Shown in pieces: positions 1 to 64,000 of a DNA stretch of 64,000 nt; the stretch's first letter is position 1, and every line of letters begins with the position of its first letter. The stretch covers positions 496,001-560,000 of the forward strand of contig NZ_FUYN01000001.1 of NCBI RefSeq assembly GCF_900168025.1, in the 5' to 3' direction. The translations under genes and the position numbers were made by a program. The notes beneath the pieces were generated by a model, which did not search any database, was not told where the DNA came from, and saw only the letters and a list, made by a program, of their open reading frames with translations. Origin of the DNA: Acetoanaerobium noterae (lineage in GTDB: Bacteria > Bacillota > Clostridia > Peptostreptococcales > Filifactoraceae).

Positions 1-2
1 TC

Positions 3-191
3 GTAGCTATCCACGCTGGAGTAGAATGTGGACTATTTAAAGAAAAGCTTCCTGAGCTAGATATGATATCAATAGGACCAAATATGGCAGATGTTCATAC
101 TCCAAATGAGCACGTTAGCATCTCTTCAATCCAAAGAACATATAGCTATCTACTTGAAGTTTTAAAAAGATTTAATGAAATAGAAAGATAA
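3..191 (+). CDS. pepD: Xaa-His dipeptidase (PepD-like), C-terminal fragment
   Basis: Only the last 62 codons are in the window, open from the left edge in the frame starting at base 3 and ending TAA at 189-191. The translation contains AIHAGVECGLF, then MISIGPNMADVHTPNEHVSI and a final helical stretch. This matches the end of M20-family aminoacyl-histidine dipeptidases, where a conserved Glu-Cys-Gly segment and a His near 'HTPNE' lie in the metallopeptidase core. The family hydrolyses Xaa-His dipeptides such as carnosine in the cytoplasm and uses two zinc ions. The call rests on about 60 residues, so another M20 peptidase (for example peptidase T) is possible but less likely. Confidence 0.75.
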   Translation, partial: VAIHAGVECGLFKEKLPELDMISIGPNMADVHTPNEHVSISSIQRTYSYLLEVLKRFNEIER

Positions 192-202
192 AAAAATAAA
201 GT

Positions 203-231
203 GACCCCTAGATGAGTTTCATCTAGGGGTC
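203..231. terminator. bidirectional intrinsic terminator
   Basis: A 12-bp perfect stem (203-214 with 220-231) encloses a 5-base loop. It has a T-rich tail on the plus side and an A-rich run (191-200) on the other. It lies between the convergent dipeptidase gene and the PFOR gene and could end both. Confidence 0.85.
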
Positions 232-311
232 TTAGTTTGTGATGTATTTTCTGGGTCTATATTTTCAGGTCATTTTATAGTATTCCGATTTTTACTAATC
301 AGAATTAAATT

Positions 312-3884
<3,573 letters not shown>

Positions 3885-3900
3885 TTAGTTAAAAACTCTT

Positions 3901-3944
3901 AAGTACAATGTATACACAAAAACCTAGTATGTGTATTTGTACTT
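3901..3944. promoter_or_regulatory. imperfect inverted repeat in the PFOR leader
   Basis: AAGTACAATGTATACACA (3901-3918) is mirrored by TGTGTATTTGTACTT (3930-3944) about 50-100 bases upstream of the PFOR start. The arms match except for three bases missing from the right arm. No T-run follows on the PFOR strand, so it is not an obvious terminator. It could be an operator or a leader hairpin. Confidence 0.5.
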
Positions 3945-3973
3945 TAGATAAATAAGAAATTGAAACTATATAT

Positions 3974-3992
3974 AAAACGATAAAATCGTTTT
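3974..3992 (-). terminator. weak terminator after deoC
   Basis: Eight-bp arms AAAACGAT and ATCGTTTT with a 3-base loop sit 8 bases past the deoC stop. The AT-rich stem is short and the U-tract is weak, so termination may be inefficient. Confidence 0.4.
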
Positions 3993-3999
3993 AAACAAA

Positions 4000-4671
4000 T
4001 TAATAGCCTGAAGACTGGGATTTTGAAGCTGTCACAATAGCGATAGAAGCACTTGCACCTATTCTAGTTGCCCCGCTTTCAATCATAGTAACTGCATCCT
4101 CATAGGTTCTTACTCCTCCTGATGCTTTTACTCCCATTTCAGTACCAACAGTTTTTCTCATAAGAGCAATATCTTCCTTTGTTGCTCCACCAGTAGAAAA
4201 TCCAGTAGATGTCTTTACAAAGTCAGCTCCTGCATCTTTAGCTAGCTTGCATGCTCTTTCTTTTTCTTCATCTGTTAAAAGACAAGTTTCAATGATTACC
4301 TTAACTAGTGCTTTCTTGTCAGCCGCATCAACCACAGCCTTTATATCCTTAAGCACTTGCTCATCTTTTTTGTCTTTTAATTTAGAAATATTAATCACCA
4401 TATCTACTTCTGCTGCTCCCTTTTGAATAGCATCCCTTGTTTCGAAAGCCTTCGTTTCTGGAGTGCTAGCTCCTAAAGGAAATCCTATAACTGTGCATAC
4501 AGCTACATTACTTTCACTTAGCTCTTTTGCCGCTATCTCGACAAATCCAGGATTTATGCACACTGAAAAAAAGTCATACTCTTTTGCTTCATTGCAAAGC
4601 TTAATAACTTCGTTTTCCGTTGCATCAGCTTTTAAAAGTGTGTGATCAATATATCTAGAAAGATTTTTCAT
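4000..4671 (-). CDS. deoC: deoxyribose-phosphate aldolase
   Basis: A class I aldolase of 223 residues that splits 2-deoxyribose 5-phosphate into acetaldehyde and glyceraldehyde 3-phosphate during deoxynucleoside catabolism. The TIM-barrel motifs are all visible: D90 in AAEVDMVIN, the Schiff-base lysine K153 in FVKTSTGF, and the proton-relay lysine K182 in GVKASGGV. Length matches the family. It lies 18 bases downstream of the pduL-type gene on the same strand and is probably co-transcribed. No deoA, deoB or deoD is visible nearby, so the pair may serve acetaldehyde/acetyl phosphate handling rather than a full deo operon. Confidence 0.96.
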
Positions 4672-4689
4672 TTATGTTTTGCCTCCAAA

Positions 4690-5262
4690 TTATCCAATCT
4701 TAATAAGTTCTACTAAATCTCCATTTGCTACTCCTGCAGCATTTCCCTCTTCAAGGTCTACGTGCATTTCAAGTGCGTAGCTTGGATTTGCTCTTACAAG
4801 TACGTTCTTGAATACAACTGCTCTTTCTCCACCAGTTTCAACATCTACAATATCCATATCCTTTACGCCGAATTTTTCAGCATCTTCCATATTCATATGT
4901 ATATGTCTAGAAGCAACAATTATTCCTTTTTCTAGCTCAACTTCTCCAGCTGGTCCTACAAGCTTTGCACCAGGGCTGTTATCTATATCTCCAGAGTCTC
5001 TTACAGGAGCCTTTACTCCAAGTGCTCTAGCATCAGCAAGTGATACCTCTACTTGAGTTTGCTTTCTAGCTGGTCCAAGTACTCTAACTCCTTTTAGTGT
5101 TCCTTTTGGTCCTACTAAATCAACCTTTTCCTCACAAGCATATTGTCCTGGCTGAGATAAATCTTTAGATGGAGTAAGTTCATAACCGCTTCCAAATAGA
5201 ATTTCTATGTGCTCTTGGCTTAAATGAAGATGTCTATTAGATAGTGCTATTGGTAATTTCAT
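4690..5262 (-). CDS. pduL: phosphate propanoyltransferase (PduL-type phosphotransacylase)
   Basis: PduL-family enzymes exchange CoA and phosphate on short acyl groups (acetyl- or propionyl-CoA to the acyl phosphate), which acetate kinase can then turn into ATP. The two beta-barrel halves each carry a histidine cluster: NRHLHLS near residue 11, and SRHIHMN near 120 with EMHVD near 168. These are the metal ligands of the family. There is no N-terminal amphipathic encapsulation extension, so a cytosolic form is expected. The ATG at 5262 is preferred over an in-frame TTG at 5265 because AGGAGG lies 7 bases before it. It is followed directly by deoC. Confidence 0.93.
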   Translation of the reverse strand: MKLPIALSNRHLHLSQEHIEILFGSGYELTPSKDLSQPGQYACEEKVDLVGPKGTLKGVRVLGPARKQTQVEVSLADARALGVKAPVRDSGDIDNSPGAKLVGPAGEVELEKGIIVASRHIHMNMEDAEKFGVKDMDIVDVETGGERAVVFKNVLVRANPSYALEMHVDLEEGNAAGVANGDLVELIKIG

Positions 5263-5390
5263 CAAATGCCCTCCTATAATATATAATTAGAATAAACCTA
5301 TCAGCTTAATTATACTGTATATGGTTATAGTAAATCAAATCTTATTTATTTTATTTTGCTACAAGTTAGAATTATCAATAAAATAATTTT

Positions 5391-5981
5391 TTAACACATA
5401 GATGCTTTCATATTTTTTATAAGTTCCTCAATTTCATTTTCATAGTTTTTCAAAAAATCTTCTCTATCCCACACTGGAGAATTATCAATATCAGAAATTT
5501 GAAGATGATTTAAAAGCTTGGTGTTTATACATCTAAAATAAAACTCCATTATGGTTTTATTCCCTACAAATTGTGTCTCGTAGGGTTTTGCTCCACCAAG
5601 AGAAACAAGTAATCCAAATCTTTTTTTGTACCTGTCTATAGACGGCTCATTAAGAATATATTTGCTTGCATAAAAAGCCTGAGTTCTATCTACAAAAGCT
5701 TTTAATTTTGCTGGCACCCCATCAAAAAAAACCGGAGACAAGACTATAGTCCCACAAGATTTGTTAATCTTTTCATAAAGTGGTGTCATGTCATCCTTCA
5801 TAAAGCACTTTCCTGTTTTATCACAGTATCCGCAAGCAATACAAGGCTCAAAGTCCAAAGTTCTAAGGTTAATATATGTAGGCTGTATGCCATGTCTATT
5901 TAAAATTTTAAGCGCTTCATCAGCCAAATATGAAGTGTTTCCTGATTTTCTAGGGCTTGCATTTATTATCATGATATCCAT
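5391..5981 (-). CDS. flavodoxin-like NAD(P)H-dependent oxidoreductase / iron-sulfur flavoprotein
   Basis: About 196 residues with the FMN-reductase fold. The N-terminal phosphate-binding segment reads INASPRKSGNTSYL. A cysteine group CIACGYCDKTGKC near residue 50 follows, as in iron-sulfur flavoproteins, and then SPVFFDGVPAKLKAFVDR. Such proteins bind FMN and transfer electrons in anaerobes; the substrate cannot be told. The ATG at 5981 lies two bases past the stop of the upstream phosphatase-domain frame, so its translation may be coupled to it. No convincing GGAGG precedes it. Confidence 0.85.
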   Translation of the reverse strand: MDIMIINASPRKSGNTSYLADEALKILNRHGIQPTYINLRTLDFEPCIACGYCDKTGKCFMKDDMTPLYEKINKSCGTIVLSPVFFDGVPAKLKAFVDRTQAFYASKYILNEPSIDRYKKRFGLLVSLGGAKPYETQFVGNKTIMEFYFRCINTKLLNHLQISDIDNSPVWDREDFLKNYENEIEELIKNMKASMC

Positions 5982-5982
5982 A

Positions 5983-6597
5983 TTAATCACACTCTTTCAT
6001 CTCACGCTTTACAATAACTAGCATAACATCGTCTTCCATATATTGAGTTCCTGTAAACCTATGCATTTCATCAGAAATCATATCGCATATTTCTTCACCA
6101 GTTTTATCTGAATTAGTAATTAAAAACTCAGCTAATCCTTCTGTTCCATACTCTAATTCATCAATATTTCCTGCCTCAATTATTCCATCAGTATAAAGTG
6201 CTATCATCTCTACATCCGAGATGTCATATGTATGCTGTTCATACTCAGCATCTTCCATAACCCCTAAAGGTATTCCTTCGTCTGTCTGCATAGCTGAATA
6301 TTTCAAGTTTCCTGCTTCATCTCTAAAAAATGACAGTGGAAACAAATGTCCAGCATTTGAAGATATTGCTATGTTCTTATCAAAATCTAGATACATTATT
6401 CTAGCTGTTATAAATAAATTAAGTGCATCTAAATCATTATACAATATGCGATTCATTCTATTTAATATATTGCTTGGAGTCAGTTCCTCTGATAATAGTG
6501 TTTTAAGTACACCCTTCATCATAGCAACAAAATAGTTTGATAAGATGCCATGACCCATGACATCTGCAATGAACACTATCGCTCTGCTATCATCCAT
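5983..6597 (-). CDS. SpoIIE/PP2C-type phosphatase domain, downstream half of an interrupted gene
   Basis: This frame carries most of a SpoIIE (PPM-type serine phosphatase) domain: FIADVMGHGILS near residue 9, SNAGH, LYTDGI.EA, and a final EDDVMLVIVKR. These are the metal-binding aspartates and motifs of RsbU/SpoIIE phosphatases, which dephosphorylate anti-anti-sigma factors. The domain's usual start, the GGDF strand, lies upstream of this ATG. It is encoded in the same frame at 6598-6627, directly after a TAA. The natural protein should therefore be the 607-residue fusion with the GAF part. Whether this half is translated alone is doubtful, since no ribosome binding site is suitably placed for 6597. 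Confidence 0.8.
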   Translation of the reverse strand: MDDSRAIVFIADVMGHGILSNYFVAMMKGVLKTLLSEELTPSNILNRMNRILYNDLDALNLFITARIMYLDFDKNIAISSNAGHLFPLSFFRDEAGNLKYSAMQTDEGIPLGVMEDAEYEQHTYDISDVEMIALYTDGIIEAGNIDELEYGTEGLAEFLITNSDKTGEEICDMISDEMHRFTGTQYMEDDVMLVIVKREMKECD

Positions 6598-6627
6598 CCT
6601 AACTAATTTACAAAAATCTCCTCCAAT

Positions 6628-6630
6628 TTA
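6628..6630 (-). other. in-frame TAA splitting a GAF-SpoIIE phosphatase gene
   Basis: Reading 7806 down to 5983 in one frame gives YYYSPSR, stop, IGGDFCKLVRMDD. SpoIIE domains normally read S-R-x-[VI]-G-G-D-F here, so the stop replaces the single residue before the conserved GGDF motif. One base change from GAA, CAA or AAA would explain it. Confidence 0.85.
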
Positions 6631-7806
6631 TCTAGAGGGACTGTAATAGTAATCAATAGCTACGCATCCATCTAATCTCATGTGCTTATCGCTCATTATA
6701 AGCTCTTGTTGCTTACCTACAATCTCTAGGTCTCTTTCCATAAGCTTATTGTCAAAAATTCTTCTGCTATTAATATACATAATTAATGACAAAACTATTT
6801 GCGAAGCATAAATTGCTAGAATTTTTAAGTCGTCATTGTAGTATTTTTTGCTATTAATAGCAATTAGATGTCCAATTACTGCGTTTTCTTTTTTTAGAGG
6901 TTCAAAAATCAGCGACGTTATTCCCATGTCTACGATATGCTTTGGTAAATCTTTTTTGCTGAATAGCTTAACATCTCTTTGTTTATTTTCTTCATTAAAA
7001 ACAAATTCGACTATATGAGAAAAATCCTCTATTTTTCCAAACTTAGCCATGGTATTGACTCTTATGTCATGGTCCTCTACTACAATAAGAGAGGCTTCAC
7101 TATTGGTAAGCTTACATACTTGCTCGCTTATCATTGTAAAGAACGAATCTATTCCTTTGTTTTTATAAAGCTCATCAGTTGCTTTCGCTATAGAAGCTAT
7201 AGCTTCTCTCAGCTTCTTTACAATTCTATCTATGTCTCCGTTATAGCGTGTAATTTCCATTGATAGTCCAAGCAAAAGTGCTACTGAATCAATAAAATCT
7301 ACATCGGTTGATGAGAGCTCTTCACCCTCCTCTAAAAAACAAGTCATAAAGCCTACAACTGAGTTGCTCGATATAAGAGGAAACACAGCCCTTCCTATAT
7401 AGCCTTCCTTATTCGCAATCTCAAGCTCTCCAGAGGCTCTTGGATCATCACTTAGCCTTTTAATATATATAGGTTTTTTAGTTTCTATTGCTTCTTTAAT
7501 ATATGGTGGATATATATCTATATGTATCTTAGGTCCTTGAGGCGTTTGGTCTTTTTCAAATAGCTTCGGTATATATTCTAAAGTATCTTTGCATACTAAA
7601 TATGCATATTTATATTCGTACCTGTCGAATATATTTACGCAAGCTTTCTTTGGAGATATAACGTTTAGCATCTTATCTACAACTTTATCCTTGATACTAT
7701 AAAAGCTTTTGGAAGATGTAACTAACTGCGAAATTTCTACTATGGTATTTAATTTTATACTTAAGTCATTTTCCCCCAAAATCTCTCCTCCTATCGATTC
7801 AGACAT
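6628..7806 (-). CDS. GAF-domain sensor half of an interrupted SpoIIE-type phosphatase
   Basis: A 392-residue open frame with two GAF-like regions: about 20-190, containing AYLVCKDTLEYIP and GRAVFPLISSNSVVGFMTCF, and about 205-350, containing VFNEENKQRD and LIFEPLKKENAVIGHLIAIN. A helical linker (about 350-380) leads into RLDGCVAIDYYYSPSR, the first strand of a SpoIIE phosphatase domain. The TAA at 6628 cuts the domain there. Intact relatives are GAF-PP2C regulators that control sigma-factor partner-switching. No membrane segment is seen. The DUF1461 membrane protein gene lies 24 bases upstream and is probably co-transcribed. Confidence 0.8.
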   Translation of the reverse strand: MSESIGGEILGENDLSIKLNTIVEISQLVTSSKSFYSIKDKVVDKMLNVISPKKACVNIFDRYEYKYAYLVCKDTLEYIPKLFEKDQTPQGPKIHIDIYPPYIKEAIETKKPIYIKRLSDDPRASGELEIANKEGYIGRAVFPLISSNSVVGFMTCFLEEGEELSSTDVDFIDSVALLLGLSMEITRYNGDIDRIVKKLREAIASIAKATDELYKNKGIDSFFTMISEQVCKLTNSEASLIVVEDHDIRVNTMAKFGKIEDFSHIVEFVFNEENKQRDVKLFSKKDLPKHIVDMGITSLIFEPLKKENAVIGHLIAINSKKYYNDDLKILAIYASQIVLSLIMYINSRRIFDNKLMERDLEIVGKQQELIMSDKHMRLDGCVAIDYYYSPSR

Positions 7807-7830
7807 GGTAGCTCGAATTAAAATTGTCTC

Positions 7831-8463
7831 TTAGTCAACGCTTCTCCAGTGTAAGTTTGACACCCCTAAATAAAATAGTATGCTTAGAGCTGCAAAAATC
7901 ATCCCAATATAAACAGTAAAACTCATAAAAAATCTTTCTGGCATTAAATTTATTATGATGCTCTCTGATGGATATAAAATCCAGTAATCATTATTAAAAA
8001 ATATATGATGAAACTTTACAAATGCAGCGCTAAAATTCTTGCTTATAATCGTTGCCACGACAACAATTATCCCTATTACGCCTATATAACTAATTCGATA
8101 TTTTTTTACAAAATCCTCTTCTCTAGATAATCTAGAAATTAGATAAGCTATAATAATAATATTAAATAGCCTAACAATTTTTCCAAGGTCAAAGAGGAAT
8201 TTTACATCAATCATATGCACATGCTCTCTGTCTTTAAAAAACCCTCTTTGATTCATATCATTTATAATATCAGCTAAATACAATATAATATCGTCAGTAA
8301 CCTGAGCTACTGGATAATCCTTCACATAAGCTACATCATATACTTTATTTGATTTATACTGACCTTCATATAGAGGTTTGAGCACGGATACTATTTCTAT
8401 AGATGTAAATAAAAGTACAAAAATAATAGATAAAACTAAAACAATATAGTTTAATGTCTTCAT
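7831..8463 (-). CDS. DUF1461 (TIGR01906-type) integral membrane protein
   Basis: A 210-residue protein with four predicted membrane segments (about 7-29, 93-111, 121-143, 178-203). It carries the family's conserved features: DVKFLFDLGKI, FHHIFFNNDYWILYPSESII and NLMPERFF. These residues lie in the extracytoplasmic loops and the family's function is unknown. The start is the ATG at 8463 with GAAAAGAGAT upstream. It sits just upstream of the GAF/phosphatase gene on the same strand, which hints at a shared envelope or stress-sensing role, but this is inference only. Confidence 0.85.
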   Translation of the reverse strand: MKTLNYIVLVLSIIFVLLFTSIEIVSVLKPLYEGQYKSNKVYDVAYVKDYPVAQVTDDIILYLADIINDMNQRGFFKDREHVHMIDVKFLFDLGKIVRLFNIIIIAYLISRLSREEDFVKKYRISYIGVIGIIVVVATIISKNFSAAFVKFHHIFFNNDYWILYPSESIIINLMPERFFMSFTVYIGMIFAALSILFYLGVSNLHWRSVD

Positions 8464-8768
8464 GAATATCTCTTTTCATTATTTATAAAATTTTTCTATA
8501 GCTCTAATTAAAAATAAAAAACTCTTTCCAATAAATGAAAATTTGCTAATGTTCCCAAGAAATCTTGCTTTATTCACAATAAAAAATATTATTTTTTAAT
8601 TAAATCTCAAATCTTCAAACAGTTTTAAATTTCTATATGTATATCTAAAGTTTTTTGTTTATCAATTGTTAGCTAACTCTATTTTATATCAATTGTTTAA
8701 TTGTAACAATTATTGTTTTATTATTATTAAAATAATTTAAATTTATATCTATTGCAGAAAAAATTTTA
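8464..8768. other. AT-rich intergenic region
   Basis: These 305 bases hold no open frame of note. The stretch TATCAATTGTT occurs twice (about 8656-8697) in very AT-rich DNA. It should hold the promoter of the DUF1461-phosphatase operon and the end of the hpt transcript, but I see no clear hexamers or terminator. Confidence 0.5.
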
Positions 8769-9287
8769 TTAATCTTCAACCGCTGCTATGTAAGGCAGAT
8801 TTCTATACTGCTCTTTACAGTCTATTCCATATCCAACTATAAATTTATCTTCTATGCTGAATCCTACATAATCCGCTAAAACATCGCATTTTCTTCTTTG
8901 AGGTTTATCTAAAAGTGTACATATTTTAAGTGATTTTACATGTCTTGCCGCTAAGTATTCTCTTAAATAATTAAGAGTAAGTCCTGTATCTATAATATCC
9001 TCTACAATAAGCACATTCATCCCAGTTATATCCATATCTAAATCCTTTATTATTCTAACTATTCCAGAGCTTTCAGTAGACATTCCATAGCTTGATACCG
9101 CCATAAAATCAAGTGTTACAGGAAGATTTATTTCCCTGATTAAATCTGATACAAAAACGCAAGCTCCTTTTAGCACTCCTATAACAAAAAGTTCTTGACC
9201 TTCATAATCTTTTTCAATTTTGCTTGCTATTTCCTTTACCTTTAATTCAATTTCTTCCTTTGATATCATAACCTTTGAAACATTCAT
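8769..9287 (-). CDS. hpt: hypoxanthine phosphoribosyltransferase
   Basis: Purine-salvage enzyme that joins hypoxanthine (or guanine) to PRPP to give IMP or GMP. The PRPP-binding signature VLIVEDIIDTGLTL is clear in the middle. An upstream segment FVIGVLKGACVFVSDLIREI and a C-terminal VGYGIDCKEQYRNLPYI are typical of bacterial HPRT. I choose the ATG at 9287 (172 residues) rather than the in-frame ATG at 9302, because GGAGG lies 8 bases before 9287. The gene stands alone between terminators. Confidence 0.96.
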   Translation of the reverse strand: MNVSKVMISKEEIELKVKEIASKIEKDYEGQELFVIGVLKGACVFVSDLIREINLPVTLDFMAVSSYGMSTESSGIVRIIKDLDMDITGMNVLIVEDIIDTGLTLNYLREYLAARHVKSLKICTLLDKPQRRKCDVLADYVGFSIEDKFIVGYGIDCKEQYRNLPYIAAVED

Positions 9288-9413
9288 TATTAAAACCTCC
9301 AAAATTAGTATACTACTCTAATAAATAATTTAATTATAAGATAAAATATTGAAATTATAACTATTTCAATAACAAAGATTATCTATAATTCTCACTCAGC
9401 TTGACTTATCCAT

Positions 9414-9460
9414 AAAAAAAGCTCTGTCACGTAGCATTATATTCTGCACGTGCAGAGCTT
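9414..9460 (-). terminator. terminator after the adenosyltransferase gene
   Basis: Arms AAGCTCTGTCACGT and ACGTGCAGAGCTT pair with one bulge around a 15-base loop. The minus-strand transcript ends in seven U residues (complement of 9414-9420). Confidence 0.85.
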
Positions 9461-9523
9461 TGTAAATTAATTCTAGCACACATTAATATTTAATTTAAAG
9501 AGGTAATATTATATTTAACACTT

Positions 9524-10072
9524 TTATAATTTTTCTTTTCCCATTTCTTCAAAATTCATCAGTATAATTTCACTTTCTAAATACCTTGCAAAAGTATAGA
9601 TAGTATCAGAAAGTCTGTTTACAAATTTAATTAAATCTGGGCTAATCTCTTCTTCATGAGCTAAATCAAGAATTCTTCTCTCAGCTCTTCTACATACCGT
9701 TCTAGCTACATGTAAAGCAGCAGAAGCATGAGAAGTACCTGGAACTATAAAGGCATCTACTTTGTCTATTTTCTTTAAATATTCATCTATCCATCCCTCT
9801 AGGGAAGTTACATGTTCAAGAGTTATTCTGTTTTTAAAATTTTCTCCATTTGTAGTTGCAAGTTCTCCTGCTACAAAAAAAAGTTTCTTTTGAATTTTGA
9901 ATATCTTTTCACTTACATCCTTATCTTCAATAAAATTTCTAGCAAATCCCAGATGAGAGTTTAGCTCATCAATAGTACCATAGGATTCTACTCTAATAGA
10001 ATTTTTCTTTACTCTAGTACCGTCATATAGTGATGTTTCACCTTTATCTCCAGTTTTCGTATAAATTTTCAT
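9524..10072 (-). CDS. pduO: ATP:cob(I)alamin adenosyltransferase, PduO type
   Basis: It transfers the adenosyl group of ATP to cob(I)alamin to make coenzyme B12. The 182-residue chain begins KIYTKTGDKGETSLYDG, the ATP-binding loop of the PduO/MMAB family. It continues with the helix bundle signatures YGTIDELNSHLGFAR and VCRRAERRILDLA and ends NRLSDTIYTFARY. The start has AGGAGG 8 bases upstream. It is divergent from a CobD-like gene, with only about 110 bases between them, which suggests a shared B12 theme. I see no cobalamin riboswitch in that short gap. Confidence 0.94.
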   Translation of the reverse strand: MKIYTKTGDKGETSLYDGTRVKKNSIRVESYGTIDELNSHLGFARNFIEDKDVSEKIFKIQKKLFFVAGELATTNGENFKNRITLEHVTSLEGWIDEYLKKIDKVDAFIVPGTSHASAALHVARTVCRRAERRILDLAHEEEISPDLIKFVNRLSDTIYTFARYLESEIILMNFEEMGKEKL

Positions 10073-10182
10073 TTTCCAGCCTCCTAAGCTATATTATTTT
10101 TCCAAATATGAAGTATAATAAGATTTATATTATATATATCCAAAATATTCTTTTTAAAAATAAATTATTTGGAGGTTATATC

Positions 10183-11265
10183 ATGTCAAAAGTCGAACAT
10201 GGTGCTAATCTATTTGAGCTTGCATCGAAATATGGTTTTAATATAGATGAAATTATGGATTTCAGTTCAAATATCAATCCTTTTGGCGCTAGTCCAAAAG
10301 CACTTAGCGAGATTTCAAAAAAACCGAACCTAGTTTCTATTTACCCAGATCCTTCGTATACTGAATTAAAGCAAGCTATTAGCACTTATACTCATGCAGC
10401 AGAAGACAATATTCTGCTTGGCAGTGGAGCTACAGGTCTAATTTCAGGCTTTATAAAATATGTACATCCTCAAAATTCTATGATTTTATCACCTGCCTAC
10501 TCAGAATATAAAAGAGAGCTAACAAAAATAAGCTCAAATATTTTCGAGCTTTTTTTATCTGAAAGCAATGAGTTTAAGCCCGATATAGCTTCAATAATAG
10601 ATTATGCAAATTCAAATAAATGTGACCTAATAGTTATTTGTAACCCAAATAACCCTACTGGAAGCATCTTAACTTCTGAGGAAATAAAACAAATACTTCA
10701 AAATACAGATGCTTACATTTTAGTTGATGAAACCTATATTGAATTTACAGACCAAAGCATCTACTCTAGCAGTGTTTTAGTCGATGAATTTTCAAAGCTA
10801 TTTGTCATAAGAGGTACAAGCAAATTCTTCTCTACTCCTGGCATAAGGCTTGGATACGCATTATCGAGTGATTCCAATATAAAATCCTATCTTCAGAGTG
10901 ATATGAATTTGTGGAGTATAAATATATTTGCAGATAGAATGGGACAGCTTATGTTCTTAGATGAGCAATATCAAGCTGAAACCTTTGAGCTTATTGAGGC
11001 TGAAAGAAGCTTTATTTTTAATGAGTTATCTAAAATAAACCAGCTAAAGGTATACCCTTCTAAAGGGAACTTCATTCTATCAAAAATTTTAAATCCAAAG
11101 CTAACAGCTTACGAGTTATATCAGGCTCTGCTTCCTTATAAAATAATAATAAGAAATTGTTCTAATTTTCCTGGATTAGACGATAGCTATTTTAGAGTTT
11201 GTGTACTTAAACCAGAGGAAAACAAGCTTCTTATAGAAAAACTTAATGATATATTTTCAAAATAA
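10183..11265 (+). CDS. cobD: threonine-phosphate decarboxylase / histidinol-phosphate aminotransferase family (CobD-like)
   Basis: A fold-type I PLP enzyme of 360 residues. The start FELASKYGFNIDEIMDFSSNINPFG is typical of CobD, which makes the aminopropanol-phosphate arm of cobalamin. The PLP region includes NPNNPTG, DETYIEF and the lysine in RGTSKFFSTPGIRLGY. The ATG at 10183 is preferred over an upstream ATG (10030) because GGAGG lies 7 bases before it and the longer frame overlaps the divergent gene. No other cobalamin-biosynthesis gene is visible, so a histidinol-phosphate aminotransferase role cannot be ruled out. The B12 adenosyltransferase next door favours CobD. Confidence 0.75.
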   Translation: MSKVEHGANLFELASKYGFNIDEIMDFSSNINPFGASPKALSEISKKPNLVSIYPDPSYTELKQAISTYTHAAEDNILLGSGATGLISGFIKYVHPQNSMILSPAYSEYKRELTKISSNIFELFLSESNEFKPDIASIIDYANSNKCDLIVICNPNNPTGSILTSEEIKQILQNTDAYILVDETYIEFTDQSIYSSSVLVDEFSKLFVIRGTSKFFSTPGIRLGYALSSDSNIKSYLQSDMNLWSINIFADRMGQLMFLDEQYQAETFELIEAERSFIFNELSKINQLKVYPSKGNFILSKILNPKLTAYELYQALLPYKIIIRNCSNFPGLDDSYFRVCVLKPEENKLLIEKLNDIFSK

Positions 11266-11283
11266 ATTTAAGGAGACTTTAAA

Positions 11284-11946
11284 ATGCATGATTATTTTAA
11301 GCAAATAAAACACCATTTTAAGAACTTCGAGACAAATATAATAGACCATGACAGTGCATTAGAATCATCAGTTTTGATTCCACTTCTCAATATCGATGAT
11401 ACCGTATATGTACTTTTTCAGGTCAGATCAAAGAATATATCTGCTCAGCCGGGAGAAATCTCCTTTCCTGGAGGAAAAAAAGAACTCTCTGACATTAATT
11501 TTATGCAAACAGCTATAAGAGAAACCTGTGAAGAGCTAGGTATAGAAGCTGGGGACATAGAAATAATTGCAGAAATGAATACCTTTGTTGCTCCATTTAA
11601 TATAATAATTCATCCTTATCTTGGGATAATCAAGGATTTTTCGAAAATTAATATAAATGAAGATGAAGTCGACCACATTTTTTTAGTTCCATTATCTTAT
11701 TTTTTTGAAACAAAACCTGATATTTATAATTCTAAAGTGTCCATTATTCCAGATGAAGATTTTCCCTTTAATTTACTCACTAAGGGTGAAAACTATGATT
11801 TTAAAACTGGAAATTATAAAATATTTTTTTACAATTACAACGGTTACATAATCTGGGGTATAACAGCAAAAATTATGAATGATTTTATAAAGCAATGTAG
11901 CAGATTAGATTGTAGCTTAGATACAGCAGCTAAAGGAGGAATTTGA
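11284..11946 (+). CDS. Nudix hydrolase, probable CoA pyrophosphatase
   Basis: A 220-residue Nudix protein. The Nudix box (GX5EX7REUXEEXGU) is read as GGKKELSDINF followed by RETCEELGI. It is preceded by FQVRSKNISAQPGEISFPGG, the CoA-pyrophosphatase subfamily signature. Such enzymes cleave CoA to 4'-phosphopantetheine and 3',5'-ADP. AAGGAG precedes the start, 18 bases after the CobD-like gene, so the two are probably co-transcribed. Substrate assignment is by family only. Confidence 0.88.
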   Translation: MHDYFKQIKHHFKNFETNIIDHDSALESSVLIPLLNIDDTVYVLFQVRSKNISAQPGEISFPGGKKELSDINFMQTAIRETCEELGIEAGDIEIIAEMNTFVAPFNIIIHPYLGIIKDFSKININEDEVDHIFLVPLSYFFETKPDIYNSKVSIIPDEDFPFNLLTKGENYDFKTGNYKIFFYNYNGYIIWGITAKIMNDFIKQCSRLDCSLDTAAKGGI

Positions 11947-11948
11947 TA

Positions 11949-12869
11949 TTGGAAAAACGTAGCTATCTTCCAGAGATTGCAGCAACTTTAATGGCAACTA
12001 TTTTCGGTATGAGCTTTATGTTTTCAAAATTAGCACTTGCAAATCATACACCCATAGAGCTAATTGCTCATCGTTTTTTACTAGCCTTTCTTATTATGAG
12101 CATACTGGTACTTTTTAAGGTTATAAAAATCGACCTAAAGGGAAAAAATATGAAAAATTTATTTTTGTTAAGCTTTGCTCAGCCAATCTTGTATTTTATT
12201 TTTGAAAGCTATGGCATAAAGTATTCCGCATCCTCTCAGGCTGGGATTATGATTGCCCTTATTCCAGTGTGCGTAGCTATTCTAGGAACTATATTTCTGG
12301 GAGAAAAAAATACTAAGCAGGAAATTTTCTTCATACTTTTATCTGTAGCTGGTGTTGTATATATAGCTTACGGAAAACAGGTTGATGAAAGCTCAAGTCC
12401 TATAGGCATTATCTTACTTTTAGGAGCTGTAATTTCGTCTTCTGTTTATAGCATTATTTCAAGAAAAATCTCTGGGGAATTTACCTCATCAGAGAGAACA
12501 TATTCTATGATGCTATATGGAGCTTTAGTGTTTAATGCTATAAACCTAGCTACACACATAAATAACGGTAATCTAAATCAATATTTTACTCCATGGTCAG
12601 ATCCAGCATTTGTTACAGCTTTGCTATATCTCGGAATAGTATCTTCGATAATCGCTTTTTTCCTATCCAACTATAGCCTCACGTATCTAGAAGCATCAAA
12701 AGCATCAGTTTTTGCAAACTTAGCAACTGTTGTCTCTATAATAATGGGTACAGTTTTTCTAAAGGAAAGCTTCTCAATTAACCAAATAATTGGTTCACTC
12801 ATGATATTAGTAGGCGTATTCGGAACTCAGTACACTAATATAATGCAAACAAAAAACAGGACCGCGTAG
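11949..12869 (+). CDS. EamA/DMT-family transporter
   Basis: About 306 residues forming ten hydrophobic segments in two EamA repeats (about 10-140 and 150-295). The repeats carry FGMSFMFSKLAL at the start and LEASKASVFANLATVVSIIMGTVFLKE near the end. Family members export amino acids or other metabolites; the substrate is unknown. I place the start at TTG 11949, where GGAGGA is 8 bases upstream. An in-frame TTG at 11943 lies too close to that site. The coding end overlaps the terminator hairpin, so the last codons are part of its stem. Confidence 0.88.
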   Translation: MEKRSYLPEIAATLMATIFGMSFMFSKLALANHTPIELIAHRFLLAFLIMSILVLFKVIKIDLKGKNMKNLFLLSFAQPILYFIFESYGIKYSASSQAGIMIALIPVCVAILGTIFLGEKNTKQEIFFILLSVAGVVYIAYGKQVDESSSPIGIILLLGAVISSSVYSIISRKISGEFTSSERTYSMMLYGALVFNAINLATHINNGNLNQYFTPWSDPAFVTALLYLGIVSSIIAFFLSNYSLTYLEASKASVFANLATVVSIIMGTVFLKESFSINQIIGSLMILVGVFGTQYTNIMQTKNRTA

Positions 12870-12880
12870 TCCTGTTTTTT
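12851..12880. terminator. bidirectional terminator overlapping the eamA stop codon
   Basis: AAAAAACAGGAC pairs perfectly with GTCCTGTTTTTT around a 6-base loop. The TAG of the EamA gene lies in the loop and stem. It also stands 6 bases beyond the sortase stop, serving two convergent genes. Confidence 0.9.
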
Positions 12881-12885
12881 GTTTG

Positions 12886-13527
12886 CTATTTAATTTCCGA
12901 TAGTGGTTTTTCCTCTATAAGCTTTGCTTTTACTATTAATCTTTGTTTATTCGAATACATTGGATGGCATGTTATAAGTGTAATTGTAGGCACATCCAAA
13001 TCTGGTTCTAGAACGTGAATATCAGTTGGCTTTACAATCAAAATGTCATATACCTCATATTTTTGCTGAGTTGTCTTTGTCTTTATATAAACTTCATCTA
13101 GCAGTCCAAGCTCTCCTAGCCTATTAAAAAATCTTGAAAAGGTATGGCTTCTATGACCTGCAAATGCAGCATTCCCAATTTGTCCTGGCATAGGCGTTTC
13201 TTTCATATGTCCTATTGCCTGAAGCAAAACCTTTTCAGTAGTTCCTTCCATTAACGGGAGCGTTAGTTCAATCCTCGGGATATGGATTATCCCTATAACA
13301 GAGCCTATATCGATTTTGCTATTGTCATTTGAGTTTATATCTACAATTACAAACTCGCCTTCTTTTAAAGGCTCTCCCTCATCGGTGGAGGAAACAGTCT
13401 GAAAGGTCTCTTCAAAATCCCTTATCATCTCATCTTGTTTATTTTTATTGTAGATATTTCCTCCAATAGGAATCAAAATCAAAATAAGGCCTAATATTAT
13501 CAGTATCAAGGATATCTTCTTTTTCAT
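12886..13527 (-). CDS. class D sortase
   Basis: A membrane-anchored transpeptidase of about 213 residues with one N-terminal hydrophobic segment (about 5-23). The sortase barrel contains the catalytic histidine H125 (AFAGHRSHTF), the cysteine C187 in LITCHPM, and R196. These enzymes cut a sorting signal and attach the protein to peptidoglycan or to another protein. The ATG at 13527 is chosen because GAGGAG lies 9 bases upstream; a longer in-frame start has none. No LPXTG-type substrate is encoded nearby, so its target must be elsewhere. It runs from its own promoter region. Confidence 0.93.
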   Translation of the reverse strand: MKKKISLILIILGLILILIPIGGNIYNKNKQDEMIRDFEETFQTVSSTDEGEPLKEGEFVIVDINSNDNSKIDIGSVIGIIHIPRIELTLPLMEGTTEKVLLQAIGHMKETPMPGQIGNAAFAGHRSHTFSRFFNRLGELGLLDEVYIKTKTTQQKYEVYDILIVKPTDIHVLEPDLDVPTITLITCHPMYSNKQRLIVKAKLIEEKPLSEIK

Positions 13528-13616
13528 AGTAAACGCTCCTCGTATAGTAAATACTACAGAAATCATCTGCTAAGCAATCACTTTTTATTAACTAAATTAT
13601 ACCATAGCTTAGTCAG

Positions 13617-14201
13617 TTATTTTAAATATTCCTGCTCATATCCATACATAAAAGCTTTTTTATTTAGCTCTACAAATTTAGCAGGTAGATATTGTTCAAA
13701 GGTTTTAAACCAAGTTTCAACAGAAATATCCATATATCTAGCAGCAATTCCTAAAAGCAATATATTTGCTATTGCTGGATTTCCCATTTTTGCTCCTGTT
13801 GCAGTAGCATCAAGAGATATCACCTCAGATTTTTGCTTCATATTTTCTAGCACATCCTCAGGATATTCTTTATCTCCTTGCTGAACTAAAGTCGGAGCTA
13901 TTTCATACTCATTTATGATAGCTATAGAGTCTTTTTGCTTTAGCATATGCTTCCATCTTTTAGATTCTAGCTTTTCAAAAGCAATGAGTATATCTGCATC
14001 TCCTGGAGCTATATTTGGAGAGTGAATTTTTTCACCCATCTTAACACTTCCCCATATAGTACCACCTCTTTGAGATAAACCAATTACGTCATTTGTTTTG
14101 ACATCAAGTCCTGATAAAAAAGCAGCTTGTGATATTATTTGAGTAGTTAGAACAAGCCCTTGTCCGCCTACTCCAGCTAAGATTAAATTTTTATTTTTCA
14201 T
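13617..14201 (-). CDS. iorB: indolepyruvate ferredoxin oxidoreductase, beta subunit
   Basis: A 194-residue gamma-type domain protein beginning NLILAGVGGQGLVLTTQII, with RGGTIWGSVKMG and DILIAFEKLE further on, as in IorB. With IorA it oxidatively decarboxylates aryl-pyruvates from aromatic amino acids to aryl-acetyl-CoA and reduces ferredoxin. Its start overlaps the end of iorA by 11 bases, and its ribosome binding site (AAGGAGG) lies inside the iorA coding end. Translation of the two is probably coupled. Confidence 0.95.
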   Translation of the reverse strand: MKNKNLILAGVGGQGLVLTTQIISQAAFLSGLDVKTNDVIGLSQRGGTIWGSVKMGEKIHSPNIAPGDADILIAFEKLESKRWKHMLKQKDSIAIINEYEIAPTLVQQGDKEYPEDVLENMKQKSEVISLDATATGAKMGNPAIANILLLGIAARYMDISVETWFKTFEQYLPAKFVELNKKAFMYGYEQEYLK

Positions 14202-15993
14202 GGCTACCTCCTTGCTCTACTTCGCTTCTTTTTATTGCATTTACTGGACAAACCTGAGCACAAATAGAACATCCTACGCATTGATTTTTGTCTATAGATG
14301 ACTTGAGTTTTTCAATTCCCTCATATTTTTTCATTCTAAGTGGAGGGCAATTAGTTTTTATACAAGTTTTACATCCTATACAAATATTAGGGTCCACATA
14401 AAAATGAGGCTCTTTGATTTTAAATTTAAGTGCGCAAGGTCTAGATGTAATAACTATAGAAATTCCAGGTCTTTTTATGGCTGCATTAATAACTTCCTTG
14501 GCCTTAGGATAATCAAACTGATCTATTCTTTGAATATCATCATAGCCCATAGTTTTTAAAAGCTCATCTATACTTATATCTTGCCCTACATTATCTCTAT
14601 GCTTTGAACTTGCTGTAGGCTGTCCACCAGTCATAGCAGTTGTTCCGTTATCAAGCACTAGCATAGTTATATTTTCATCACCTTTAAGCTGGTATCTAAG
14701 ATTTGCAAAGCCTGTAAGTCCACTATGAAAGAAAGTTCCATCACCTATAACTCCAACTACAGGTCTTTCATCTCCTATTTTATCCATGGCAAGCCTCATA
14801 CCTTTAATCATTCCAAGAGAAGCTCCCATGCTTATGTTGGTTTTTAAAACTTCAAAAGGATATAAAATACCCATGGAATAACATCCAATATCCCCTACTA
14901 CTAAAGCCTTAGCTTTTTTAAGTATGTCAAATACTGGTCTGTGTGGACATCCAGAGCAGAAAAGTGGGCCTCTAGAAATTGTTTCTTCCACCTTAGCTAC
15001 CTCATATTTCGTTTCATTAATAAGCCCAGCATCTTTAAGTCCTTTTTCAATTACATCTATATTCAATTCACCTGTAAATGAGAACCATTTTTTACCTTCA
15101 CAAGATATGCCTTCAATTTTTAATTCATTCTCTATAAAAGGCATCATTTCTTCAATAATCACTATACGAGCATATTTTTTTGAAAGCTCTTTTATTTTAT
15201 CCATAGGTAAAGGATAAACCATACCAAGCTTAAGCACGCTAAGCTTATCTGTTACTTCCATCAGGTTTTCATAAGCCAACCCTGAGGTAATAATAAGTAC
15301 ATCGTCACTTACATGGTTTAATTTGTTAACGTTTGCCTCATTTGCCCATTTTGATAGCTTTTCAATTCTTTCTTGCATATTAAATTGAGCTTTAAAGGTA
15401 TATGGAGGTAGCATACAGTATTTTGCAGGATCTTCTTCAAATTTGTTGCTTGGAACTTCTTTTCTTTCCTCTAGCTCAACAACGCTTCTGCTGTGACAGA
15501 GTCTACTAGTAATTCTAAGCATCATAGGCAAATTATATTCTTCACTTAACTCAAAAGCTAACTTTGTATAGTCTTTCGCTTCTTGAGAATTACTCGGATC
15601 TAAAATAGCCATATTAGCAAATTTTCCAAGTATACGGTTATCTTGCTCATTTTGAGAACTAGCCATTCCTGGGTCATCCCCAGTAACTAATAAAAATCCT
15701 CCATTTAAATGAGTTTGAGTAAAAGTCATAAGTGGATCCATTGCGATATTTACACCTACGTGCTTCATGGACACCATACTTCTCACTCCACCCATAGAGC
15801 TTCCTATAGCGACTTCTAGAGCCACCTTCTCATTAGTAGAAAACTCCGCATAAATTTCAGGAAATTCTCTAACATGCTCTAGCAATTCCACCGTCGGGGA
15901 ACCTGGGTAGCTTGCTGCGACTTTTCCACCCGCTTCATAAAACCCTCTTGCTATAGCAGCATTACCTGACATAACCTGTTTTTCAATTGGCAT
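14191..15993 (-). CDS. iorA: indolepyruvate ferredoxin oxidoreductase, alpha subunit
   Basis: About 600 residues: an N-terminal pyrimidine domain (GNAAIARGFYEAGGKVAASYPGSP), a TPP-binding domain (GDIGCYSMG near 375, VIGDGTFFHSGL near 415, then DNGTTAMTGG), and a C-terminal pair of [4Fe-4S] motifs (CIGCKTCIKTNCP and CVGCSICAQVCPVNA). This is the standard IorA layout. It works with IorB in fermentation of aromatic amino acids. The ATG at 15993 has GGAG 9 bases upstream; an in-frame GTG at 16002 overlaps that site and is unlikely to be the start. A leader of about 170 bases precedes it. Confidence 0.96.
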   Translation of the reverse strand: MPIEKQVMSGNAAIARGFYEAGGKVAASYPGSPTVELLEHVREFPEIYAEFSTNEKVALEVAIGSSMGGVRSMVSMKHVGVNIAMDPLMTFTQTHLNGGFLLVTGDDPGMASSQNEQDNRILGKFANMAILDPSNSQEAKDYTKLAFELSEEYNLPMMLRITSRLCHSRSVVELEERKEVPSNKFEEDPAKYCMLPPYTFKAQFNMQERIEKLSKWANEANVNKLNHVSDDVLIITSGLAYENLMEVTDKLSVLKLGMVYPLPMDKIKELSKKYARIVIIEEMMPFIENELKIEGISCEGKKWFSFTGELNIDVIEKGLKDAGLINETKYEVAKVEETISRGPLFCSGCPHRPVFDILKKAKALVVGDIGCYSMGILYPFEVLKTNISMGASLGMIKGMRLAMDKIGDERPVVGVIGDGTFFHSGLTGFANLRYQLKGDENITMLVLDNGTTAMTGGQPTASSKHRDNVGQDISIDELLKTMGYDDIQRIDQFDYPKAKEVINAAIKRPGISIVITSRPCALKFKIKEPHFYVDPNICIGCKTCIKTNCPPLRMKKYEGIEKLKSSIDKNQCVGCSICAQVCPVNAIKRSEVEQGGSHEK

Positions 15994-16189
15994 TTTTATC
16001 ACTCCTGTTCTTAAGCTTTATCTATTAACCTACATAAAGAAATTACCCCATTAGGAATATTATTAACCATATTGTTTTAATATGTTCATAAAATAAATAT
16101 TTCGTGGCTGTTTTCAAAATCGTATTGAGGGTAAATAAATGAGGTAATAGTGTTTTATAATATTATATTTTTGAATGGAGGCTAAAACT

Positions 16190-16687
16190 ATGAAAAATGC
16201 AACAGAAATTCTAAAATATGCAATGAATATGGAAAGAAAGGCTCAAGAATTTTATAACTTCTACAAAGACAAGGTTTCTAGCAAAAAAATCAAGGAACTC
16301 TTTGAAGGCTTAGCATCAATGGAAGAAGAGCACTACAGCATTTTAGAAAGACAGCTAGACTCCCTTGAGAAAAATAACAGCTTTACTGAAATCAACTTAA
16401 ATGAAGCTGATGGAGAAAGTATCATTCAAAATAAAACTAAAGATTTAGAGCATGTTGATTTTGAATATGATTTATCTGATTTACCAATACTTAGAATGGC
16501 TTATGCTATGGAAAATGACTTTGCTACTTTCTATGAAAAAGCATTAGAGCAAACTGAAGATGAGCAAGCAAAATATTTATTAAGCACTCTTGCCAAATGG
16601 GAAAGAGAGCACAGAGATTCCTTTGAAGAGGAAGTTAAAAATGCTATGCAATCTACTTGGTTTTCACAAAGCTTCTATCCATTTTAA
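16190..16687 (+). CDS. ferritin-like diiron (rubrerythrin-type) protein
   Basis: A 165-residue four-helix protein with the four carboxylate/histidine motifs of the rubrerythrin diiron site: MERKAQEFYNFY, MEEEHYSIL, AMENDFATFYEKA and WEREHRDSFEEE. It lacks a rubredoxin domain (no CxxC). Family members reduce peroxide or store iron in anaerobes; which applies here is not visible. The ATG at 16190 has GGAGG 9 bases before it, while the upstream in-frame ATG at 16175 overlaps that site. It stands alone. Confidence 0.85.
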   Translation: MKNATEILKYAMNMERKAQEFYNFYKDKVSSKKIKELFEGLASMEEEHYSILERQLDSLEKNNSFTEINLNEADGESIIQNKTKDLEHVDFEYDLSDLPILRMAYAMENDFATFYEKALEQTEDEQAKYLLSTLAKWEREHRDSFEEEVKNAMQSTWFSQSFYPF

Positions 16688-16691
16688 CGAA

Positions 16692-16719
16692 AAACTCCTA
16701 GTCATTCGACTAGGAGTTT
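16692..16719. terminator. bidirectional terminator
   Basis: AAACTCCTAGTC pairs perfectly with GACTAGGAGTTT around a 4-base loop. It is shared by the convergent ferritin-like and response-regulator genes. The stop of the latter (16710) lies inside the stem. Confidence 0.88.
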
Positions 16720-17363
16720 GTTAGTTTTTGTTTGATTGCAAAAATTGCTGCTTGAGTTCTATCTTGAAGATCTAGCTTTCTAAGAATACTTGAAACATGG
16801 TTTTTAACAGTTTTTTCACTGATTACTAAATGATCTGAAATATCTTTGTTACTCATACCTTCAGCTATCAGAAGAAGAACTTCGTACTCTCTTCTCGTAA
16901 GTGAGTCTACCCCTGATTTTATGTTTCTACTTACTCTTTGTCTGTTGATTTCTTTAAACAGCTCTCCTGCAAGATTAGGATGAATATAGCTTCCTCCATT
17001 ATAAACAGCCTCAATAGCCTTTACAAGTGAATCCGTTTCAGCATCTTTAAGCATATATCCATTTGCCCCTAGGTTCAAAGTCTCAATTAAATACTCTCTA
17101 GTGTCGTATACTGTAAGCATTATTATCTTAGTTTCAAAATCCATCTGCTTCATTTTCTTAAGGGTTTCTATACCGTTCATATTTGGCATATTAATATCTA
17201 AGAGTACAATATCTACTGGGTTTTGCTCTATATAATCCAAAGCCTCATATCCGTCTGCCGCTTTAAAAACTACTTCGAAGTTGTCTTCCATCTCAAGAAT
17301 TTTTGTCAAACCCTCTCTCATTAAGGCGTGATCATCAACTATCATAATTTTTATTTTATTCAT
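16710..17363 (-). CDS. degU: NarL/DegU-type response regulator
   Basis: A 217-residue regulator. The receiver domain has the acidic pair D10/D11 (IVDDHALMREGL), the phospho-acceptor D56 (LLDINMPNMNG) and a K near 106. The C-terminal LuxR-type helix-turn-helix reads SLTRREYEVLLLIAEGMSNKDIS and ISEKTVKNHVSSILRKL. The ATG at 17363 sits inside the kinase stop region (8-base overlap) with GAGGAG upstream. Its partner is the DegS-like kinase. In Bacillus this pair controls exoenzymes and competence; targets here are unknown. Confidence 0.9.
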   Translation of the reverse strand: MNKIKIMIVDDHALMREGLTKILEMEDNFEVVFKAADGYEALDYIEQNPVDIVLLDINMPNMNGIETLKKMKQMDFETKIIMLTVYDTREYLIETLNLGANGYMLKDAETDSLVKAIEAVYNGGSYIHPNLAGELFKEINRQRVSRNIKSGVDSLTRREYEVLLLIAEGMSNKDISDHLVISEKTVKNHVSSILRKLDLQDRTQAAIFAIKQKLTNS

Positions 17364-18513
17364 TTGGCTCCTCCTCATTAGGTATACTAAACATAATTTT
17401 AGTCCCTTTTCCTACTACAGATTTTATTGTTATTGAACCATGAGCTATTTCTGCTCTTTCTTTCATAGAAGAAAGCCCAAAAGACTTATCTTTGGCTTCC
17501 ATAAGGCTGTCGGCATCAAAGCCTTTTCCATCGTCAGAAACACTGCCATTTATAGAGTCCTGTCTAACGTCCATACGTATAACGACATTTTTCGCTCCAG
17601 AATGCTTTATTATATTATTTAGAGATTCTTGGACAATCCTATATACGATTAGCTTGTTTAAGGAATTGAATATTGGATAATCAGAAATTTTCTTTATCTC
17701 AATTGCAATATTCTTTTCATAACTCATATCCGCAGCCATACGCTCAATCGTAGGAATAAGACCAACCTCATCTAAAGATATAGGTCTCAAATCGTACATT
17801 ATACCTCTGATTTCTTTTAAAACTGCTCTAAGCTGTGTTTTGATGTCCTTTAGTTCATCCTCTATATGTATATTGCCTCTTTTTAAAAGCTTCTCAACAA
17901 TCTCTGTTTTTATCACCAAAGACGCAATATTTTGAGCCGGACCATCGTGAATATCTCTTGCAATTCTCCTTCTTTCCTCTTCTTGAGCCTTGATAATCTT
18001 CATTCCGATTTGAGTTTTATCCTCTAAATTACTTATTGTTTTTCCTAAATCCACTAAATCTGATACCAGAAAATCCATTACAGATTTCATTTTAGACATT
18101 AGACTTTCAGCTTGCTCTACTATTTCATAATTTTTTTTAAGTCTGATTTCTAGCTGATTACGCTCTCTAATAAGATTTTGTTCCTCTTCTCTTTTTAAAA
18201 GAAGCTGAACTTGCTTATCTTTAGCTTCATTATAAGCTTTTCTAATATCACTCTCAGAATATTCTCCTATATTTTTGCTTACTAAAAAAAGTTTTTGCCT
18301 GCTTTCCTTTTCTTCCTTAGTAAGCTTCTCTGCCTCTTTTATTACAACTAGAACCTTTGCTTTAAATTTTTCTATTTCTTGAAGAATTAATTCGCATTCC
18401 TTTAAAACGTTTTCAGAAATATTGAATATCTCTTCCTGTCCACTTTGAATAGATAAAATGACATCATTTATTACTTTGTCCAAACTCTTAGGAGAAAACC
18501 CTGACTCATTCAT
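17356..18513 (-). CDS. degS: DegS-type sensor histidine kinase
   Basis: A soluble 385-residue kinase with no membrane segment. The first 160 residues form a long coiled coil like the DegS sensor domain (PF05384). The HisKA_3 motif EEERRRIARDIHDGPAQN carries the phospho-histidine H189. The ATPase domain shows YRIVQESLNNIIKHSGA, DDGKGFD and GLSSMKERAEIAHG. A cytoplasmic signal is expected because the protein lacks an extracellular domain. It is translationally coupled to the response regulator. Confidence 0.92.
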   Translation of the reverse strand: MNESGFSPKSLDKVINDVILSIQSGQEEIFNISENVLKECELILQEIEKFKAKVLVVIKEAEKLTKEEKESRQKLFLVSKNIGEYSESDIRKAYNEAKDKQVQLLLKREEEQNLIRERNQLEIRLKKNYEIVEQAESLMSKMKSVMDFLVSDLVDLGKTISNLEDKTQIGMKIIKAQEEERRRIARDIHDGPAQNIASLVIKTEIVEKLLKRGNIHIEDELKDIKTQLRAVLKEIRGIMYDLRPISLDEVGLIPTIERMAADMSYEKNIAIEIKKISDYPIFNSLNKLIVYRIVQESLNNIIKHSGAKNVVIRMDVRQDSINGSVSDDGKGFDADSLMEAKDKSFGLSSMKERAEIAHGSITIKSVVGKGTKIMFSIPNEEEPNE

Positions 18514-18598
18514 AACCTTCTAGCCCCTTAAATTATTATAAATATAATATACAGTTTTTTCTACAAATTGCTATATAGAATTTAGCTAAATTGCAAAA

Positions 18599-18617
18599 AA
18601 AGAGCATATAGCCCTTT
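18599..18617 (-). terminator. short terminator after cheW
   Basis: A 7-bp stem (AAAGAGC with GCCCTTT, one G-U) with a 5-base loop lies 5 bases past the cheW stop. Seven U residues follow on the minus strand (complement of 18594-18600). Confidence 0.65.
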
Positions 18618-18621
18618 ATTT

Positions 18622-19071
18622 TTACATGTCTAGTAGTTCTTTTTTCTCAGTTTCATTTAGAACTTGTACTAAGTCTAATATTATAACCATTCTTTCTTCT
18701 AGCTTTCCTATACCTTCAATATATTTTTTATCCTCGCCTGCAATAATAGCTGGAGTTTCTTGAATTTGACTATCGTCCATTGTTATAACTTGAGAAGCAT
18801 CATCAACCATAAATCCAACAAGCTTATCCTCAAGATTAAGAACCAAAACTCTATGAGCTACATTAGCTGTTTCCTCAGGCTTTGAAAATCTCTTTTTAAG
18901 GTTTATAATAGGAGTAATTTCTCCTCTAAGATTTATTATACCTTCCACAAAGTGAGGAGTATTAGGAACCTTAGTCACCTCAACGAATTCAGTCACTTCT
19001 TTTACTCTCATAATATCAATGCCATATTCCTCTTCGTCAAGTTTAAAAACTACATATTTTCTTTCAGCCAT
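18622..19071 (-). CDS. cheW: chemotaxis coupling protein CheW
   Basis: A single CheW domain of 149 residues. It begins KYVVFKLDEEEYGIDIMRVKEV and has the conserved INLRGEITPIINLKKRF, followed by LVGFMVDDASQVI and EGIGKLEERMVIILDL. CheW couples chemoreceptors to the CheA kinase. No other chemotaxis gene lies nearby; it follows a DUF896 gene by 12 bases and may be the last gene of that transcript. Confidence 0.95.
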   Translation of the reverse strand: MAERKYVVFKLDEEEYGIDIMRVKEVTEFVEVTKVPNTPHFVEGIINLRGEITPIINLKKRFSKPEETANVAHRVLVLNLEDKLVGFMVDDASQVITMDDSQIQETPAIIAGEDKKYIEGIGKLEERMVIILDLVQVLNETEKKELLDM

Positions 19072-19083
19072 CCTAAGCCCTCC

Positions 19084-19257
19084 TTAATTTTTTTGAATTT
19101 TAATACTATCTAGCTGTTGTCTTAGATTATTCTTAAATCTATTTACGTATTCTTGCCTTAAATTTTTCTGCTCTTGCTTTTCTATGTCATTCAAACCTTC
19201 TTGCTTAGATTTCTTTGAAAGAAAGTTTATTCTTTTTACCAATTCTTCTTCCGACAT
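19084..19257 (-). CDS. DUF896 (YnzC-type) small protein
   Basis: A 57-residue protein: it begins MSEEELVKRINFLSKKSKQ and continues with GLNDIEKQEQKNLRQEY, R-x-N-N-L-R-x-Q-L and a basic C-terminus. This matches the DUF896 family of short helical proteins, whose Bacillus member YnzC sits in an SOS operon. The function is unknown. AGAGGTG lies upstream of the ATG. It is packed between the MocR gene (17 bases upstream) and cheW (12 bases downstream), suggesting one transcript. Confidence 0.85.
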   Translation of the reverse strand: MSEEELVKRINFLSKKSKQEGLNDIEKQEQKNLRQEYVNRFKNNLRQQLDSIKIQKN

Positions 19258-19274
19258 GGTTCACCTCTTACTCA

Positions 19275-20678
19275 TTAATTTGGAATTTTATACTTCATTT
19301 TATTTTTTTCATCACTTAAGAACTCTATTATACCATTTTTAAGCGTATTTAAATTGTTTTCTATGTCATTTTCTTGCATATGTGCAATACTTATTCGAAA
19401 TTCATTTTCAGCTTTAATATTATAATAAAATAAGGGTCCCTCAAGAATCTTAACTCCTTTTGACTCCAAGAAAGTTTTTAAGTCAATTGAGCTATAGTCC
19501 TTTGGAAGTGCTGCAAAGAAATTCACACCTCCTGAAGCCTTTCTAAAAGTTAATATATCAGAAAAATTACTATCTATATACTTCTTCGCAATTTTAAATC
19601 TAGATTCATAAACCTTTTTTATGATATCCAAATGATTTCTCCACCCGAAAAAAGTCATGTAATAATATAGTGAAAGCTGAGTAAAGCTCGATGTAGATAT
19701 ATCCATAGAATATTTTATTCTACTTATTATATTTCTAACGTGAATAGGCATTTCCATAAAACCTATTCTAAGCCCTGGCATCAGTATTTTTGAAAAACTC
19801 TTAATATATATTACCCTGTTTTCTTCGTCATAAGCTCTAAGAGGTTTTATTTTAGTATTATTAAAATCAAAATCACTCATATAATCATCTTCTATTATCA
19901 TAAAGTCAAACTGCTTAGCAAGATTCAGTATCTCTTTTTTCTTTTTTTCGCTATAGCATACACCTGTAGGGTTTTGATAATTGGGCATGGTGTATAATAT
20001 CGAAGGTTTAATTTTTTCCAGCTTCATTTTTAGAATGCCTATATCAATTCCATCGTCAAGTACAGGAATCCCTACGACCTTTACTCCATGCTCTTTGAAT
20101 ACATCAATTGCTCCTGGATAACTAGGCTCTTCAATAAACACGACATCCCCATAATTAAGTATAGAATTTACAATTATATTTATTCCTTGCTGGGCTCCAG
20201 ATATAATCTGTATCCTATCTGGCCCACTTTCTATAGATAAACTCTTCATATAATCACAAAGGCTCATCCTAAGTGGCTCATATCCTAAGCCTTCGTGATA
20301 ATCAAATAAAGTCTCCCCTTCTTTTTCAATAGCAATAGCCACAGCCTCTTTAAATTTATCGACCGGAAACATATTAGCTTGAGGATTTGCAAGATCAAAT
20401 CTAACAGCTTTTAACACTTCCTTTGAGGTAGAAGCTTGAGGATAAATATAAGATCCGCTGCCTTCTTTTTTATATATATATTTCTCTTTTTCAAGCAAAT
20501 CATAAGCTTTTACGGATGTAGATATATTAATGTTTAAAAAAGCACTCATTTCTCTTAGAGGCGGAAGCTTCTCAGAAGCTTCTATCTTACTATTCTCTAT
20601 CAGATTTTTAATATGCTTATAAAGCTGGATATACTTTGGTCCATTTTCCTTTTTAAAATCAATTCTAAATTTTTCCAT
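19275..20678 (-). CDS. MocR/PdxR-type GntR-family regulator with aminotransferase domain
   Basis: A 467-residue regulator. The N-terminal winged helix (about 10-80) includes LPPLREMSAFLNINISTSVK, typical of GntR proteins. A fold-type I aminotransferase-like domain (about 110-460) contains NYQNPTGVCYS, EDDYMSDF and the PLP lysine in IKSFSKILMPGLRIGF. MocR regulators bind PLP and control vitamin B6, GABA or related genes, often divergent neighbours. Here the neighbour upstream is a small Cys-rich gene on the same strand, so the target is not obvious. GAGGTAG lies upstream of the ATG. Confidence 0.92.
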   Translation of the reverse strand: MEKFRIDFKKENGPKYIQLYKHIKNLIENSKIEASEKLPPLREMSAFLNINISTSVKAYDLLEKEKYIYKKEGSGSYIYPQASTSKEVLKAVRFDLANPQANMFPVDKFKEAVAIAIEKEGETLFDYHEGLGYEPLRMSLCDYMKSLSIESGPDRIQIISGAQQGINIIVNSILNYGDVVFIEEPSYPGAIDVFKEHGVKVVGIPVLDDGIDIGILKMKLEKIKPSILYTMPNYQNPTGVCYSEKKKKEILNLAKQFDFMIIEDDYMSDFDFNNTKIKPLRAYDEENRVIYIKSFSKILMPGLRIGFMEMPIHVRNIISRIKYSMDISTSSFTQLSLYYYMTFFGWRNHLDIIKKVYESRFKIAKKYIDSNFSDILTFRKASGGVNFFAALPKDYSSIDLKTFLESKGVKILEGPLFYYNIKAENEFRISIAHMQENDIENNLNTLKNGIIEFLSDEKNKMKYKIPN

Positions 20679-20814
20679 AGCTACCTCTTTATATATCCAT
20701 AGTATTTTTCTTAACTAATATAGCTTACATTATATGATAAATAAAAAAAATAATCAAAAATTGCTAAGTTAGTCATAAATTATCTCTATCATAAAATAAA
20801 TTCAGTACGAAATT

Positions 20815-20848
20815 AAAAAAGCCTGCCATCATTTTACGAGGCAAGCTT
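20815..20848 (-). terminator. terminator after the Cys-rich small gene
   Basis: Arms AAGCCTGCC and GGCAAGCTT pair with one mismatch. The minus-strand product ends in six U residues. It lies 15 bases past the stop at 20863. Confidence 0.8.
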
Positions 20849-20862
20849 AAATAGTATGATTA

Positions 20863-21027
20863 TTAACCTTCTTGAATATATTCTCTTTCAAACATATCGC
20901 ATTTATTAGTAGTGCATCTTTCATTTATGCAATGAATGCAAGTAATAAATCCGCACTTTCTTTGCGAAGCAAATCCTTTAATTTCTTTTTTATCAGTTGT
21001 TTTACCTACTTTGTTTTGCATTGTCAT
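20863..21027 (-). CDS. small cysteine-rich protein, unknown function
   Basis: A 54-residue basic protein whose C-terminal half contains five cysteines spaced C-x4-C-x2-C-x5-C-x4-C (RKCGFITCIHCINERCTTNKC), then an acidic tail. The pattern suggests a small metal-binding or zinc-ribbon-like fold, loosely like DUF1540-type proteins. I cannot name a family. The ATG at 21027 is chosen because GGAGG lies 8 bases before it; longer in-frame starts lack one. It has its own terminator, which supports it being a real gene. Confidence 0.65.
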   Translation of the reverse strand: MTMQNKVGKTTDKKEIKGFASQRKCGFITCIHCINERCTTNKCDMFEREYIQEG

Positions 21028-21289
21028 GCTATGCACCTCCATAATAAAATAATCTGTTTGCAATTTTATAATCCTATAATATCATTTGCATTTATATCTG
21101 TCAATGCATAATCTAACATTCATAAAATCATTTTTGTGTTTTTAAAAACATTTTCCTGAAATATCCATTCGTGTTTTTATCTTTATTTTTCAACATTTTT
21201 GAGATTTTTTGCATGTTTTTTTGCAATAATTAAATACGAAGTTATGAAAATTTCATTTTTAAAATTGCATTTTGCAGGATTTTTTGACA

Positions 21290-21338
21290 TAAAAAATACT
21301 CCAAATCTCAATTATGGTTCTAGTTGAGTATGGAGTAT
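21290..21338 (-). terminator. terminator downstream of 6S RNA
   Basis: ATACTCCA and CTCAA pair with TTGAG and TGGAGTAT around a small internal loop and a 12-base apical loop. Six U residues follow on the minus strand. It lies about 30 bases beyond the predicted 3' end of the 6S RNA. Confidence 0.85.
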
Positions 21339-21367
21339 ATCTAAAACTAATTTTTAAAAGTATGAAT

Positions 21368-21548
21368 ACAAAACCCAGGATGCCGTCATTGCCCAAATTC
21401 AATACCCGAGATCAACCCAGGTGGGTACTTTGTTGTTAATTTCAGAAGTCCTTCTTCAGGCATTTCTTCCACTACCAAACTATAAAGTTCCCGTATAAAA
21501 TATGTCGGTTGAATTTAAAGCTGATAAACGAACACCCCAGGTTCTATA
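21368..21548 (-). ncRNA. ssrS: 6S RNA
   Basis: On the minus strand the region starts near AACCTGGGGTGTTCG and ends with GACGGCATCCTGGGTT. These ends pair along the whole 11-bp closing stem (AACCTGGGGTG with CATCCTGGGTT, three wobbles). The pattern matches the closing stem of known 6S RNAs (E. coli: CUGAGAUGUUCGC with GGCGGCAUCUCGG). Inside, AACCGACATATTTTATACGGG resembles the 5' side of the central bulge, and a long imperfect helix follows. At about 180 nt the size is right. 6S RNA mimics an open promoter and sequesters sigma-A RNA polymerase in stationary phase. Exact ends are estimates from the promoter and terminator. Confidence 0.85.
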
Positions 21549-21554
21549 TATATT

Positions 21555-21582
21555 ATTATACTACAAATTACGTTTGTGTTAA
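21555..21582 (-). promoter_or_regulatory. sigma-A promoter of 6S RNA
   Basis: On the minus strand TTAACA (21577-21582), a 16-base spacer and a perfect TATAAT (21555-21560) predict a start near 21548. The gene therefore has its own strong promoter just past the LacI-type gene stop. Confidence 0.75.
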
Positions 21583-21592
21583 ATACAAATAA

Positions 21593-22588
21593 TTAAGAGC
21601 TTTGTCTTTCAATCAATGTATGTGGTAAAATGATATATTTTTCCTCTACATCTTGATTATCGATTAATTTTACAATGATTCTTGCAGCCACTGCACCCAT
21701 ATCATAAATAGGCTGTTTTATAACTGTTAGCGAAGGTCTAATCATAGAAGCTATTCTAGTGTCGTCATACCCAGCTATAGAAACGTCCTTTGGCACATTA
21801 ATCCTGTTATCAAGAAGTGCATTAAGGGCACCAACTGCTAGCTCATCACTCGATGCAAATATAGCCTCTGGTATATTTCCTTTTTCTATCAGCATCTCTA
21901 CTATCCTATATCCAGATTCATTAGTCGAATCACCCTGAAGCACCAAGCTCTTGTCTAAATCAATTCCAGAATCCTCGAGAGCTTTTTTGTAGCCTTTATA
22001 TCTTTCTGAATCCTCAATATTATCTTCCACTGATGCTCTTAGAAAAGCAATTTTTTTCTTCCCTTTGTTTATGAAGTAGTGAGTCATATCATAAGAAGCT
22101 TGCTTATGGTCGATTCCAATCGAATATACGTCAAAATCTTTAGCATTTTTACTAATATAAACTGATGGAATTTGGCTCTCCTTAACCAAGTCTATTTGTG
22201 GCTTTTCTAGTTTTTCACTCACAAATATAATACCTGCAACTGCTTTAGATTTAAGAAGGTTGATATATTTAAGCTCCCTTTCTGATTCTCCATAGGTATT
22301 ACAAAGAAATATATCATATTCGTACATTCTTCCTATTTCTTCAATTCCACTAAGTAAATCTCCTACAAACAAGCTCGATATATCAGGAACTATAACTCCT
22401 ATAATATTGCTTTTTTTTGTAACCAAGCTTCTTGCTACTGGATTTGGAACATATCCAGTTTCTTTTATCACTCTAAGTACTTGATCTCTAATGTCACTGC
22501 TTACAGGCTTAGAATTATTAATTACTCTAGACACTGTAGAAATAGAAACACCAGCCATCTTTGCGACATCTTTAATTGTTACTGCCAT
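21593..22588 (-). CDS. LacI-family regulator, CcpA-like
   Basis: A 331-residue repressor. The N-terminal helix-turn-helix reads VTIKDVAKMAGVSISTVSRVINNS, followed by the hinge helix VARSLVTKKSNIIGVIVPDIS. The periplasmic-binding-like domain includes IFASSDELAVGALNAL and VSIAGYDDTRIASMIRPSLTVIKQP. It most resembles CcpA, the catabolite control protein of Firmicutes, but sugar-specific LacI proteins share these features. The absence of an adjacent sugar operon favours a global role. GGGGAGGG precedes the ATG. It lies 33 bases after trmB on the same strand. Confidence 0.85.
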   Translation of the reverse strand: MAVTIKDVAKMAGVSISTVSRVINNSKPVSSDIRDQVLRVIKETGYVPNPVARSLVTKKSNIIGVIVPDISSLFVGDLLSGIEEIGRMYEYDIFLCNTYGESERELKYINLLKSKAVAGIIFVSEKLEKPQIDLVKESQIPSVYISKNAKDFDVYSIGIDHKQASYDMTHYFINKGKKKIAFLRASVEDNIEDSERYKGYKKALEDSGIDLDKSLVLQGDSTNESGYRIVEMLIEKGNIPEAIFASSDELAVGALNALLDNRINVPKDVSIAGYDDTRIASMIRPSLTVIKQPIYDMGAVAARIIVKLIDNQDVEEKYIILPHTLIERQSS

Positions 22589-22621
22589 TTTTTCCCTCCC
22601 CCAATCGTATCGATTAATAAT

Positions 22622-23290
22622 TTACAACCTATTATTACCCAAAAGCTGAGCCTCTAGACGATAAATCGGTAATTTTTGTGCCATAAATCTTTTTTCATAT
22701 TCAGTTAATATAAGCCTTTCATCATCTGGTTCAAAATCCTTAGAGTGCAAATCTAAATCTACTGATATCAAGCTGTCTTTTCTTGCGCTTAACTCAAGTA
22801 AAGTAAATTCAAAAAGGTTTCTGTTATCTGTTTTAAATATTAAGCTTTTGCTTTCATTTAAAACCTCAGTATATTTACTTAAAAAACATCTGCTAGTCAA
22901 TCTTCTCCTATGATGTCTAGCTTTAGGCCAAGGATCTGAAAAATTAAGATATATTCTGCAGACATCACCCTTAGCAAAAAAATTCTCTATTTTACTAGCG
23001 TCAAAGCTTACAAATTTTATATTATCTAGATTTTCTTCGGAGGCCTTTGTTACTGCCTCTAACAAAAGGGCATCATTTTTTTCAATCCCTAAATAATTTA
23101 CTTCAGGATTTCTCCTAGCTAGCTCTAATAAAAATCCACCCTTACCACAGCCTATTTCAAGCATTAACGGCTGATTTTTAGTATATGCTTCTTTTATATC
23201 CAGCTTTGTAATCGAGCTTAAATCAATATAGGTTTTTCCTTCAAATACTGACAATTTTTCTTTGTAATTTTTAGCTTTCCTATACCTCAA
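22622..23290 (-). CDS. trmB: tRNA (guanine-N7-)-methyltransferase
   Basis: It methylates G46 in the variable loop of tRNA using S-adenosylmethionine. The 222-residue chain has the SAM-binding motif MLEIGCGKGGFLLELA near residue 40, YLGIEKND, and the family hallmark LNFSDPWPKARHHRRRL. The start is TTG at 23290 with GGAGG 6 bases upstream; an ATG start is not available near that site. Confidence 0.95.
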   Translation of the reverse strand: MRYRKAKNYKEKLSVFEGKTYIDLSSITKLDIKEAYTKNQPLMLEIGCGKGGFLLELARRNPEVNYLGIEKNDALLLEAVTKASEENLDNIKFVSFDASKIENFFAKGDVCRIYLNFSDPWPKARHHRRRLTSRCFLSKYTEVLNESKSLIFKTDNRNLFEFTLLELSARKDSLISVDLDLHSKDFEPDDERLILTEYEKRFMAQKLPIYRLEAQLLGNNRL

Positions 23291-23396
23291 GATTGACCTC
23301 CTTTATAATATAACAATATTTTTATTGCAAAATGGGCTACTTTATAATAAACTATCTTCGAAGAACTCATAGTGTTGATTTAGGAGGATTGAATTT

Positions 23397-23624
23397 ATGA
23401 TTTATGAAACAATAAGAACTATCATTGCAGAGCATCTTGGTATAAATGAAAGTAAGATATCACTTGATACATCTATTAATGAAGATCTCGAAATAGATTC
23501 TCTAGATGCTGTTGAAATCATTATGGCCATTGAAGATGCATTCTCTATCGAAGTAGACGAAGAAGCTATCGAGCAATTTACTACGGTTAGAGAAATGGTA
23601 GAATATGTAGAAGCTCATCAATAA
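23397..23624 (+). CDS. acpP: acyl carrier protein
   Basis: A 75-residue acidic helical protein carrying the phosphopantetheine serine S35 in the DSLDAVE motif, followed by IIMAIEDAFSIEVDEEAIEQF. It shuttles acyl chains during fatty-acid synthesis. AGGAGG lies upstream of the ATG. It stands alone here, away from fab genes, and its stop overlaps the end of the convergent pseudouridine synthase gene by 7 bases. It may be a second ACP, since fatty-acid ACPs usually lie in fab clusters. Confidence 0.93.
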   Translation: MIYETIRTIIAEHLGINESKISLDTSINEDLEIDSLDAVEIIMAIEDAFSIEVDEEAIEQFTTVREMVEYVEAHQ

Positions 23625-24523
23625 GTAGGCGTCAACTCTTTAACCAGCTCTCTCATATCATGAGGGAGCTCTGATTTTATATAGATGATTTCAGATTTTC
23701 TAGGTGAATAAAATCCTAGCTCAAAGCAATGAAGAGCTTGTCGATTTAATAAACTCATATCTCCACCATATAGCTCATCTCCCACAAGGGGATGCCCTAT
23801 ATGAGAAAAATGCACTCTTATCTGATGCGTTCTACCTGTTTCCAATGATATTTCAAGTAGTGTTGCTTGCTTTAGTTTATCTATAACCTTATATCTAGTT
23901 ACTGCTCTTTGTCCTTTTTCTGAAACCATTCTTCTTATACCATCTTCACTTTTATCTATTGGAAGGTCAATTACTCCGCTTTCCTTCTCTAAATGCCCAC
24001 TTACAACAGCATAATATTTTTTTCCCATCTCGTGCATTGCATCATCTTTAGTAAGTATACTATGGCAGTAGCTATTCTTTGCTACTATTAAAATTCCTGA
24101 CGTATCCCTATCTAGCCTATTTACGAATCTAATCTTAGAATTTATTGACTTATCCTTAAATAGCTTAATCAGTCCATTGGCAAGAGTACCACTTTGATGT
24201 CCTTTAGTCGGATGAACCACCACAAAAGGCTCTTTTTCTACAACCATCAAATCTGCATCTTCATAAAGTAGTTTTATATCCATATCTTCAGCATCGTACT
24301 CATTTGCTTCATACGGCAAATTAATTTCTATTATATCTCCTATATTTACAAGCTCATGCATTTTGTAAAATTTTTTATTTACAAATATCTGCTTATCTTT
24401 TTTCAAAGAGTATAGTAACCTAAGAGATATTCCCATATCATTTAGGAGTATTTGCTTTAGGGTGTCGTTTCTCGATTCATTTTTCCATACTAATTTATTA
24501 TATTGCTGGTTATTAAACCACAT
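23618..24523 (-). CDS. RluA-family pseudouridine synthase
   Basis: A 301-residue enzyme with an N-terminal S4-like RNA-binding part (about 15-70) and a pseudouridine synthase domain. The catalytic aspartate is D138 in RFVNRLDRDTSGI, and the second signature is LETGRTHQIRVHFSHIGHPLVGD. Relatives modify 23S rRNA (RluD, RluC) or tRNA; the exact target cannot be told. AAGGAG precedes the ATG. It is convergent with the acp gene, overlapping by 7 bases, and divergent from NAD kinase. Confidence 0.92.
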   Translation of the reverse strand: MWFNNQQYNKLVWKNESRNDTLKQILLNDMGISLRLLYSLKKDKQIFVNKKFYKMHELVNIGDIIEINLPYEANEYDAEDMDIKLLYEDADLMVVEKEPFVVVHPTKGHQSGTLANGLIKLFKDKSINSKIRFVNRLDRDTSGILIVAKNSYCHSILTKDDAMHEMGKKYYAVVSGHLEKESGVIDLPIDKSEDGIRRMVSEKGQRAVTRYKVIDKLKQATLLEISLETGRTHQIRVHFSHIGHPLVGDELYGGDMSLLNRQALHCFELGFYSPRKSEIIYIKSELPHDMRELVKELTPTY

Positions 24524-24628
24524 ATTTAAACTCCTTTAGCATTCATATATTAATTCTATTCTTTAGCTAAATCACTGCTTGTTATTATGTATAGAGATTC
24601 TTTATATATTTATAGTAAAACTCTAAAC

Positions 24629-24665
24629 ATTATAATTGGCTTTGCATACAAAGTCAAATTATAAT
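24629..24665. repeat. inverted repeat between divergent genes
   Basis: ATTATAATTGGCTTTG (24629-24644) faces CAAAGTCAAATTATAAT (24649-24665), with one extra base in the right arm and a 4-base loop. It sits in the 241-base gap between the pseudouridine synthase and NAD kinase genes. It lacks a T-run, so an operator or leader structure is more likely than a terminator. Confidence 0.55.
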
Positions 24666-24764
24666 ATGATGTATATGTAATTACAATTATTATATATTAA
24701 CTGGACATTTACTTAAACCTAATTTTCCATCGCAATATCTAAATTTGAGACAGGAGCGATACGA

Positions 24765-25565
24765 TTGAAGCGAAAAATAATTATTACGTATAACTCATAT
24801 GATCGTTCTATAAGAACAGCTAAAATACTGCGTACCAAGCTAGCATCTGCTGGCTTTGAGGTTTTAGAAAAGCCTGACCCTGAAGCTGAGCTATTTATAG
24901 CCATAGGAGGAGATGGATCCTTTTTAAAAACACTTCACGATTATGATTTTCCAGAGGTACCGATTATCGGTATAAACACAGGTCACTTAGGCTTTTTTCA
25001 AGAGATTATGCCTCCCCAAATAGACAACTTTATAGATGCCTATATAAATAAAAGATATACTATCCAAGAGATTCATCCTATAGAGGCATTAATCTGCACT
25101 AGAACTAGCTGTGTTGAGCTACAGGCTATCAATGAATTCGTAGTCAAAGGTGACAAAAGTAGAACTATTCATTTAAACCTCAGCGTAAATACTAACTTTA
25201 TAGAATGCTTTAGTGGAGATGGAGTTATTTTATCTACTCCCACAGGTTCTACTGCATATAATTATTCCTCAGGAGGAAGTATAGTTGACCCTAGCTTAAA
25301 GCTCATACAAGTAACACCTTTATCTCCTATAAATACAAATGCTTATAGATCCTTTACCTCTAGCATAATCCTACCCTCTGACGCAATAGTAAAAATCAGC
25401 CCTGAATATAGGTTTGAGGACTCTTTGGTATTTGTTACAGACGGAATAGAGCATAGATATAATCAAATAGTAGACCTTACCTTTCAGACCTCTACTATAA
25501 ACATCAAGCTGCTTAGACTTGGGGGATATGAATTCTGGAGCAAGGTAACAGAAAAGTTTCTGTAA
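24765..25565 (+). CDS. nadK: NAD kinase
   Basis: It phosphorylates NAD to NADP. The 266-residue chain has the GGDG signature at 48-51 (AIGGDGSFLKTL), NTGHLGFF, and the C-terminal TPTGSTAYNYSSGGSIVDP motif. The start codon is TTG at 24765 with AGGAG 8 bases upstream. A YfcE-type phosphodiesterase gene follows within about 20 bases, so the two form an operon. Confidence 0.95.
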   Translation: MKRKIIITYNSYDRSIRTAKILRTKLASAGFEVLEKPDPEAELFIAIGGDGSFLKTLHDYDFPEVPIIGINTGHLGFFQEIMPPQIDNFIDAYINKRYTIQEIHPIEALICTRTSCVELQAINEFVVKGDKSRTIHLNLSVNTNFIECFSGDGVILSTPTGSTAYNYSSGGSIVDPSLKLIQVTPLSPINTNAYRSFTSSIILPSDAIVKISPEYRFEDSLVFVTDGIEHRYNQIVDLTFQTSTINIKLLRLGGYEFWSKVTEKFL

Positions 25566-25587
25566 AGAATCAGAAAGGATGATAAAA

Positions 25588-26136
25588 ATGAAAATAGGTG
25601 TAATAAGCGATACCCATGGAAGTCTTTATTTTTTTGAAATGGCAATGAGCTATCTTAAAGATTGCGATAAAATAATTCATGCAGGCGACATATTATATCA
25701 CGGTCCTAGAAATGATATCCCTGGAGGATACAATCCAAAGGAGCTTGCTGAAAAAATAAATGCACTAGATAATATTGTATTTGCCAAAGGTAATTGCGAT
25801 AGCGATGTTGATCAGATGGTTATAAATCACCCTATCCAGAGTCCCTATACAGTTCTTGATGCGGATAATCTAAATATATTGATTACCCATGGCTATACTA
25901 AATCAAAAGAGGATATGATTGAAGAGGCTAAAAAGTTTAAAGCCGATATTTTAATCTATGGACACACTCATAAAAAGGAGCTTACAAAATACGATTCCTT
26001 AATAGTATTAAATCCTGGAAGCACTTCTATTCCAAAAGATGGTTCAAGATCAGTTGCTATCATATATTCAGGTAAAATAGTTCTAATTGATATAGAAAAC
26101 AATGGAAGTATTCTGAGCGAGCTGTATATTAAATAA
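25588..26136 (+). CDS. YfcE-type metallophosphoesterase
   Basis: A calcineurin-like phosphoesterase of 182 residues. Its metal-binding motifs are all present: GVISDTHGSLYFF, IHAGDILYHGPR, AKGNCDSDVD, ITHGYT and IYGHTHKKE. E. coli YfcE hydrolyses phosphodiesters; the natural substrate is unknown. The ATG at 25588 is preferred because the in-frame ATG at 25579 overlaps the AAAGGA site. It follows nadK. Confidence 0.92.
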   Translation: MKIGVISDTHGSLYFFEMAMSYLKDCDKIIHAGDILYHGPRNDIPGGYNPKELAEKINALDNIVFAKGNCDSDVDQMVINHPIQSPYTVLDADNLNILITHGYTKSKEDMIEEAKKFKADILIYGHTHKKELTKYDSLIVLNPGSTSIPKDGSRSVAIIYSGKIVLIDIENNGSILSELYIK

Positions 26137-26185
26137 CTTCTAGATTAAAATACACCACTTGATTTAATTAAAAATCACAATTAAA

Positions 26186-26223
26186 AAAGGACTGCTGAAG
26201 ACATAATTCATCAGCAATCCTTT
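26186..26223. terminator. bidirectional terminator
   Basis: AAAGGACTGCTGA pairs with TCAGCAATCCTTT (one mismatch) around a 12-base loop. U-rich tails follow on both strands. It separates the convergent phosphodiesterase and GGDEF-like genes. Confidence 0.82.
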
Positions 26224-26337
26224 AATATTTTATTAATACAATAAAGTTCTTATTGTCACTACAACAAGTTTCTAATTTTAAATAAAACAAGGTTTTTAGG
26301 AGCAATTAGCAATACATATAGTTTTATTGGAGAATTC

Positions 26338-27525
26338 TTATTCTTCTATATTGGTAAGTGCAGTATTTTCACTCATAGCAACTTCATCCTCAGAATCTAT
26401 AACCCTCATCTTCAAATCAAATCCAGTTTGCTCCTGAAACTGATTTCTTATCGATTCATATTTATCTTTAGCTAATTCCTTGGTTATAAATGAAGATAAA
26501 ATTACAAACTCAGCGCTTGAAACTCTAAAAGCTAAATCATGCTTATGGTCCATGGTTTTTCTAATAAGCATTGATAGCTTTTTAAGTAAATCGTCAGCTT
26601 TATCATACCCTATATCAGAATTTATTTTTTTGAAATTTTCTATATGGAAATTTATAAGGGAGAATTTATACCCATAATTCTTAGATTTATTTAGAGCTTC
26701 ATTATATCTATCAATAAGATAACGTCTAGTATATAGCTTAGTAAGGCTGTCAACTGTTGATATATTTTTGTAGACTTCCTTTTGAGCCTTAATAAATTTA
26801 TCTCTAGAGCTAATCTCGGATTCTAGATTCTTTATTTTATATCTTAAATATGATACCTCTTCAAATTTATTCATAACATTAGCAGAATAAGGATAGATAT
26901 TAACGACTAAGTATTTTGAATTCATTTCAGATAGAACTATTAGTTTACCATCTATTTCTAGAGTAGTATCGTCAAATACTCTTAGATAGTTGATTCTATT
27001 TTTTATTTCTAAGGCTATGTCATTTCCAAAAACTTCAGTAAGAGTTTTATCTAGGTAAATATTCGAGCCAAGAATCTCATATATGTTATCAGTTATATAC
27101 TTTATTTTTTCATCCTTACCTACTAGCATAGTAGCATAAGCGTTCATTTTAGTTTTTGATACTGATATTTTGGAGTTAAGTCTAGCTTTATCTTTTTTTA
27201 CAGGTATCCCTGTGTAATGACCCAGTTCAATAATTTCATCATAATTAATTTTAGTTCCTATATAAGAGCTTATGCCCTTTGAATAATTAACCTCAAATTT
27301 AATTATCCCATCCATATCTGGTGATTCCACAATAATTCTTTTCCTGTTTCTGCTAAAAACTTCCTGCTCATAGGTTATGTCCATGAAATCATCTTTTGAC
27401 TTAACATCAGGGAAGTACATATTAAATTTATTATTTTTATAAATAATATCTCCAGTTTCATCAAACGAAGCAATCATATAGAAGCTATCTTTAAGCGCAG
27501 TATCTAAGTCAAAAGTCATATCCAC
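26338..27525 (-). CDS. degenerate GGDEF-domain protein
   Basis: A 395-residue soluble protein. The N-terminal half (about 1-225) looks like two PAS-type modules (YMIASFDETGDIIYKNN and LVGKDEKIKYITDNIYEILG). A helical linker (about 228-258) leads to a GGDEF-like domain starting DSLTKLYTRRYLIDRYNEAL. The catalytic signature is replaced: the segment reads FRVSSAEFVIL, so GGDEF is SSAEF. The protein is thus unlikely to make cyclic di-GMP and may act as a sensor or effector. The gene stands alone between terminators. Confidence 0.82.
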   Translation of the reverse strand: MDMTFDLDTALKDSFYMIASFDETGDIIYKNNKFNMYFPDVKSKDDFMDITYEQEVFSRNRKRIIVESPDMDGIIKFEVNYSKGISSYIGTKINYDEIIELGHYTGIPVKKDKARLNSKISVSKTKMNAYATMLVGKDEKIKYITDNIYEILGSNIYLDKTLTEVFGNDIALEIKNRINYLRVFDDTTLEIDGKLIVLSEMNSKYLVVNIYPYSANVMNKFEEVSYLRYKIKNLESEISSRDKFIKAQKEVYKNISTVDSLTKLYTRRYLIDRYNEALNKSKNYGYKFSLINFHIENFKKINSDIGYDKADDLLKKLSMLIRKTMDHKHDLAFRVSSAEFVILSSFITKELAKDKYESIRNQFQEQTGFDLKMRVIDSEDEVAMSENTALTNIEE

Positions 27526-27602
27526 ACCCCATATCTTTTCATTATAAAGCTACTAGGAATATATACCCTTAAAATTATTTTTATAATCAGCTAATTTTTG
27601 GC

Positions 27603-27648
27603 AAAAAAAAGGTACAATTCAAAAGATTGTTCTTCTGCTTTGTACCTT
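27603..27648 (-). terminator. terminator after the secreted-protein gene
   Basis: AAGGTACAA pairs with TTGTACCTT around a 22-base loop that can fold further (AAGATTGTTCTT). Eight U residues follow on the minus strand. Confidence 0.8.
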
Positions 27649-27673
27649 CATGTTCAGTTTATATTGCCTTATC

Positions 27674-28825
27674 TTAATAGATATCTATAGTTTTTGACTC
27701 AGCATTCCATTGTACATCAAATCCAAGATTAGCTAAATCAGTAGTTCTAATATAATCTTCTTTAGTTTCAATTATAGTAGATAGTAATCTAGATAATTGA
27801 TTTACATTTAGATATGTTGCTCCATTAACATTTTTAATTTCTATTTTGCCTTCAGTAAAATCATTTCCTTTAAAATTTACATATGAACCGTCAAGACTAA
27901 TTGACAGTGGCATTGGTGGCATTTCAGGCATCATCATCTCATTTAGTTCTTCTTGATTAACTACTTTAACTGAAGCAGGAAGAGAAATTTTTAAATCGCT
28001 TACTTTGTTTGATACGCTATTCATAGCAAGTTTTCCATTTCCCATAGGAGTTTTGATATCTAGAACTGCTTCTTGAGAGTATTTTGATTCTTCAAAAGTA
28101 TCAACTTGGTAGTAAGCGCTTCCTTTGATTGCTGCTTTTGCAGTATCCTTGTATGGAGTAACAAAAGCATCGTACATTGCTAGCATCTCTTGCTTTTCTT
28201 CTTCAGTCATTTTAAAATCTGCTGGCATTAAGCTAGAAGGCAGCTTATCCATGTTGTTGAAGATATATCTCATATATGCATCTAATAAGTCAATCATTTT
28301 ATCAGAATCTAAGTTAAGGGTATATTTATTTCCATCTTGCACCATACCCATATCCATTCCTAAGTCGATTTCTTCTACAAATTTCATAATTTCATCCATA
28401 AGTGAAGCACTTATTTCTACATTTTGCTCGTTTGTAATCTTCACAAAATCTTCAGCTATTTCAATATCTTTTTGGCTAGATAGCTTTACAAAAGCAAGAA
28501 AAGCTTCTTTATTGATATATAAATCTGCGCCTTTAGTATACATTTTAATTTGAGGAATGGCTGGAGAATTTTCTAGAGCCTCTGTGTTTACCTCAATATA
28601 AGTTACCATATCTTTCATGATACCTTTTGATTTAATATCCATTTTGTAATTGATTGAAAATCCATCAGTGGTTTTAAAATTAAGACTAAGATCTTGATCA
28701 GACTCTACGCCTTCCCACTGCATTATTTTTTTGTTTTCTTCCCAATATGCTTTTTCAACACTTGTAAAGCCCATAGTTGAAAGCATAATCATTAAAACTG
28801 CCATAATTAGTGATAATTTTTTCAT
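27674..28825 (-). CDS. secreted protein of unknown function
   Basis: A 383-residue protein with an N-terminal signal peptide (MKKLSLIMAVLMIMLSTMGFTS). The body alternates strands and charged helices. The last 80 residues (GSYVNFKGNDFTEG, then GATYLNVNQLSRLL and LANLGFDVQWNAESKTIDIY) look like the stalk or copper-amine-oxidase N-terminal-like domain seen in many clostridial secreted proteins. The central part resembles no family I can name. No lipobox or cell-wall anchor is present, so it may be released or loosely bound. It has its own terminator. Confidence 0.7.
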   Translation of the reverse strand: MKKLSLIMAVLMIMLSTMGFTSVEKAYWEENKKIMQWEGVESDQDLSLNFKTTDGFSINYKMDIKSKGIMKDMVTYIEVNTEALENSPAIPQIKMYTKGADLYINKEAFLAFVKLSSQKDIEIAEDFVKITNEQNVEISASLMDEIMKFVEEIDLGMDMGMVQDGNKYTLNLDSDKMIDLLDAYMRYIFNNMDKLPSSLMPADFKMTEEEKQEMLAMYDAFVTPYKDTAKAAIKGSAYYQVDTFEESKYSQEAVLDIKTPMGNGKLAMNSVSNKVSDLKISLPASVKVVNQEELNEMMMPEMPPMPLSISLDGSYVNFKGNDFTEGKIEIKNVNGATYLNVNQLSRLLSTIIETKEDYIRTTDLANLGFDVQWNAESKTIDIY

Positions 28826-28932
28826 TTTTTACACCTCTTTAGATTTGTTTTTTGTCACACTACTTTAATTCTTACATAAATATCCAGCAATGTCTATAGT
28901 CACATTTCCCTATAAGCTTTGCAATTGTTCAA

Positions 28933-30183
28933 TCAGGTAAAAATTCTTACCTTTTTAATTCTATTTTTATCCACGTTTTCTATGATAAACTTTATGTTTT
29001 TATGCTGTATTACCTCTCCAGTTTTTGGAAGCCTTCCTATTTCTCCAATAATAAAGCCTCCAACAGATTCAAAATCCTCTGATTCCAAATTAATACCTAG
29101 CATATCATTTAAATCAGAAAGTCTTGCTGCTCCATTCACAACATATTCATCCTCTTTTATCACTTCAATTTCTTCTTCAGTATCATCATATTCATCGTCT
29201 ATTTCACCGAAAATACTTTCTACTATATCCTCCATAGTAATTATTCCTGCTACTCCTCCATATTCATCGAGAACAGTAGCCATATGAATTTTATTACCTT
29301 GCATTTGCTTGAAAAAATCAGATATCATAATAAATTCAAAAGTGTTAAATGGAGGTCTCATATAGTCTCTCACATCAAAATTAAGCCTATCTGCTTCTCT
29401 ATCCAAAAAGAATAAATCCTTCGCATAAAGAACTCCAATAATATTATCTATAGTGTCTTCATAAACAGGTAGTCTAGAGAATTTCTCATTTTTGAACATC
29501 CCTATAATCTCATCGTAAGTATCCTCAACAGATATTGCTTTTATATCCATTCTCTGAATCATAACGTCAGCTACTCTTAGGTCTCCAAACTCAAAAATAT
29601 TATAAATCATTTCTTTTTCTTCGTGCTCTAGTACCCCTTCCTTACTAGAAACATCGACTAAAGTCTTTAGCTCTTCTTCTGTAATAAACGGCTTTTTATC
29701 ATCAGGCTTTCCGCCTAAAATTTTTATTATGAGATTAGTTATTCTCGTAAGTACAAACACTAGAGGAGAAAGCAGTTTAACCAAAAAGTCTATAATAGGA
29801 GTAATTCTAAGCGAAAACTTTTCTGAATGCTGAATCGCCAAGTTTTTTGGTGTTACTTCTCCAAATATAAGAACCAAAATTGTCATTATAGCGGTCGCTA
29901 TACCTACTCCTCCGTTAGGGTACAGCTTTATAGCAAGAGCTGTAGCTATAGAAGATGCTCCAATGTTAACAACGTTATTTCCAATCAATATTGTTCCTAT
30001 TAATCTATTTGGATCATCCAAAAGCTTTTCAACTCTTTTAGCGTTTTTAACATTTTCCTTAACCATATGCTTAAGCCTAATCTTACTAAGCGATAGCAAT
30101 GCTGTCTCTGAAGCTGAGAAAAAAGCTGATGCCCCAATCAAAACAATTAAAAATAACCCCTGCCAATAATCAATCGTATCCAA
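28933..30183 (-). CDS. CNNM/HlyC-CorC-family membrane protein with CBS domains
   Basis: A 416-residue protein. The N-terminal DUF21 domain (about 1-180) has four membrane helices and the typical ASAFFSASETALLSLSKIRLKH. A CBS pair follows (about 205-335: VADVMIQRMDIKAI and GVLYAKDLFF, then VLDEYGGVAGIITMEDIVESIFGEI). A C-terminal CorC/HlyC domain (about 345-416) closes the chain. Related proteins move magnesium or cobalt, or regulate efflux. Substrate is unproven. It lies 23 bases after the 264-residue hypothetical gene on the same strand. Confidence 0.9.
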   Translation of the reverse strand: MDTIDYWQGLFLIVLIGASAFFSASETALLSLSKIRLKHMVKENVKNAKRVEKLLDDPNRLIGTILIGNNVVNIGASSIATALAIKLYPNGGVGIATAIMTILVLIFGEVTPKNLAIQHSEKFSLRITPIIDFLVKLLSPLVFVLTRITNLIIKILGGKPDDKKPFITEEELKTLVDVSSKEGVLEHEEKEMIYNIFEFGDLRVADVMIQRMDIKAISVEDTYDEIIGMFKNEKFSRLPVYEDTIDNIIGVLYAKDLFFLDREADRLNFDVRDYMRPPFNTFEFIMISDFFKQMQGNKIHMATVLDEYGGVAGIITMEDIVESIFGEIDDEYDDTEEEIEVIKEDEYVVNGAARLSDLNDMLGINLESEDFESVGGFIIGEIGRLPKTGEVIQHKNIKFIIENVDKNRIKKVRIFT

Positions 30184-30206
30184 GTACGTTCACTCTCCTT
30201 AAATAA

Positions 30207-31001
30207 TTACTTGTCAAAACATATATATTTTTCAACAAAGCCCTCTAGGCCTTGCTCTCTTATATATTCCCACTTAAACATAAAATATTCCTCCAAAAGG
30301 TAAAACATCGTCAAAATAACCTTTGCACTATCTTTATCATACTCTGTGGACACTGCAATATTATTAAATCTATCAAAAAATGCTTTTGTATCATCGCTAA
30401 ATAGCTCATTATAATTGCTGTCCAAAGTCTCTAGCACTCTAATAATACCACAATGAACTCTATTTATATCTTTTTGTTTATTCATAGCCTTATCAATATC
30501 AAAAACCTCAGAAATTTCGTCAATGTCTTTGTCCTGTAAAAAATAGCTCAGTGGAACCTCCTTATAGCAGCTTTCTATTTTGCAGCAAAGATGGTCATAT
30601 ATAGTATGTCTTCTATCCATATTTAAAGCAGCTACAAGATTAAATAAATCATTTTTTTGCATAGTATCTGGATACAGCTCCAAATTTGCAAGAGCCTTTG
30701 CGCAAATCACATATTTAATTGAATCATTTCTGAAATTCCTTATCCAATTAAAATATTTTTCAGTGTTACCCTCAAGTAGTATTTGTTTATTTTGAAACAC
30801 TATATCGATAAGCTTTTTAGCTTTATCGCTAGCCTTACTGAATAGCCCTGATAAATCACCATCTTCATTAAGCAGCTGATTCATTAATAGAGCTAACTCG
30901 CAAACCTCTTCGTCCGCTTGAGCTTTTGCCAATAGATAAATCATATAGGTTTCTTCCAAAGTAATGTCTGAAAATCCAGCTTTCAAAACATTTTTAAACA
31001 T
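30207..31001 (-). CDS. hypothetical helical protein, divergent from the multidomain operon
   Basis: A 264-residue protein with no signal peptide or membrane segment. It is mostly alpha-helical, with charged helices and several Cys/His residues (RRHTIYDHLCCKIESCYKE near 130-147). I do not recognise a family. GGGGG lies upstream of the ATG. It shares a 90-base intergenic region with the 1594-residue gene on the other strand, and downstream on its own strand comes the CNNM-type gene. It may belong functionally to either neighbour. Confidence 0.6.
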   Translation of the reverse strand: MFKNVLKAGFSDITLEETYMIYLLAKAQADEEVCELALLMNQLLNEDGDLSGLFSKASDKAKKLIDIVFQNKQILLEGNTEKYFNWIRNFRNDSIKYVICAKALANLELYPDTMQKNDLFNLVAALNMDRRHTIYDHLCCKIESCYKEVPLSYFLQDKDIDEISEVFDIDKAMNKQKDINRVHCGIIRVLETLDSNYNELFSDDTKAFFDRFNNIAVSTEYDKDSAKVILTMFYLLEEYFMFKWEYIREQGLEGFVEKYICFDK

Positions 31002-31091
31002 ATTTTCCCCCTAAAATAGTTAGTTTTGATATAATCAAATTACAACAATATATTTTTCTATATATTCCTATTATAAAGGAGGTATCATGCT

Positions 31092-34000
31092 ATGAAAAGC
31101 CTGCTAAATAAAATAAAGGGATTGATATATTCACAGGATGTCATTTCACTACTTGATTCTCATCATGAGATATTAAAAACCATAGCTCAATCTGAAGAAT
31201 ATAAGACAACTTTGATAGAAATGGAAAAAAATCTTGAGTTTTCATACTCAAAGCTAAAAAATCTCTTTACACCTTTGTTAAATTCGTACAATTATCCTGA
31301 ATCGTCAAATTTTGAAAAGGATTTGTATGAATACGTACTTGCCCTGTCATTTCCTGACAAATTTTCCTATGATAGTAAATTTCTTAATTTGTATAAATTT
31401 TTTATGTTAATTCTTAGAGAGCTTTACTCTCAAGAAAAAGATTTAGACGCAGAATCAAATCTTTCAAAATATAAAGTTGAGCTTTTAGATGAAGATGAGT
31501 TTTCTCATTACGAATCTTCTGCAGAATACTCAACATTTATCCAGTCATATTACAATCTATATATCTATGAAGCCATGAGGCTAGGATTGGAATTCAAAGG
31601 ATTTAATACAATTGACCATGTAATTATGATTCATCACTTAGCAACTTTTATAGGCAAGCAAATGACATCAAAGCATGTAGAAATAGATTTAGGGAAGGTT
31701 TCAGCTGCCTCAATGGGGCATGATATAGGCAAATTCGGTTGCATAGGCGACGAGGTCTCTAGAGTTCCTTATCTTCACTATTACTATACTGATAAATGGT
31801 TTAAGGATAATGCTATGCCTATGATAGGTCATATAGCTACTAATCATTCTGTTTGGGATATTGAGCTTGAAAATCTTCCTATAGAATCCTTAGTTCTTAT
31901 CTATTCCGATTTTAGAGTAAAAAATGATGCAAAGGGAAAAATGAATATTTTTTCTTTAGACGAATCCTTCGATGTAATTCTAGAAAAGCTAGATAATGTC
32001 GACGAACAAAAAACTATCAGATATAAAAGAGCCTATGGAAAGCTCAAAGACTTTGAGAACTATTTATTATCCTTAAATATAGATATCCTAGATGAATCAA
32101 AGCCTAAAATAAGTGCAAAGCCCAAGCCTTATGCTTTATTATTTGACCAGGAAATCACTGATAACCTCAAATTTTATTCAATATCTAAAAATATAACCAT
32201 AATGCATCTGCTTAGAAGTGAAGCTTCACTAACTCATTTGCTGGAATACGCAAGAACAGAGCGCAATCCTCTTAGACTCAGAGAGTATATAGACGTATTT
32301 AAGGAATACTCTACTCACCTTTCACAAAAGCAAAAACTACTTATGATGAAATTCTTGTTTGATATGACTGTCCATCATGAAGAAGATATTCGAATAGAAT
32401 CAGCCACCTTCCTAGGTAAGCTCATATCAAATTTTGATGAAGAATATAGAAAAGAGCTTCCTAAAAATGCCGTTATAGATAATCCAGAAACCAATGCTCT
32501 AGAATTATTTTCTCAGTATGCTACAAAAATGATAGAGCCCAATATAAAAACTATTCCTATTCACAAAAAATGGCTCGGGCTTTCTTTTGCTTACTTTATC
32601 AAAACAGTGTCCATATATATACCAGATGGCTTAAGAACTGACTTTGAAAATTCATGTGCAAAACTACTAACTAATCACGCAGGTGAAGAAAATCAAATCA
32701 AATATTTATTGCTTGCACTTATCAGCATAGAGTTAAGAAATGAAAATACTCTTAATGATGCTTTATTCTTAGCTCTACATTCTATAAAAAGTGAAAATGA
32801 AGACATCAAAGCCCTAGCCTTGCTCCTACTAATAGGCTACAGACATAAAATAACAAAAGACAGCGTGCTTTATTCCACAATAGAAGAAAGCCTTCAAAAC
32901 AATATAGGTAATCTTGACAATATTTCATTTAATTATCTTTCTCTAGAGCTTTCTAAAGCACTTGGCATAAGAGATTTAGAATATCTCTATGAGCAAGCTA
33001 TGCAAAGCACTAAAAGTAGACTTTCAGAAATATTTTTAAACAATCTCAAAAGTGCTACTTCGTTTATTCAAAAAATCGTACACATTGACATTTTGAAAAA
33101 AAATGCCCTCGAAAACATCAACTATATGGGCGCATATACAGCTATGCACTTTTGCAATATTTTAAAGGTCAGCGAAATAGAAATAGTAAGAACAAAAGCT
33201 GGGCATTCACTTATTGAGATTTTCCCTCACTTGAATATTGAGCAAAGAAACGATATAGCGATAGAGCTCATACGTTCACTTGAGATGCAAGATTATAAAT
33301 TTGCAAAGTTCATACCTCATTATCTAGGCGAAATCCTGCTTTACATCTCTCCTAAGGAGTTTGATGAGATATTAGATGATTTTGAAATGAATATTAAGAC
33401 ATCAGAATCAAACATAGTATTTCTTATCTTAAAAACCTTAGGAAGATATATCTCTTTATATAGTAGATATTACGAAAACTATCCTCAAGAAAGCAGGAAT
33501 TACAAAAGCCTGTTTCGTATAGTTGGAATCCTCATGTGTGCTTTAGTCCACTATGAAAAGAAAGTGAGAAGAGCAGCTTTAGAAGTGATTTCAAAGGATA
33601 TCTTCGATTGCCTTACTATAGATGAGGCCTTAAAAGCATCCATATTTAAAAAAATGGCTAAAAAAATGTTAACCCTGCTTCCTCCAAAAACAGACGATAT
33701 CGGTCAGCTCAGCATAGGTTCAAGCATGAATAGAATTTATAGATATATCTGCGAGTACGAGCTTGAAAATGGAGCTGTGGAGTATGAAAACAAAAAAAAC
33801 ATTGCATTCTTCCCTGGAACCTTTGATCCATTTACCTTAGGTCATAAAAGCATCGCAAAAACTATTAGAGATATGGGGCTCGAAGTCTACCTTTCTGTAG
33901 ATGAATTTTCGTGGTCAAAAAGAACTCAGCCTCACATGATAAGAAGAGAAATAGCCAGAATGGCTGTTGCTGATGAATTTGATATCTATCTTTATCCTAG

Positions 34001-35876
34001 TAGCATGCCTGTAAACATAGCTAATGACAAGGATGTAGACCACCTTGTAAATAATTTTCCTAATCGAGACGTACACATGGTCACTGGAAAGGATGTAATA
34101 TACAACGCTTCAGCCTATAGAGGAGATTATAAAATCAGAGAGCTTCCTCATATAGTTTTCGAAAGAGAAGACATGCAGCTTCCTAAAGATGCAAATGAAC
34201 AAGAGGATTTCAAGCAATATCTAAAGAAACCATATACCTATGTTCAGCTAGATGATGCATTTACTCATATTAGCTCAACTCTTATAAGAAGCTGTATAGA
34301 CCAAGATAAAGATATTTCAAACATGGTAGACCCTCTTTGTGAAAAGTATATCTACGACAAAGGTCTGTATAAAAAAGAACCTCTATTTAAGTCTGATGCT
34401 AAAGAAATAAATAGAAGAGTTGAAATCTACAAGCATCCGCCTAAAACTATAATAGCCAAGCTAGCTCAGAGCTTTGCAGATGTAGATTTGGATAAGCTTT
34501 TTGCTTTCATAGATGATGAAAACACAAGATGTATAGCGCTTCTAAACGATCATTCTAGTGAAGTACTAGGTTTTTCAGTATTCAAGTGGCTTCCATCAAC
34601 TAGCATATATTCAAGATTTGAAGATAAAACTGTATGTGACTTTATTAGAAATGTATATGTAGGTAGAATCGTGCACCTAGGCGGAATATTTGGAAATAAA
34701 GAAACAATGACTATACTATTTACAGAAACCCTGACATATTCACTAGGCAAGGACTACACCTTCATGATTTACTCAAATGAAACAATGTCTAGCGAAAATA
34801 AAGCTTTAGAAGAAATTATAACGCTTAGTGGCTTTACTCATATTCAGAGTCGAAAATCCATCTACTACGTCAATATGAGCAACCCGTGTACTTTAAACTT
34901 GGACCTTGAAAACTTTATTAAAGAGCCGTTTTTAAATAACGATAAAATACAGTCTACTATTGAAAGCACTAGAACAAATCTTCAGACTGCTATTGCAAAG
35001 CTCTATCCAGCAAATCTAATTATTCCTTTTGACAATAGGATGTTCAAGGAAAAATTAATTGCTAAAATTTGTGAGGAAAATCAAGTGCCACACACACCTA
35101 CTGTACCAAGAAAATTAGGTGAAAAAATCTGTGTACCTTTTGGACACATACTTTCAAAGCTAATTATTCCTAATACCGTGTCAAAATCGCTTCACACAGA
35201 AAAAATATTCAACAAAGATTTGAGTGGCTTTACTGTTAGAGCCTATCCATTTTATCTATCTCTAGATAAACAGGTAAAAACCATCAAATCTTTTGCTAAA
35301 GAAGTAATCCTTGTGGATGATATTTTGAACAAAGGATATAGAATCAACGCTCTAGATCCAATACTAAAAAGACAGAATGTCAAAGTGTCTAAAGTAATTG
35401 TAGGCATATTAACAGGCAAAGGCAAAGAGCTTATGGAAATCCAAGGCAGAGATGTGGACAGTGCGTATTTTATTCCAAAATTAAACGTATGGTTTAACGA
35501 GGGAATCCTCTATCCGTTTATTAGCGGAGATGGAATTGAGGATGCTAACTTAATAGGTTCAATGATTCCATCTATTAACCTCATACTTCCATACACCTCT
35601 CCACACTATATTAAAGATACAAATGCTCATGATTTATATAACTTCTCTATGACTTGCCTTGAAAATGCTTATGCCATATTAAAGAGCTTAGAAGAAGTCT
35701 ATGAAGAGCTGTTTGAGAGAAGACTCACAGTTTCTGCATTAAATGAGGTTTTGGTCTACCCTAGAGTAGTAGACTATGGCAACAACTTGGAGTATTCAAA
35801 AAATCAAACTCCGTCATCATATGTACTCGATGATATAGAAAGGCTTAAACGACTTAAAAAAATGATACTAAAGTAG
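31092..35876 (+). CDS. multidomain protein: HD hydrolase, helical repeats, NadD-like nucleotidyltransferase, GNAT-like and phosphoribosyltransferase domains
   Basis: A 1594-residue protein, large for this window. An HD domain (about 170-290) carries H176, the H210-D211 pair (MGHDIGK), H247, H252 and D273. Residues 340-890 form an alpha-solenoid of HEAT-like helices (DIRIESATFLGKLI, EIVRTKAGHSLIEI, KVRRAALEVI). A NadD-like nucleotidyltransferase domain (about 900-1090) has FPGTFDPFTLGHK with G917-H918 and the motif SSTLIR at 1061-1066. About 1115-1265 looks like a GNAT acetyltransferase. The C-terminal third (about 1330-1560) has a PRPP-type loop VILVDDILNKG (1405-1415). AAGGAGG precedes the ATG. 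Domain calls rest on motif reading. The combination suggests nucleotide-cofactor metabolism; the reaction is unknown. Confidence 0.75.
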   Translation: MKSLLNKIKGLIYSQDVISLLDSHHEILKTIAQSEEYKTTLIEMEKNLEFSYSKLKNLFTPLLNSYNYPESSNFEKDLYEYVLALSFPDKFSYDSKFLNLYKFFMLILRELYSQEKDLDAESNLSKYKVELLDEDEFSHYESSAEYSTFIQSYYNLYIYEAMRLGLEFKGFNTIDHVIMIHHLATFIGKQMTSKHVEIDLGKVSAASMGHDIGKFGCIGDEVSRVPYLHYYYTDKWFKDNAMPMIGHIATNHSVWDIELENLPIESLVLIYSDFRVKNDAKGKMNIFSLDESFDVILEKLDNVDEQKTIRYKRAYGKLKDFENYLLSLNIDILDESKPKISAKPKPYALLFDQEITDNLKFYSISKNITIMHLLRSEASLTHLLEYARTERNPLRLREYIDVFKEYSTHLSQKQKLLMMKFLFDMTVHHEEDIRIESATFLGKLISNFDEEYRKELPKNAVIDNPETNALELFSQYATKMIEPNIKTIPIHKKWLGLSFAYFIKTVSIYIPDGLRTDFENSCAKLLTNHAGEENQIKYLLLALISIELRNENTLNDALFLALHSIKSENEDIKALALLLLIGYRHKITKDSVLYSTIEESLQNNIGNLDNISFNYLSLELSKALGIRDLEYLYEQAMQSTKSRLSEIFLNNLKSATSFIQKIVHIDILKKNALENINYMGAYTAMHFCNILKVSEIEIVRTKAGHSLIEIFPHLNIEQRNDIAIELIRSLEMQDYKFAKFIPHYLGEILLYISPKEFDEILDDFEMNIKTSESNIVFLILKTLGRYISLYSRYYENYPQESRNYKSLFRIVGILMCALVHYEKKVRRAALEVISKDIFDCLTIDEALKASIFKKMAKKMLTLLPPKTDDIGQLSIGSSMNRIYRYICEYELENGAVEYENKKNIAFFPGTFDPFTLGHKSIAKTIRDMGLEVYLSVDEFSWSKRTQPHMIRREIARMAVADEFDIYLYPSSMPVNIANDKDVDHLVNNFPNRDVHMVTGKDVIYNASAYRGDYKIRELPHIVFEREDMQLPKDANEQEDFKQYLKKPYTYVQLDDAFTHISSTLIRSCIDQDKDISNMVDPLCEKYIYDKGLYKKEPLFKSDAKEINRRVEIYKHPPKTIIAKLAQSFADVDLDKLFAFIDDENTRCIALLNDHSSEVLGFSVFKWLPSTSIYSRFEDKTVCDFIRNVYVGRIVHLGGIFGNKETMTILFTETLTYSLGKDYTFMIYSNETMSSENKALEEIITLSGFTHIQSRKSIYYVNMSNPCTLNLDLENFIKEPFLNNDKIQSTIESTRTNLQTAIAKLYPANLIIPFDNRMFKEKLIAKICEENQVPHTPTVPRKLGEKICVPFGHILSKLIIPNTVSKSLHTEKIFNKDLSGFTVRAYPFYLSLDKQVKTIKSFAKEVILVDDILNKGYRINALDPILKRQNVKVSKVIVGILTGKGKELMEIQGRDVDSAYFIPKLNVWFNEGILYPFISGDGIEDANLIGSMIPSINLILPYTSPHYIKDTNAHDLYNFSMTCLENAYAILKSLEEVYEELFERRLTVSALNEVLVYPRVVDYGNNLEYSKNQTPSSYVLDDIERLKRLKKMILK

Positions 35877-35883
35877 GTGACCT

Positions 35884-37149
35884 ATGAAATATTTCAAAAC
35901 TAATAGCAAAGTGTTATGCATTCAAAATGAAGCCATAGAAAAAGCGTTTCAAAGCTTATTATCAGATTCTAATCTAATTGAATTTCAGAATATCGAGGAG
36001 TCTGATGACATCTATTATTTTACTATTCAGCCTAAAGGTGATTTTAGACGTTCATTCCTACTAGATAGCATAGGCTTAATGAATGCTGATAAAGAAGATA
36101 TATCTCTTCTTTATCAGCAAGAAGCTGGTGATATTCAAAATAATATAGATCCAGATTTTCTGAGCTTAATAAAAGCTCAAAGAGTGATGAGCATTAATTT
36201 ATCTCATCCAAATTGGAAAGATTGCTTAGGTAATAATCCTCTTCCAGCCTCTAAACCTATACACCTTAACATAGTAGGTCTAGGAGATGTAGGCGGAACG
36301 CTTCTTACAGGGCTGAAGCTTACAGGAGGTAACCATATCTCAACTATAGGCATCTACGATAAGGATGAAAACAAAATGCTTCGCTATGAACAAGAGATGG
36401 AGCAAATTCACTTTGACGGACTAAGTATGCCAAAGGTTATTCGCCTAGATGAAAATGACATCTTTGATTGTGATGTGCTCGCATTTACAGTAGCTACCTT
36501 TATTCCTCCAGTTGGCAGTGAAATAAAGGATGTACGAATGGCTCAGCTAGAACAAAACTCTAAGATACTAAAAATATATGCAAAAAAAGCTAGAGAAGCT
36601 AAGTTCAAAGGTCTTTTTGCCATTCTTTCTGACCCAGTAGACCAGCTATGCAGAGTTGCCTATGAACAAAGCAATACTGATGATTCTGGAACCAAAGATT
36701 ACCTAGGTCTAGCAAGCGACCAAATCAAAGGGTATGGACTAGGAGTGATGCATGCAAGAGCAGTATATCACGCTAAAAGAAATCCTGCTTTAGCTTCGTA
36801 TTTAGAAGAAGGAAGAGCCTATGGCCCTCACGGAAAAGGTCTAATCATAGCAAATAGCATAGATAATTACGATGAAGACTTAAGTGAGCAGCTTACTCAG
36901 CTTGCTCTGCACTCAAATTTAGATGTAAGAGCCACAGGCTTCAAGCCTTATATTGCACCTGCTCTGTCTTCAGGCTGTCTTAGCCTCCTAGCCACAATAA
37001 GAGGTGACTGGCATTATAGCTCAGTGTTTATAAACGGGAAATTCTTAGGCTGTAAAAATAGGCTTACTAAAAGCGGTGTCCAAATAGAAGCTTTAGCTTT
37101 GCCTGAAAAGCTAATAAACAAACTAGCTGTTACTTTTTCTGATTTATAA
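35884..37149 (+). CDS. malate/lactate dehydrogenase-superfamily-like protein
   Basis: A 421-residue protein. Residues 1-125 are an extra N-terminal domain I do not recognise. A Rossmann fold begins at 126 (IHLNIVGLGDVGGTLLTG) with the glycine loop at 132-138 and D159 at the end of strand two, which favours NAD. The segment AILSDPVDQLCRVA matches the NPVD region of malate/lactate dehydrogenases, and HARAVYHAKRN follows. Whether it catalyses a 2-hydroxyacid reaction is not clear. It starts 8 bases after the 1594-residue gene with GGTGA before it, so the two are tightly coupled. Confidence 0.72.
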   Translation: MKYFKTNSKVLCIQNEAIEKAFQSLLSDSNLIEFQNIEESDDIYYFTIQPKGDFRRSFLLDSIGLMNADKEDISLLYQQEAGDIQNNIDPDFLSLIKAQRVMSINLSHPNWKDCLGNNPLPASKPIHLNIVGLGDVGGTLLTGLKLTGGNHISTIGIYDKDENKMLRYEQEMEQIHFDGLSMPKVIRLDENDIFDCDVLAFTVATFIPPVGSEIKDVRMAQLEQNSKILKIYAKKAREAKFKGLFAILSDPVDQLCRVAYEQSNTDDSGTKDYLGLASDQIKGYGLGVMHARAVYHAKRNPALASYLEEGRAYGPHGKGLIIANSIDNYDEDLSEQLTQLALHSNLDVRATGFKPYIAPALSSGCLSLLATIRGDWHYSSVFINGKFLGCKNRLTKSGVQIEALALPEKLINKLAVTFSDL

Positions 37150-37184
37150 TATAGACAACTGGTTAACCTAGGGGGAATAGAACA

Positions 37185-38231
37185 ATGCTATATATATTTT
37201 CATCGGATTCACCTTCAATCCAGCTCTCAGAAATGATTAATGCTTTTTGTCATTCTTATTCTGACTTTAAATTTGTAGCTCTAGATAATCTTCCTTCACT
37301 AAAGCAACATGACAAAGTCCTATTTGCCTGGGAAGCTGATATCTGCGGTGTTGATACTAGTATTTTAAAGCTCATTCACAAAGCATATTTAAGCTCGCCT
37401 AAATTTTTTAGTGGCTGCAAAGGCTCTATCCTATGCTTTAGCAAGACGATTTTTTACACAAAATATTTTTCAAGCCATATAGCATTTTTGACAAACAACA
37501 TGGGTCTAGAATTCATCGGAAAGCCTATGGTCGAAGCTATAGAAAGCTATAATAATTTCAAAAACAAACAAAGGCTGAACAATATATCTTTAAAACAGCT
37601 GTGCCTCGAAGAATGTATGAATCTAGGCAAAAGGCTAAAAAATGACAAGCATGAATTAAATCAAAACCCTAAAATAACTGCAGTTCATGCTAGTCACATA
37701 GATAGGTCAAACACCTATGCTCTTATGAAGCTGATATTAGATAACCTATCTATTGAAAAAAGCATATTTTCATTAGCTGAGGAAAGAATAATGGACTGCC
37801 GAGGCTGTGACTTTGAGCAGTGCATGAATTTTTCTAATCACGGCGTGTGCTATTATGAAGGTGACAAGCTAAAGGATATATTCAAATCTCTTGATTCATC
37901 ACAGGCCCTAATTGTTGCCTGTCCAAACTACAACGACTCTATGCCAGCAAACTATTTCGCCATGATTAACAGGATGACCTATATTTATAGACAAAAGGAT
38001 TTTTCTGATAAATACCTCTACGCTATTATCGTATCTGCAAACTCAGGTTTCGACATGGTTGCAGGGCAAATAATATCAGCTTTTTGCTTTAATAAAGGAT
38101 TTAGGCTAGCTCCGAACTTTGCTCTTATGGAGCAAGCAAATGAACCTCTTTCAATATTAAACCTTCCTCATATAAACCAAAGTATGAGTAAGTACGCTAA
38201 GGATTTAGAACAAAAACTAAAAGAAAATTAA
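37185..38231 (+). CDS. FMN-reductase-like flavoprotein with an N-terminal extra domain
   Basis: A 348-residue protein. The C-terminal half (about 168-348) is flavodoxin-like: ITAVHASHIDRSNTYALMKLIL matches the FMN-phosphate loop, then CRGCDFEQCMNF and GVCYYEGDKL, then ACPNYNDSMPANYFAMINRM. The cysteine set (C-x2-C-x4-C, then C) recalls iron-sulfur flavoproteins. The N-terminal 165 residues are of unknown fold. It is the third gene of the operon, 35 bases after the dehydrogenase-like gene, and is followed by a terminator. Probably an NAD(P)H- or ferredoxin-linked reductase; the substrate is unknown. Confidence 0.75.
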   Translation: MLYIFSSDSPSIQLSEMINAFCHSYSDFKFVALDNLPSLKQHDKVLFAWEADICGVDTSILKLIHKAYLSSPKFFSGCKGSILCFSKTIFYTKYFSSHIAFLTNNMGLEFIGKPMVEAIESYNNFKNKQRLNNISLKQLCLEECMNLGKRLKNDKHELNQNPKITAVHASHIDRSNTYALMKLILDNLSIEKSIFSLAEERIMDCRGCDFEQCMNFSNHGVCYYEGDKLKDIFKSLDSSQALIVACPNYNDSMPANYFAMINRMTYIYRQKDFSDKYLYAIIVSANSGFDMVAGQIISAFCFNKGFRLAPNFALMEQANEPLSILNLPHINQSMSKYAKDLEQKLKEN

Positions 38232-38312
38232 TAGTCTTTTGTATTAACTCTAATCAAGATTTCAGTAGCCCTGTTATTTTTAACATAAAAATAAGCCTTG
38301 ATTATCATCATA

Positions 38313-38367
38313 AAATGGAACCTATATAAATAGTCTTTTTCAAGTGTCTATTTTATAGGTTCCATTT
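38313..38367 (+). terminator. terminator of the multidomain operon
   Basis: AAATGGAACCTAT pairs with ATAGGTTCCATTT, with a further inner stem (ATAG with CTAT) around a T-rich loop. It lies about 80 bases past the flavoprotein stop. The U-tract is weak, so it may be a structured end rather than a strong terminator. Confidence 0.6.
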
Positions 38368-38487
38368 CAAATCTTAATATGATGTATCTGGGCTTTTAAT
38401 TGTAATAAATATTTTGTAATCAACAAGATTTCTAGAACTTATTTGCAAGCTTTGATTATAGTATTGTTTAATATTATTACTTGTTTT

Positions 38488-39009
38488 TTATTTATTTTTC
38501 TTACTTATCAAAAATAGTCCTACTACTATAAGAAGCGCACTAAATACCAATTTATCGTCGATATTTATAAAGCCAAGAAGCTTCTTGGCAAGATAGCCTC
38601 CTCCGATTATTATCAGTCCTATGCCTATAACCTTTGCACTTTTATCGCTTCTATCATTATTATAGTCTGGAGCTTTGTTATAGTTTGGCTCTGCTTTACT
38701 TGATGCTGTGTATTCATTACTTTGATTATAATCTACTTCTTCAGCTGGTATTTCTTCACCTTCGCCTTGAGGCTCTTTAGGATAACTAGGTGCATGATAT
38801 GTTTGATTATGATAGGTTTCCATACCATATGGTCTTTGCGGAATAACAATCCATGCTATAATATATGCTAAAAAACCGAATCCTGAAAAAAATGAAACTG
38901 CCCAAATAATTCTTATGATAGTTGGGTCTATGTCTAGATACTCAGCTAGTCCAGCACATACTCCTCCTAATATTTTGTCTGAATTCGAACGATAAATCCT
39001 ATTACCCAT
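38488..39009 (-). CDS. PspC-domain membrane protein
   Basis: A 173-residue protein. The PspC domain (about 1-60) begins GNRIYRSNSDKILGGVCAGLAEYLDIDPTIIRI and includes a hydrophobic helix VSFFSGFGFLAYIIAWIVIP. A polar, proline- and glutamate-rich linker (65-125) follows, then a C-terminal pair of hydrophobic segments ending KNK. PspC-type proteins respond to membrane stress. The ATG at 39009 is chosen because GGGAG lies 9 bases before it; the longer frame upstream encodes an unlikely extension. No pspA is seen nearby. Confidence 0.85.
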   Translation of the reverse strand: MGNRIYRSNSDKILGGVCAGLAEYLDIDPTIIRIIWAVSFFSGFGFLAYIIAWIVIPQRPYGMETYHNQTYHAPSYPKEPQGEGEEIPAEEVDYNQSNEYTASSKAEPNYNKAPDYNNDRSDKSAKVIGIGLIIIGGGYLAKKLLGFINIDDKLVFSALLIVVGLFLISKKNK

Positions 39010-39249
39010 ATAACTCATCTCCCGTTTTATATACGATTTAGTTTTATATATATTATACCAAAATTCAAGTTTATGATTAACAATATTATTACACAAAAAA
39101 CAAGTGTAAACAAAAGGCCAAAGTAAGGCATCCTTCATCTACACTTTTTATTGTGAATTCAATAATAACCCCATCAAACATTAGTATAGCTTTTTTGTGG
39201 GGTTATTTTTGATATTACACTCTGATTTTTTAATCAAATTTATTCAATT

Positions 39250-39861
39250 TTACTTTAAAGACTGGTATCTCTCTTCGATTATGCTCCAGTTTACAACATT
39301 CCACCAAGCATCAATATAATCTGGTCTTTTGTTCATATACTTAAGATAATATGCATGCTCCCAAACATCCAATCCAAAAATAACTTTCTTGCCTTCTGAT
39401 ATAGGATTATCTTGATTAGGAGTAGATACTATATCTATGCTGTTATCAGAATTTAGAACTAGCCAGCCCCAGCCACTACCAAATCTACCTACTGAAGCAT
39501 CTTTAAACTTTGCTTTAAAGCTTTCAAAATCTCCAAATTTTTCATCTATCTTCTTAGCAAGCTCTCCTACAGGCTTTCTCTCTCCATCAGGTGACATAAT
39601 CTTCCAAAATAAGTCATGATTATAGTGACCTCCACCATTATTTCTAACAGCTGCTTTTATATCCTCTGGAAGCTTATCTAAAGATTTTAATATCTCTTCT
39701 ATCTCCATATTTTGAAATTCTGGATACTTTTCCAAAGCTTGATTTAGTTTATCAACATAAGCTTGATGATGTTTAGTATGGTGAATTTCCATAGTTTGTT
39801 TATCGATATGTGGCTCAAGTGCATCATAAGAATAGTTTAGTTCAGGTAATTTAAAAATCAT
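39250..39861 (-). CDS. sodA: superoxide dismutase (Fe/Mn)
   Basis: A 203-residue Fe/Mn-type enzyme that converts superoxide to peroxide and oxygen. The four metal ligands are H27, H82, D165 and H169, the last two in the signature DVWEHAYY. The chain has NNGGGHYNHDLFW and SGWGWLV as expected. The metal cannot be told from sequence alone. AAGGAG lies upstream. A Fur-type inverted repeat lies about 80 bases upstream of the start, suggesting metal- or peroxide-responsive control. Presence in an anaerobe fits oxygen tolerance. Confidence 0.96.
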   Translation of the reverse strand: MIFKLPELNYSYDALEPHIDKQTMEIHHTKHHQAYVDKLNQALEKYPEFQNMEIEEILKSLDKLPEDIKAAVRNNGGGHYNHDLFWKIMSPDGERKPVGELAKKIDEKFGDFESFKAKFKDASVGRFGSGWGWLVLNSDNSIDIVSTPNQDNPISEGKKVIFGLDVWEHAYYLKYMNKRPDYIDAWWNVVNWSIIEERYQSLK

Positions 39862-39940
39862 AATTCATCTCTCCTTAAAAATATCTAATATTTTATATAT
39901 AAAGTTTTTTTGTTATCTGTTAATATAGATATCCATTTAG

Positions 39941-39959
39941 AGAAATGATAATCATTTTC
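39941..39959. promoter_or_regulatory. Fur-family operator upstream of sodA
   Basis: AGAAATGATAATCATTTTC matches the 19-base Fur consensus GATAATGATAATCATTATC at 15 positions and contains the perfect 7-1-7 palindrome AAATGAT-A-ATCATTT. It is 80 bases before the sodA start. Fur, PerR and Zur share similar sites, so the cognate regulator is uncertain. Confidence 0.65.
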
Positions 39960-40078
39960 TTTTGATATTTTTTATCTTTTGTTTTGTATCTTTATATTTT
40001 TGATTTTTAAATCATCCTTAATCAATTCAAATTCCATAATAAATTTTATGATTTTAAACTATATTATCTCTTTTTTAC

Positions 40079-40441
40079 TTAGATGCTCTTGGGCATATCT
40101 CTAGTTGCAACTATATCTATCCCTGTCCCAGCTACATCCTTAACTATAACATCGCCTAAAAATACTGGAGCTTCTACTACTACAGAATTGATTTGAGTCA
40201 TAACGTCAAATATCAAGTTTTTAGGAATTGGCTCTGCTGTCTTTACAGGAACTAAAGCTAAAAATCCATTTTCTACTCTTACAGTAGATGTAACCATTCT
40301 TCTAGGATCATCTAACTCTTGAAGTGCATATTTTTTGCCTTTTGGGCAAGTATGTCCTTCTATGATATAACCATTTTCTGTTTCCTCTATCTGAAGCCTG
40401 CACCCCATAGGACAGGCTATACAAGTCAATTCACTATGCAT
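40079..40441 (-). CDS. DUF1667 domain protein
   Basis: A 120-residue protein with an N-terminal cysteine motif LTCIACPMGCRLQIEE and a fourth cysteine in HTCPKGKKYALQE, as in DUF1667. The cysteines probably bind an iron-sulfur cluster. The family is nearly always encoded with FAD-dependent glycerol-3-phosphate oxidoreductase genes, as here. It overlaps the upstream oxidoreductase by 8 bases and is the last gene of the glycerol cluster. A role in electron transfer is inferred. Confidence 0.88.
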   Translation of the reverse strand: MHSELTCIACPMGCRLQIEETENGYIIEGHTCPKGKKYALQELDDPRRMVTSTVRVENGFLALVPVKTAEPIPKNLIFDVMTQINSVVVEAPVFLGDVIVKDVAGTGIDIVATRDMPKSI

Positions 40442-41687
40442 GTTTTTCGCCCTCCACTTCCACAGTTATTTCTCCAGACAAATCTTTTATAAGCTCATTA
40501 TTAAGTACTATATTAATCATCTCTGAAGGTATCATATGCCTCATTTTCTTAGAAAGTATCTCTTTATTATCGCATTTTACTATAACTTTTGAATCTTTAT
40601 ATATTCCATCTACACGCATATATAGATTTACATCCTCTTCGCTGTTTAATAGTATTTTGTGAGGCATAATATATCTTATTCCTTTATTGCTTTTTGTAGA
40701 TACATAGCTGTCCTTATTTAGGCTCTGTCTTACATAATAGGCTGCGTTTTTACCAGCTATTCTGCTTTCTTTAGTTACAAAATCAACTATATCGTGTACA
40801 TGAAGCACATTCCCACAAGCAAAAATTCCATCCACTTGAGTGTGCATTTTACTATCAACTATTGGACCATTAGTAATTTTATCAATTGCTATCCCTGCTT
40901 TTTGAGATAGCTCATTTTCTGGTATTAAGCCAACAGAGAGCAGTAAGGTGTCACATGAAATAAATTCCTCAGTGCCTTTTATAGGTCTTCTATTTTCATC
41001 AACCTTTGAAATTGTAACTCCATTTATCCTGTCTTTTCCATGAATCTCGTGGATGTTGTGAGATAGCATCAAAGGGATATCATAATCCTCAAGACACTGT
41101 GCTATGTTTCTATAAAGTCCACTAGAATATGGCATAATCTCAACGACAGCCTTTACCTTAGCTCCTTCGAGAGTCATTCTTCTCGCCATAATTAAACCTA
41201 TATCTCCAGAGCCATATATAACTACTTCCTTGCCTACCATATAGCCTTCCATGTTTATAATTCTCTGAGCCATTCCTGCTGTATATACTCCAGCTGGTCT
41301 GTAGCCGTTTATTGCAATAGCTCCAGCGGTTCTTTCTCTGCATCCCATAGCAAGCACAACAGCACCTGCCTGTATTTCCATAATTCCTTGCTCTCCTAGT
41401 GCTATTATATTTCTCTCATCATCTATATTCAAAACCATGGTGTTTAGCATTATTTCTATATCAGATTTTTTAGCCTGCTCTATAAATCTCTGTGCATATT
41501 CTGGTCCTGTTAATTCTTCTTTGAACTCATGAAGTCCAAATCCATTATGGATACACTGATTCAAGATGCCACCAAGTTCTCTATCTCTTTCTATTATAAG
41601 GACTGAGTTTGCTCCGCTTTTTTTTGCTTCTACAGCCGCTCCTAGTCCAGCTGGTCCTCCTCCTATTACGACTACTTCATACTTCAT
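40434..41687 (-). CDS. FAD/NAD(P)-binding oxidoreductase of the glycerol cluster
   Basis: A 417-residue pyridine-nucleotide-disulfide-like flavoprotein. It opens with the FAD loop VVIGGGPAGLGAAVEA and has a second dinucleotide loop VVIYGSGDIGLIMARRMTLEGA. The segment DGIFACGNVLHVHDIVDF near 290 contacts FAD. A C-terminal extension of about 90 residues is present. No redox-active CxxC is seen. Its ATG overlaps the TAA of the preceding gene (TAATG), so the two are coupled. It probably passes electrons from the glycerol-3-phosphate oxidoreductase to NAD(P) or another carrier. Confidence 0.88.
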   Translation of the reverse strand: MKYEVVVIGGGPAGLGAAVEAKKSGANSVLIIERDRELGGILNQCIHNGFGLHEFKEELTGPEYAQRFIEQAKKSDIEIMLNTMVLNIDDERNIIALGEQGIMEIQAGAVVLAMGCRERTAGAIAINGYRPAGVYTAGMAQRIINMEGYMVGKEVVIYGSGDIGLIMARRMTLEGAKVKAVVEIMPYSSGLYRNIAQCLEDYDIPLMLSHNIHEIHGKDRINGVTISKVDENRRPIKGTEEFISCDTLLLSVGLIPENELSQKAGIAIDKITNGPIVDSKMHTQVDGIFACGNVLHVHDIVDFVTKESRIAGKNAAYYVRQSLNKDSYVSTKSNKGIRYIMPHKILLNSEEDVNLYMRVDGIYKDSKVIVKCDNKEILSKKMRHMIPSEMINIVLNNELIKDLSGEITVEVEGEKHA

Positions 41688-43129
41688 TACCTGTCACCGC
41701 CTTTAATCTTTGAGTCTACAAGGGCTGAACCGTGATTTTCCTTAACTAGCTCTTCTATAGGTATGTTTAGCTCTCTAGATAGAATCTCCATAACCCTAGG
41801 TGCACAAAATCCTCCCTGACATCTTCCAGAGCCTGGTCTTACTCTTCGCTTTACTCCATCAAGAGTTCTAGCTCCTGCTGGTCTTTTTATAGCCTCTATT
41901 ATCTCTCCTTCTGTTATACTCTCGCATCTACAGATTATCTTGGAATATTTAGGATTTTGCTTTAGGATTTCTTTCTTTTCTTCAAGACTCATATGCTCAA
42001 ATCCTAAAATAGCCTTTCTCTTAGGATTAAATGATGGATTCTCTTCTAATTCAAGTCCCTGTTCATTAAGTAGCTTCGCTACATACTTGGCAATAGCAGG
42101 TGAAGATGCTAAACCCGGAGAGTCTATTCCTCCAACATTTATAAACCCTTTGGCATTTTTTGAAGGATAAATCACAAAATCTTTTTTATCACTAGATGCT
42201 CTCACTCCTGCGAAAACTCTTATGCTCTGATTCAGAGGAAGATTCGGTATTGATTTTCTTGATAGCTCATCAACTTTCTCAATTCCTGAGCTTGAAGTTG
42301 TAGTATCTTCAACACTATCAACATTATCTGCTGTCGGCCCTACTATTATATTTCCATGTACAGTAGGTGCCACCAATATCCCTTTACCTACCTTAGTAGG
42401 TGCCTGAAATATAACCTTTGTAACATTATCTCCTGCGTTTCTATCTAAAATTCTATATTCTCCTTTTCGAGGAAGAATTTCGAATTCATTGTCTCCTATA
42501 AGATTAGCAATTTTATCTGAATATAGACCTGCTGCATTTACTATGTATTTTGTTTTATATTCTGATTTTGATGTTGTAATTTTAAATCCTTCATCTAGTT
42601 TCTCTATAGACTCAACCTTCTCACTTGTTTTTAGCTCTACATTATTCTCTATAGCGTTTTCAATCAAAGCAAAGGTCATATTAAAAGGACATACTATTCC
42701 AGCACTACTACAATAAAGTGCTCCTATAACTTCTTTTGATAAATTCGGTTCAAGCTCTCTAGCTCTATCTCCATCTACTAGCTCCAAGCCTTCTACTTGG
42801 TTGTTTAGCCCTCTTTTGTATAAAACCTCAAGTTCCTTCATTTCTTCTTCATTAAATGCAACAACTAGCGAGCCTATTCTATCAAAAGAAACCTCTAGCT
42901 CTTCTGTAAGCTGAGAGTAAAGCTTGTTTCCCCATACATTTAGCTTAGCCTTTAAGCTGCCCTCATATGCATCATAGCCTCCGTGAACTATGGCACTATT
43001 CGCCTTGGTCGTCCCCTGACAAACCTCTATGTTTTTTTCTAAAACTAGAGTCTTAAGCATATATCTAGATAGCTCTCTAGCAATGCTAGCTCCTACTACC
43101 CCTGCTCCTATTATTGTAACATCATACAT
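41687..43129 (-). CDS. FAD-dependent glycerol-3-phosphate oxidoreductase (GlpA-like)
   Basis: A 480-residue DAO-family flavoprotein that oxidises glycerol 3-phosphate to dihydroxyacetone phosphate. The FAD-binding loop is VTIIGAGVVGASIARELSRY at the N-terminus. The DAO domain runs to about 355. The C-terminal BFD-type [2Fe-2S] domain has four cysteines (CRCESITEGEI, then CQGGFCAPRV). I use the ATG at 43129 because GGAGG lies 7 bases upstream. A strong terminator stands between glpK and this gene, so expression probably needs antitermination. Confidence 0.88.
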   Translation of the reverse strand: MYDVTIIGAGVVGASIARELSRYMLKTLVLEKNIEVCQGTTKANSAIVHGGYDAYEGSLKAKLNVWGNKLYSQLTEELEVSFDRIGSLVVAFNEEEMKELEVLYKRGLNNQVEGLELVDGDRARELEPNLSKEVIGALYCSSAGIVCPFNMTFALIENAIENNVELKTSEKVESIEKLDEGFKITTSKSEYKTKYIVNAAGLYSDKIANLIGDNEFEILPRKGEYRILDRNAGDNVTKVIFQAPTKVGKGILVAPTVHGNIIVGPTADNVDSVEDTTTSSSGIEKVDELSRKSIPNLPLNQSIRVFAGVRASSDKKDFVIYPSKNAKGFINVGGIDSPGLASSPAIAKYVAKLLNEQGLELEENPSFNPKRKAILGFEHMSLEEKKEILKQNPKYSKIICRCESITEGEIIEAIKRPAGARTLDGVKRRVRPGSGRCQGGFCAPRVMEILSRELNIPIEELVKENHGSALVDSKIKGGDR

Positions 43130-43162
43130 CGTTACGCCTCCTAAACTATGTCCAAAATTCAA

Positions 43163-43197
43163 AAAATGGAGAAAAAGCCTAAGCTTTTCTCCATTTT
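43163..43197 (-). terminator. intrinsic terminator/attenuator ahead of the glycerol-3-phosphate oxidoreductase
   Basis: AAAATGGAGAAAAAGC pairs with GCTTTTCTCCATTTT around a short loop. On the minus strand it ends in a U-rich run, 33 bases upstream of the start of the oxidoreductase gene and 24 bases past glpK. The placement matches the Bacillus glpD leader, where GlpP antiterminates. It may also be a partial terminator for glpK. Confidence 0.75.
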
Positions 43198-43221
43198 CTA
43201 ATAAGCTTTTGTTAATATATT

Positions 43222-44730
<1,509 letters not shown>

Positions 44731-44786
44731 CTAAATGTTCTATTATTTGATATATATTCAAAAATCATAACTCTAATCGCATTTAT

Positions 44787-45494
44787 TTAAAATATCATAG
44801 CAAAAGTCAAAGCTCCTAGTACTCCACCAATTATTGGTCCTACAACTGGCACCCAAGCATATCCCCAATCACTGTCACCTTTTCCAGCTATAGGAAGTAT
44901 TGCATGTGCTATTCTTGGTCCCAAATCTCTAGCAGGATTCATAGCATAGCCTGTTGGTCCACCAAAAGCAAGTCCTAGTCCTAAAATCAAAAGTCCGATT
45001 ATAAATGGGTTCATGCCATCTGCTATATTGTTAGTTCCTATAAACAAAATTGCAAATACTAGAATAAATGTTGCAATCACTTCAGTAAGCATATTTGCAG
45101 GAAGATTTCTAATTGCTGGTCCAGTTGAAAATACTGCTAGCTTCGCTCCCTTGTCTTCTGTTTTCTCCCAGTGAGGATAATACGCTGCCCAAACCAAAGT
45201 AGATCCTATAAATGCTCCTATAAACTGTGCCAAAATATAAGATGGAACGCTCGCCCAAGGGAACTCTCCTATAGTAGCCAATGCTATGGTTACAGCTGGA
45301 TTAAGATGAGCTCCACTGATATTTCCTGATGCATAAATTCCAAGCATTACGCCTATACCCCAGGCCCAAGTAATAACAATCCAGCCTGCATTTTCGGCTT
45401 TTGAATCCTTAAGTACACATCCAGCAACTACTCCACTACCAAAAAGTAAAATACATGCTGTTCCAATTACTTCTGCTAAAAACGGTGAAATCAT
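44787..45494 (-). CDS. glpF: glycerol uptake facilitator (aquaglyceroporin)
   Basis: A 235-residue MIP-family channel with six membrane helices and two half-helices. The NPA motifs are in HLNPAVTIAL and MNPARDLGPR; the aspartate after NPAR is typical of glycerol channels rather than water-only ones. GGGGG precedes the ATG. It is the first gene after a leader containing a GlpP-type attenuator, with its own sigma-A promoter upstream. Confidence 0.96.
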   Translation of the reverse strand: MISPFLAEVIGTACILLFGSGVVAGCVLKDSKAENAGWIVITWAWGIGVMLGIYASGNISGAHLNPAVTIALATIGEFPWASVPSYILAQFIGAFIGSTLVWAAYYPHWEKTEDKGAKLAVFSTGPAIRNLPANMLTEVIATFILVFAILFIGTNNIADGMNPFIIGLLILGLGLAFGGPTGYAMNPARDLGPRIAHAILPIAGKGDSDWGYAWVPVVGPIIGGVLGALTFAMIF

Positions 45495-45528
45495 AGTAAA
45501 ACCCCCTTTAAATTGTTAGTCCCATTTT

Positions 45529-45571
45529 CAAAAAACAAAAAAAGGAGAATCGTGAAATTTCACGACTCTCC
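45529..45571 (-). terminator. attenuator hairpin in the glpF leader
   Basis: On the minus strand a 14-bp stem with one mismatch (GGAGAGTCGTGAAA with TTTCACGATTCTCC) is followed by a run of seven Us, one G and six more Us. It lies between the promoter and the glpF start, so transcription should stop here unless antiterminated. GlpP, encoded just upstream, is the obvious antiterminator. Confidence 0.85.
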
Positions 45572-45617
45572 CATCTCCTGTCATTGAAAATAAATTTTAT
45601 ATGGACTTGTTGTAACT

Positions 45618-45646
45618 ATATTATCCTAGGTTTTAAATTTTGTCAA
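45618..45646 (-). promoter_or_regulatory. sigma-A promoter of glpF with a cre-like overlap
   Basis: On the minus strand a perfect TTGACA (45641-45646), 17-base spacer and TAATAT (45618-45623) predict a start near 45611. The sequence GGAAAACGTTTGACA just upstream and into the -35 resembles a CcpA cre site with three mismatches, so catabolite repression is possible but unproven. Confidence 0.75.
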
Positions 45647-45707
45647 ACGTTTTCCTGAAATTTTTTTAATTATTTTAAATATTCCAAATATTGACCTAGT
45701 CAAAACA

Positions 45708-45721
45708 TATTGATATCAATA
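45708..45721. repeat. 14-bp perfect palindrome between glpP and glpF
   Basis: TATTGATATCAATA lies 62 bases upstream of the glpF -35 hexamer and 26 bases past the glpP stop. It could be an operator for an unknown regulator, or chance in AT-rich DNA. Confidence 0.4.
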
Positions 45722-45746
45722 ACTTATAGATTTCACTTTCTTTAAT

Positions 45747-46325
45747 CTATATATCCCATAGAGATTCTTTGCTCGTAGATACAGCTATTCCTCCACTTTT
45801 TAATACATCCATGATATCTTCTTTTGATTCAATAAGCCCTCCTGCTATTATTGGAATTTCCGGTATTTCTGACTTAATCCTTTTAATAACTCTAGGAATT
45901 ATTCCAGGCATAATCTCTACTGCGTCAGGTCGCATTTTTTTAATCTGCTGGATATTGGTTTCTATAGAAAGTGAATCTAATACAAATAATCTTTGTATTA
46001 CCCTTACATCCGATTCCATAGCTTTTTTTATCATGCTTGATTTTGTACTTATTATTCCACACTCATTTTTATACTGGGAAACTAAATAATCTATAACTAT
46101 AGGATTTGATGCAAATCCTGTTATCATGTCTACGTGAATAAATGGGATTTTATCGTGTTTTTTCAAAGTTTCAATTATATTCCTTATCCCTAAAATATCA
46201 GCATTCAAAATAAATACTATTTTATTATCTGTTTCTATTACCTTCTTTAATCCTTGCTCGTTTTTTATAGCAGGTATTACAGGAGTATTTTCCAAAATAT
46301 TTGTCAGCTGTCTCTTACTTACCAT
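45747..46325 (-). CDS. glpP: glycerol-3-phosphate-responsive antiterminator
   Basis: A 192-residue GlpP-family protein with a TIM-barrel-like fold. Recognisable segments are NILENTPVIPAIKNEQGL, FIHVDMITGFASNPIVIDYL, IISTKSSMIKKA, DAVEIMPGIIPRVI and PIIAGGLIESKEDI. GlpP binds glycerol 3-phosphate and then leader mRNA to prevent termination. Two candidate targets lie downstream, at 45529-45571 and 43163-43197. The ATG at 46325 has GGAGGGG upstream and is preferred over an in-frame start at 46343. No terminator separates it clearly from glpF. Confidence 0.94.
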   Translation of the reverse strand: MVSKRQLTNILENTPVIPAIKNEQGLKKVIETDNKIVFILNADILGIRNIIETLKKHDKIPFIHVDMITGFASNPIVIDYLVSQYKNECGIISTKSSMIKKAMESDVRVIQRLFVLDSLSIETNIQQIKKMRPDAVEIMPGIIPRVIKRIKSEIPEIPIIAGGLIESKEDIMDVLKSGGIAVSTSKESLWDI

Positions 46326-46446
46326 AATTTCCCCTCCAATCATCCGCGATTATAACATAAATGTTTATTCATGAAAAGCTATTTTAATTTTCTAAAAATT
46401 GTATTTCATTTATTATTTTTGGGTATAATAGCCTCAGGGGTGGATT

Positions 46447-46725
46447 ATGAAAAATAAACTAAAGCACGCAATTATAAGATTTATACTATACTTAGTCATC
46501 ATTCTTTCTCTGTTTGCCATTGTATTTTCAATATCATTTTATACCTCCTATAAAATATTTTTTGTCCCTCATAACGATGTTCATCTTAATGGAGCAAAAA
46601 ACCTTTTAAAAGAGCTTCCTTTGCTACCAAAAGAATCAGATGAACCTTCAAGTGACAAAATACAAAATTACACAGAAAATCCAGATGAGGCGCAGGTTGC
46701 TCCTGAGTATATTATAAATCCTTAG
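46447..46725 (+). CDS. small single-pass membrane protein, unknown function
   Basis: A 92-residue protein with a basic start (KNKLKHAIIRF), one hydrophobic segment (about 11-35: LYLVIILSLFAIVFSISFYTS) and a hydrophilic, proline- and glutamate-rich tail ending PEYIINP. The topology could be a signal anchor with the tail outside. I know no family. GGGGTGG lies before the ATG. It is divergent from glpP and stands alone, with a terminator after it. Confidence 0.6.
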   Translation: MKNKLKHAIIRFILYLVIILSLFAIVFSISFYTSYKIFFVPHNDVHLNGAKNLLKELPLLPKESDEPSSDKIQNYTENPDEAQVAPEYIINP

Positions 46726-46803
46726 CTAAATAAGTAATAAAAACTCATGCTAATTACTTGTTTTAAACAATCCTGATTTTAAAGTTTTTAAAACATTTTA
46801 TCA

Positions 46804-46856
46804 AAAAAGACAGTGTATATTTTCGGATAATAAATCCTTAGTTTACACTGTCTTTT
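46804..46856. terminator. bidirectional terminator
   Basis: AAAAGACAGTGTA pairs with TACACTGTCTTTT around a loop of about 26 bases. It lies between the convergent small membrane protein and corA genes, with short A/T runs on both sides. Confidence 0.8.
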
Positions 46857-46863
46857 ATTGCTA

Positions 46864-47796
46864 TTAAAACAACTGCTTTTTCACCATAAATAGTGCTGCT
46901 AAAAAGGACATTACTGATGCTATAAAAATAATTATCCAAAAGCCCATTGGGTTGGCAGCAAAAGGCACTGGCACGTTCATTCCAAATAAGCTTGCAATAA
47001 TAGTTGGTATAGCCATAACTATAGTGATAGATGTAAGCACCTTCATCACTATGTTTAGGTTATTTGAAATCACAGAAGCAAAGGCATCCATAGTACCGCT
47101 TAGTATATTGCTATAGATATTTGCCATTTCTATAGCCTGTTTGTTTTCTATGATTACATCTTCTAGTAATTCTTTATCATCTGGATACTTTTTAACTGCA
47201 TCGAGCCTTAGCATCTTTTCAAACACCATTTCATTTGCTCTTAAGGACGTGGTAAAGTAAACCAAGGATTTTTCTAAAGATAATAGCTGAATAAGCTCTT
47301 TATTCTTCATCGATTTGTGAAGCTCTCTTTCTACTTGGACACTCACTCTATCAATTTGCTTTAGATAAAGCAAGAAATAAGTAGCTACTTTGTACATGAT
47401 TTGAAGTATAATTCTAGTTTTCTTGTAAGTATAAAAGCCTTTCATTCGCCCTTTTATAAGGTCAGTAAGAATCTTTACATCTTTAGTACATATACTTATA
47501 ATAGCTTCCTTTGCAATAATTATACCTATAGGAATAGTTCCATAAAGCCTACCACTAGGGTCTTCCTGAGGAACTGGAACGTCAATAATAAAAAGAGTGC
47601 TTTCATCCTCAACATCTATACGAGGGCTTTCCTCCTCATCAAGTGCTGCTTTCATGTGACTCTCATCTACGTTGTATCTTAGCCTTACAGTTTCTATTTC
47701 CTCTGGGGTAGGACTAACCATATATATCCATGCGCCATCTTCCATTTCATCTATCTCGCCAGTCACATCATCTATAGTTTTAAAAATTCTAAGCAT
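46864..47796 (-). CDS. corA: CorA-type magnesium transporter
   Basis: A 310-residue CorA-family channel. A long cytoplasmic domain (1-245) is followed by two membrane helices. The selectivity motif GMN is in LFGMNVPVPF near residue 270, and the second helix ends in a basic tail KKQLF. It takes up Mg2+ or related divalent cations. AAGGAG lies 7 bases upstream of the ATG. The gene comes 21 bases after the HAD-type gene on the same strand. Confidence 0.93.
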   Translation of the reverse strand: MLRIFKTIDDVTGEIDEMEDGAWIYMVSPTPEEIETVRLRYNVDESHMKAALDEEESPRIDVEDESTLFIIDVPVPQEDPSGRLYGTIPIGIIIAKEAIISICTKDVKILTDLIKGRMKGFYTYKKTRIILQIMYKVATYFLLYLKQIDRVSVQVERELHKSMKNKELIQLLSLEKSLVYFTTSLRANEMVFEKMLRLDAVKKYPDDKELLEDVIIENKQAIEMANIYSNILSGTMDAFASVISNNLNIVMKVLTSITIVMAIPTIIASLFGMNVPVPFAANPMGFWIIIFIASVMSFLAALFMVKKQLF

Positions 47797-47817
47797 CAGC
47801 GCACTCCTTCCTAGTTC

Positions 47818-48291
47818 TTACATTCTAAGTGTAGCCTTGATTCTATGTGGATTTAATAATAAATCAATCGCATCGTCGATATTATTGGTTATGATATCCG
47901 CTGCAAAAATAGCTTTTACTGCGCATCCCTCATCTCCTATGACTGCAACAGATAATATGCTTTCCTCAAACATCTCTACATCGTTGTTTCCATTTCCTAT
48001 GGTCATAGTCATCTTTGAATCTATGTTGTTCACGATTTCTCTTTTGCTAAGAGCTGCGTTATCCACATCAAAAATCTCTAAAGTAATAGGCATATCCTTG
48101 CACTGCTCAGCAGCCTGATGATAAGTATCTGCCGTCAAAATATATATATTTATTCCCATCTCATGTACTCTTTGGATTTTTTCTCTAATGCCATTTTTAA
48201 TGTTGCCATCATAGGCTATCGTACCATTAAAATCAAGTACAAGATTTTCTATATTCATCTTCCCTTTACCTGGAATGTCTATACTTACCAT
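47818..48291 (-). CDS. HAD-family phosphatase (soluble P-type ATPase-like)
   Basis: A 157-residue HAD protein without membrane helices. The nucleophile motif is LVLDFNGTIAYDG with D20, where the usual second aspartate is N22. Motif II is IYILTADT, and IGNGNNDVEMFEES is the C-terminal motif that binds magnesium. The DFNGT variant and small size resemble the soluble P-type ATPase-like phosphatases (COG4087). Substrate unknown. AAGGAGG precedes the ATG. It sits between a lipase-like gene and corA in one likely operon. Confidence 0.85.
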   Translation of the reverse strand: MVSIDIPGKGKMNIENLVLDFNGTIAYDGNIKNGIREKIQRVHEMGINIYILTADTYHQAAEQCKDMPITLEIFDVDNAALSKREIVNNIDSKMTMTIGNGNNDVEMFEESILSVAVIGDEGCAVKAIFAADIITNNIDDAIDLLLNPHRIKATLRM

Positions 48292-48335
48292 GAATAACTC
48301 CTCCTTAGTTCATCTCAAATCTATTACAAATCGTA

Positions 48336-49256
48336 CTAACTCCTATTATTTAACCAATCAATCAGGTGCTCTATTACTTCATCCTTATTGATTTCATTGA
48401 GCATCTCATGTCTTGCTCCTTCATAAAGCCTAAGTGTAACGTCAGCTATACCTAGCTGATCCTTGTAAAGACTATACATATATTTTACCCCATCACTATA
48501 ATTTCCAACAGGGTCTTCTTCCCCTGAGAATAAATATATCTTTAGCGACTTAGGAATAGCTTTCATATTTGCTTCATTAAAATTTTCTATTATCCCTCTA
48601 AACATATAGTAATATGCTGAAGAAGTAAAGATAAAACCTAAATCTGCTTTACTTGCAAAATCTTCTCCTACTTTGTTGTCTCTAGATAACCACTCAGCCC
48701 CAGTAATAACCTTATCTATTCTTTTATTAAATAGCTTTTTAGTGGTCTTTTCTATATAATAAGCCTTTCTTTTCGGTCCAAAAATGCTCATAGAAATTCT
48801 AGCAAGCCTTGCTCCTGCTCTACTTGATGCTACTTGGTCAAATCCTCCAGTCCCAGAAAAAATCACACCTGAAAGAAGATTTGCATAAAGCTGAGCATAT
48901 CTTACGCTCAAAAAAGAGCCCATAGAATGTCCCAGCAAAAATATCGGCAGATTTGGATGCTCTTTCGCAATAATATCAGTGAGACTTTTCATATCTCTCA
49001 CCATAAGTAAAAATCCATCGCCCTTGCCCATATATCCATACTCCATGGCTGCTGTTTTTCCATGCCCTCTATGGTCGTTTGCATAAACAGCGTATCCATT
49101 TTGCGCTAATTTTTCAGCTACATAACTATATCTTAGTGCCTTCTCACACATGCCATGAGCTATTTGGATAACTCCTTTTGGATTTTCAGGAACCCAGCTA
49201 TAATAGTATACCTTGATGTCTCCTTGACTATCAAAATAGCCTTCATTAAACTTCAT
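48336..49256 (-). CDS. alpha/beta hydrolase, monoacylglycerol lipase-like
   Basis: A 306-residue serine hydrolase. The nucleophile S111 lies in LLGHSMGS, HGMCEKALRY forms the oxyanion region, NDHRGHGKT is conserved in lysophospholipases, and the late aspartate (SGEEDPVG) and histidine (GARHEMLNE) complete the triad. It probably hydrolyses monoacylglycerols or lysophospholipids. I place the start at ATG 49256, with AAGGAG 10 bases upstream; longer in-frame starts lack a site. No signal peptide. It is divergent from pgeF. Confidence 0.9.
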   Translation of the reverse strand: MKFNEGYFDSQGDIKVYYYSWVPENPKGVIQIAHGMCEKALRYSYVAEKLAQNGYAVYANDHRGHGKTAAMEYGYMGKGDGFLLMVRDMKSLTDIIAKEHPNLPIFLLGHSMGSFLSVRYAQLYANLLSGVIFSGTGGFDQVASSRAGARLARISMSIFGPKRKAYYIEKTTKKLFNKRIDKVITGAEWLSRDNKVGEDFASKADLGFIFTSSAYYYMFRGIIENFNEANMKAIPKSLKIYLFSGEEDPVGNYSDGVKYMYSLYKDQLGIADVTLRLYEGARHEMLNEINKDEVIEHLIDWLNNRS

Positions 49257-49373
49257 AACACTCAATCTCCTTTTTATAAAGCTAACAAACATCATATAAG
49301 AATCGATACTCATGCTATGATATGATATACTCAAATTACCATTAAATTAAACAAAATAATCTAGGAGGTAACA

Positions 49374-50144
49374 ATGTCTCTTAAATTTATTGCTTCTGAA
49401 TCATCACGCTATATGCAGTGGGACGAGCTAAGTAACCTCGGAATCAAGCACTGCTTTACAACATATCCAGAGGATATGGGAGTAAAAACAAACAATGATA
49501 AATCAAACCTAATTCAAAACTATGATAAAGCAAAAGCATTTGCTAAGCTAAACTCCAAGCAAACCTACTTCGCACAGCAAATCCACGACAAAAACATAGG
49601 AATAATAAACTCCTTAAGTGATGGAACTGAATTTTTCCTAGGCAGATATCTAGATAATACAGATGGACTCATAACAAGCATGCCTAACATTACCTTAATA
49701 ACTCAGTATGCAGACTGCACACCTATAACCTTATGGGATACTAAAAATAAAGTTTTAGCTTCTGTTCACTCAGGCTGGAAAGGCACATCACTAAAAATAA
49801 TCGAATCAGCAATAACTGATATGATTTCAAACTATGATTCAAAGCCATCAGATATTCACTGCTTTATCTGGCCATCTATAGGATATGATGATTTTGAAGT
49901 GGATGAGGATGTAGCTAAAATATTTCGTAGTTCATTTAGTTTTGCTGATGAAGTAATCTCTAAAAAAGCTAACAAATATCATATTGATTTGGTATCTATA
50001 ATTCAAAGAGTTGCCCTTGATAACAAAATCTTAAAAGAGCATATCTACCTGAGTAACCTATCTACTTTTTCTGATATGAGATTTCATTCCTACAGAAGAG
50101 ATAAAGAAAGCTCTGGCAGAATGGCTCTACTTATGGAAATTTAG
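49374..50144 (+). CDS. pgeF: peptidoglycan editing factor PgeF (YfiH/DUF152 family)
   Basis: A 256-residue protein. The family features are FAQQIHDKNIG, TQYADCTPITLWD with its metal-binding cysteine, VHSGWKGTSLKI with the histidine, and IWPSIGYDDFEV. Members act as laccase-like oxidases in vitro and in E. coli correct wrongly built peptidoglycan precursors. The usual GPSIG is WPSIG here. AGGAGG lies before the ATG. It is convergent with a 52-residue gene, only 1 base apart. Confidence 0.9.
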   Translation: MSLKFIASESSRYMQWDELSNLGIKHCFTTYPEDMGVKTNNDKSNLIQNYDKAKAFAKLNSKQTYFAQQIHDKNIGIINSLSDGTEFFLGRYLDNTDGLITSMPNITLITQYADCTPITLWDTKNKVLASVHSGWKGTSLKIIESAITDMISNYDSKPSDIHCFIWPSIGYDDFEVDEDVAKIFRSSFSFADEVISKKANKYHIDLVSIIQRVALDNKILKEHIYLSNLSTFSDMRFHSYRRDKESSGRMALLMEI

Positions 50145-50145
50145 C

Positions 50146-50304
50146 TTATTCTTTATCAGCTGGAACAACAGCCTTAATTTGTTCTACTACTTTCCAGGCA
50201 TGCTCTAGATTATTTGATTTAATATAATCATCTAGTTGATTTTTTGTTTCAAAATCCAAAGCTACCATATCGTCATCTTTTTCATACTTTAATTTCCAAG
50301 GCAT
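50146..50304 (-). CDS. small conserved-looking protein, unknown function
   Basis: A 52-residue acidic protein that begins MPWKLKYEKDDDMVALDF, followed by a helix ending AVVPADKE. GGAG lies 9 bases before the ATG, and the coding sequence is clean. It has no membrane segment or known motif; I do not recognise the family. It is convergent with pgeF and lies just before the tmRNA promoter region. Confidence 0.6.
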   Translation of the reverse strand: MPWKLKYEKDDDMVALDFETKNQLDDYIKSNNLEHAWKVVEQIKAVVPADKE

Positions 50305-50476
50305 AATTAAGCTCTCCTTTTGCTATAATATAAATGCTATGTATATTTTAACACTTTTAAACTTTTATTCCTATACGATAAACTAAGCATTTGAATCTTC
50401 ATTTTGTAATATCTATGTAAATTGTCATTTTGAAGATTCTGTGTTAATATATCATTAAGATACTACGTTTGCAACC

Positions 50477-50829
50477 GGGGATGTAATGGTTTCGACGGGG
50501 TCTTGAAGGTACGGGTAGCGAGTCGTGTAACTCCTCTTTATCACGTAAAACTATGGGGAACTTAAATTAAACGCAAACGAAAATTACGCTTTAGCGGCTT
50601 AGTTGCTGCTCGTTTTCACCGAGATTCCTACGACTTGGATGAAAACGTCAGATAGTAGGGCACTGCTTTGTGGATATCTGGACATAAAGTAGAATAATTC
50701 AGATGTAGCTGATAGGGAGCTTAGTTGTTGGGGCGCCAAGGAAGCGAAATTTAAATTCAACGACTACACTCGTAGAAGCTTTTATTGAATGGATTTCGGA
50801 CACGAGTTCGATTCTCGTCATCTCCACCA
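50477..50829 (+). ncRNA. ssrA: transfer-messenger RNA
   Basis: The 5' end GGGGATG and the 3' end CATCTCCACCA form a 7-bp tRNA-like acceptor stem with the CCA encoded. The T-arm segment GAGTTCGATTCTC lies near 50802-50815. The 5' part has the tmRNA hallmark TGTAATGGTTTCGAC. The tag reading frame is at 50573-50602: GCA AAC GAA AAT TAC GCT TTA GCG GCT TAG, giving ANENYALAA, to which the charged alanine is added. Size (353 nt) is normal. It rescues stalled ribosomes with SmpB, which is not in the window. Confidence 0.97.
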
Positions 50830-50846
50830 ATATGAAGAACAAACAT

Positions 50847-50871
50847 AAAGCCTTGCATTTGCAAGGCTTTT
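50847..50871 (+). terminator. tmRNA terminator
   Basis: AAAGCCTTGC pairs with GCAAGGCTTT around a 4-base loop. It is followed by T-rich sequence, 18 bases past the encoded CCA. Confidence 0.85.
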
Positions 50872-50954
50872 GTTGTTTGATAAAGTTTTACATAGTTTAT
50901 TCTTTAGTTTTAAATTTCTAACGTTTCTAAGATAATACTGGCTTTGTTAACACT

Positions 50955-51143
50955 TCAAATAGTTTCAGCTATCCCTCCATGGGAAATAGCTTGATTCCCA
51001 TTTGAAAGATTGTCTAAGTAATATCCAAGACCATATGAATCAAAAACTAAACTATAAATTCCTAATTTATTAATTGTTGGAGTATAAAGCATGTTTATGC
51101 TTTTTGAATTAAGTACTTTTTGATTTTTGTGAAAGTTTGACAT
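50955..51143 (-). pseudogene. remnant of a beta-lactamase-family serine hydrolase
   Basis: A 62-residue frame containing KVLNSKSINMLYTP and SYGLGYYLDNLSNGNQAISHGG. This corresponds to the late part of class C beta-lactamase-like serine hydrolases (the yGlGf...ngn..shgG region). The front part with the SxxK and YxN motifs is missing, and the end breaks off just after HGG. It lies 25 bases downstream of an intact serine hydrolase of the same family on the same strand and is not identical to it. I read it as a decayed neighbour gene. Confidence 0.6.
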
Positions 51144-51168
51144 GCAAACTTCAACAATGGATTAAACT

Positions 51169-52554
51169 TTATTCTATTTTTTTAGCTTCTATTATCATTG
51201 AGTTTTCCTTAGAAATCAGACCCTCTACTTCATCTTTTTTATTTAGAAGCATTTTTATTTTTGTTGACTGATGCTCTTTAACATAGAATTCTGTTTCTGA
51301 GTATGGAACCAATTCAAAAAAAGTAGATGCTTCTCCAACAACGCATAACCTATCATCTACAAGTTTAATTTTGACTCTCTGCCCGTCATTCGACTTATAT
51401 ACTCCTTCATATTTTTCAAGTACTTCATTCTTAAGCTTAACAGCCTCAATTTTTTTAGGAAGAAGATAATCTTTATTAAATATGATTGCTCCGATTGTGT
51501 TTGTCAACTCGTTCATATCTTGGAATGATATATTTGTCAATAAAATAATTGCTATATCTTCATCTGGGAAAATCACAAAACTTGAACTATATCCATTTGA
51601 TAAGTTTCCAGAATGTCCAATCCATCTATGTCCTGCAATATTTCCCATAAACGTACCATATCCAAATTCCATATCTAATTTAGTATTATTTTTAGACATA
51701 GCTTTAAAACTGTTTTTAGTAATTAGTTTTTCTGAGATTAATGCATTGTATAACCTATACATATCTTGTGCTGTAGAATAAATATGTCCTGAGCCAAAAG
51801 TTACAGACATATTGACTGGAGATGCTTTCTTAATTTCGCCATCTAAAGAATAATATCCAACAGCAATATTTTCTATTTCATCTTTTCCTATATCACAACC
51901 GGTATCTTGCATTTCTGCAGGTTTAAAAATATTTTGCTCTACATAATCTTCATAGCTTTGCTTAGATACCTTCTCTATAATGTAAGCCAATATTTGATAA
52001 TTGCAATTACTGTACCTCCACTGTGTCCCAGGGGTATATTCCAAATTTCTATATTTAAAACTATTAATCAATTTTTCTTTGGAAACGTACTGTGTGTTTG
52101 TCACAACAGGATCTCTTATTATCCCTGAGGTATGTGTTAAAAGATGGTGTATTTTTATTTCTTTCCCTCTATTAAAATCTGGTATATATTTCGATATTTC
52201 ATCTTCAAGTCCAAGTTTTCCGTCTTCAATTAATTGCATAATAGCTATTGCAGTAATGAGTTTCGTGACAGAAGCTATCCTAAACTTGGTTTGATTATTA
52301 AATTCAACTTCATTTTCAATGTCACTAAACCCATAACTTTGATTAAAAATAGCATCTTTCCCTTTTGCAATCAGTATAGTTCCATTAACAGTTGGATTTG
52401 AATTTAATTTATTTAAAGCACTGACATACTCATCTACTTTATAGGACAAGTTTTCACTATCAATCGAATATTCACTCCTACAATTTGTTAATACTAAAGT
52501 TAGTACTATTATAATCATGATTATATTAAATACTTTAAATAACTTATTTTGCAT
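51169..52554 (-). CDS. beta-lactamase-family serine hydrolase, lipoprotein
   Basis: A 461-residue protein. The N-terminal signal ends in LTLVLTNC, a lipobox-like sequence, so it is probably a lipoprotein. The catalytic motifs of the penicillin-binding-protein-like class are present: SVTK (SxxK) near residue 95, YSN (YxN) near 181 and HSGN near 313. A C-terminal domain of about 100 residues follows. Such proteins can be esterases or peptidases; resistance function is not implied. The ATG at 52554 has GGAGG 8 bases before it. It follows the restriction genes on the same strand. Confidence 0.85.
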   Translation of the reverse strand: MQNKLFKVFNIIMIIIVLTLVLTNCRSEYSIDSENLSYKVDEYVSALNKLNSNPTVNGTILIAKGKDAIFNQSYGFSDIENEVEFNNQTKFRIASVTKLITAIAIMQLIEDGKLGLEDEISKYIPDFNRGKEIKIHHLLTHTSGIIRDPVVTNTQYVSKEKLINSFKYRNLEYTPGTQWRYSNCNYQILAYIIEKVSKQSYEDYVEQNIFKPAEMQDTGCDIGKDEIENIAVGYYSLDGEIKKASPVNMSVTFGSGHIYSTAQDMYRLYNALISEKLITKNSFKAMSKNNTKLDMEFGYGTFMGNIAGHRWIGHSGNLSNGYSSSFVIFPDEDIAIILLTNISFQDMNELTNTIGAIIFNKDYLLPKKIEAVKLKNEVLEKYEGVYKSNDGQRVKIKLVDDRLCVVGEASTFFELVPYSETEFYVKEHQSTKIKMLLNKKDEVEGLISKENSMIIEAKKIE

Positions 52555-52595
52555 TTCAATATCCTCCTGAAATATAAACTCCACTCTTTATTTAG

Positions 52596-55500
52596 TTATA
52601 GTTTCCCCCCCACCCCTTTGAACTTCTCCACAAAAGCAGCTATCTTTTGAAATACGCTCTGCTTTTTAGTGAGGTATTCAGGGTTAAGTGGACTCATTTT
52701 AGGTAAGATTTCATTAAGCTCTGTTCCATTTTGACTTGCATATTCTCTTTTTAATGAGCTTAATATATATCTTCTAGCAGCATCCTCATTGAGTTTTTCT
52801 GAGATTATCAATTCTTCTGCCTCACGCTGTTGCTCTGCCTGGGCAAATGTAAAAAATTCATCTATGATGCTAGCCTTATCCTTGATTTTGTCTAGGTCTG
52901 TTTGGTTTATAAAGTCAACTACTAGGCTTTCTTTTGCACGATTTCCCACACTAGAACGAATGAGTCTACGCACATCCTCAACTAAGGCTTCCTTATCCTT
53001 TGATTTCTTGTTATGCTCAAATATAAGCTCTAGAATATAATCCAAATTGATTTCTTGAGATTTAAGTAGGTCTACTTCAAATACAACGTCATCCCAATCA
53101 ATAGTAGATTTTTCTGGTTTCTCTCCAGCATTTTGGTTTCTTAGCCAGTCACGTATATCATTGTAGGTAGAACGGTAATCTTGTATGGTTCTTTCGCTTG
53201 GAACTTCTATTTCTTTCATAGCCTGTATTTCTTCATCGCTTAGATAATAAGTAACCTTGAATTGTTCTACTTGCTCTTCATCAGTAATATCTAGCTGCTG
53301 TATAGCTTTTAAAGCTGTGAATTCATCGTAGTTTTGCAGGATGTTTTCAACTCTTAGGTATTCCCCAAATAGCTTAGCAAAATCCTTTTTATCCTTTTCC
53401 GTAACTATATTATCTATATCTGGGAATCTCTCTTTTAATTCCTTTACTACATCTACATATCCTCTGCGAGCATCTCCAGTTGCCACATCTGTAAAGCCCT
53501 GCATATATTCCGTATAGCTTTTTTCTAGAACTACATTTTTAGTATTTTTATCTCCAAATAAAGTAATGGCATCTATAGTTGCTTTTTCTAAATCTCTAAA
53601 AGTAATGATATTGCCAAAGGTTTTGGTCGAATCATATATACGGTTGGTCCTAGAATATGCTTGGATAAGTCCATGATACCTAAGATTTTTGTCCACAAAT
53701 AAAGTATTTAGAGTAGGAGCATCAAATCCTGTCAGAAACATCCCTACAACAATTAGTAAATCAATTTCTTTTTCCTTTACTCTTTTAGCTAAATCTCTAT
53801 AGTAATTTTGAAACTCACTACTTTCTACGCTGTAGTTTGTCTTGAACATAGCATTATAATCCTTTATTGCTAAGCCTAGGAATTCCTTTGCACTAGAATC
53901 CATAGCAGAAGGCTCGAATGTCTCATCTAGTATCTCACCTATAGCGCTTTGCTCTTCATTTGCCGCAAATGAAAATATAGTAGCTATCCTAAGAGGTTTT
54001 TCACTGCCCTTTTGAAGATTACTTAGAGCTTCATAATATAGCTTTGCCGCATCTACGCTACTAACTGCAAACATAGCATTAAACCCTTTTCCATTTGCAG
54101 TCAATCTATGAGTTTTTGTCTTAAAATTATTAAGGATATACTGAGATATTTCCTTAATTCTCTCAGGATGAAGAAGAGCTTCTTTGTTTTCCTCAGCCGA
54201 TAGCTTCTTTTCATCTTGCTCAGTCTCTATATTTTTAAACTTTGGGCGCACATCATTGTAATCCACTTTGAATTTAAGTACCTTTTCATCCCTTATGGCA
54301 TCAGTGATTACATAAGAATGTAGCTCCCTGCCAAATACAGTTGCTGTAGTTTCAGAGCCTAGAGCATTTTCTGGAAATATAGGAGTACCTGTAAAGCCAA
54401 ATTGATAGAACTTTTTAAACTTCTTATTTATATTTTTTTGAGCTTCACCAAATTGTGAGCGGTGGGCTTCGTCAAAAATAAATACCACCTGCTTATCATA
54501 TATAGCTAGGTCTGTTTCACTTTTCATTAGATTGTTTAGCTTTTGAATAGTAGTAACTATAATCTTGTTATCATCTTTTTCTATGTTTCGCTTTAGCCCT
54601 ATTGTGTTTTCTGAGCCATTGACACTATCAGGAGAAAAACGCTGATATTCCTTCATAGTCTGATAGTCTAAATCCTTTCTATCTACCACAAAAAACACCT
54701 TGTCAATAAAGCTCAGCTCAGTTGCTAGCCTAGCCGCTTTAAAACTTGTAAGAGTCTTACCCGAGCCTGTAGTATGCCAAATATACCCACCACTTTCAGT
54801 AGTTCTCCACTTCTTTGCTTGATATGAGCTTTCTATCTTCCATAATATTCTCTCAGTAGCAGCTATCTGATATGGACGCATAATAAGGAGAATATCACTA
54901 GTATCAAACACTGAGTATTTGAGTAATACACTTAGCAGAGTATTTTTCTGAAAAAATGTAGCAGTAAAATCCTTTAGATCTTTGATAAGAGTATTATCTG
55001 ATTTTGCCCAATTCATAGTAAAATCAAAGCTGTTCTTATCACGCCTAGTAGTATTAGCAAAATATCTGCTATCAGTACCATTAGAAATCACAAAAATCTG
55101 CACATACTTATATAGAGAGTTCTCAGAGTTAAAGCTCTCTTTACTATATCTATGGACTTGATTAAAGGCTTCTCGTATAGCTACTCCTCTTTTTTTCAGC
55201 TCTACTTGTACTAGAGGTAGACCATTTACCAAGATAGTCACATCATATCTATTGGCATGAGAACCTTTTTGCTCAAACTGAGAAATGACCTGCACTTTAT
55301 TTCTTGCAATATTCTTTTTATCTACTAGATAGATGTTTTGAATATGCCCATCATCAAACACAAAATCAAATATATAGTCATTGTGAATCTTACGAGTCTT
55401 GTCAATATGATTATCACTAGGCTTGTCTAAATACTGCTCACAAAATCTAACCCACTCAGCATCTGTAAACTTAACTTTATTAAGCTCCTCTAGCTGAATC

Positions 55501-55694
55501 CGAATATTAACTAGAATTTTCTCGGTATTATTTAGCCCCTGTACATATTCATAGCCTTGATTTTCTAAATCAGTGATAAATTCCCTCTCTAAATTGTATT
55601 CGCTCTGATATGCTTCATTTACCTGTGGACACTTAGTGTATTTATCTAGAACTATGAATTTCTTTGATTCTGCAATAGTTTTATAATCTGCCAT
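52596..55694 (-). CDS. hsdR: type I restriction enzyme, R subunit
   Basis: A 1032-residue subunit that translocates and cuts DNA. The N-terminal nuclease domain (1-200) ends with [20 protein letters not shown], carrying the D...ExK active site. The helicase motifs are HTTGSGKT (Walker A near 308), [10 protein letters not shown] (near 409) and FTGTPIF, with a C-terminal helicase domain (motif VI region [10 protein letters not shown]). It resembles EcoR124I-type (type IC) enzymes. The ATG is 2 bases after the hsdS stop, with AGGAGG upstream. The order is hsdM-hsdS-hsdR on the minus strand. Confidence 0.95.
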
Positions 55695-55696
55695 GA

Positions 55697-56878
55697 CTAG
55701 ACCTCCTGTTTTGGAAAGCTAAGAAGCATATTTCTATAGTACTCGTATTGCTTTTGACGAAGCTCTATCTCACGAGGTAGACCCTCAGTGATAGATGATG
55801 TTAAGGCATCGAATTTATCTAAGATGGATACTATTCTTTCTTGTTCCAGTAAAGGTGGGATTGGAATGATAAGCTTCTCAACTACCATTTTTGACAATCT
55901 TGGAACGCTTGCTCTACGAACTTGACTAGAAATTTTAGTTTTCTGGGTTAATAAAAAGTAATAAAGATATTTGCTTTTAATTTTATTATTATGCAAGAAA
56001 AAATAAACATCATCTGCAGCCCAAAAATCAACATTGCTGTAACCAATTTCACCAGCTGCACCTGCACTAATAATAAAAGTTGTATTAGCTTTAACATTGC
56101 TTTTATGATAGTATCCAAGAGGAACCATAGAATTTTGGAAAACAGCATATTTTCCTAATGTTTCTAACTCACTTTTAACAAGCCTTTTTCCTCGTTGAAT
56201 TTCTACCACACTTCCCAAGGTTTTCCACTCAACTTCTCCTTCTTCAAAACTAAGTAGCTTATCACGGTAATAAGTATATTGCTTTTTACGCGTTGTAAGC
56301 TCTGTTGTAAGCTCTGTTGTAAGCTCTGTAAAGGTGTCTAAAATGCGGACTATTTCCTCTTGTACTTTTAGAGGGGGGATAGGGATTAAAATCTTTTTAA
56401 ATCTTGCTTTAGATATATTAAATCTAGTGACTCCACTAGCTGTTTTTGCAATTTCAACACGCATAAAATGACTGCGAAATAAGTACTTTGAAAACTCTGG
56501 TGTTATATTAATATCATCATTAAATCTAACTCCAAAAGAAAAACTATTTAAATATATTTTGTTCGTAAATTTTGTTGTAACAGCTGAAGACATTCCAGCT
56601 TCTTCTGCAGTTTCTGATGAACCTGTAAATAAAATATCGCCATACTTTACTTCATGCTGATTTTCTGAATCTGATACTTTAACAGATTCAAGTTTATCAA
56701 AATTTATTTCTATATTATCAAATATATTTTTATATGAAATATATAAAGCATTTCCATCTGCAAAATCGTTTTTACTTTTTCCAGAAAGTCCTCCATAAAT
56801 TTCTGCAACCTCTCCCAATGTCTTCCACTCAACTTCAACCCCATCAAGCAACTTTTCCATAAAATTTGACTGTATCAT
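55697..56878 (-). CDS. hsdS: type I restriction enzyme, specificity (S) subunit
   Basis: A 393-residue DNA-recognition subunit with two target-recognition domains (about 15-165 and 215-365), each opening with VEWKTLG. The TRDs end with [17 protein letters not shown] and [17 protein letters not shown], the conserved helices that hold them together. Between them lies a run of three TELT repeats (positions 56292-56327), like the TAEL repeats of EcoR124I. The gene overlaps hsdM by 4 bases and is followed by hsdR. The recognised sequence cannot be predicted. Confidence 0.93.
56292..56327 (-). repeat. three tandem 12-bp units in hsdS encoding TELT repeats
   Basis: On the plus strand the unit GTTGTAAGCTCT occurs three times in a row, in frame, encoding T-E-L-T three times on the minus strand. 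It sits at the spacer between the two recognition domains. In EcoR124I and EcoR124II two versus three 12-bp repeats change the spacing in the target site. Confidence 0.9.
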
Positions 56879-58422
56879 CCCTCTATCACCTCGATTATTT
56901 CATCAATCTCAGTTCTTAGCTTGTCTATTTTTGCTACAGTAGTCTTTATTTCCTTGTTTAGCTCATTTATATCTATTATTTCTCTTGTGTCTTTTGCCTC
57001 TACATATGAGCTTACTGATAGGTTGTAGTCATTATCTACTATAGCTTCATAATCTATGCATTTTGCAACATGAGGGATATCTTCTTTAGTGTCAAATATC
57101 TTCATTATTTCTTCTATATGTTTTTCTGTTAGAACATTGTTATTGGTTTCTTTTTTGTAGAAATCTGCTCCACTTGCATCTATAAATTGGGTTTTGTTAT
57201 CTGTTTTATGTTTTGATAGGACTAGGATATTGACAGCTATAGAAGTTCCAAAGAAAAGATTTGGAGCTAGTGATATTACTGTCTCTACAAAGTTGTTGTC
57301 TATTAAATATTTTCTGATTTTTTGCTCTGCTCCACCACGATAGAATATACCAGGGAAGCATACTATAGCGGCTCTACCTTTACTTGATAGGTAGCTCAGT
57401 GAATGAAGTACAAAGGCAAAGTCTGCTTTTGACTTTGGAGCTAGAACTCCTGCAGGTGCAAATCTATCATCATTTATAAGGGTAGGGTCATCACTTCCTA
57501 TCCAAGTTACAGAATATGGAGGGTTAGATACTATTGCATCAAAAGGTTTTTCATCTCCATAATGAGGGTCTAATAAAGTGTTTCCAAGTGCTATATGAAA
57601 TTTATCGTAGTTTATGTTATGTAGGAACATATTCATACGAGCAAGGTTATATGTTGTATGATTTATTTCTTGACCGTAAAATCCATCTTCTATTATATGC
57701 TCATCAAATTGCTTCTTTGCTTGAAGTAATAGCGAGCCAGACCCAGCCGCTGGATCATAGATTTTGTTGATTGAGGCTTGACCATGAATTGCTAATTTGG
57801 CGATAAGGTTAGATACGCTCTGAGGCGTAAAGAATTCTCCTCCTGATTTCCCAGCGTTGGCGGCGTAGTTTGATATTAAGAATTCATAGGCATCCCCGAA
57901 AAGGTCTATGTGGTTATCCTCGAATTCACCAAATTTAAGCCCTGAAACTCCCTTTATAACTGCGGCTAGGCGAGAATTTTTATCTTTTACTGTATTTCCT
58001 AGTCTATTGCTAGTAGTGTCAAAATCTGCAAATAGTCCTTTGATATCTAGCTCAGATGGATATCCATTAGCCGAGCTTTCAATAGCTGAAAATATAGATG
58101 CTAGGTCTGTGTTTAGGCTTTCATTTGTGTTGGCAGTTTTTGCAATATTTTCAAATAGCTGGCTAGGATATATAAAGTAGCCTTTTGTTTTGATTGCATC
58201 GTCTTTGATTTCGCTAGTTATGATATCATCAGGAAGCTCTGCGTAGTTTATACTTTCATCTCCTGCTTCTATGTATTTAGAAAAGTTTTCACTTATAAAT
58301 CTATAAAATAATGTTCCTAGGACATATTGTTTGAAATCCCATCCATCTACAGAACCTCTTACATCATTTGCTATTTTCCATATTTGTGATTGTAATTCAG
58401 CTCTTTGCGCTGCACTTGTCAT
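56875..58422 (-). CDS. hsdM: type I restriction enzyme, M subunit (N6-adenine methyltransferase)
   Basis: A 515-residue DNA methyltransferase. An N-terminal helical domain ([17 protein letters not shown]) is followed by the SAM-binding motif [13 protein letters not shown] near 225 and the catalytic NPPY motif near 302 ([12 protein letters not shown]). It methylates adenine in the target set by HsdS and forms the M2S complex. GGAGG lies upstream of the ATG. It is first in the operon, divergent from the PucR gene, so the promoter lies in 58423-58686. Confidence 0.96.
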
Positions 58423-58686
58423 GTTTATTCCTCCGATTAGTTTACTTAATTGTTTGGGGGTATTTTTATATATACTATTTCTATTTTATCGCTTTGATAT
58501 TGGTTTAGCAATGATGGTCAGTCATTTTAATACTTAACGAAAGGTCAATAGAATTTTAATATTAGTTTTTGTTATATCGAAATCTTTTAATGTTTATTGT
58601 GTTTTTATATGAATAATTCAGTATATAATATATTCAAAGTAAAAAAAGGTTTAAAATACTTCAAATAGAAAATATGAGGTTGAATT

Positions 58687-59862
58687 ATGATTACAGTATC
58701 CGATGTTATAAAAAATAGTAGTCTAAGTGCTTTCCCTGTGGTATGTGGTTGTGCTGGGTTAGAAAGCGAAGTTATAAAAACAGGTATAATAGATTATGAA
58801 TTTTCAATTGAAGGTTTTTTTGAAAATAATAAGCCGTTTGGTTATGGTGATTTTTTAGTTGCAAGCCTTATGTTTACTAATGGGGATGAATCTGAACTTT
58901 TGAAAATGGTCGAACAGCTTATAGCCCTTAAAGTTAGTGGTTTAGCCATTAAAAATATTTTCTTTAAAAAAATACCTCAAAGCATCATTGACCTTTGTAA
59001 CAATAAAGATTTTCCTATTGTTTTGTTTGACAATTCATTATATTTTGAAGAAATCATCACTGAAATTGATAATATAATTCAAGTATCAGATTGGATAAAA
59101 AGAATTGAAACAAAAATAGAATTATTGTATTTAAACGATTTAGAACGTGGTGAAGTTGGATTTATTTCTAAAGAGATGAGAATCTCTCCTTTAAAATATT
59201 CGGTTGCATTTTGTCTAAGTCCATATATTCCTTTATCATCTATAGATATGACCTATATAATAAATAGCTACAATAATCATTCATACCGTGATGAAAAAAG
59301 CTTTCTATATAAGTATCGCGAGTTTTTTTTAATAATATTAATATCTAATAGGGATTTAAAATCAGAATTCGAAAAATCTTTTTTAGATATTCTTAATTTA
59401 ACTGGTATTAAAATCTCGAATTACACAGTGGGAACTAGTTCAATACACAATCCTGTAATTAATCTGGATTTCTGTATTAAAGAAGCTATATGGAGTAATA
59501 AAGTTGCTAAATTATTATCTGAAGAAAGAAAAAATTATTCTGATTTAGGAACTTGGAGCATTATAATATCAAATCAGCAATCCAAGCATATAAACCAATA
59601 TATGAAAAATTACCTCAATCCGATTACACATAATCCATCTGATTCTTCTAAGGAACTAATAAAAACTGCTATTGCTTATATTAAATGTGAGGGAAATCCA
59701 AAATTGACTGCAGACAATCTTTTTATTCATGAAAATACGGTTAGATATCGAATGAATAAACTCCGCGAAAAACTAGACCCCAATGCTAATGATTTTGTTT
59801 TTTATGAGAATTTATCTTTAGCAATTAAAATTCATTTATTACACGACGATTTTAACTCTTAA
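58687..59862 (+). CDS. PucR-family transcriptional regulator
   Basis: A 391-residue regulator. The N-terminal PucR domain (about 1-120) begins MITVSDVIKNSSLSAFPVVCG and contains FGYGDFLVASLMFTNGDE. The C-terminal PucR helix-turn-helix is at about 335-385 (NPKLTADNLFIHENTVRYRMNKLREKLD). Bacillus PucR controls purine catabolism; others control amino-acid or sugar genes. A strong terminator follows it, so the next three genes are a separate unit and probably its targets. GAGG precedes the ATG. Confidence 0.9.
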   Translation: MITVSDVIKNSSLSAFPVVCGCAGLESEVIKTGIIDYEFSIEGFFENNKPFGYGDFLVASLMFTNGDESELLKMVEQLIALKVSGLAIKNIFFKKIPQSIIDLCNNKDFPIVLFDNSLYFEEIITEIDNIIQVSDWIKRIETKIELLYLNDLERGEVGFISKEMRISPLKYSVAFCLSPYIPLSSIDMTYIINSYNNHSYRDEKSFLYKYREFFLIILISNRDLKSEFEKSFLDILNLTGIKISNYTVGTSSIHNPVINLDFCIKEAIWSNKVAKLLSEERKNYSDLGTWSIIISNQQSKHINQYMKNYLNPITHNPSDSSKELIKTAIAYIKCEGNPKLTADNLFIHENTVRYRMNKLREKLDPNANDFVFYENLSLAIKIHLLHDDFNS

Positions 59863-59866
59863 CCTT

Positions 59867-59910
59867 AGCCATTACTTTTGTGAACAAATACAAAAGTAAT
59901 GGCTTTTTTT
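59867..59910 (+). terminator. strong intrinsic terminator after the PucR gene
   Basis: A 15-bp perfect stem (AGCCATTACTTTTGT with ACAAAAGTAATGGCT) around an 8-base loop is followed by seven Ts. It lies 5 bases after the PucR stop. Confidence 0.93.
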
Positions 59911-59977
59911 ATTATTCAAAACAAAGATACATTTTTTAAATTACCTTATTATTAAATAAAAAGGAGGTTTAAACAAA

Positions 59978-60970
59978 ATGCATAAAATATTTGTTTTATC
60001 AGAAGATGATACAAGGCAGTTGCTAGAATTAGAAGAAGTTATAGAAGGTATAGAAAATGTTTACAAAGAGAAATCCAGCGGAAGCGGAAAGGTTTTTCCT
60101 CTAGTATTTCATGAATTTGAAAAAGGTGTTGCTGATATGGATATTAAATCTGGCACACTTGATAAAATGGGAGTTTACGGATTAAAACTTGTTTCATGGT
60201 TTGGTAATAATCCTTCTAAAGGATTGCCATCGCTTTCTGGAATTGTTATGCTTTTCGATTCAAGTACAGGACTGCCTATTGGGACAATAAGTGCAGAACA
60301 TATGACTGGAATGAGAACAGGAGCCGCAGGAGCTATTGGAGCAAAATATCTAGCTAGAAATAATTCAGAAGTAATGTTAATGGTAGGTTCAGGTCATCAA
60401 GCTTCTTATCAGATAAGAGCAATGCAAACAGTAATTAAAGGATTAAAAAAAGTTTTTGTATATGACCCTATTAACTTCGAATCTGCTAAAGGATTTATAT
60501 CTAAGTTTGAATATAAGTTAGATAGTATAGAATATATCCCTGTACAAGATTTAGAAACCTCTGTAGCAAATTCTGACATTATAGTTACTGCAACCCCATC
60601 TAAAAAACCTTTGATTATGAAAGAGTGGGTAAAAGCTGGCACTCATTTTAGCTGTATGGGTTCAGACATGTCTGGGAAACAGGAAATCGATGAAAATATA
60701 CTTAAATCTGCAAAACTTTTTACAGATGATATTTTGCAATCTGTAAGTGTGGGAGAGTTTGAGGTTGGAATCAATAATGGCACAATAACTAAAGAAGATA
60801 TAATTTGTGAAATCGGTGATGTATTAAATGGAGAATATGATGGAAGAACATCTGATAATGACATCACTGTATTCGATTCTACAGGTATTGGTCTTCAAGA
60901 CATAGCTGCAGGATACATCGCGATTCAAAAAGCAAAAAAAATCAATATCGGTACTGAAGTTAAATTCTAA
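59978..60970 (+). CDS. ornithine cyclodeaminase / alanine dehydrogenase family protein
   Basis: A 330-residue NAD(P)-dependent enzyme. K70, R113 and D230 line up with K69, R112 and D228 of Pseudomonas ornithine cyclodeaminase, and the Rossmann loop is VGSGHQAS near 136-143. Family members include ornithine cyclodeaminase, archaeal-type alanine dehydrogenase and pyrroline-2-carboxylate reductase; the reaction here cannot be told. AAGGAGG precedes the ATG. It is the first gene of a three-gene unit with an aminotransferase and an EamA transporter. Confidence 0.88.
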   Translation: MHKIFVLSEDDTRQLLELEEVIEGIENVYKEKSSGSGKVFPLVFHEFEKGVADMDIKSGTLDKMGVYGLKLVSWFGNNPSKGLPSLSGIVMLFDSSTGLPIGTISAEHMTGMRTGAAGAIGAKYLARNNSEVMLMVGSGHQASYQIRAMQTVIKGLKKVFVYDPINFESAKGFISKFEYKLDSIEYIPVQDLETSVANSDIIVTATPSKKPLIMKEWVKAGTHFSCMGSDMSGKQEIDENILKSAKLFTDDILQSVSVGEFEVGINNGTITKEDIICEIGDVLNGEYDGRTSDNDITVFDSTGIGLQDIAAGYIAIQKAKKINIGTEVKF

Positions 60971-60997
60971 ATTACAATAAAGCACGGGAGGTCAACC

Positions 60998-62119
60998 ATG
61001 AATATAAAAGATTTTGGAGTAGAAATGTGGATGGCAAAGTATGAAAATAACGCTTTATACAATATTGCTGAAACTTGTGTTTCTTCAATCACTATAAATG
61101 AATTGCTTGAGATGTCAGATATAAAAGATAGTGCTTTTGATAATATTAGAAAAATGAAGATGACATATGGCGACATAGAAGGTTCCCTAGACCTTAGAAG
61201 AGAGATTTGTAAGTTATATCAAAATATCGATATAGCTAATGTCACAGTTACACACGGAACAATAGGAGCAAATGCTCTTGTTTATGATGTTCTTATAGAA
61301 CCTAACGACCATACTATATCTGTTTTACCAACCTACCAACAGCACTATTCTATTCCAGAGTCTCTAGGAGCCAATGTAGATATATTACCATTACGATGGG
61401 AAAATAATTTTATTCCTGATATTGATGAACTAAAATCGCTAATTAAACCTAACACAAAAATTATTAGCATTAATAATCCTAATAATCCTACTGGTTCTGT
61501 CATAGGTCTTGATTTGCTAAATCAAATAGTAGATGTAGCAAGAAGCGTTGATGCCTATGTTCTGTGTGATGAGGTATATCGTGGTCTTGATCATGTAGAA
61601 GGCTTTACTCCATCAATCGTAGATTTATATGAAAAAGGTATAAGCACCGCAAGTCTTTCAAAAACATTTTCTCTTGCAGGGCTTAGAATTGGATGGGTAG
61701 TAGGTTCTAAACAATTTATTGAAATGGCCAACAAAAGAAGAGACTATAATATTATTAGCTGTGGTATGATAGACGATTATCTTGCGACTATTGCCTTAAA
61801 AAGCAAAGATAAGATTCTAGCAAGAAGTCTTTCCATAGTAAGAAAAAATATAGAAATACTAGATAAATGGGTTAACGAGTCAAAACACTTAAAATATATT
61901 CGCCCTAAAGGTGGTACAACAGCATTTTTAAAGTATTCCATGGATATAAGTTCAGAAGAGCTATGCAAAGATATACTAGATAAAACAGGCGTAATGCTTG
62001 TTCCTGGTAAAGTTCTAGATATGGAAGGTTATATAAGAATTGGCTATGCAAATAGTGAAGATATTCTTAAAAAGGGATTGTCAAAATTGACAGAATACTT
62101 GGAAACTTATTGGGGATAA
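60998..62119 (+). CDS. class I/II aminotransferase
   Basis: A 373-residue fold-type I PLP enzyme. It has NNPNNPTGS at 159-167, D191 in CDEVYRG, the PLP lysine K222 in SLSKTFSLAGLRIGW, and R230. The overall sequence is closest to aspartate-aminotransferase-like members and also resembles the capreomycidine-synthase-like group. The substrate is unknown. GGGAGG precedes the ATG. It lies 27 bases after the cyclodeaminase-family gene and before the transporter gene, so amino-acid handling is likely. Confidence 0.88.
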   Translation: MNIKDFGVEMWMAKYENNALYNIAETCVSSITINELLEMSDIKDSAFDNIRKMKMTYGDIEGSLDLRREICKLYQNIDIANVTVTHGTIGANALVYDVLIEPNDHTISVLPTYQQHYSIPESLGANVDILPLRWENNFIPDIDELKSLIKPNTKIISINNPNNPTGSVIGLDLLNQIVDVARSVDAYVLCDEVYRGLDHVEGFTPSIVDLYEKGISTASLSKTFSLAGLRIGWVVGSKQFIEMANKRRDYNIISCGMIDDYLATIALKSKDKILARSLSIVRKNIEILDKWVNESKHLKYIRPKGGTTAFLKYSMDISSEELCKDILDKTGVMLVPGKVLDMEGYIRIGYANSEDILKKGLSKLTEYLETYWG

Positions 62120-62144
62120 ATATTTTTTTAAGGAGAATTGAGTA

Positions 62145-63005
62145 ATGATTTCAAAAAAGAATGCTTCACTAATCGGATTAGTTCTAGTTGCTATTATTTG
62201 GGGTTCAACTTTTACTTTTAATAAAATGGCTCTTTATGGACTAACTCCTATAAGCCTCATGGCAACAAGATTTATGATTGCCTTTATTCTAATGATTACT
62301 ATTTTTAGAAAAAAATTTAAGAACATTAAATTTAAAAATTGTATAGGTGGTTTTTTATGTGGGCTTGCTTTATTTTTAGCTTTTATATTGCAAACTTATG
62401 GATTAATTTATACTACAGCTAGTAAGCAAGCTTTTTTAAGTGGAGCATATGTGATTGCCGTTCCATTTCTTACTTGGTTTGCATTTAAGAAAACGCCAAA
62501 TTTAAAAACCTATTTAGGTACTGCAATATGTTTTTATGGAATTTCTCTTCTTTCATTTAACAGTGATATGAGCATCAACATAGGTGATATATTAACTCTA
62601 ATTAGTAGTATTATGTTTGCTGCTCAAATAGTAATAGCTGGCTATTATATTGATAGAGAAGATGCAGCAGTAATGTCCACTGTACAGTTTGGAGTAATAG
62701 GGATTTTATCCACAATTTTTTTACTTATTATGAAAGATTTTAGTTTTATAACTATTATTACTGACATCACTTCACCAACTAGTCTATCGGTTTTTTATCT
62801 CGGGATAATCGGAACAGCTACTGCATATTATCTTCAAATCCTAAGCCAAAAATATACAAGTCCAACAGCTACATCGATTATTCTTAGCATGGAAGCCGTT
62901 TTTGGAACTATTATTGCTGTGTTAATTCTTGGCGATGTTATTACACTTAAAATGATTTTTGGTGCTATTGCTATTTTAATTGCTATTCTAATTAGCGAAC
63001 TATAA
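62145..63005 (+). CDS. EamA/DMT-family transporter
   Basis: A 286-residue membrane protein with ten hydrophobic segments in two EamA repeats. It begins SLIGLVLVAIIWGSTFTFNK, and TATSIILSMEAVFGTIIAVLILGD is typical of the second repeat. Likely an exporter of an amino acid or related metabolite made or removed by the two enzymes upstream. AAGGAG precedes the ATG. It is not close to the EamA protein at 11949 in detail, so they are separate paralogues. Confidence 0.9.
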   Translation: MISKKNASLIGLVLVAIIWGSTFTFNKMALYGLTPISLMATRFMIAFILMITIFRKKFKNIKFKNCIGGFLCGLALFLAFILQTYGLIYTTASKQAFLSGAYVIAVPFLTWFAFKKTPNLKTYLGTAICFYGISLLSFNSDMSINIGDILTLISSIMFAAQIVIAGYYIDREDAAVMSTVQFGVIGILSTIFLLIMKDFSFITIITDITSPTSLSVFYLGIIGTATAYYLQILSQKYTSPTATSIILSMEAVFGTIIAVLILGDVITLKMIFGAIAILIAILISEL

Positions 63006-63049
63006 ATTATTGTGTATAAAACTAGTCATCATAATGAAATAATCTATAA

Positions 63050-63078
63050 AATAAGCCCTGCCTTTGCAAGGCTTATTT
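63050..63078. terminator. bidirectional terminator
   Basis: AATAAGCC pairs with GGCTTATT around a 12-base loop that can add a small inner stem. It separates the convergent transporter and DUF302 genes, with short A and T runs on its flanks. Confidence 0.75.
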
Positions 63079-63464
63079 TACAGTGAAGCTTCTATTGAAT
63101 TTTGTAGAGCTTCTTCAACTTTTTTAGCAACTTCTTTTAAGTCACTACCTTCGAACAATCCAATAAGGGCCTCTGGGCTTGTCATTCCTATATAAGTTTT
63201 ATCGTCTTCTCTTCTAACTACCATCTTACATGGAAGAACATAACCTATATGAATGTTTTCCTCTAGAACTTCTTTTGCTTGCTTTGGATTACATACCTCT
63301 AATACTACAAAATCATCCTTGAACTCTAGACCTTTTTCTTGTAATTTATCTTTGAAATTAAGCTGCCATAGTATCCCAAAACCACTTTCCTTTAAATTAC
63401 TCTCTAAAGAACTGATTGCCTCAGTTAGACTTTTATTTGTACTTTTTTCATAAACTATGCCCAC
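63078..63464 (-). CDS. DUF302 family protein
   Basis: A 128-residue protein of the DUF302 fold. It has GFGILWQLNFKDKLQEKGL, VVLEVCNPKQAKEVLEE and GYVLPCKMVVRREDDKTYIGMTSPEALIGLF. The family is found in anaerobes and near metal or redox genes, but its function is unknown. I choose the GTG at 63464 because GGAGG lies 7 bases before it. An in-frame ATG at 63470 is only one base from that site, and a TTG at 63488 lies before it. Confidence 0.85.
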   Translation of the reverse strand: MGIVYEKSTNKSLTEAISSLESNLKESGFGILWQLNFKDKLQEKGLEFKDDFVVLEVCNPKQAKEVLEENIHIGYVLPCKMVVRREDDKTYIGMTSPEALIGLFEGSDLKEVAKKVEEALQNSIEASL

Positions 63465-63488
63465 GTTCATTCCTCCTTTAACTTTCAA

Positions 63489-63808
63489 TCAAATTACTAT
63501 TCACACTTAGAACTAAATTAAGCAAATTTATATATCTGAAATTTTTATTAGATTACTATATATCAAATACCCAATGTCTTAAAATATAAACTAAACGTAG
63601 AAAACTCAATCATAATATGACATCCATTTTAGAAATCTAAGCATTAATTTTATTAATGATACAGTATAATTTTAATTTTATATTTAATTATAAATATTTC
63701 GAACTATTATGATAGTAAGTTCTATTTTCCTATGATACAATCTACTCTATATAAAAATTTTGAATCTAAAAAATATCTGCTAAATTATATCTGGGGGAAG
63801 TATAGAAG
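63489..63808. other. AT-rich intergenic region
   Basis: These 320 bases hold no credible open frame. They should contain divergent promoters for the DUF302 and response-regulator genes, but the sequence is so AT-rich that several hexamer pairs fit and I name none. Confidence 0.5.
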
Positions 63809-64000
63809 ATGCATAAGAATCATAACAAACAAAAGATTTTAATAGTTGATGATACAAAAATTAACTTAGCTATTCTTACTGATGTGCTTAAGGATGATTA
63901 TGTTGTAGTAACAGCGAGTAGTGGAGAGCAGGCATTAGATTTAATTTTTTCTGATACCTTGCCCGATATTATTTTGCTAGATGTCGTAATGACTGGTATC
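63809..64000 (+). CDS. response regulator, receiver domain (truncated by window end)
   Basis: The first 64 codons of a response regulator. The receiver domain opens ILIVDDTKINLAIL with the acidic pair D14/D15, and LPDIILLDVVM carries the phospho-acceptor aspartate (D58). The output domain lies beyond the window, so its type is unknown. GGGGG lies before the ATG at 63809. Confidence 0.9.
   Translation, partial: MHKNHNKQKILIVDDTKINLAILTDVLKDDYVVVTASSGEQALDLIFSDTLPDIILLDVVMTGI

Follow-up and report, generated by a model that had tools for sequence, protein, structure and literature searches.

A three-gene operon shared among anaerobic Clostridia may encode a module that makes and edits an NAD-like dinucleotide, alongside two redox enzymes and with a link to glutamate metabolism. 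We put the probability of this reading, which draws on sequence and predicted structure, at about one in three. The operon lies in a 64,000-nt window of the Acetoanaerobium noterae genome. Its three open reading frames were found at the coordinates given in a preliminary description of this DNA, with strand and lengths as stated there, and are separated by 7 bp (genes 1 and 2) and 35 bp (genes 2 and 3). The motifs named in that description were found as well: H210-D211, GTFDPFTLGH, SSTLIR and VILVDDILNKG in gene 1, GLGDVGG in gene 2 and the cysteine cluster in gene 3. Searching upstream of the operon in five sources, Rfam returned no riboswitch at its gathering threshold. The features are as follows.

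31092..35876, + strand: gene 1, 1594 aa, multidomain protein with HD, HEAT/ARM solenoid, NadD-like, GNAT-fold and PRTase-like domains (ORF, family alignment, AlphaFold)
31617..31910, + strand: predicted HD phosphohydrolase core, residues ~176-273 (conserved ligand-type residues, PF01966, YqeK profile)
32199..33770, + strand: predicted HEAT/ARM-type helical solenoid, residues ~370-893 (AlphaFold, fold comparison)
33792..34395, + strand: NadD-like adenylyltransferase domain, residues ~901-1101, with PGTFDPF..HK and ISSTxIR (Pfam, fold, hhalign)
34407..34877, + strand: GNAT-fold domain, residues ~1106-1262, without acetyl-CoA P-loop (fold comparison, consensus)
34944..35681, + strand: type I PRTase-like domain, residues ~1285-1530, PRPP-loop-like VILVDDILNKGYR (sub-threshold PF00156, hhalign)
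35884..37149, + strand: gene 2, 421 aa, lactate/malate-dehydrogenase-like oxidoreductase (Ldh_1_N, 4q3n profile, conserved residues)
37185..38231, + strand: gene 3, 348 aa, FMN_red-type flavoprotein with four invariant Cys (FMN_red, invariant residues)

The three genes travel together. Among 59 relatives, genes 1 and 2 have an identical distribution, both present in 33 and both missing from 26. Gene 3 accompanies them in 31 of the 33 carriers (the G032 contig stops short of gene 3), and none of the operon's genes occurs in the other 26. All three are found in the same 16 of 196 Clostridia genomes, and both partners lie close downstream of gene 1 in 58 of the 68 named loci whose downstream flank is long enough to tell. 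Linkage of the three genes, on which the preliminary description had staked its proposal, therefore held. No further gene is constant beside them, and their neighbours otherwise vary.

Carriers are taxonomically and ecologically broad. They include Alkaliphilus, Geosporobacter, Caloramator, Sedimentibacter, Anaerovorax, Oscillibacter, Proteiniclasticum, Anaerotignum, Clostridium and Megasphaera, as well as MAGs labelled Flexilinea and Atribacteria, and the clostridial carriers span soil, digester and human or animal gut lineages. A phage origin was rejected, since tblastn against phage records gave no match; a match in a plasmid collection exists, without product names. Carriage follows neither sporulation (SpoIVA in 13 of 33 carriers versus 6 of 26 non-carriers, p 0.26) nor amino-acid fermentation, as judged by 2-hydroxyacyl-CoA dehydratase (p 0.76) and the glycine/proline reductase marker GrdB (p 0.23). 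No paper describing the gene set was found in the open-licence literature, a body that leaves out most subscription journals.

Gene 1 is conserved as a single multidomain protein. Full-length homologues share 34-63% identity, conservation that excludes chance as the source of its domains. We scored residue conservation over 78 non-redundant, diverse full-length homologues, and modelled the protein with AlphaFold in two pieces, each from a 60-sequence alignment of family members. Both models were confident (residues 1-893, pLDDT 88.8 and pTM 0.86; residues 890-1594, pLDDT 89.5 and pTM 0.89). Together with Pfam, fold comparison and conservation, they bore out the previously proposed domain list overall.

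The N-terminal half combines a putative hydrolase with a predicted scaffold. H176, H210, D211, H229 and D273 are identical in all 78 homologues and H252 in 77, and the HD superfamily ligand set H...HD...H...H...D is present in the family. Pfam returned no HD match for the window's gene 1 alone, whereas 32 of the 39 family members searched match PF01966 at E values no higher than 1, the best being 2.1e-6. In an hhalign comparison of the region with a YqeK profile from the host's order (E 3e-3), the HD motifs fell in register. The solenoid at residues 370-893 resembles CAND1, PP2A-A and importins, with Z up to 16.7 for the AlphaFold model, a likeness of predicted fold only. This HEAT/ARM prediction supports the earlier idea that the solenoid acts as a scaffold.

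The adenylyltransferase domain is close to NadD in fold and motifs, and departs from it around the base. Pfam detects CTP_transf_like above cut-off (5.6e-7), the predicted fold superposes on M. tuberculosis NadD (4rpi; Z 18.3, rmsd 2.5 over 184 residues) and hhalign matches the domain to NadDs of related genomes at E 1.6e-15. Identical in 78 of 78 homologues are F911, D912, P913, F914 and H918 of the G.FDP...H motif and S1062 and R1066 of ISSTxIR. Among 103 sequences, the full ISSTxIR is lost only in L031 and L035 (IRSSLIR), L038 (IGSIQLR) and the unlinked copies L046 and L048. The domain nonetheless differs from the NadD/NMNAT family, scoring 44.9 against a cut-off of 112.45 for the NadD equivalog TIGR00482. 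Tyr1009 aligns with the base-stacking Trp of NadD structures, and FSWSK/SWSK replaces PPHK. These two replacements mean that the substrate may not be NaMN, and suggest a different or relaxed base.

The adjoining GNAT-fold domain resembles acetyltransferase 9mto in its predicted fold (Z 13.6, rmsd 2.3 over 123 residues). The acetyl-CoA loop Q/RxxGxG/A, however, is absent from the domain's consensus and from the examples inspected. Of the acetyltransferase-like domain described earlier the fold thus remains, and acetylation is doubtful.

The C-terminal domain likely descends from PRTases, as judged from a remote match. Pribosyltran (PF00156) scores below cut-off in gene 1 (7e-4, 19.4 versus 26.3 bits) and matches 17 of 60 family members at E up to 0.1. 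hhalign aligned the segment to a canonical 15-protein HPRT/PyrR-type profile (E 6.5e-4) and brought the VDD motifs into register; unrelated segment and profile pairs in the same comparison gave 0.06 or worse. Like type I PRTases (HPRT, PyrR, Xpt), gene 1 has a PRPP-loop-like motif of a hydrophobic strand followed by an acidic pair (D1409 in 78 of 78 homologues, D1410 in 73) and the surrounding strand/helix pattern. Unlike them, it carries KG where TG is usual, and its invariant PNTVTK.LHTEK-type stretch has no evident counterpart in the canonical PRTases compared. Foldseek/VIA lists for the 890-1594 model were filled by NadD matches. The PRTase first proposed for this region is accordingly backed by the in-register match and weakened by the sub-threshold Pfam score and the Lys replacing Thr.

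A search for known defence systems returned a single weak hit, of ShosT to the PRTase part (0.0016), and we rejected such an identity for the operon. A possible parallel is offered by the tellurium-resistance-associated nucleoside-metabolite systems, which contain a PRTase with a suggested role in forming a nucleoside-like metabolite. Ter-system partners are not among the constant genes here.

Both partner genes encode predicted redox proteins. By its sequence, gene 2 is a homologue of lactate and malate dehydrogenases (LDH/MDH), an LDH-like oxidoreductase without the catalytic Asp. Its Ldh_1_N score is just above cut-off (27.1 versus 27 bits) and its profile matches 4q3n at E 1.2e-10. It shares with these enzymes the Rossmann motif GxGxxG (as GLGDVG), SDPVD and the catalytic Arg/Arg/His positions: R218 and R292 are invariant and H316 near-invariant, and the three align with Arg109, Arg171 and His195 in LDH numbering. 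It differs in an invariant M289 at the Asp168 column, in having no Ldh_1_C match and in an N-terminal extension of ~120 aa that is variable and missing in some relatives. The dehydrogenase with GLGDVGG noted previously is thus LDH-like, lacking the catalytic aspartate.

Gene 3 is probably an Fe-S flavoprotein. FMN_red (PF03358) matches at 3.5e-16 (59.6 versus 24 bits), and C205, C208, C213 and C222 are invariant, in agreement with the FMN-reductase-like protein with a cysteine cluster reported before. The flavodoxin-like fold family, an SNT loop and a compact Cys cluster are shared with FMN_red/iron-sulfur flavoproteins (Isf), while the Cx2Cx4Cx8C spacing and an N-terminal region of ~160 aa set gene 3 apart. 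A sequence search found no relative with a solved structure.

The nearest precedent for gene 1 is the pairing of NadD with YqeK. In the NadD-YqeK fusion, the HD part is a proofreading diphosphatase that hydrolyses mis-made dinucleotides (PMC9426524). Such fusions or pairs (e.g. Mycoplasma JCVISYN3A_0380), like gene 1, join a NadD-type adenylyltransferase to an HD phosphohydrolase. Gene 1, by contrast, places HD before NadD with the HEAT/ARM solenoid between them and adds the GNAT-fold and PRTase-like domains, and its operon adds two redox partners. The YqeK model TIGR00488 matched none of 39 gene 1 family members at E up to 1, and the host keeps a separate, canonical YqeK (G000:C5), a point absent from the preliminary description. 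That separate YqeK implies that gene 1 is specialised rather than devoted to housekeeping NAD synthesis.

On the reading that we prefer, the operon would be one metabolic module with gene 1 as its scaffolded multi-enzyme. The PRTase-like domain would make or bind a ribonucleotide from PRPP and some base, the NadD-like domain would adenylylate the mononucleotide with ATP to yield an NAD-like dinucleotide, and the HD domain, much in the way that YqeK edits NadD, would hydrolyse (di)nucleotides that are incorrect or in excess. These domains would be held together by the solenoid, which would probably dock partners as well. Gene 2, NAD-linked and LDH-like, and gene 3 would carry out redox chemistry, using the product or forming the base, and the module would serve glutamate/ammonium metabolism or its redox balance. 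We infer which substrates are used, in what order the steps run and what the module does for the cell. The succession from PRTase through NadD-like to HD domain, put forward in the preliminary description, is still the most economical reading; the parts of that description that lost support are the acetyltransferase-like domain, which lacks the CoA loop, the PRTase, and the dehydrogenase, which lacks the catalytic Asp. The role of the GNAT domain is not accounted for by the dinucleotide model.

The glutamate link comes from gene position. Glutamate dehydrogenase, of two types, is encoded divergently upstream (L071, L074, L112) or downstream of the operon (L059, L081, L130, L195), and a three-gene glutamate synthase with the ammonium transporter Amt sits between genes 1 and 2 (L056, L191, L192). 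Elsewhere the neighbours are type III glutamine synthetase (GSIII) with asparagine synthetase AsnB (L077, L078, L123), GSIII (L101), GHKL kinase/YcbB-domain regulators that we take to be of the GlnK/GlnL kind (L034, L097, L103) and the Na+/glutamate symporter GltS (L034, L097). Counted by eye, these make roughly nine separate arrangements. Glutamate-type neighbours occur in 15 of 112 loci; most homologues have other neighbours, and no glutamate gene adjoins the window's operon.

Glutamate-type genes make up 27 of 593 within three genes versus 3 of 407 further away, and the resulting p of 2.5e-4 is optimistic because the queries were chosen after viewing the neighbours and the loci are not independent. 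An unbiased Pfam count of immediate neighbours gave ELFV dehydrogenase in 3 of 100 and 3 of 90; M16 peptidase (4) and S4/pseudouridine synthase (4, in related loci) were commoner. Glutamate dehydrogenase is encoded somewhere in 58 of 59 relatives, so only its position is informative. From position we infer a function in glutamate/ammonium metabolism; the recurrent glutamate-gene neighbours themselves are a new observation made here.

Paralogues divide the functions of gene 1. Some genomes hold an extra copy unlinked to genes 2 and 3. In G033, the HD region is gone from the linked copy L049 (1076 aa), which retains the NadD and PRTase motifs, whereas the unlinked L048 still has HD but its NadD is ruined. 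The unlinked L046 of G043 likewise keeps HD with NadD broken. In G042, the linked L038 has the degenerate IGSIQLR and the unlinked L039 keeps NadD with H252 changed to Y in HD. None of the paralogue copies in these three genomes has lost the PRPP-loop motif. The HD and NadD functions therefore seem to be separable, and those genomes retain both in one copy or another. This separate loss of HD or NadD is also a new observation, and the natural splits show which parts of gene 1 can be tested alone.

Other readings account for parts of this evidence. One, which we rate as very improbable, is that gene 1 serves chiefly as a scaffold whose enzyme domains have decayed. Broken NadD in L038, L046 and L048, a lost HD in L049, the missing GNAT loop and the variable PRPP loop fit it, but decay would not leave the active-site residues of HD and NadD almost unchanged across 78 diverse homologues. 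An unlikely reading, though one with a precedent in metabolite damage control by YqeK (PMC9426524), is repair or salvage of NAD(P)(H). HD would remove damaged dinucleotides, PRTase and NadD would rebuild them and genes 2 and 3 would re-oxidise or reduce abnormal NAD(P)H. Cells with a large flux through NAD(P)-glutamate dehydrogenase would thereby be protected. The two redox partners, the recurrent NADP-glutamate dehydrogenase neighbours and the parallel canonical YqeK agree with this, but the three-gene set has no NAXD/NAXE/renalase-type repair enzyme, and the altered NadD base-site residues argue for another base.

Neighbours of the glutamate type (glutamate dehydrogenase, GSIII, GltS, Amt and GlnK/GlnL-like regulators) would suit a nitrogen-status regulator, which we regard as quite unlikely. 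The NadD part would adenylylate a protein or small messenger and HD would reverse this. Glutamate dehydrogenase, glutamine synthetase or glutamate synthase are examples of targets that the solenoid, which is of the same class as PP2A-A and importins, would recognise, and genes 2 and 3 would act as sensors or targets. Writer and eraser of a modification would thus share one chain, as in the logic of GlnE/GlnD. Yet no NadD-type enzyme is known to modify proteins, the redox partners are kept as strictly as gene 1, and the conserved PRTase motif is left without explanation. Similarly improbable is a metabolite derived from glutamate or a 2-oxoacid, in which the LDH-like protein would interconvert oxo and hydroxy acids, the flavoprotein would reduce, and gene 1 would adenylate or ribosylate to give a nucleotide-linked product. 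The retained catalytic Arg and His positions of gene 2, the glutamate neighbours and a GNAT fold with possible room for an acyl or amino-acid group speak for it; the lost catalytic Asp, the lack of export or tailoring genes and the restriction to exactly three constant genes rather than a larger cluster speak against it.

The operon is a 7-kb co-inherited module, found across Clostridia without a published description in our search, whose lead protein would combine the steps from base to dinucleotide to editing. A bolder form of the dinucleotide reading, which we regard as unlikely, is that anaerobic Clostridia possess a hitherto undescribed NAD-like dinucleotide, serving as cofactor or signal, that the module makes, edits and uses and that is tied to glutamate and ammonium metabolism. 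Should the predicted chemistry be right, abundant anaerobes would harbour an NAD-like cofactor, or a further level of glutamate and redox control, that has so far been overlooked.

In two lineages that are distant from each other, a GHKL kinase, a YcbB-domain response regulator and a Na+/glutamate symporter adjoin the three-gene operon; they lie upstream of it in one lineage and downstream of it in the other. At two further loci an ammonium transporter and a split three-gene glutamate synthase lie between gene 1 and gene 2.

Kinase, regulator and symporter beside the operon, and transporter and synthase within it (within-locus coordinates)
L034:2937-5208, kinase, regulator and symporter
L097:14413-17878, kinase, regulator and symporter
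L056:11720-16923, ammonium transporter and glutamate synthase
L192:8281-13233, ammonium transporter and glutamate synthase

Other features of the window
21368-21546 (-), 6S RNA
30207-31001 (-), 264-aa ORF, upstream of the operon and divergent from it, without a match in Pfam
40079-44721 (-), FGGY kinase, two oxidoreductase-like ORFs and a small Cys-rich protein
50477-50829 (+), tmRNA, tag ANENYALAA

The FGGY kinase group, in which only the kinase was checked against Pfam, is a probable glycerol-type operon. The record of locus L190 (NZ_CP154629.1) is 2.63 Mb long, bears the label of plasmid pTPELB2 from Acetoanaerobium noterae and has hardly any annotation; it looks like a chromosome filed in a plasmid collection.

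In the gene 1 paralogues listed here, which are unlinked or shortened, the HD and NadD domains have decayed in complementary fashion, one or the other being affected.

Gene 1 paralogues (within-locus coordinates)
L039:5427-10241
L046:5523-9893
L048:6437-10090
L049:8163-11393

One gene 1 clade of nine loci (L094, L095, L098, L099, L110, L116, L125, L131 and L133) has a PRPP-loop motif drifted to HPGxR. The HD and NadD motifs remain intact in this clade, and the drift hints that the PRTase role of gene 1 has shifted there.

Follow-up and report, generated by a model that had tools for sequence, protein, structure and literature searches.

Several PucR-type transcriptional regulators govern the use of amino acids, among them PutR (proline), AdeR (alanine) and GabR (GABA) (PMC7652997). 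There, GabR of C. glutamicum, AdeR and PutR adjoin aminotransferase, dehydrogenase or proline-use genes and act through inverted repeats of 17–24 bp, and GabR has no GGDEF-like domain. Among aminotransferases, ArcT has been proposed to be an L-arginine–pyruvate transaminase (PMC5300872). Titles and the opening lines of abstracts on PucR and ornithine cyclodeaminase (OCD) mention no pairing of the two.

Here we describe such a pairing in a window of 64,000 nucleotides from Acetoanaerobium noterae, in which a PucR regulator precedes an OCD-superfamily enzyme, an ArcT-type aminotransferase (AT) and an EamA-family transporter. The gene families are familiar; their arrangement and apparent switch site seem undescribed. 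We tentatively read the locus as an amino-acid catabolic module activated by PucR.

A compact cluster led by a PucR regulator

The four genes lie on the forward strand in the order PucR, OCD, AT and EamA, separated by gaps of 115, 27 and 25 bp, as the sequence-only reading had it when it called the last three tightly spaced. The regulator (391 amino acids (aa); 58687..59862) contains a PucR domain (residues 6–127; 60.5 bits, cut-off 33.5) and an HTH_30 domain (residues 324–382; 55.4 bits, cut-off 27), both over their gathering scores, and Pfam found no GGDEF-like domain between them, which is a likeness to GabR. It is placed like GabR, AdeR and PutR beside genes for amino-acid enzymes; the AdeR model itself gave a weak partial match (28.8 bits, cut-off 700). 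The OCD/mu-crystallin-superfamily NAD(P)-dependent enzyme (330 aa; 59978..60970, with a ribosome-binding site, AAAGGAGG, at 59960..59967) scores 232 bits to OCD_Mu_crystall, the AT (373 aa; 60998..62119) 150 bits to Aminotran_1_2, and the predicted EamA/DMT-family membrane transporter (286 aa; 62145..63005) 119 bits to EamA and 52 bits to NCBIfam 2A78 (cut-off 230). Beyond the transporter, a hairpin at 63044..63083 (−16.5 kcal/mol, z −5.3), where the EamA and DUF302 genes converge, is likely a two-way terminator. Other neighbours in the window are the DUF302 gene and, judged by eye, restriction–modification genes. A promoter scan returned 32 sites against 27.3 expected, so we claim no promoter.

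A candidate operator within the terminator-like hairpin

Directly behind the PucR gene, on the forward strand, a terminator-like hairpin of 16 pairs followed by six T (59867..59904) folds at −20.9 kcal/mol (z −6.5), a stability that none of 200 shuffled sequences equalled. By eye, both sides of its lower stem are changed in the two nearest relatives, with pairing kept. The top of the hairpin, some 100 bp ahead of the OCD start, is a palindrome, TTTGTGAACAAATACAAA (59877..59894), of the form TTGTR-N5/6-YACAA. In 51 regions whose OCD starts were refined by alignment (L108 included), the exact palindrome is found in 17 of the 34 with PucR nearby versus 1 of the 17 without; 21 of the 51 have no site at one mismatch or fewer, and 7 of these 21 have PucR nearby. 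The pattern TTTGTRN6YACAAA occurs at one place in the whole genome, and because the reversed control gave an equal count, this shows uniqueness rather than enrichment. The conserved palindrome looks like a PucR operator, and we treat it as a candidate; it may be comparable in kind to the inverted repeats of GabR, AdeR and PutR. The earlier description of a regulator with its own strong terminator thus stands as far as the hairpin goes and may be half the story, since an operator-like site lies inside it.

The same reading had remarked that PucR in its customary purine role would be out of place here. That premise was narrow: with members of the family known to govern the use of alanine, proline or GABA, a purine role was never required. 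Among annotated regions, purH lies two genes past PucR in Collinsella, and in L073 allantoin genes flank a bhc cluster that contains BhcD, not the cluster-type OCD.

An OCD-superfamily enzyme outside the named subfamilies

The residues K70, R113 and D230, singled out in the sequence-only reading, are present and are kept in 50, 50 and 49 of 50 aligned OCD rows, a set from which L019 (partial) and L020 (broken OCD) were left out. K70 and R113 are common to all OCD-superfamily rows aligned, so only D230 is informative. Its surrounding motif, D230-G-K-Q-E, is shared by the cluster OCD, alanine dehydrogenase (AlaDH) and BhcD, and is absent from 6t3e, CRYM, 7rbp, the genome's own OCD paralogue and the proteobacterial partner OCDs. 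Position 42 is Arg in 6t3e, CRYM, 7rbp and the paralogue, whereas none of the 50 rows has Arg there and the window protein has Leu. In a tree, the OCD branch is sister to BhcD together with one Deinococcus row (support 0.98).

Judged by its sequence, the protein fits none of the named subfamilies. Its best PDB match, at 38% identity and with D230-GKQE in common, is the archaeal alanine dehydrogenase AF1665 (1omo/1vll), which differs in its Arg52 loop; the corresponding model, TIGR02371, gave 276.1 bits, below its cut-off of 409. BhcD iminosuccinate reductase (6rqa) shares K57, GHQ, D230-GKQE and QSVSxGE with it at 34% identity, and has G where the window protein has D55. Membership of the BHAC was rejected (NF045643, 243.5 bits, cut-off 500; no BhcA, BhcB or BhcC beside). 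Comparison of structures gave no choice among AlaDH, BhcD and pyrroline-2-carboxylate (Pyr2C) reductase, the nearest being tied at Z 45.2 (1omo), 44.6 (6rqa) and 44.2 (6t3e).

A conserved stretch, D55-I-K57-S-G59, with D55 invariant in the 50 rows, belongs in the structural model to a predicted strand at residues 52–61. In ornithine cyclodeaminase, Glu56 binds the side-chain amine. HMMER aligns AF1665 Arg52 with K57, and equal spacing to the conserved Lys would put Glu56 at K57 as well, whereas MAFFT places both at D55. The pocket-strand alignment is thus ambiguous and D55 and K57 do not settle the substrate; with these placements in conflict, K57 was dropped as proof against a basic substrate.

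An ArcT-type aminotransferase paired with OCD across phyla

The AT exceeds the curated ArcT cut-off (NF005593/PRK07324, 530.1 bits, cut-off 476). The only control genome to do so was Lactococcus lactis, which would place L. lactis ArcT in the same curated family, if ArcT is the protein matched there; ordinary aminotransferase residues are common to both and are kept in all 50 AT rows. Lactic-acid-bacterial AT rows are 38–45% identical to the window AT in 18 of 20 loci, and 50 and 56% in L108 and L109. Arginine genes lie near AT in 10 of these 20 loci: an ArcD-type antiporter within two ORFs in eight, and carbamoyltransferase (OTC) and carbamate-kinase genes within four ORFs in two more. Such an arc operon neighbourhood is absent from the window, where AT is PucR-linked and OCD-paired, in contrast to the lactic-acid-bacterial loci, in which no OCD label occurs within six ORFs except in L108 (PucR–OCD–AT). 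A GntC/VioD-type arginine cyclase was considered and rejected, as GntC residues N52, T84 and H250, whose roles are given in PMC10367076, are replaced (Y57 in 50/50, I89 in 38/50 with T in 7, and I253 in 49/50). E9 is kept in 49 of the 50 AT rows.

AT lies on the same strand as OCD at a gap under 150 bp in 40 of 50 OCD loci and within five ORFs in 42, leaving 8 without one in that range; PucR is within five ORFs in 33. In the annotated plasmid regions (L070, L071, L074, L110 and L111, without annotation, were left out of the gene-order reading), OCD adjoins AT in seven of the ten with an AT: Priestia, Shinella HZN7, Pantoea, Collinsella, Sulfitobacter pontiacus, Rhizobium etli and Agrobacterium. 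AT has no OCD annotated beside it in Ruegeria (L063) and Shinella WSC3-e (L072), and in Burkholderia OCD is one gene away and divergent. OCD–AT is therefore a recurrent, cross-phylum module, and this survey, with the ArcT and arginine links, supports the earlier proposal of a compact amino-acid conversion pathway. At 1e-85, 255 of the 297 genomes sampled from the order have no OCD match.

Other neighbours vary. Three proteobacterial ATs have substrate-binding proteins nearby whose best matches are Lys/Arg/Orn types (TIGR01096, 212–240 bits, cut-off 256). In the nearest relative (L022) an agmatinase-family gene lies upstream of PucR; arginase-family genes occur in 2 of the 50 OCD loci and an ArcD-like antiporter in one (L007; TIGR00905, 437.6 bits, over 409; TIGR03810, 440 bits, under 591). 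Six proteobacterial partner OCDs form another subfamily, with N at 230 and Y at 57, so that the chemistry may differ between lineages. In L004 and L024 a classical-family AlaDH-like gene (260 bits, cut-off 392) is divergent from OCD–AT, and an alanine dehydrogenase would be redundant there.

Discussion

We tentatively favour, at somewhat less than an even chance, a catabolic module in which an ArcT-type AT works with an NAD(P)-linked OCD, probably on a basic amino acid. AT would take the α-amino group from its substrate, most likely arginine or ornithine, and pass it to pyruvate or another 2-oxo acid; a basic substrate is probable by analogy with ArcT and its arginine links, and the genome's arginine-deiminase-family gene and D-proline reductase also count in favour of the module. 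OCD would be an amino-acid dehydrogenase or imine reductase acting on a primary amine or imine, in the manner of archaeal AlaDH and BhcD. Working as an alanine dehydrogenase, it would yield pyruvate and free ammonia, and AT and OCD together would then amount to an amino-acid dehydrogenase made of two proteins. The 2-oxo acid acceptor may come from a threonine/serine-dehydratase-like gene that relatives carry and this cluster lacks, and EamA may export a product. PucR would sense the substrate and activate the operon from the palindrome. Counted against this reading are the AlaDH score, the N230 OCDs of Proteobacteria, the AlaDH-like gene of L004 and L024, the OCD loci without AT, the rarity of ArcD-like and arginase genes, the many genomes without OCD and the standing of ArcT function as itself a proposal.

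The same protein families could serve a cyclic-ketimine route, in which AT converts ornithine or lysine to a 2-oxo acid that becomes pyrroline- or piperideine-2-carboxylate, and OCD reduces this to proline or pipecolate, the proline feeding Stickland fermentation. Plant ALD1–SARD4 follows this plan, the genome has D-proline reductase (PrdA, 1027 bits) and an arginine-deiminase-family gene, 6t3e is among the tied structures, and five proteobacterial partner OCDs have the Pyr2C/Pip2C reductase model as their best, if weak, match (111–135 bits, cut-off 322). We nonetheless think it unlikely: the window OCD keeps the D230-GKQE motif that ketimine-reductase rows lack, the reductase Arg42 never appears in the 50 rows, the window protein falls short of the ketimine-reductase models (PRK06141, 191 bits, cut-off 322; LhpI, 77 bits, cut-off 400), and a PRK08618/6t3e-type paralogue (277 bits to 6t3e) already exists elsewhere in the genome. 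A hydroxy-amino-acid route, comparable to the β-hydroxyaspartate cycle and hydroxyectoine use, would have a dehydratase form a 2-imino acid that OCD reduces, AT passing the amino group on. The sister position of BhcD suits it, and 20 of the 50 OCD loci have a threonine-dehydratase-like gene no more than five ORFs away; it is the only labelled partner in L056 and L060, and a dehydratase–OCD pair occurs in Deinococcus also. That gene is absent from the window cluster and its two nearest relatives, the five dehydratases scanned stayed below every cut-off, BhcB and EutB included, among the matches listed, and AT is there in 42 of 50 loci, which together make this route distinctly improbable.

Still lower we rate a true ornithine cyclodeaminase, or a cluster that makes a non-standard amino acid and exports it. 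The OCD fold (Z 39.0 to 1x7d) and an EamA gene in the operon agree with these, and in one of the two alignments the invariant D55 may stand where P. putida OCD has Glu56; against them, PRK07589 gave 135.8 bits (cut-off 350), no peptide-synthetase or ligase gene was noticed by eye in the cluster flanks, and an EamA-like protein lies within five ORFs in only 5 of the 50 OCD loci, the window counted. The export that the sequence-only reading had envisaged is weakly backed, by these few loci and a DMT transporter in Priestia, and its non-standard amino acid gains no positive evidence.

A wider form of the favoured module, which we put forward as doubtful, is that a two-protein NAD(P)-linked basic-amino-acid dehydrogenase arose on two or more occasions, with one and the same AT line joining a D230, BhcD-like OCD in Firmicutes and Collinsella or a distinct N230 OCD in Proteobacteria; in Firmicutes, a PucR activator would act at the palindrome, here set in a terminator hairpin.

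The locus cautions against taking family names such as 'ornithine cyclodeaminase' and 'purine regulator' for function. The role of ArcT in arginine operons has so far been proposed and is unproven. The OCD-linked aminotransferases are a second line of that family, present in several phyla and often accompanied by PucR and a candidate operator, and they offer a clean setting for testing the substrate, the partner enzyme and the inducer side by side.

Gene order and neighbourhood of the OCD relatives

An ORF check of the window placed the four same-strand genes exactly where the sequence-only reading had put them (58687-63005), and a domain search identified them as a PucR/HTH_30 regulator (58687-59862), an OCD/mu-crystallin-superfamily enzyme (OCD; 59978-60970), a class I/II aminotransferase (AT; 60998-62119) and an EamA transporter (62145-63005). 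The genome measures 2.8 Mb in 19 contigs, and the window spans 496001-560000 of contig 1. Gaps of 27 bp (OCD–AT) and 25 bp (AT–EamA) separate the last three genes, and the 115-bp PucR–OCD gap contains a hairpin with a 16-pair stem and a run of six T after it. On the upstream side, divergent genes at 52596-58422 read by eye as a type I restriction-modification set, in which an HsdS-like specificity gene (55697-56878, also by eye) carries a short repeat between its halves; downstream, the domain search found a convergent DUF302 gene. Elsewhere in the window, a forward-strand run (10030-12869) of a second aminotransferase (HisC/CobD-like by eye), a Nudix gene and an EamA-like gene forms another aminotransferase–EamA combination, and a 1594-aa ORF (31092-35876) joins, by eye, an HD-like part to a nucleotidyltransferase-like part, an unusual fusion.

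At E <= 1e-85, OCD was found in 42/297 sampled genomes of the order, 5/391 of the class and 1/398 of the phylum, the window's genome included in each, and a search of the genome-contig collection gave 18 loci. Apart from the window's, one of ten listed same-family genomes had it, and the one same-genus genome gave no match at that threshold; identity is 81% in Anaerosolibacter carboniphilus (locus L022, the same as L003), which belongs to another family, versus 69% in the same-family genome. This patchy occurrence suggests horizontal transfer.

We fetched 40 regions, namely the best-scoring 38 of 49 places, one of them the window's own, and two further contigs. Together with the genome-contig loci, of which seven on the same contigs were excluded, they gave 50 OCD genes; L019 and L020, without a countable OCD, were left out. 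Neighbours were labelled by BLAST against eight reference families only. AT lay within five ORFs of OCD in 42/50 (40/50 on the same strand with a gap <150 bp), PucR in 33/50 and a threonine-dehydratase-like gene in 20/50, as raw counts over related loci picked by OCD similarity and not by their neighbours. Rarer neighbours were a PRK06348-type second aminotransferase (7/50), EamA (5/50), the arginase family (2/50) and an ArcD-like gene (1/50). Eight loci had no AT within five ORFs (L014, L018, L040, L045, L046, L048, L056 and L060). An M20 amidohydrolase adjoins the OCD relative in place of the aminotransferase in L014 (179-2491; 361 bits to amidohydrolases, cut-off 154, and 290 of 550 to DoeB2) and, as assigned by BLAST cluster, in L046 and L048; in L040 and L045 a family of 354-361-aa proteins (cluster c50) precedes it.

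The sequence-only observation is real, and the OCD–AT pairing is wider than is visible from the window sequence alone. The plasmid collection contained 857 records matching OCD (E <= 1e-20) and 103 matching AT (E <= 1e-30), from which we read 14 regions, and a further three for OCD context; AT was annotated in ten, three AT regions were unannotated and one was a bhc cluster. In seven of the ten, OCD and AT are same-strand neighbours (Priestia, Shinella HZN7, Pantoea, Collinsella, Sulfitobacter pontiacus, Rhizobium etli Mim1 and Agrobacterium), with a DMT transporter after the pair in Priestia and a divergent PucR beside it in Collinsella. OCD is close to AT but divergent in Burkholderia, and is not among the annotated genes in Ruegeria and Shinella WSC3-e, where AT is present. 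Literature searches did not find the OCD–AT–PucR arrangement in print; its component families are ordinary.

The aminotransferase family and its proposed arginine link

AT exceeds the NF005593/PRK07324 cut-off (530 vs 476, NCBIfam), as did one control genome, Lactococcus lactis, whose match we infer to be ArcT itself. L. lactis ArcT is described as a putative transaminase (PMC7818446) and as a proposed L-arginine-pyruvate transaminase with ArcD2 as its partner (PMC5300872). In the Enterococcus-centred order, 23/148 genomes exceeded the cut-off and 24 matched at 1e-90. Among the 20 of these 24 places that were read, with one representative per family scanned for arginine-gene identities, an ArcD-type gene lay within two ORFs of AT in eight (L093, L094, L098, L101, L103, L104, L105 and L107) and carbamate-kinase and ornithine-carbamoyltransferase genes within four in L095, L100 and L103, giving 10/20 with either. 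One locus of this order (L108:7593-12212) combines PucR–OCD–AT with a PRK06348-like aminotransferase, a clostridial and not an arc-operon plan. Substrate-binding proteins near three proteobacterial ATs best match Lys/Arg/Orn types (TIGR01096; 212, 240 and 213 bits, cut-off 256); among them, that of Burkholderia gave 249 bits to ArgT (cut-off 440).

The closest PDB entries to AT are 3op7 (342 bits) and GntC (8fft; 190 bits), whose residue roles we took from PMC10367076. Across 50 AT rows, equivalents of GntC N158, D186, Y189, K219, R227 and R346 are present in all and that of E9 in 49; N52 is replaced by Y in all, T84 mostly by I (38/50; T in 7) and H250 by I in 49. With the former set kept and N52, T84 and H250 replaced, AT fits an ordinary aminotransferase, and its assignment as a cyclase was rejected. 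Tyr70 of aspartate aminotransferase presumably has its counterpart in AT Y57.

OCD lies near alanine dehydrogenase and iminosuccinate reductase

OCD scored below every NCBIfam cut-off: archaeal alanine dehydrogenase (276/409 bits), BhcD (243/500), PRK08291 (237/408), PRK06141 (191/322) and PRK07589 (136/350). Its top PDB sequence matches were the archaeal alanine dehydrogenase AF1665 (1vll/1omo; 238 bits), the iminosuccinate reductase BhcD (6rqa; 170) and the pyrroline-2-carboxylate reductase 6t3e (163), and a good AlphaFold2 model (pLDDT 93.1, pTM 0.90) was about equally close to 1omo, 6rqa and 6t3e. The nearest entry to the genome's second OCD protein is 6t3e (277 bits).

K70 and R113 are present in all superfamily rows of the alignment; D230 with G233-K234-(Q/E)235-E236 is common to OCD, AF1665, BhcD and the Sinorhizobium and Deinococcus rows. 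Position 230 is V in 6t3e, S in CRYM, F in 7rbp and Y in the genome's own paralogue; the proteobacterial partner OCDs have N there, Y at 57 and no D230 motif. Judging from the named enzymes, the Asp motif would mark those handling a primary amine or imine. In a FastTree tree (68 rows, rooted on CRYM, PDB rows partial), the OCD family, with Priestia and Collinsella, lies beside BhcD and the Deinococcus row (support 0.98); immediately outside come AF1665 and the Sinorhizobium row (0.76-0.78). The six proteobacterial partners, Burkholderia's included, form a separate branch (1.0), and PRK06141 is the best-matching model for the five of them that were scanned (111-135 bits).

A candidate PucR operator

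Besides PucR, the studied PucR-type regulators named in PMC7652997 are PutR, AdeR, CdaR, Srm22 and GabR, the last of which lacks the GGDEF-like domain and activates a GABA-transaminase operon through inverted-repeat sites; AdeR is reported to activate an alanine-dehydrogenase gene (PMC9894248). Like GabR, the window's regulator showed PucR and HTH_30 alone in the domain search.

By eye, the hairpin top in the PucR–OCD gap (TTGTGAAyAAAyACAA) is common to the three closest loci, and its lower stem differs among them on both sides. TTGTR-N5/6-YACAA occurs in 18/50 upstream regions of <=300 bp (shuffles: mean 0.155, maximum 2), against a background of 39 occurrences in 773,273 bases over all loci read. 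Rescanning 51 regions from -200 to -51 with refined starts gave exact palindromes in 18/51 (shuffles: mean 0.175, maximum 1) and copies with <=1 mismatch in 30/51 (mean 3.32, maximum 10). These divide into 17/34 exact and 27/34 with <=1 mismatch where PucR lies within five ORFs, and 1/17 and 3/17 without it (Fisher p 0.002 and 4e-5, both too small because the rows are related and some were used to find the pattern). Outside the derivation set, Collinsella carries the palindrome exactly at -204 and with one mismatch at -87; a search of the Priestia upstream region, which adjoins no PucR, found no palindrome. In seven loci the site is doubled at a spacing of about 30 bp, in most cases only if one-mismatch copies are counted. 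The longer TTTGTRN6YACAAA occurs at one place genome-wide (59877-59894), as does its reversed control. This palindrome, seen in both Firmicutes and Collinsella loci, is probably the PucR operator. It overlaps the hairpin that the sequence-only reading had taken for the regulator's strong terminator, and the hairpin may be operator and terminator simultaneously.

A proposed role for the module

An arginine-deiminase-family protein (457 bits) and the D-proline reductase PrdA (1027 bits, cut-off 700) are both encoded in the genome, which thus seems equipped to use arginine and to carry out Stickland fermentation. Most likely, the ArcT-type aminotransferase would take the amino group off a basic amino acid, its putative substrate, and the OCD-superfamily enzyme, as an NAD(P)-linked dehydrogenase, would be coupled to it in a putative direction, with the local PucR as activator of this OCD–AT module.
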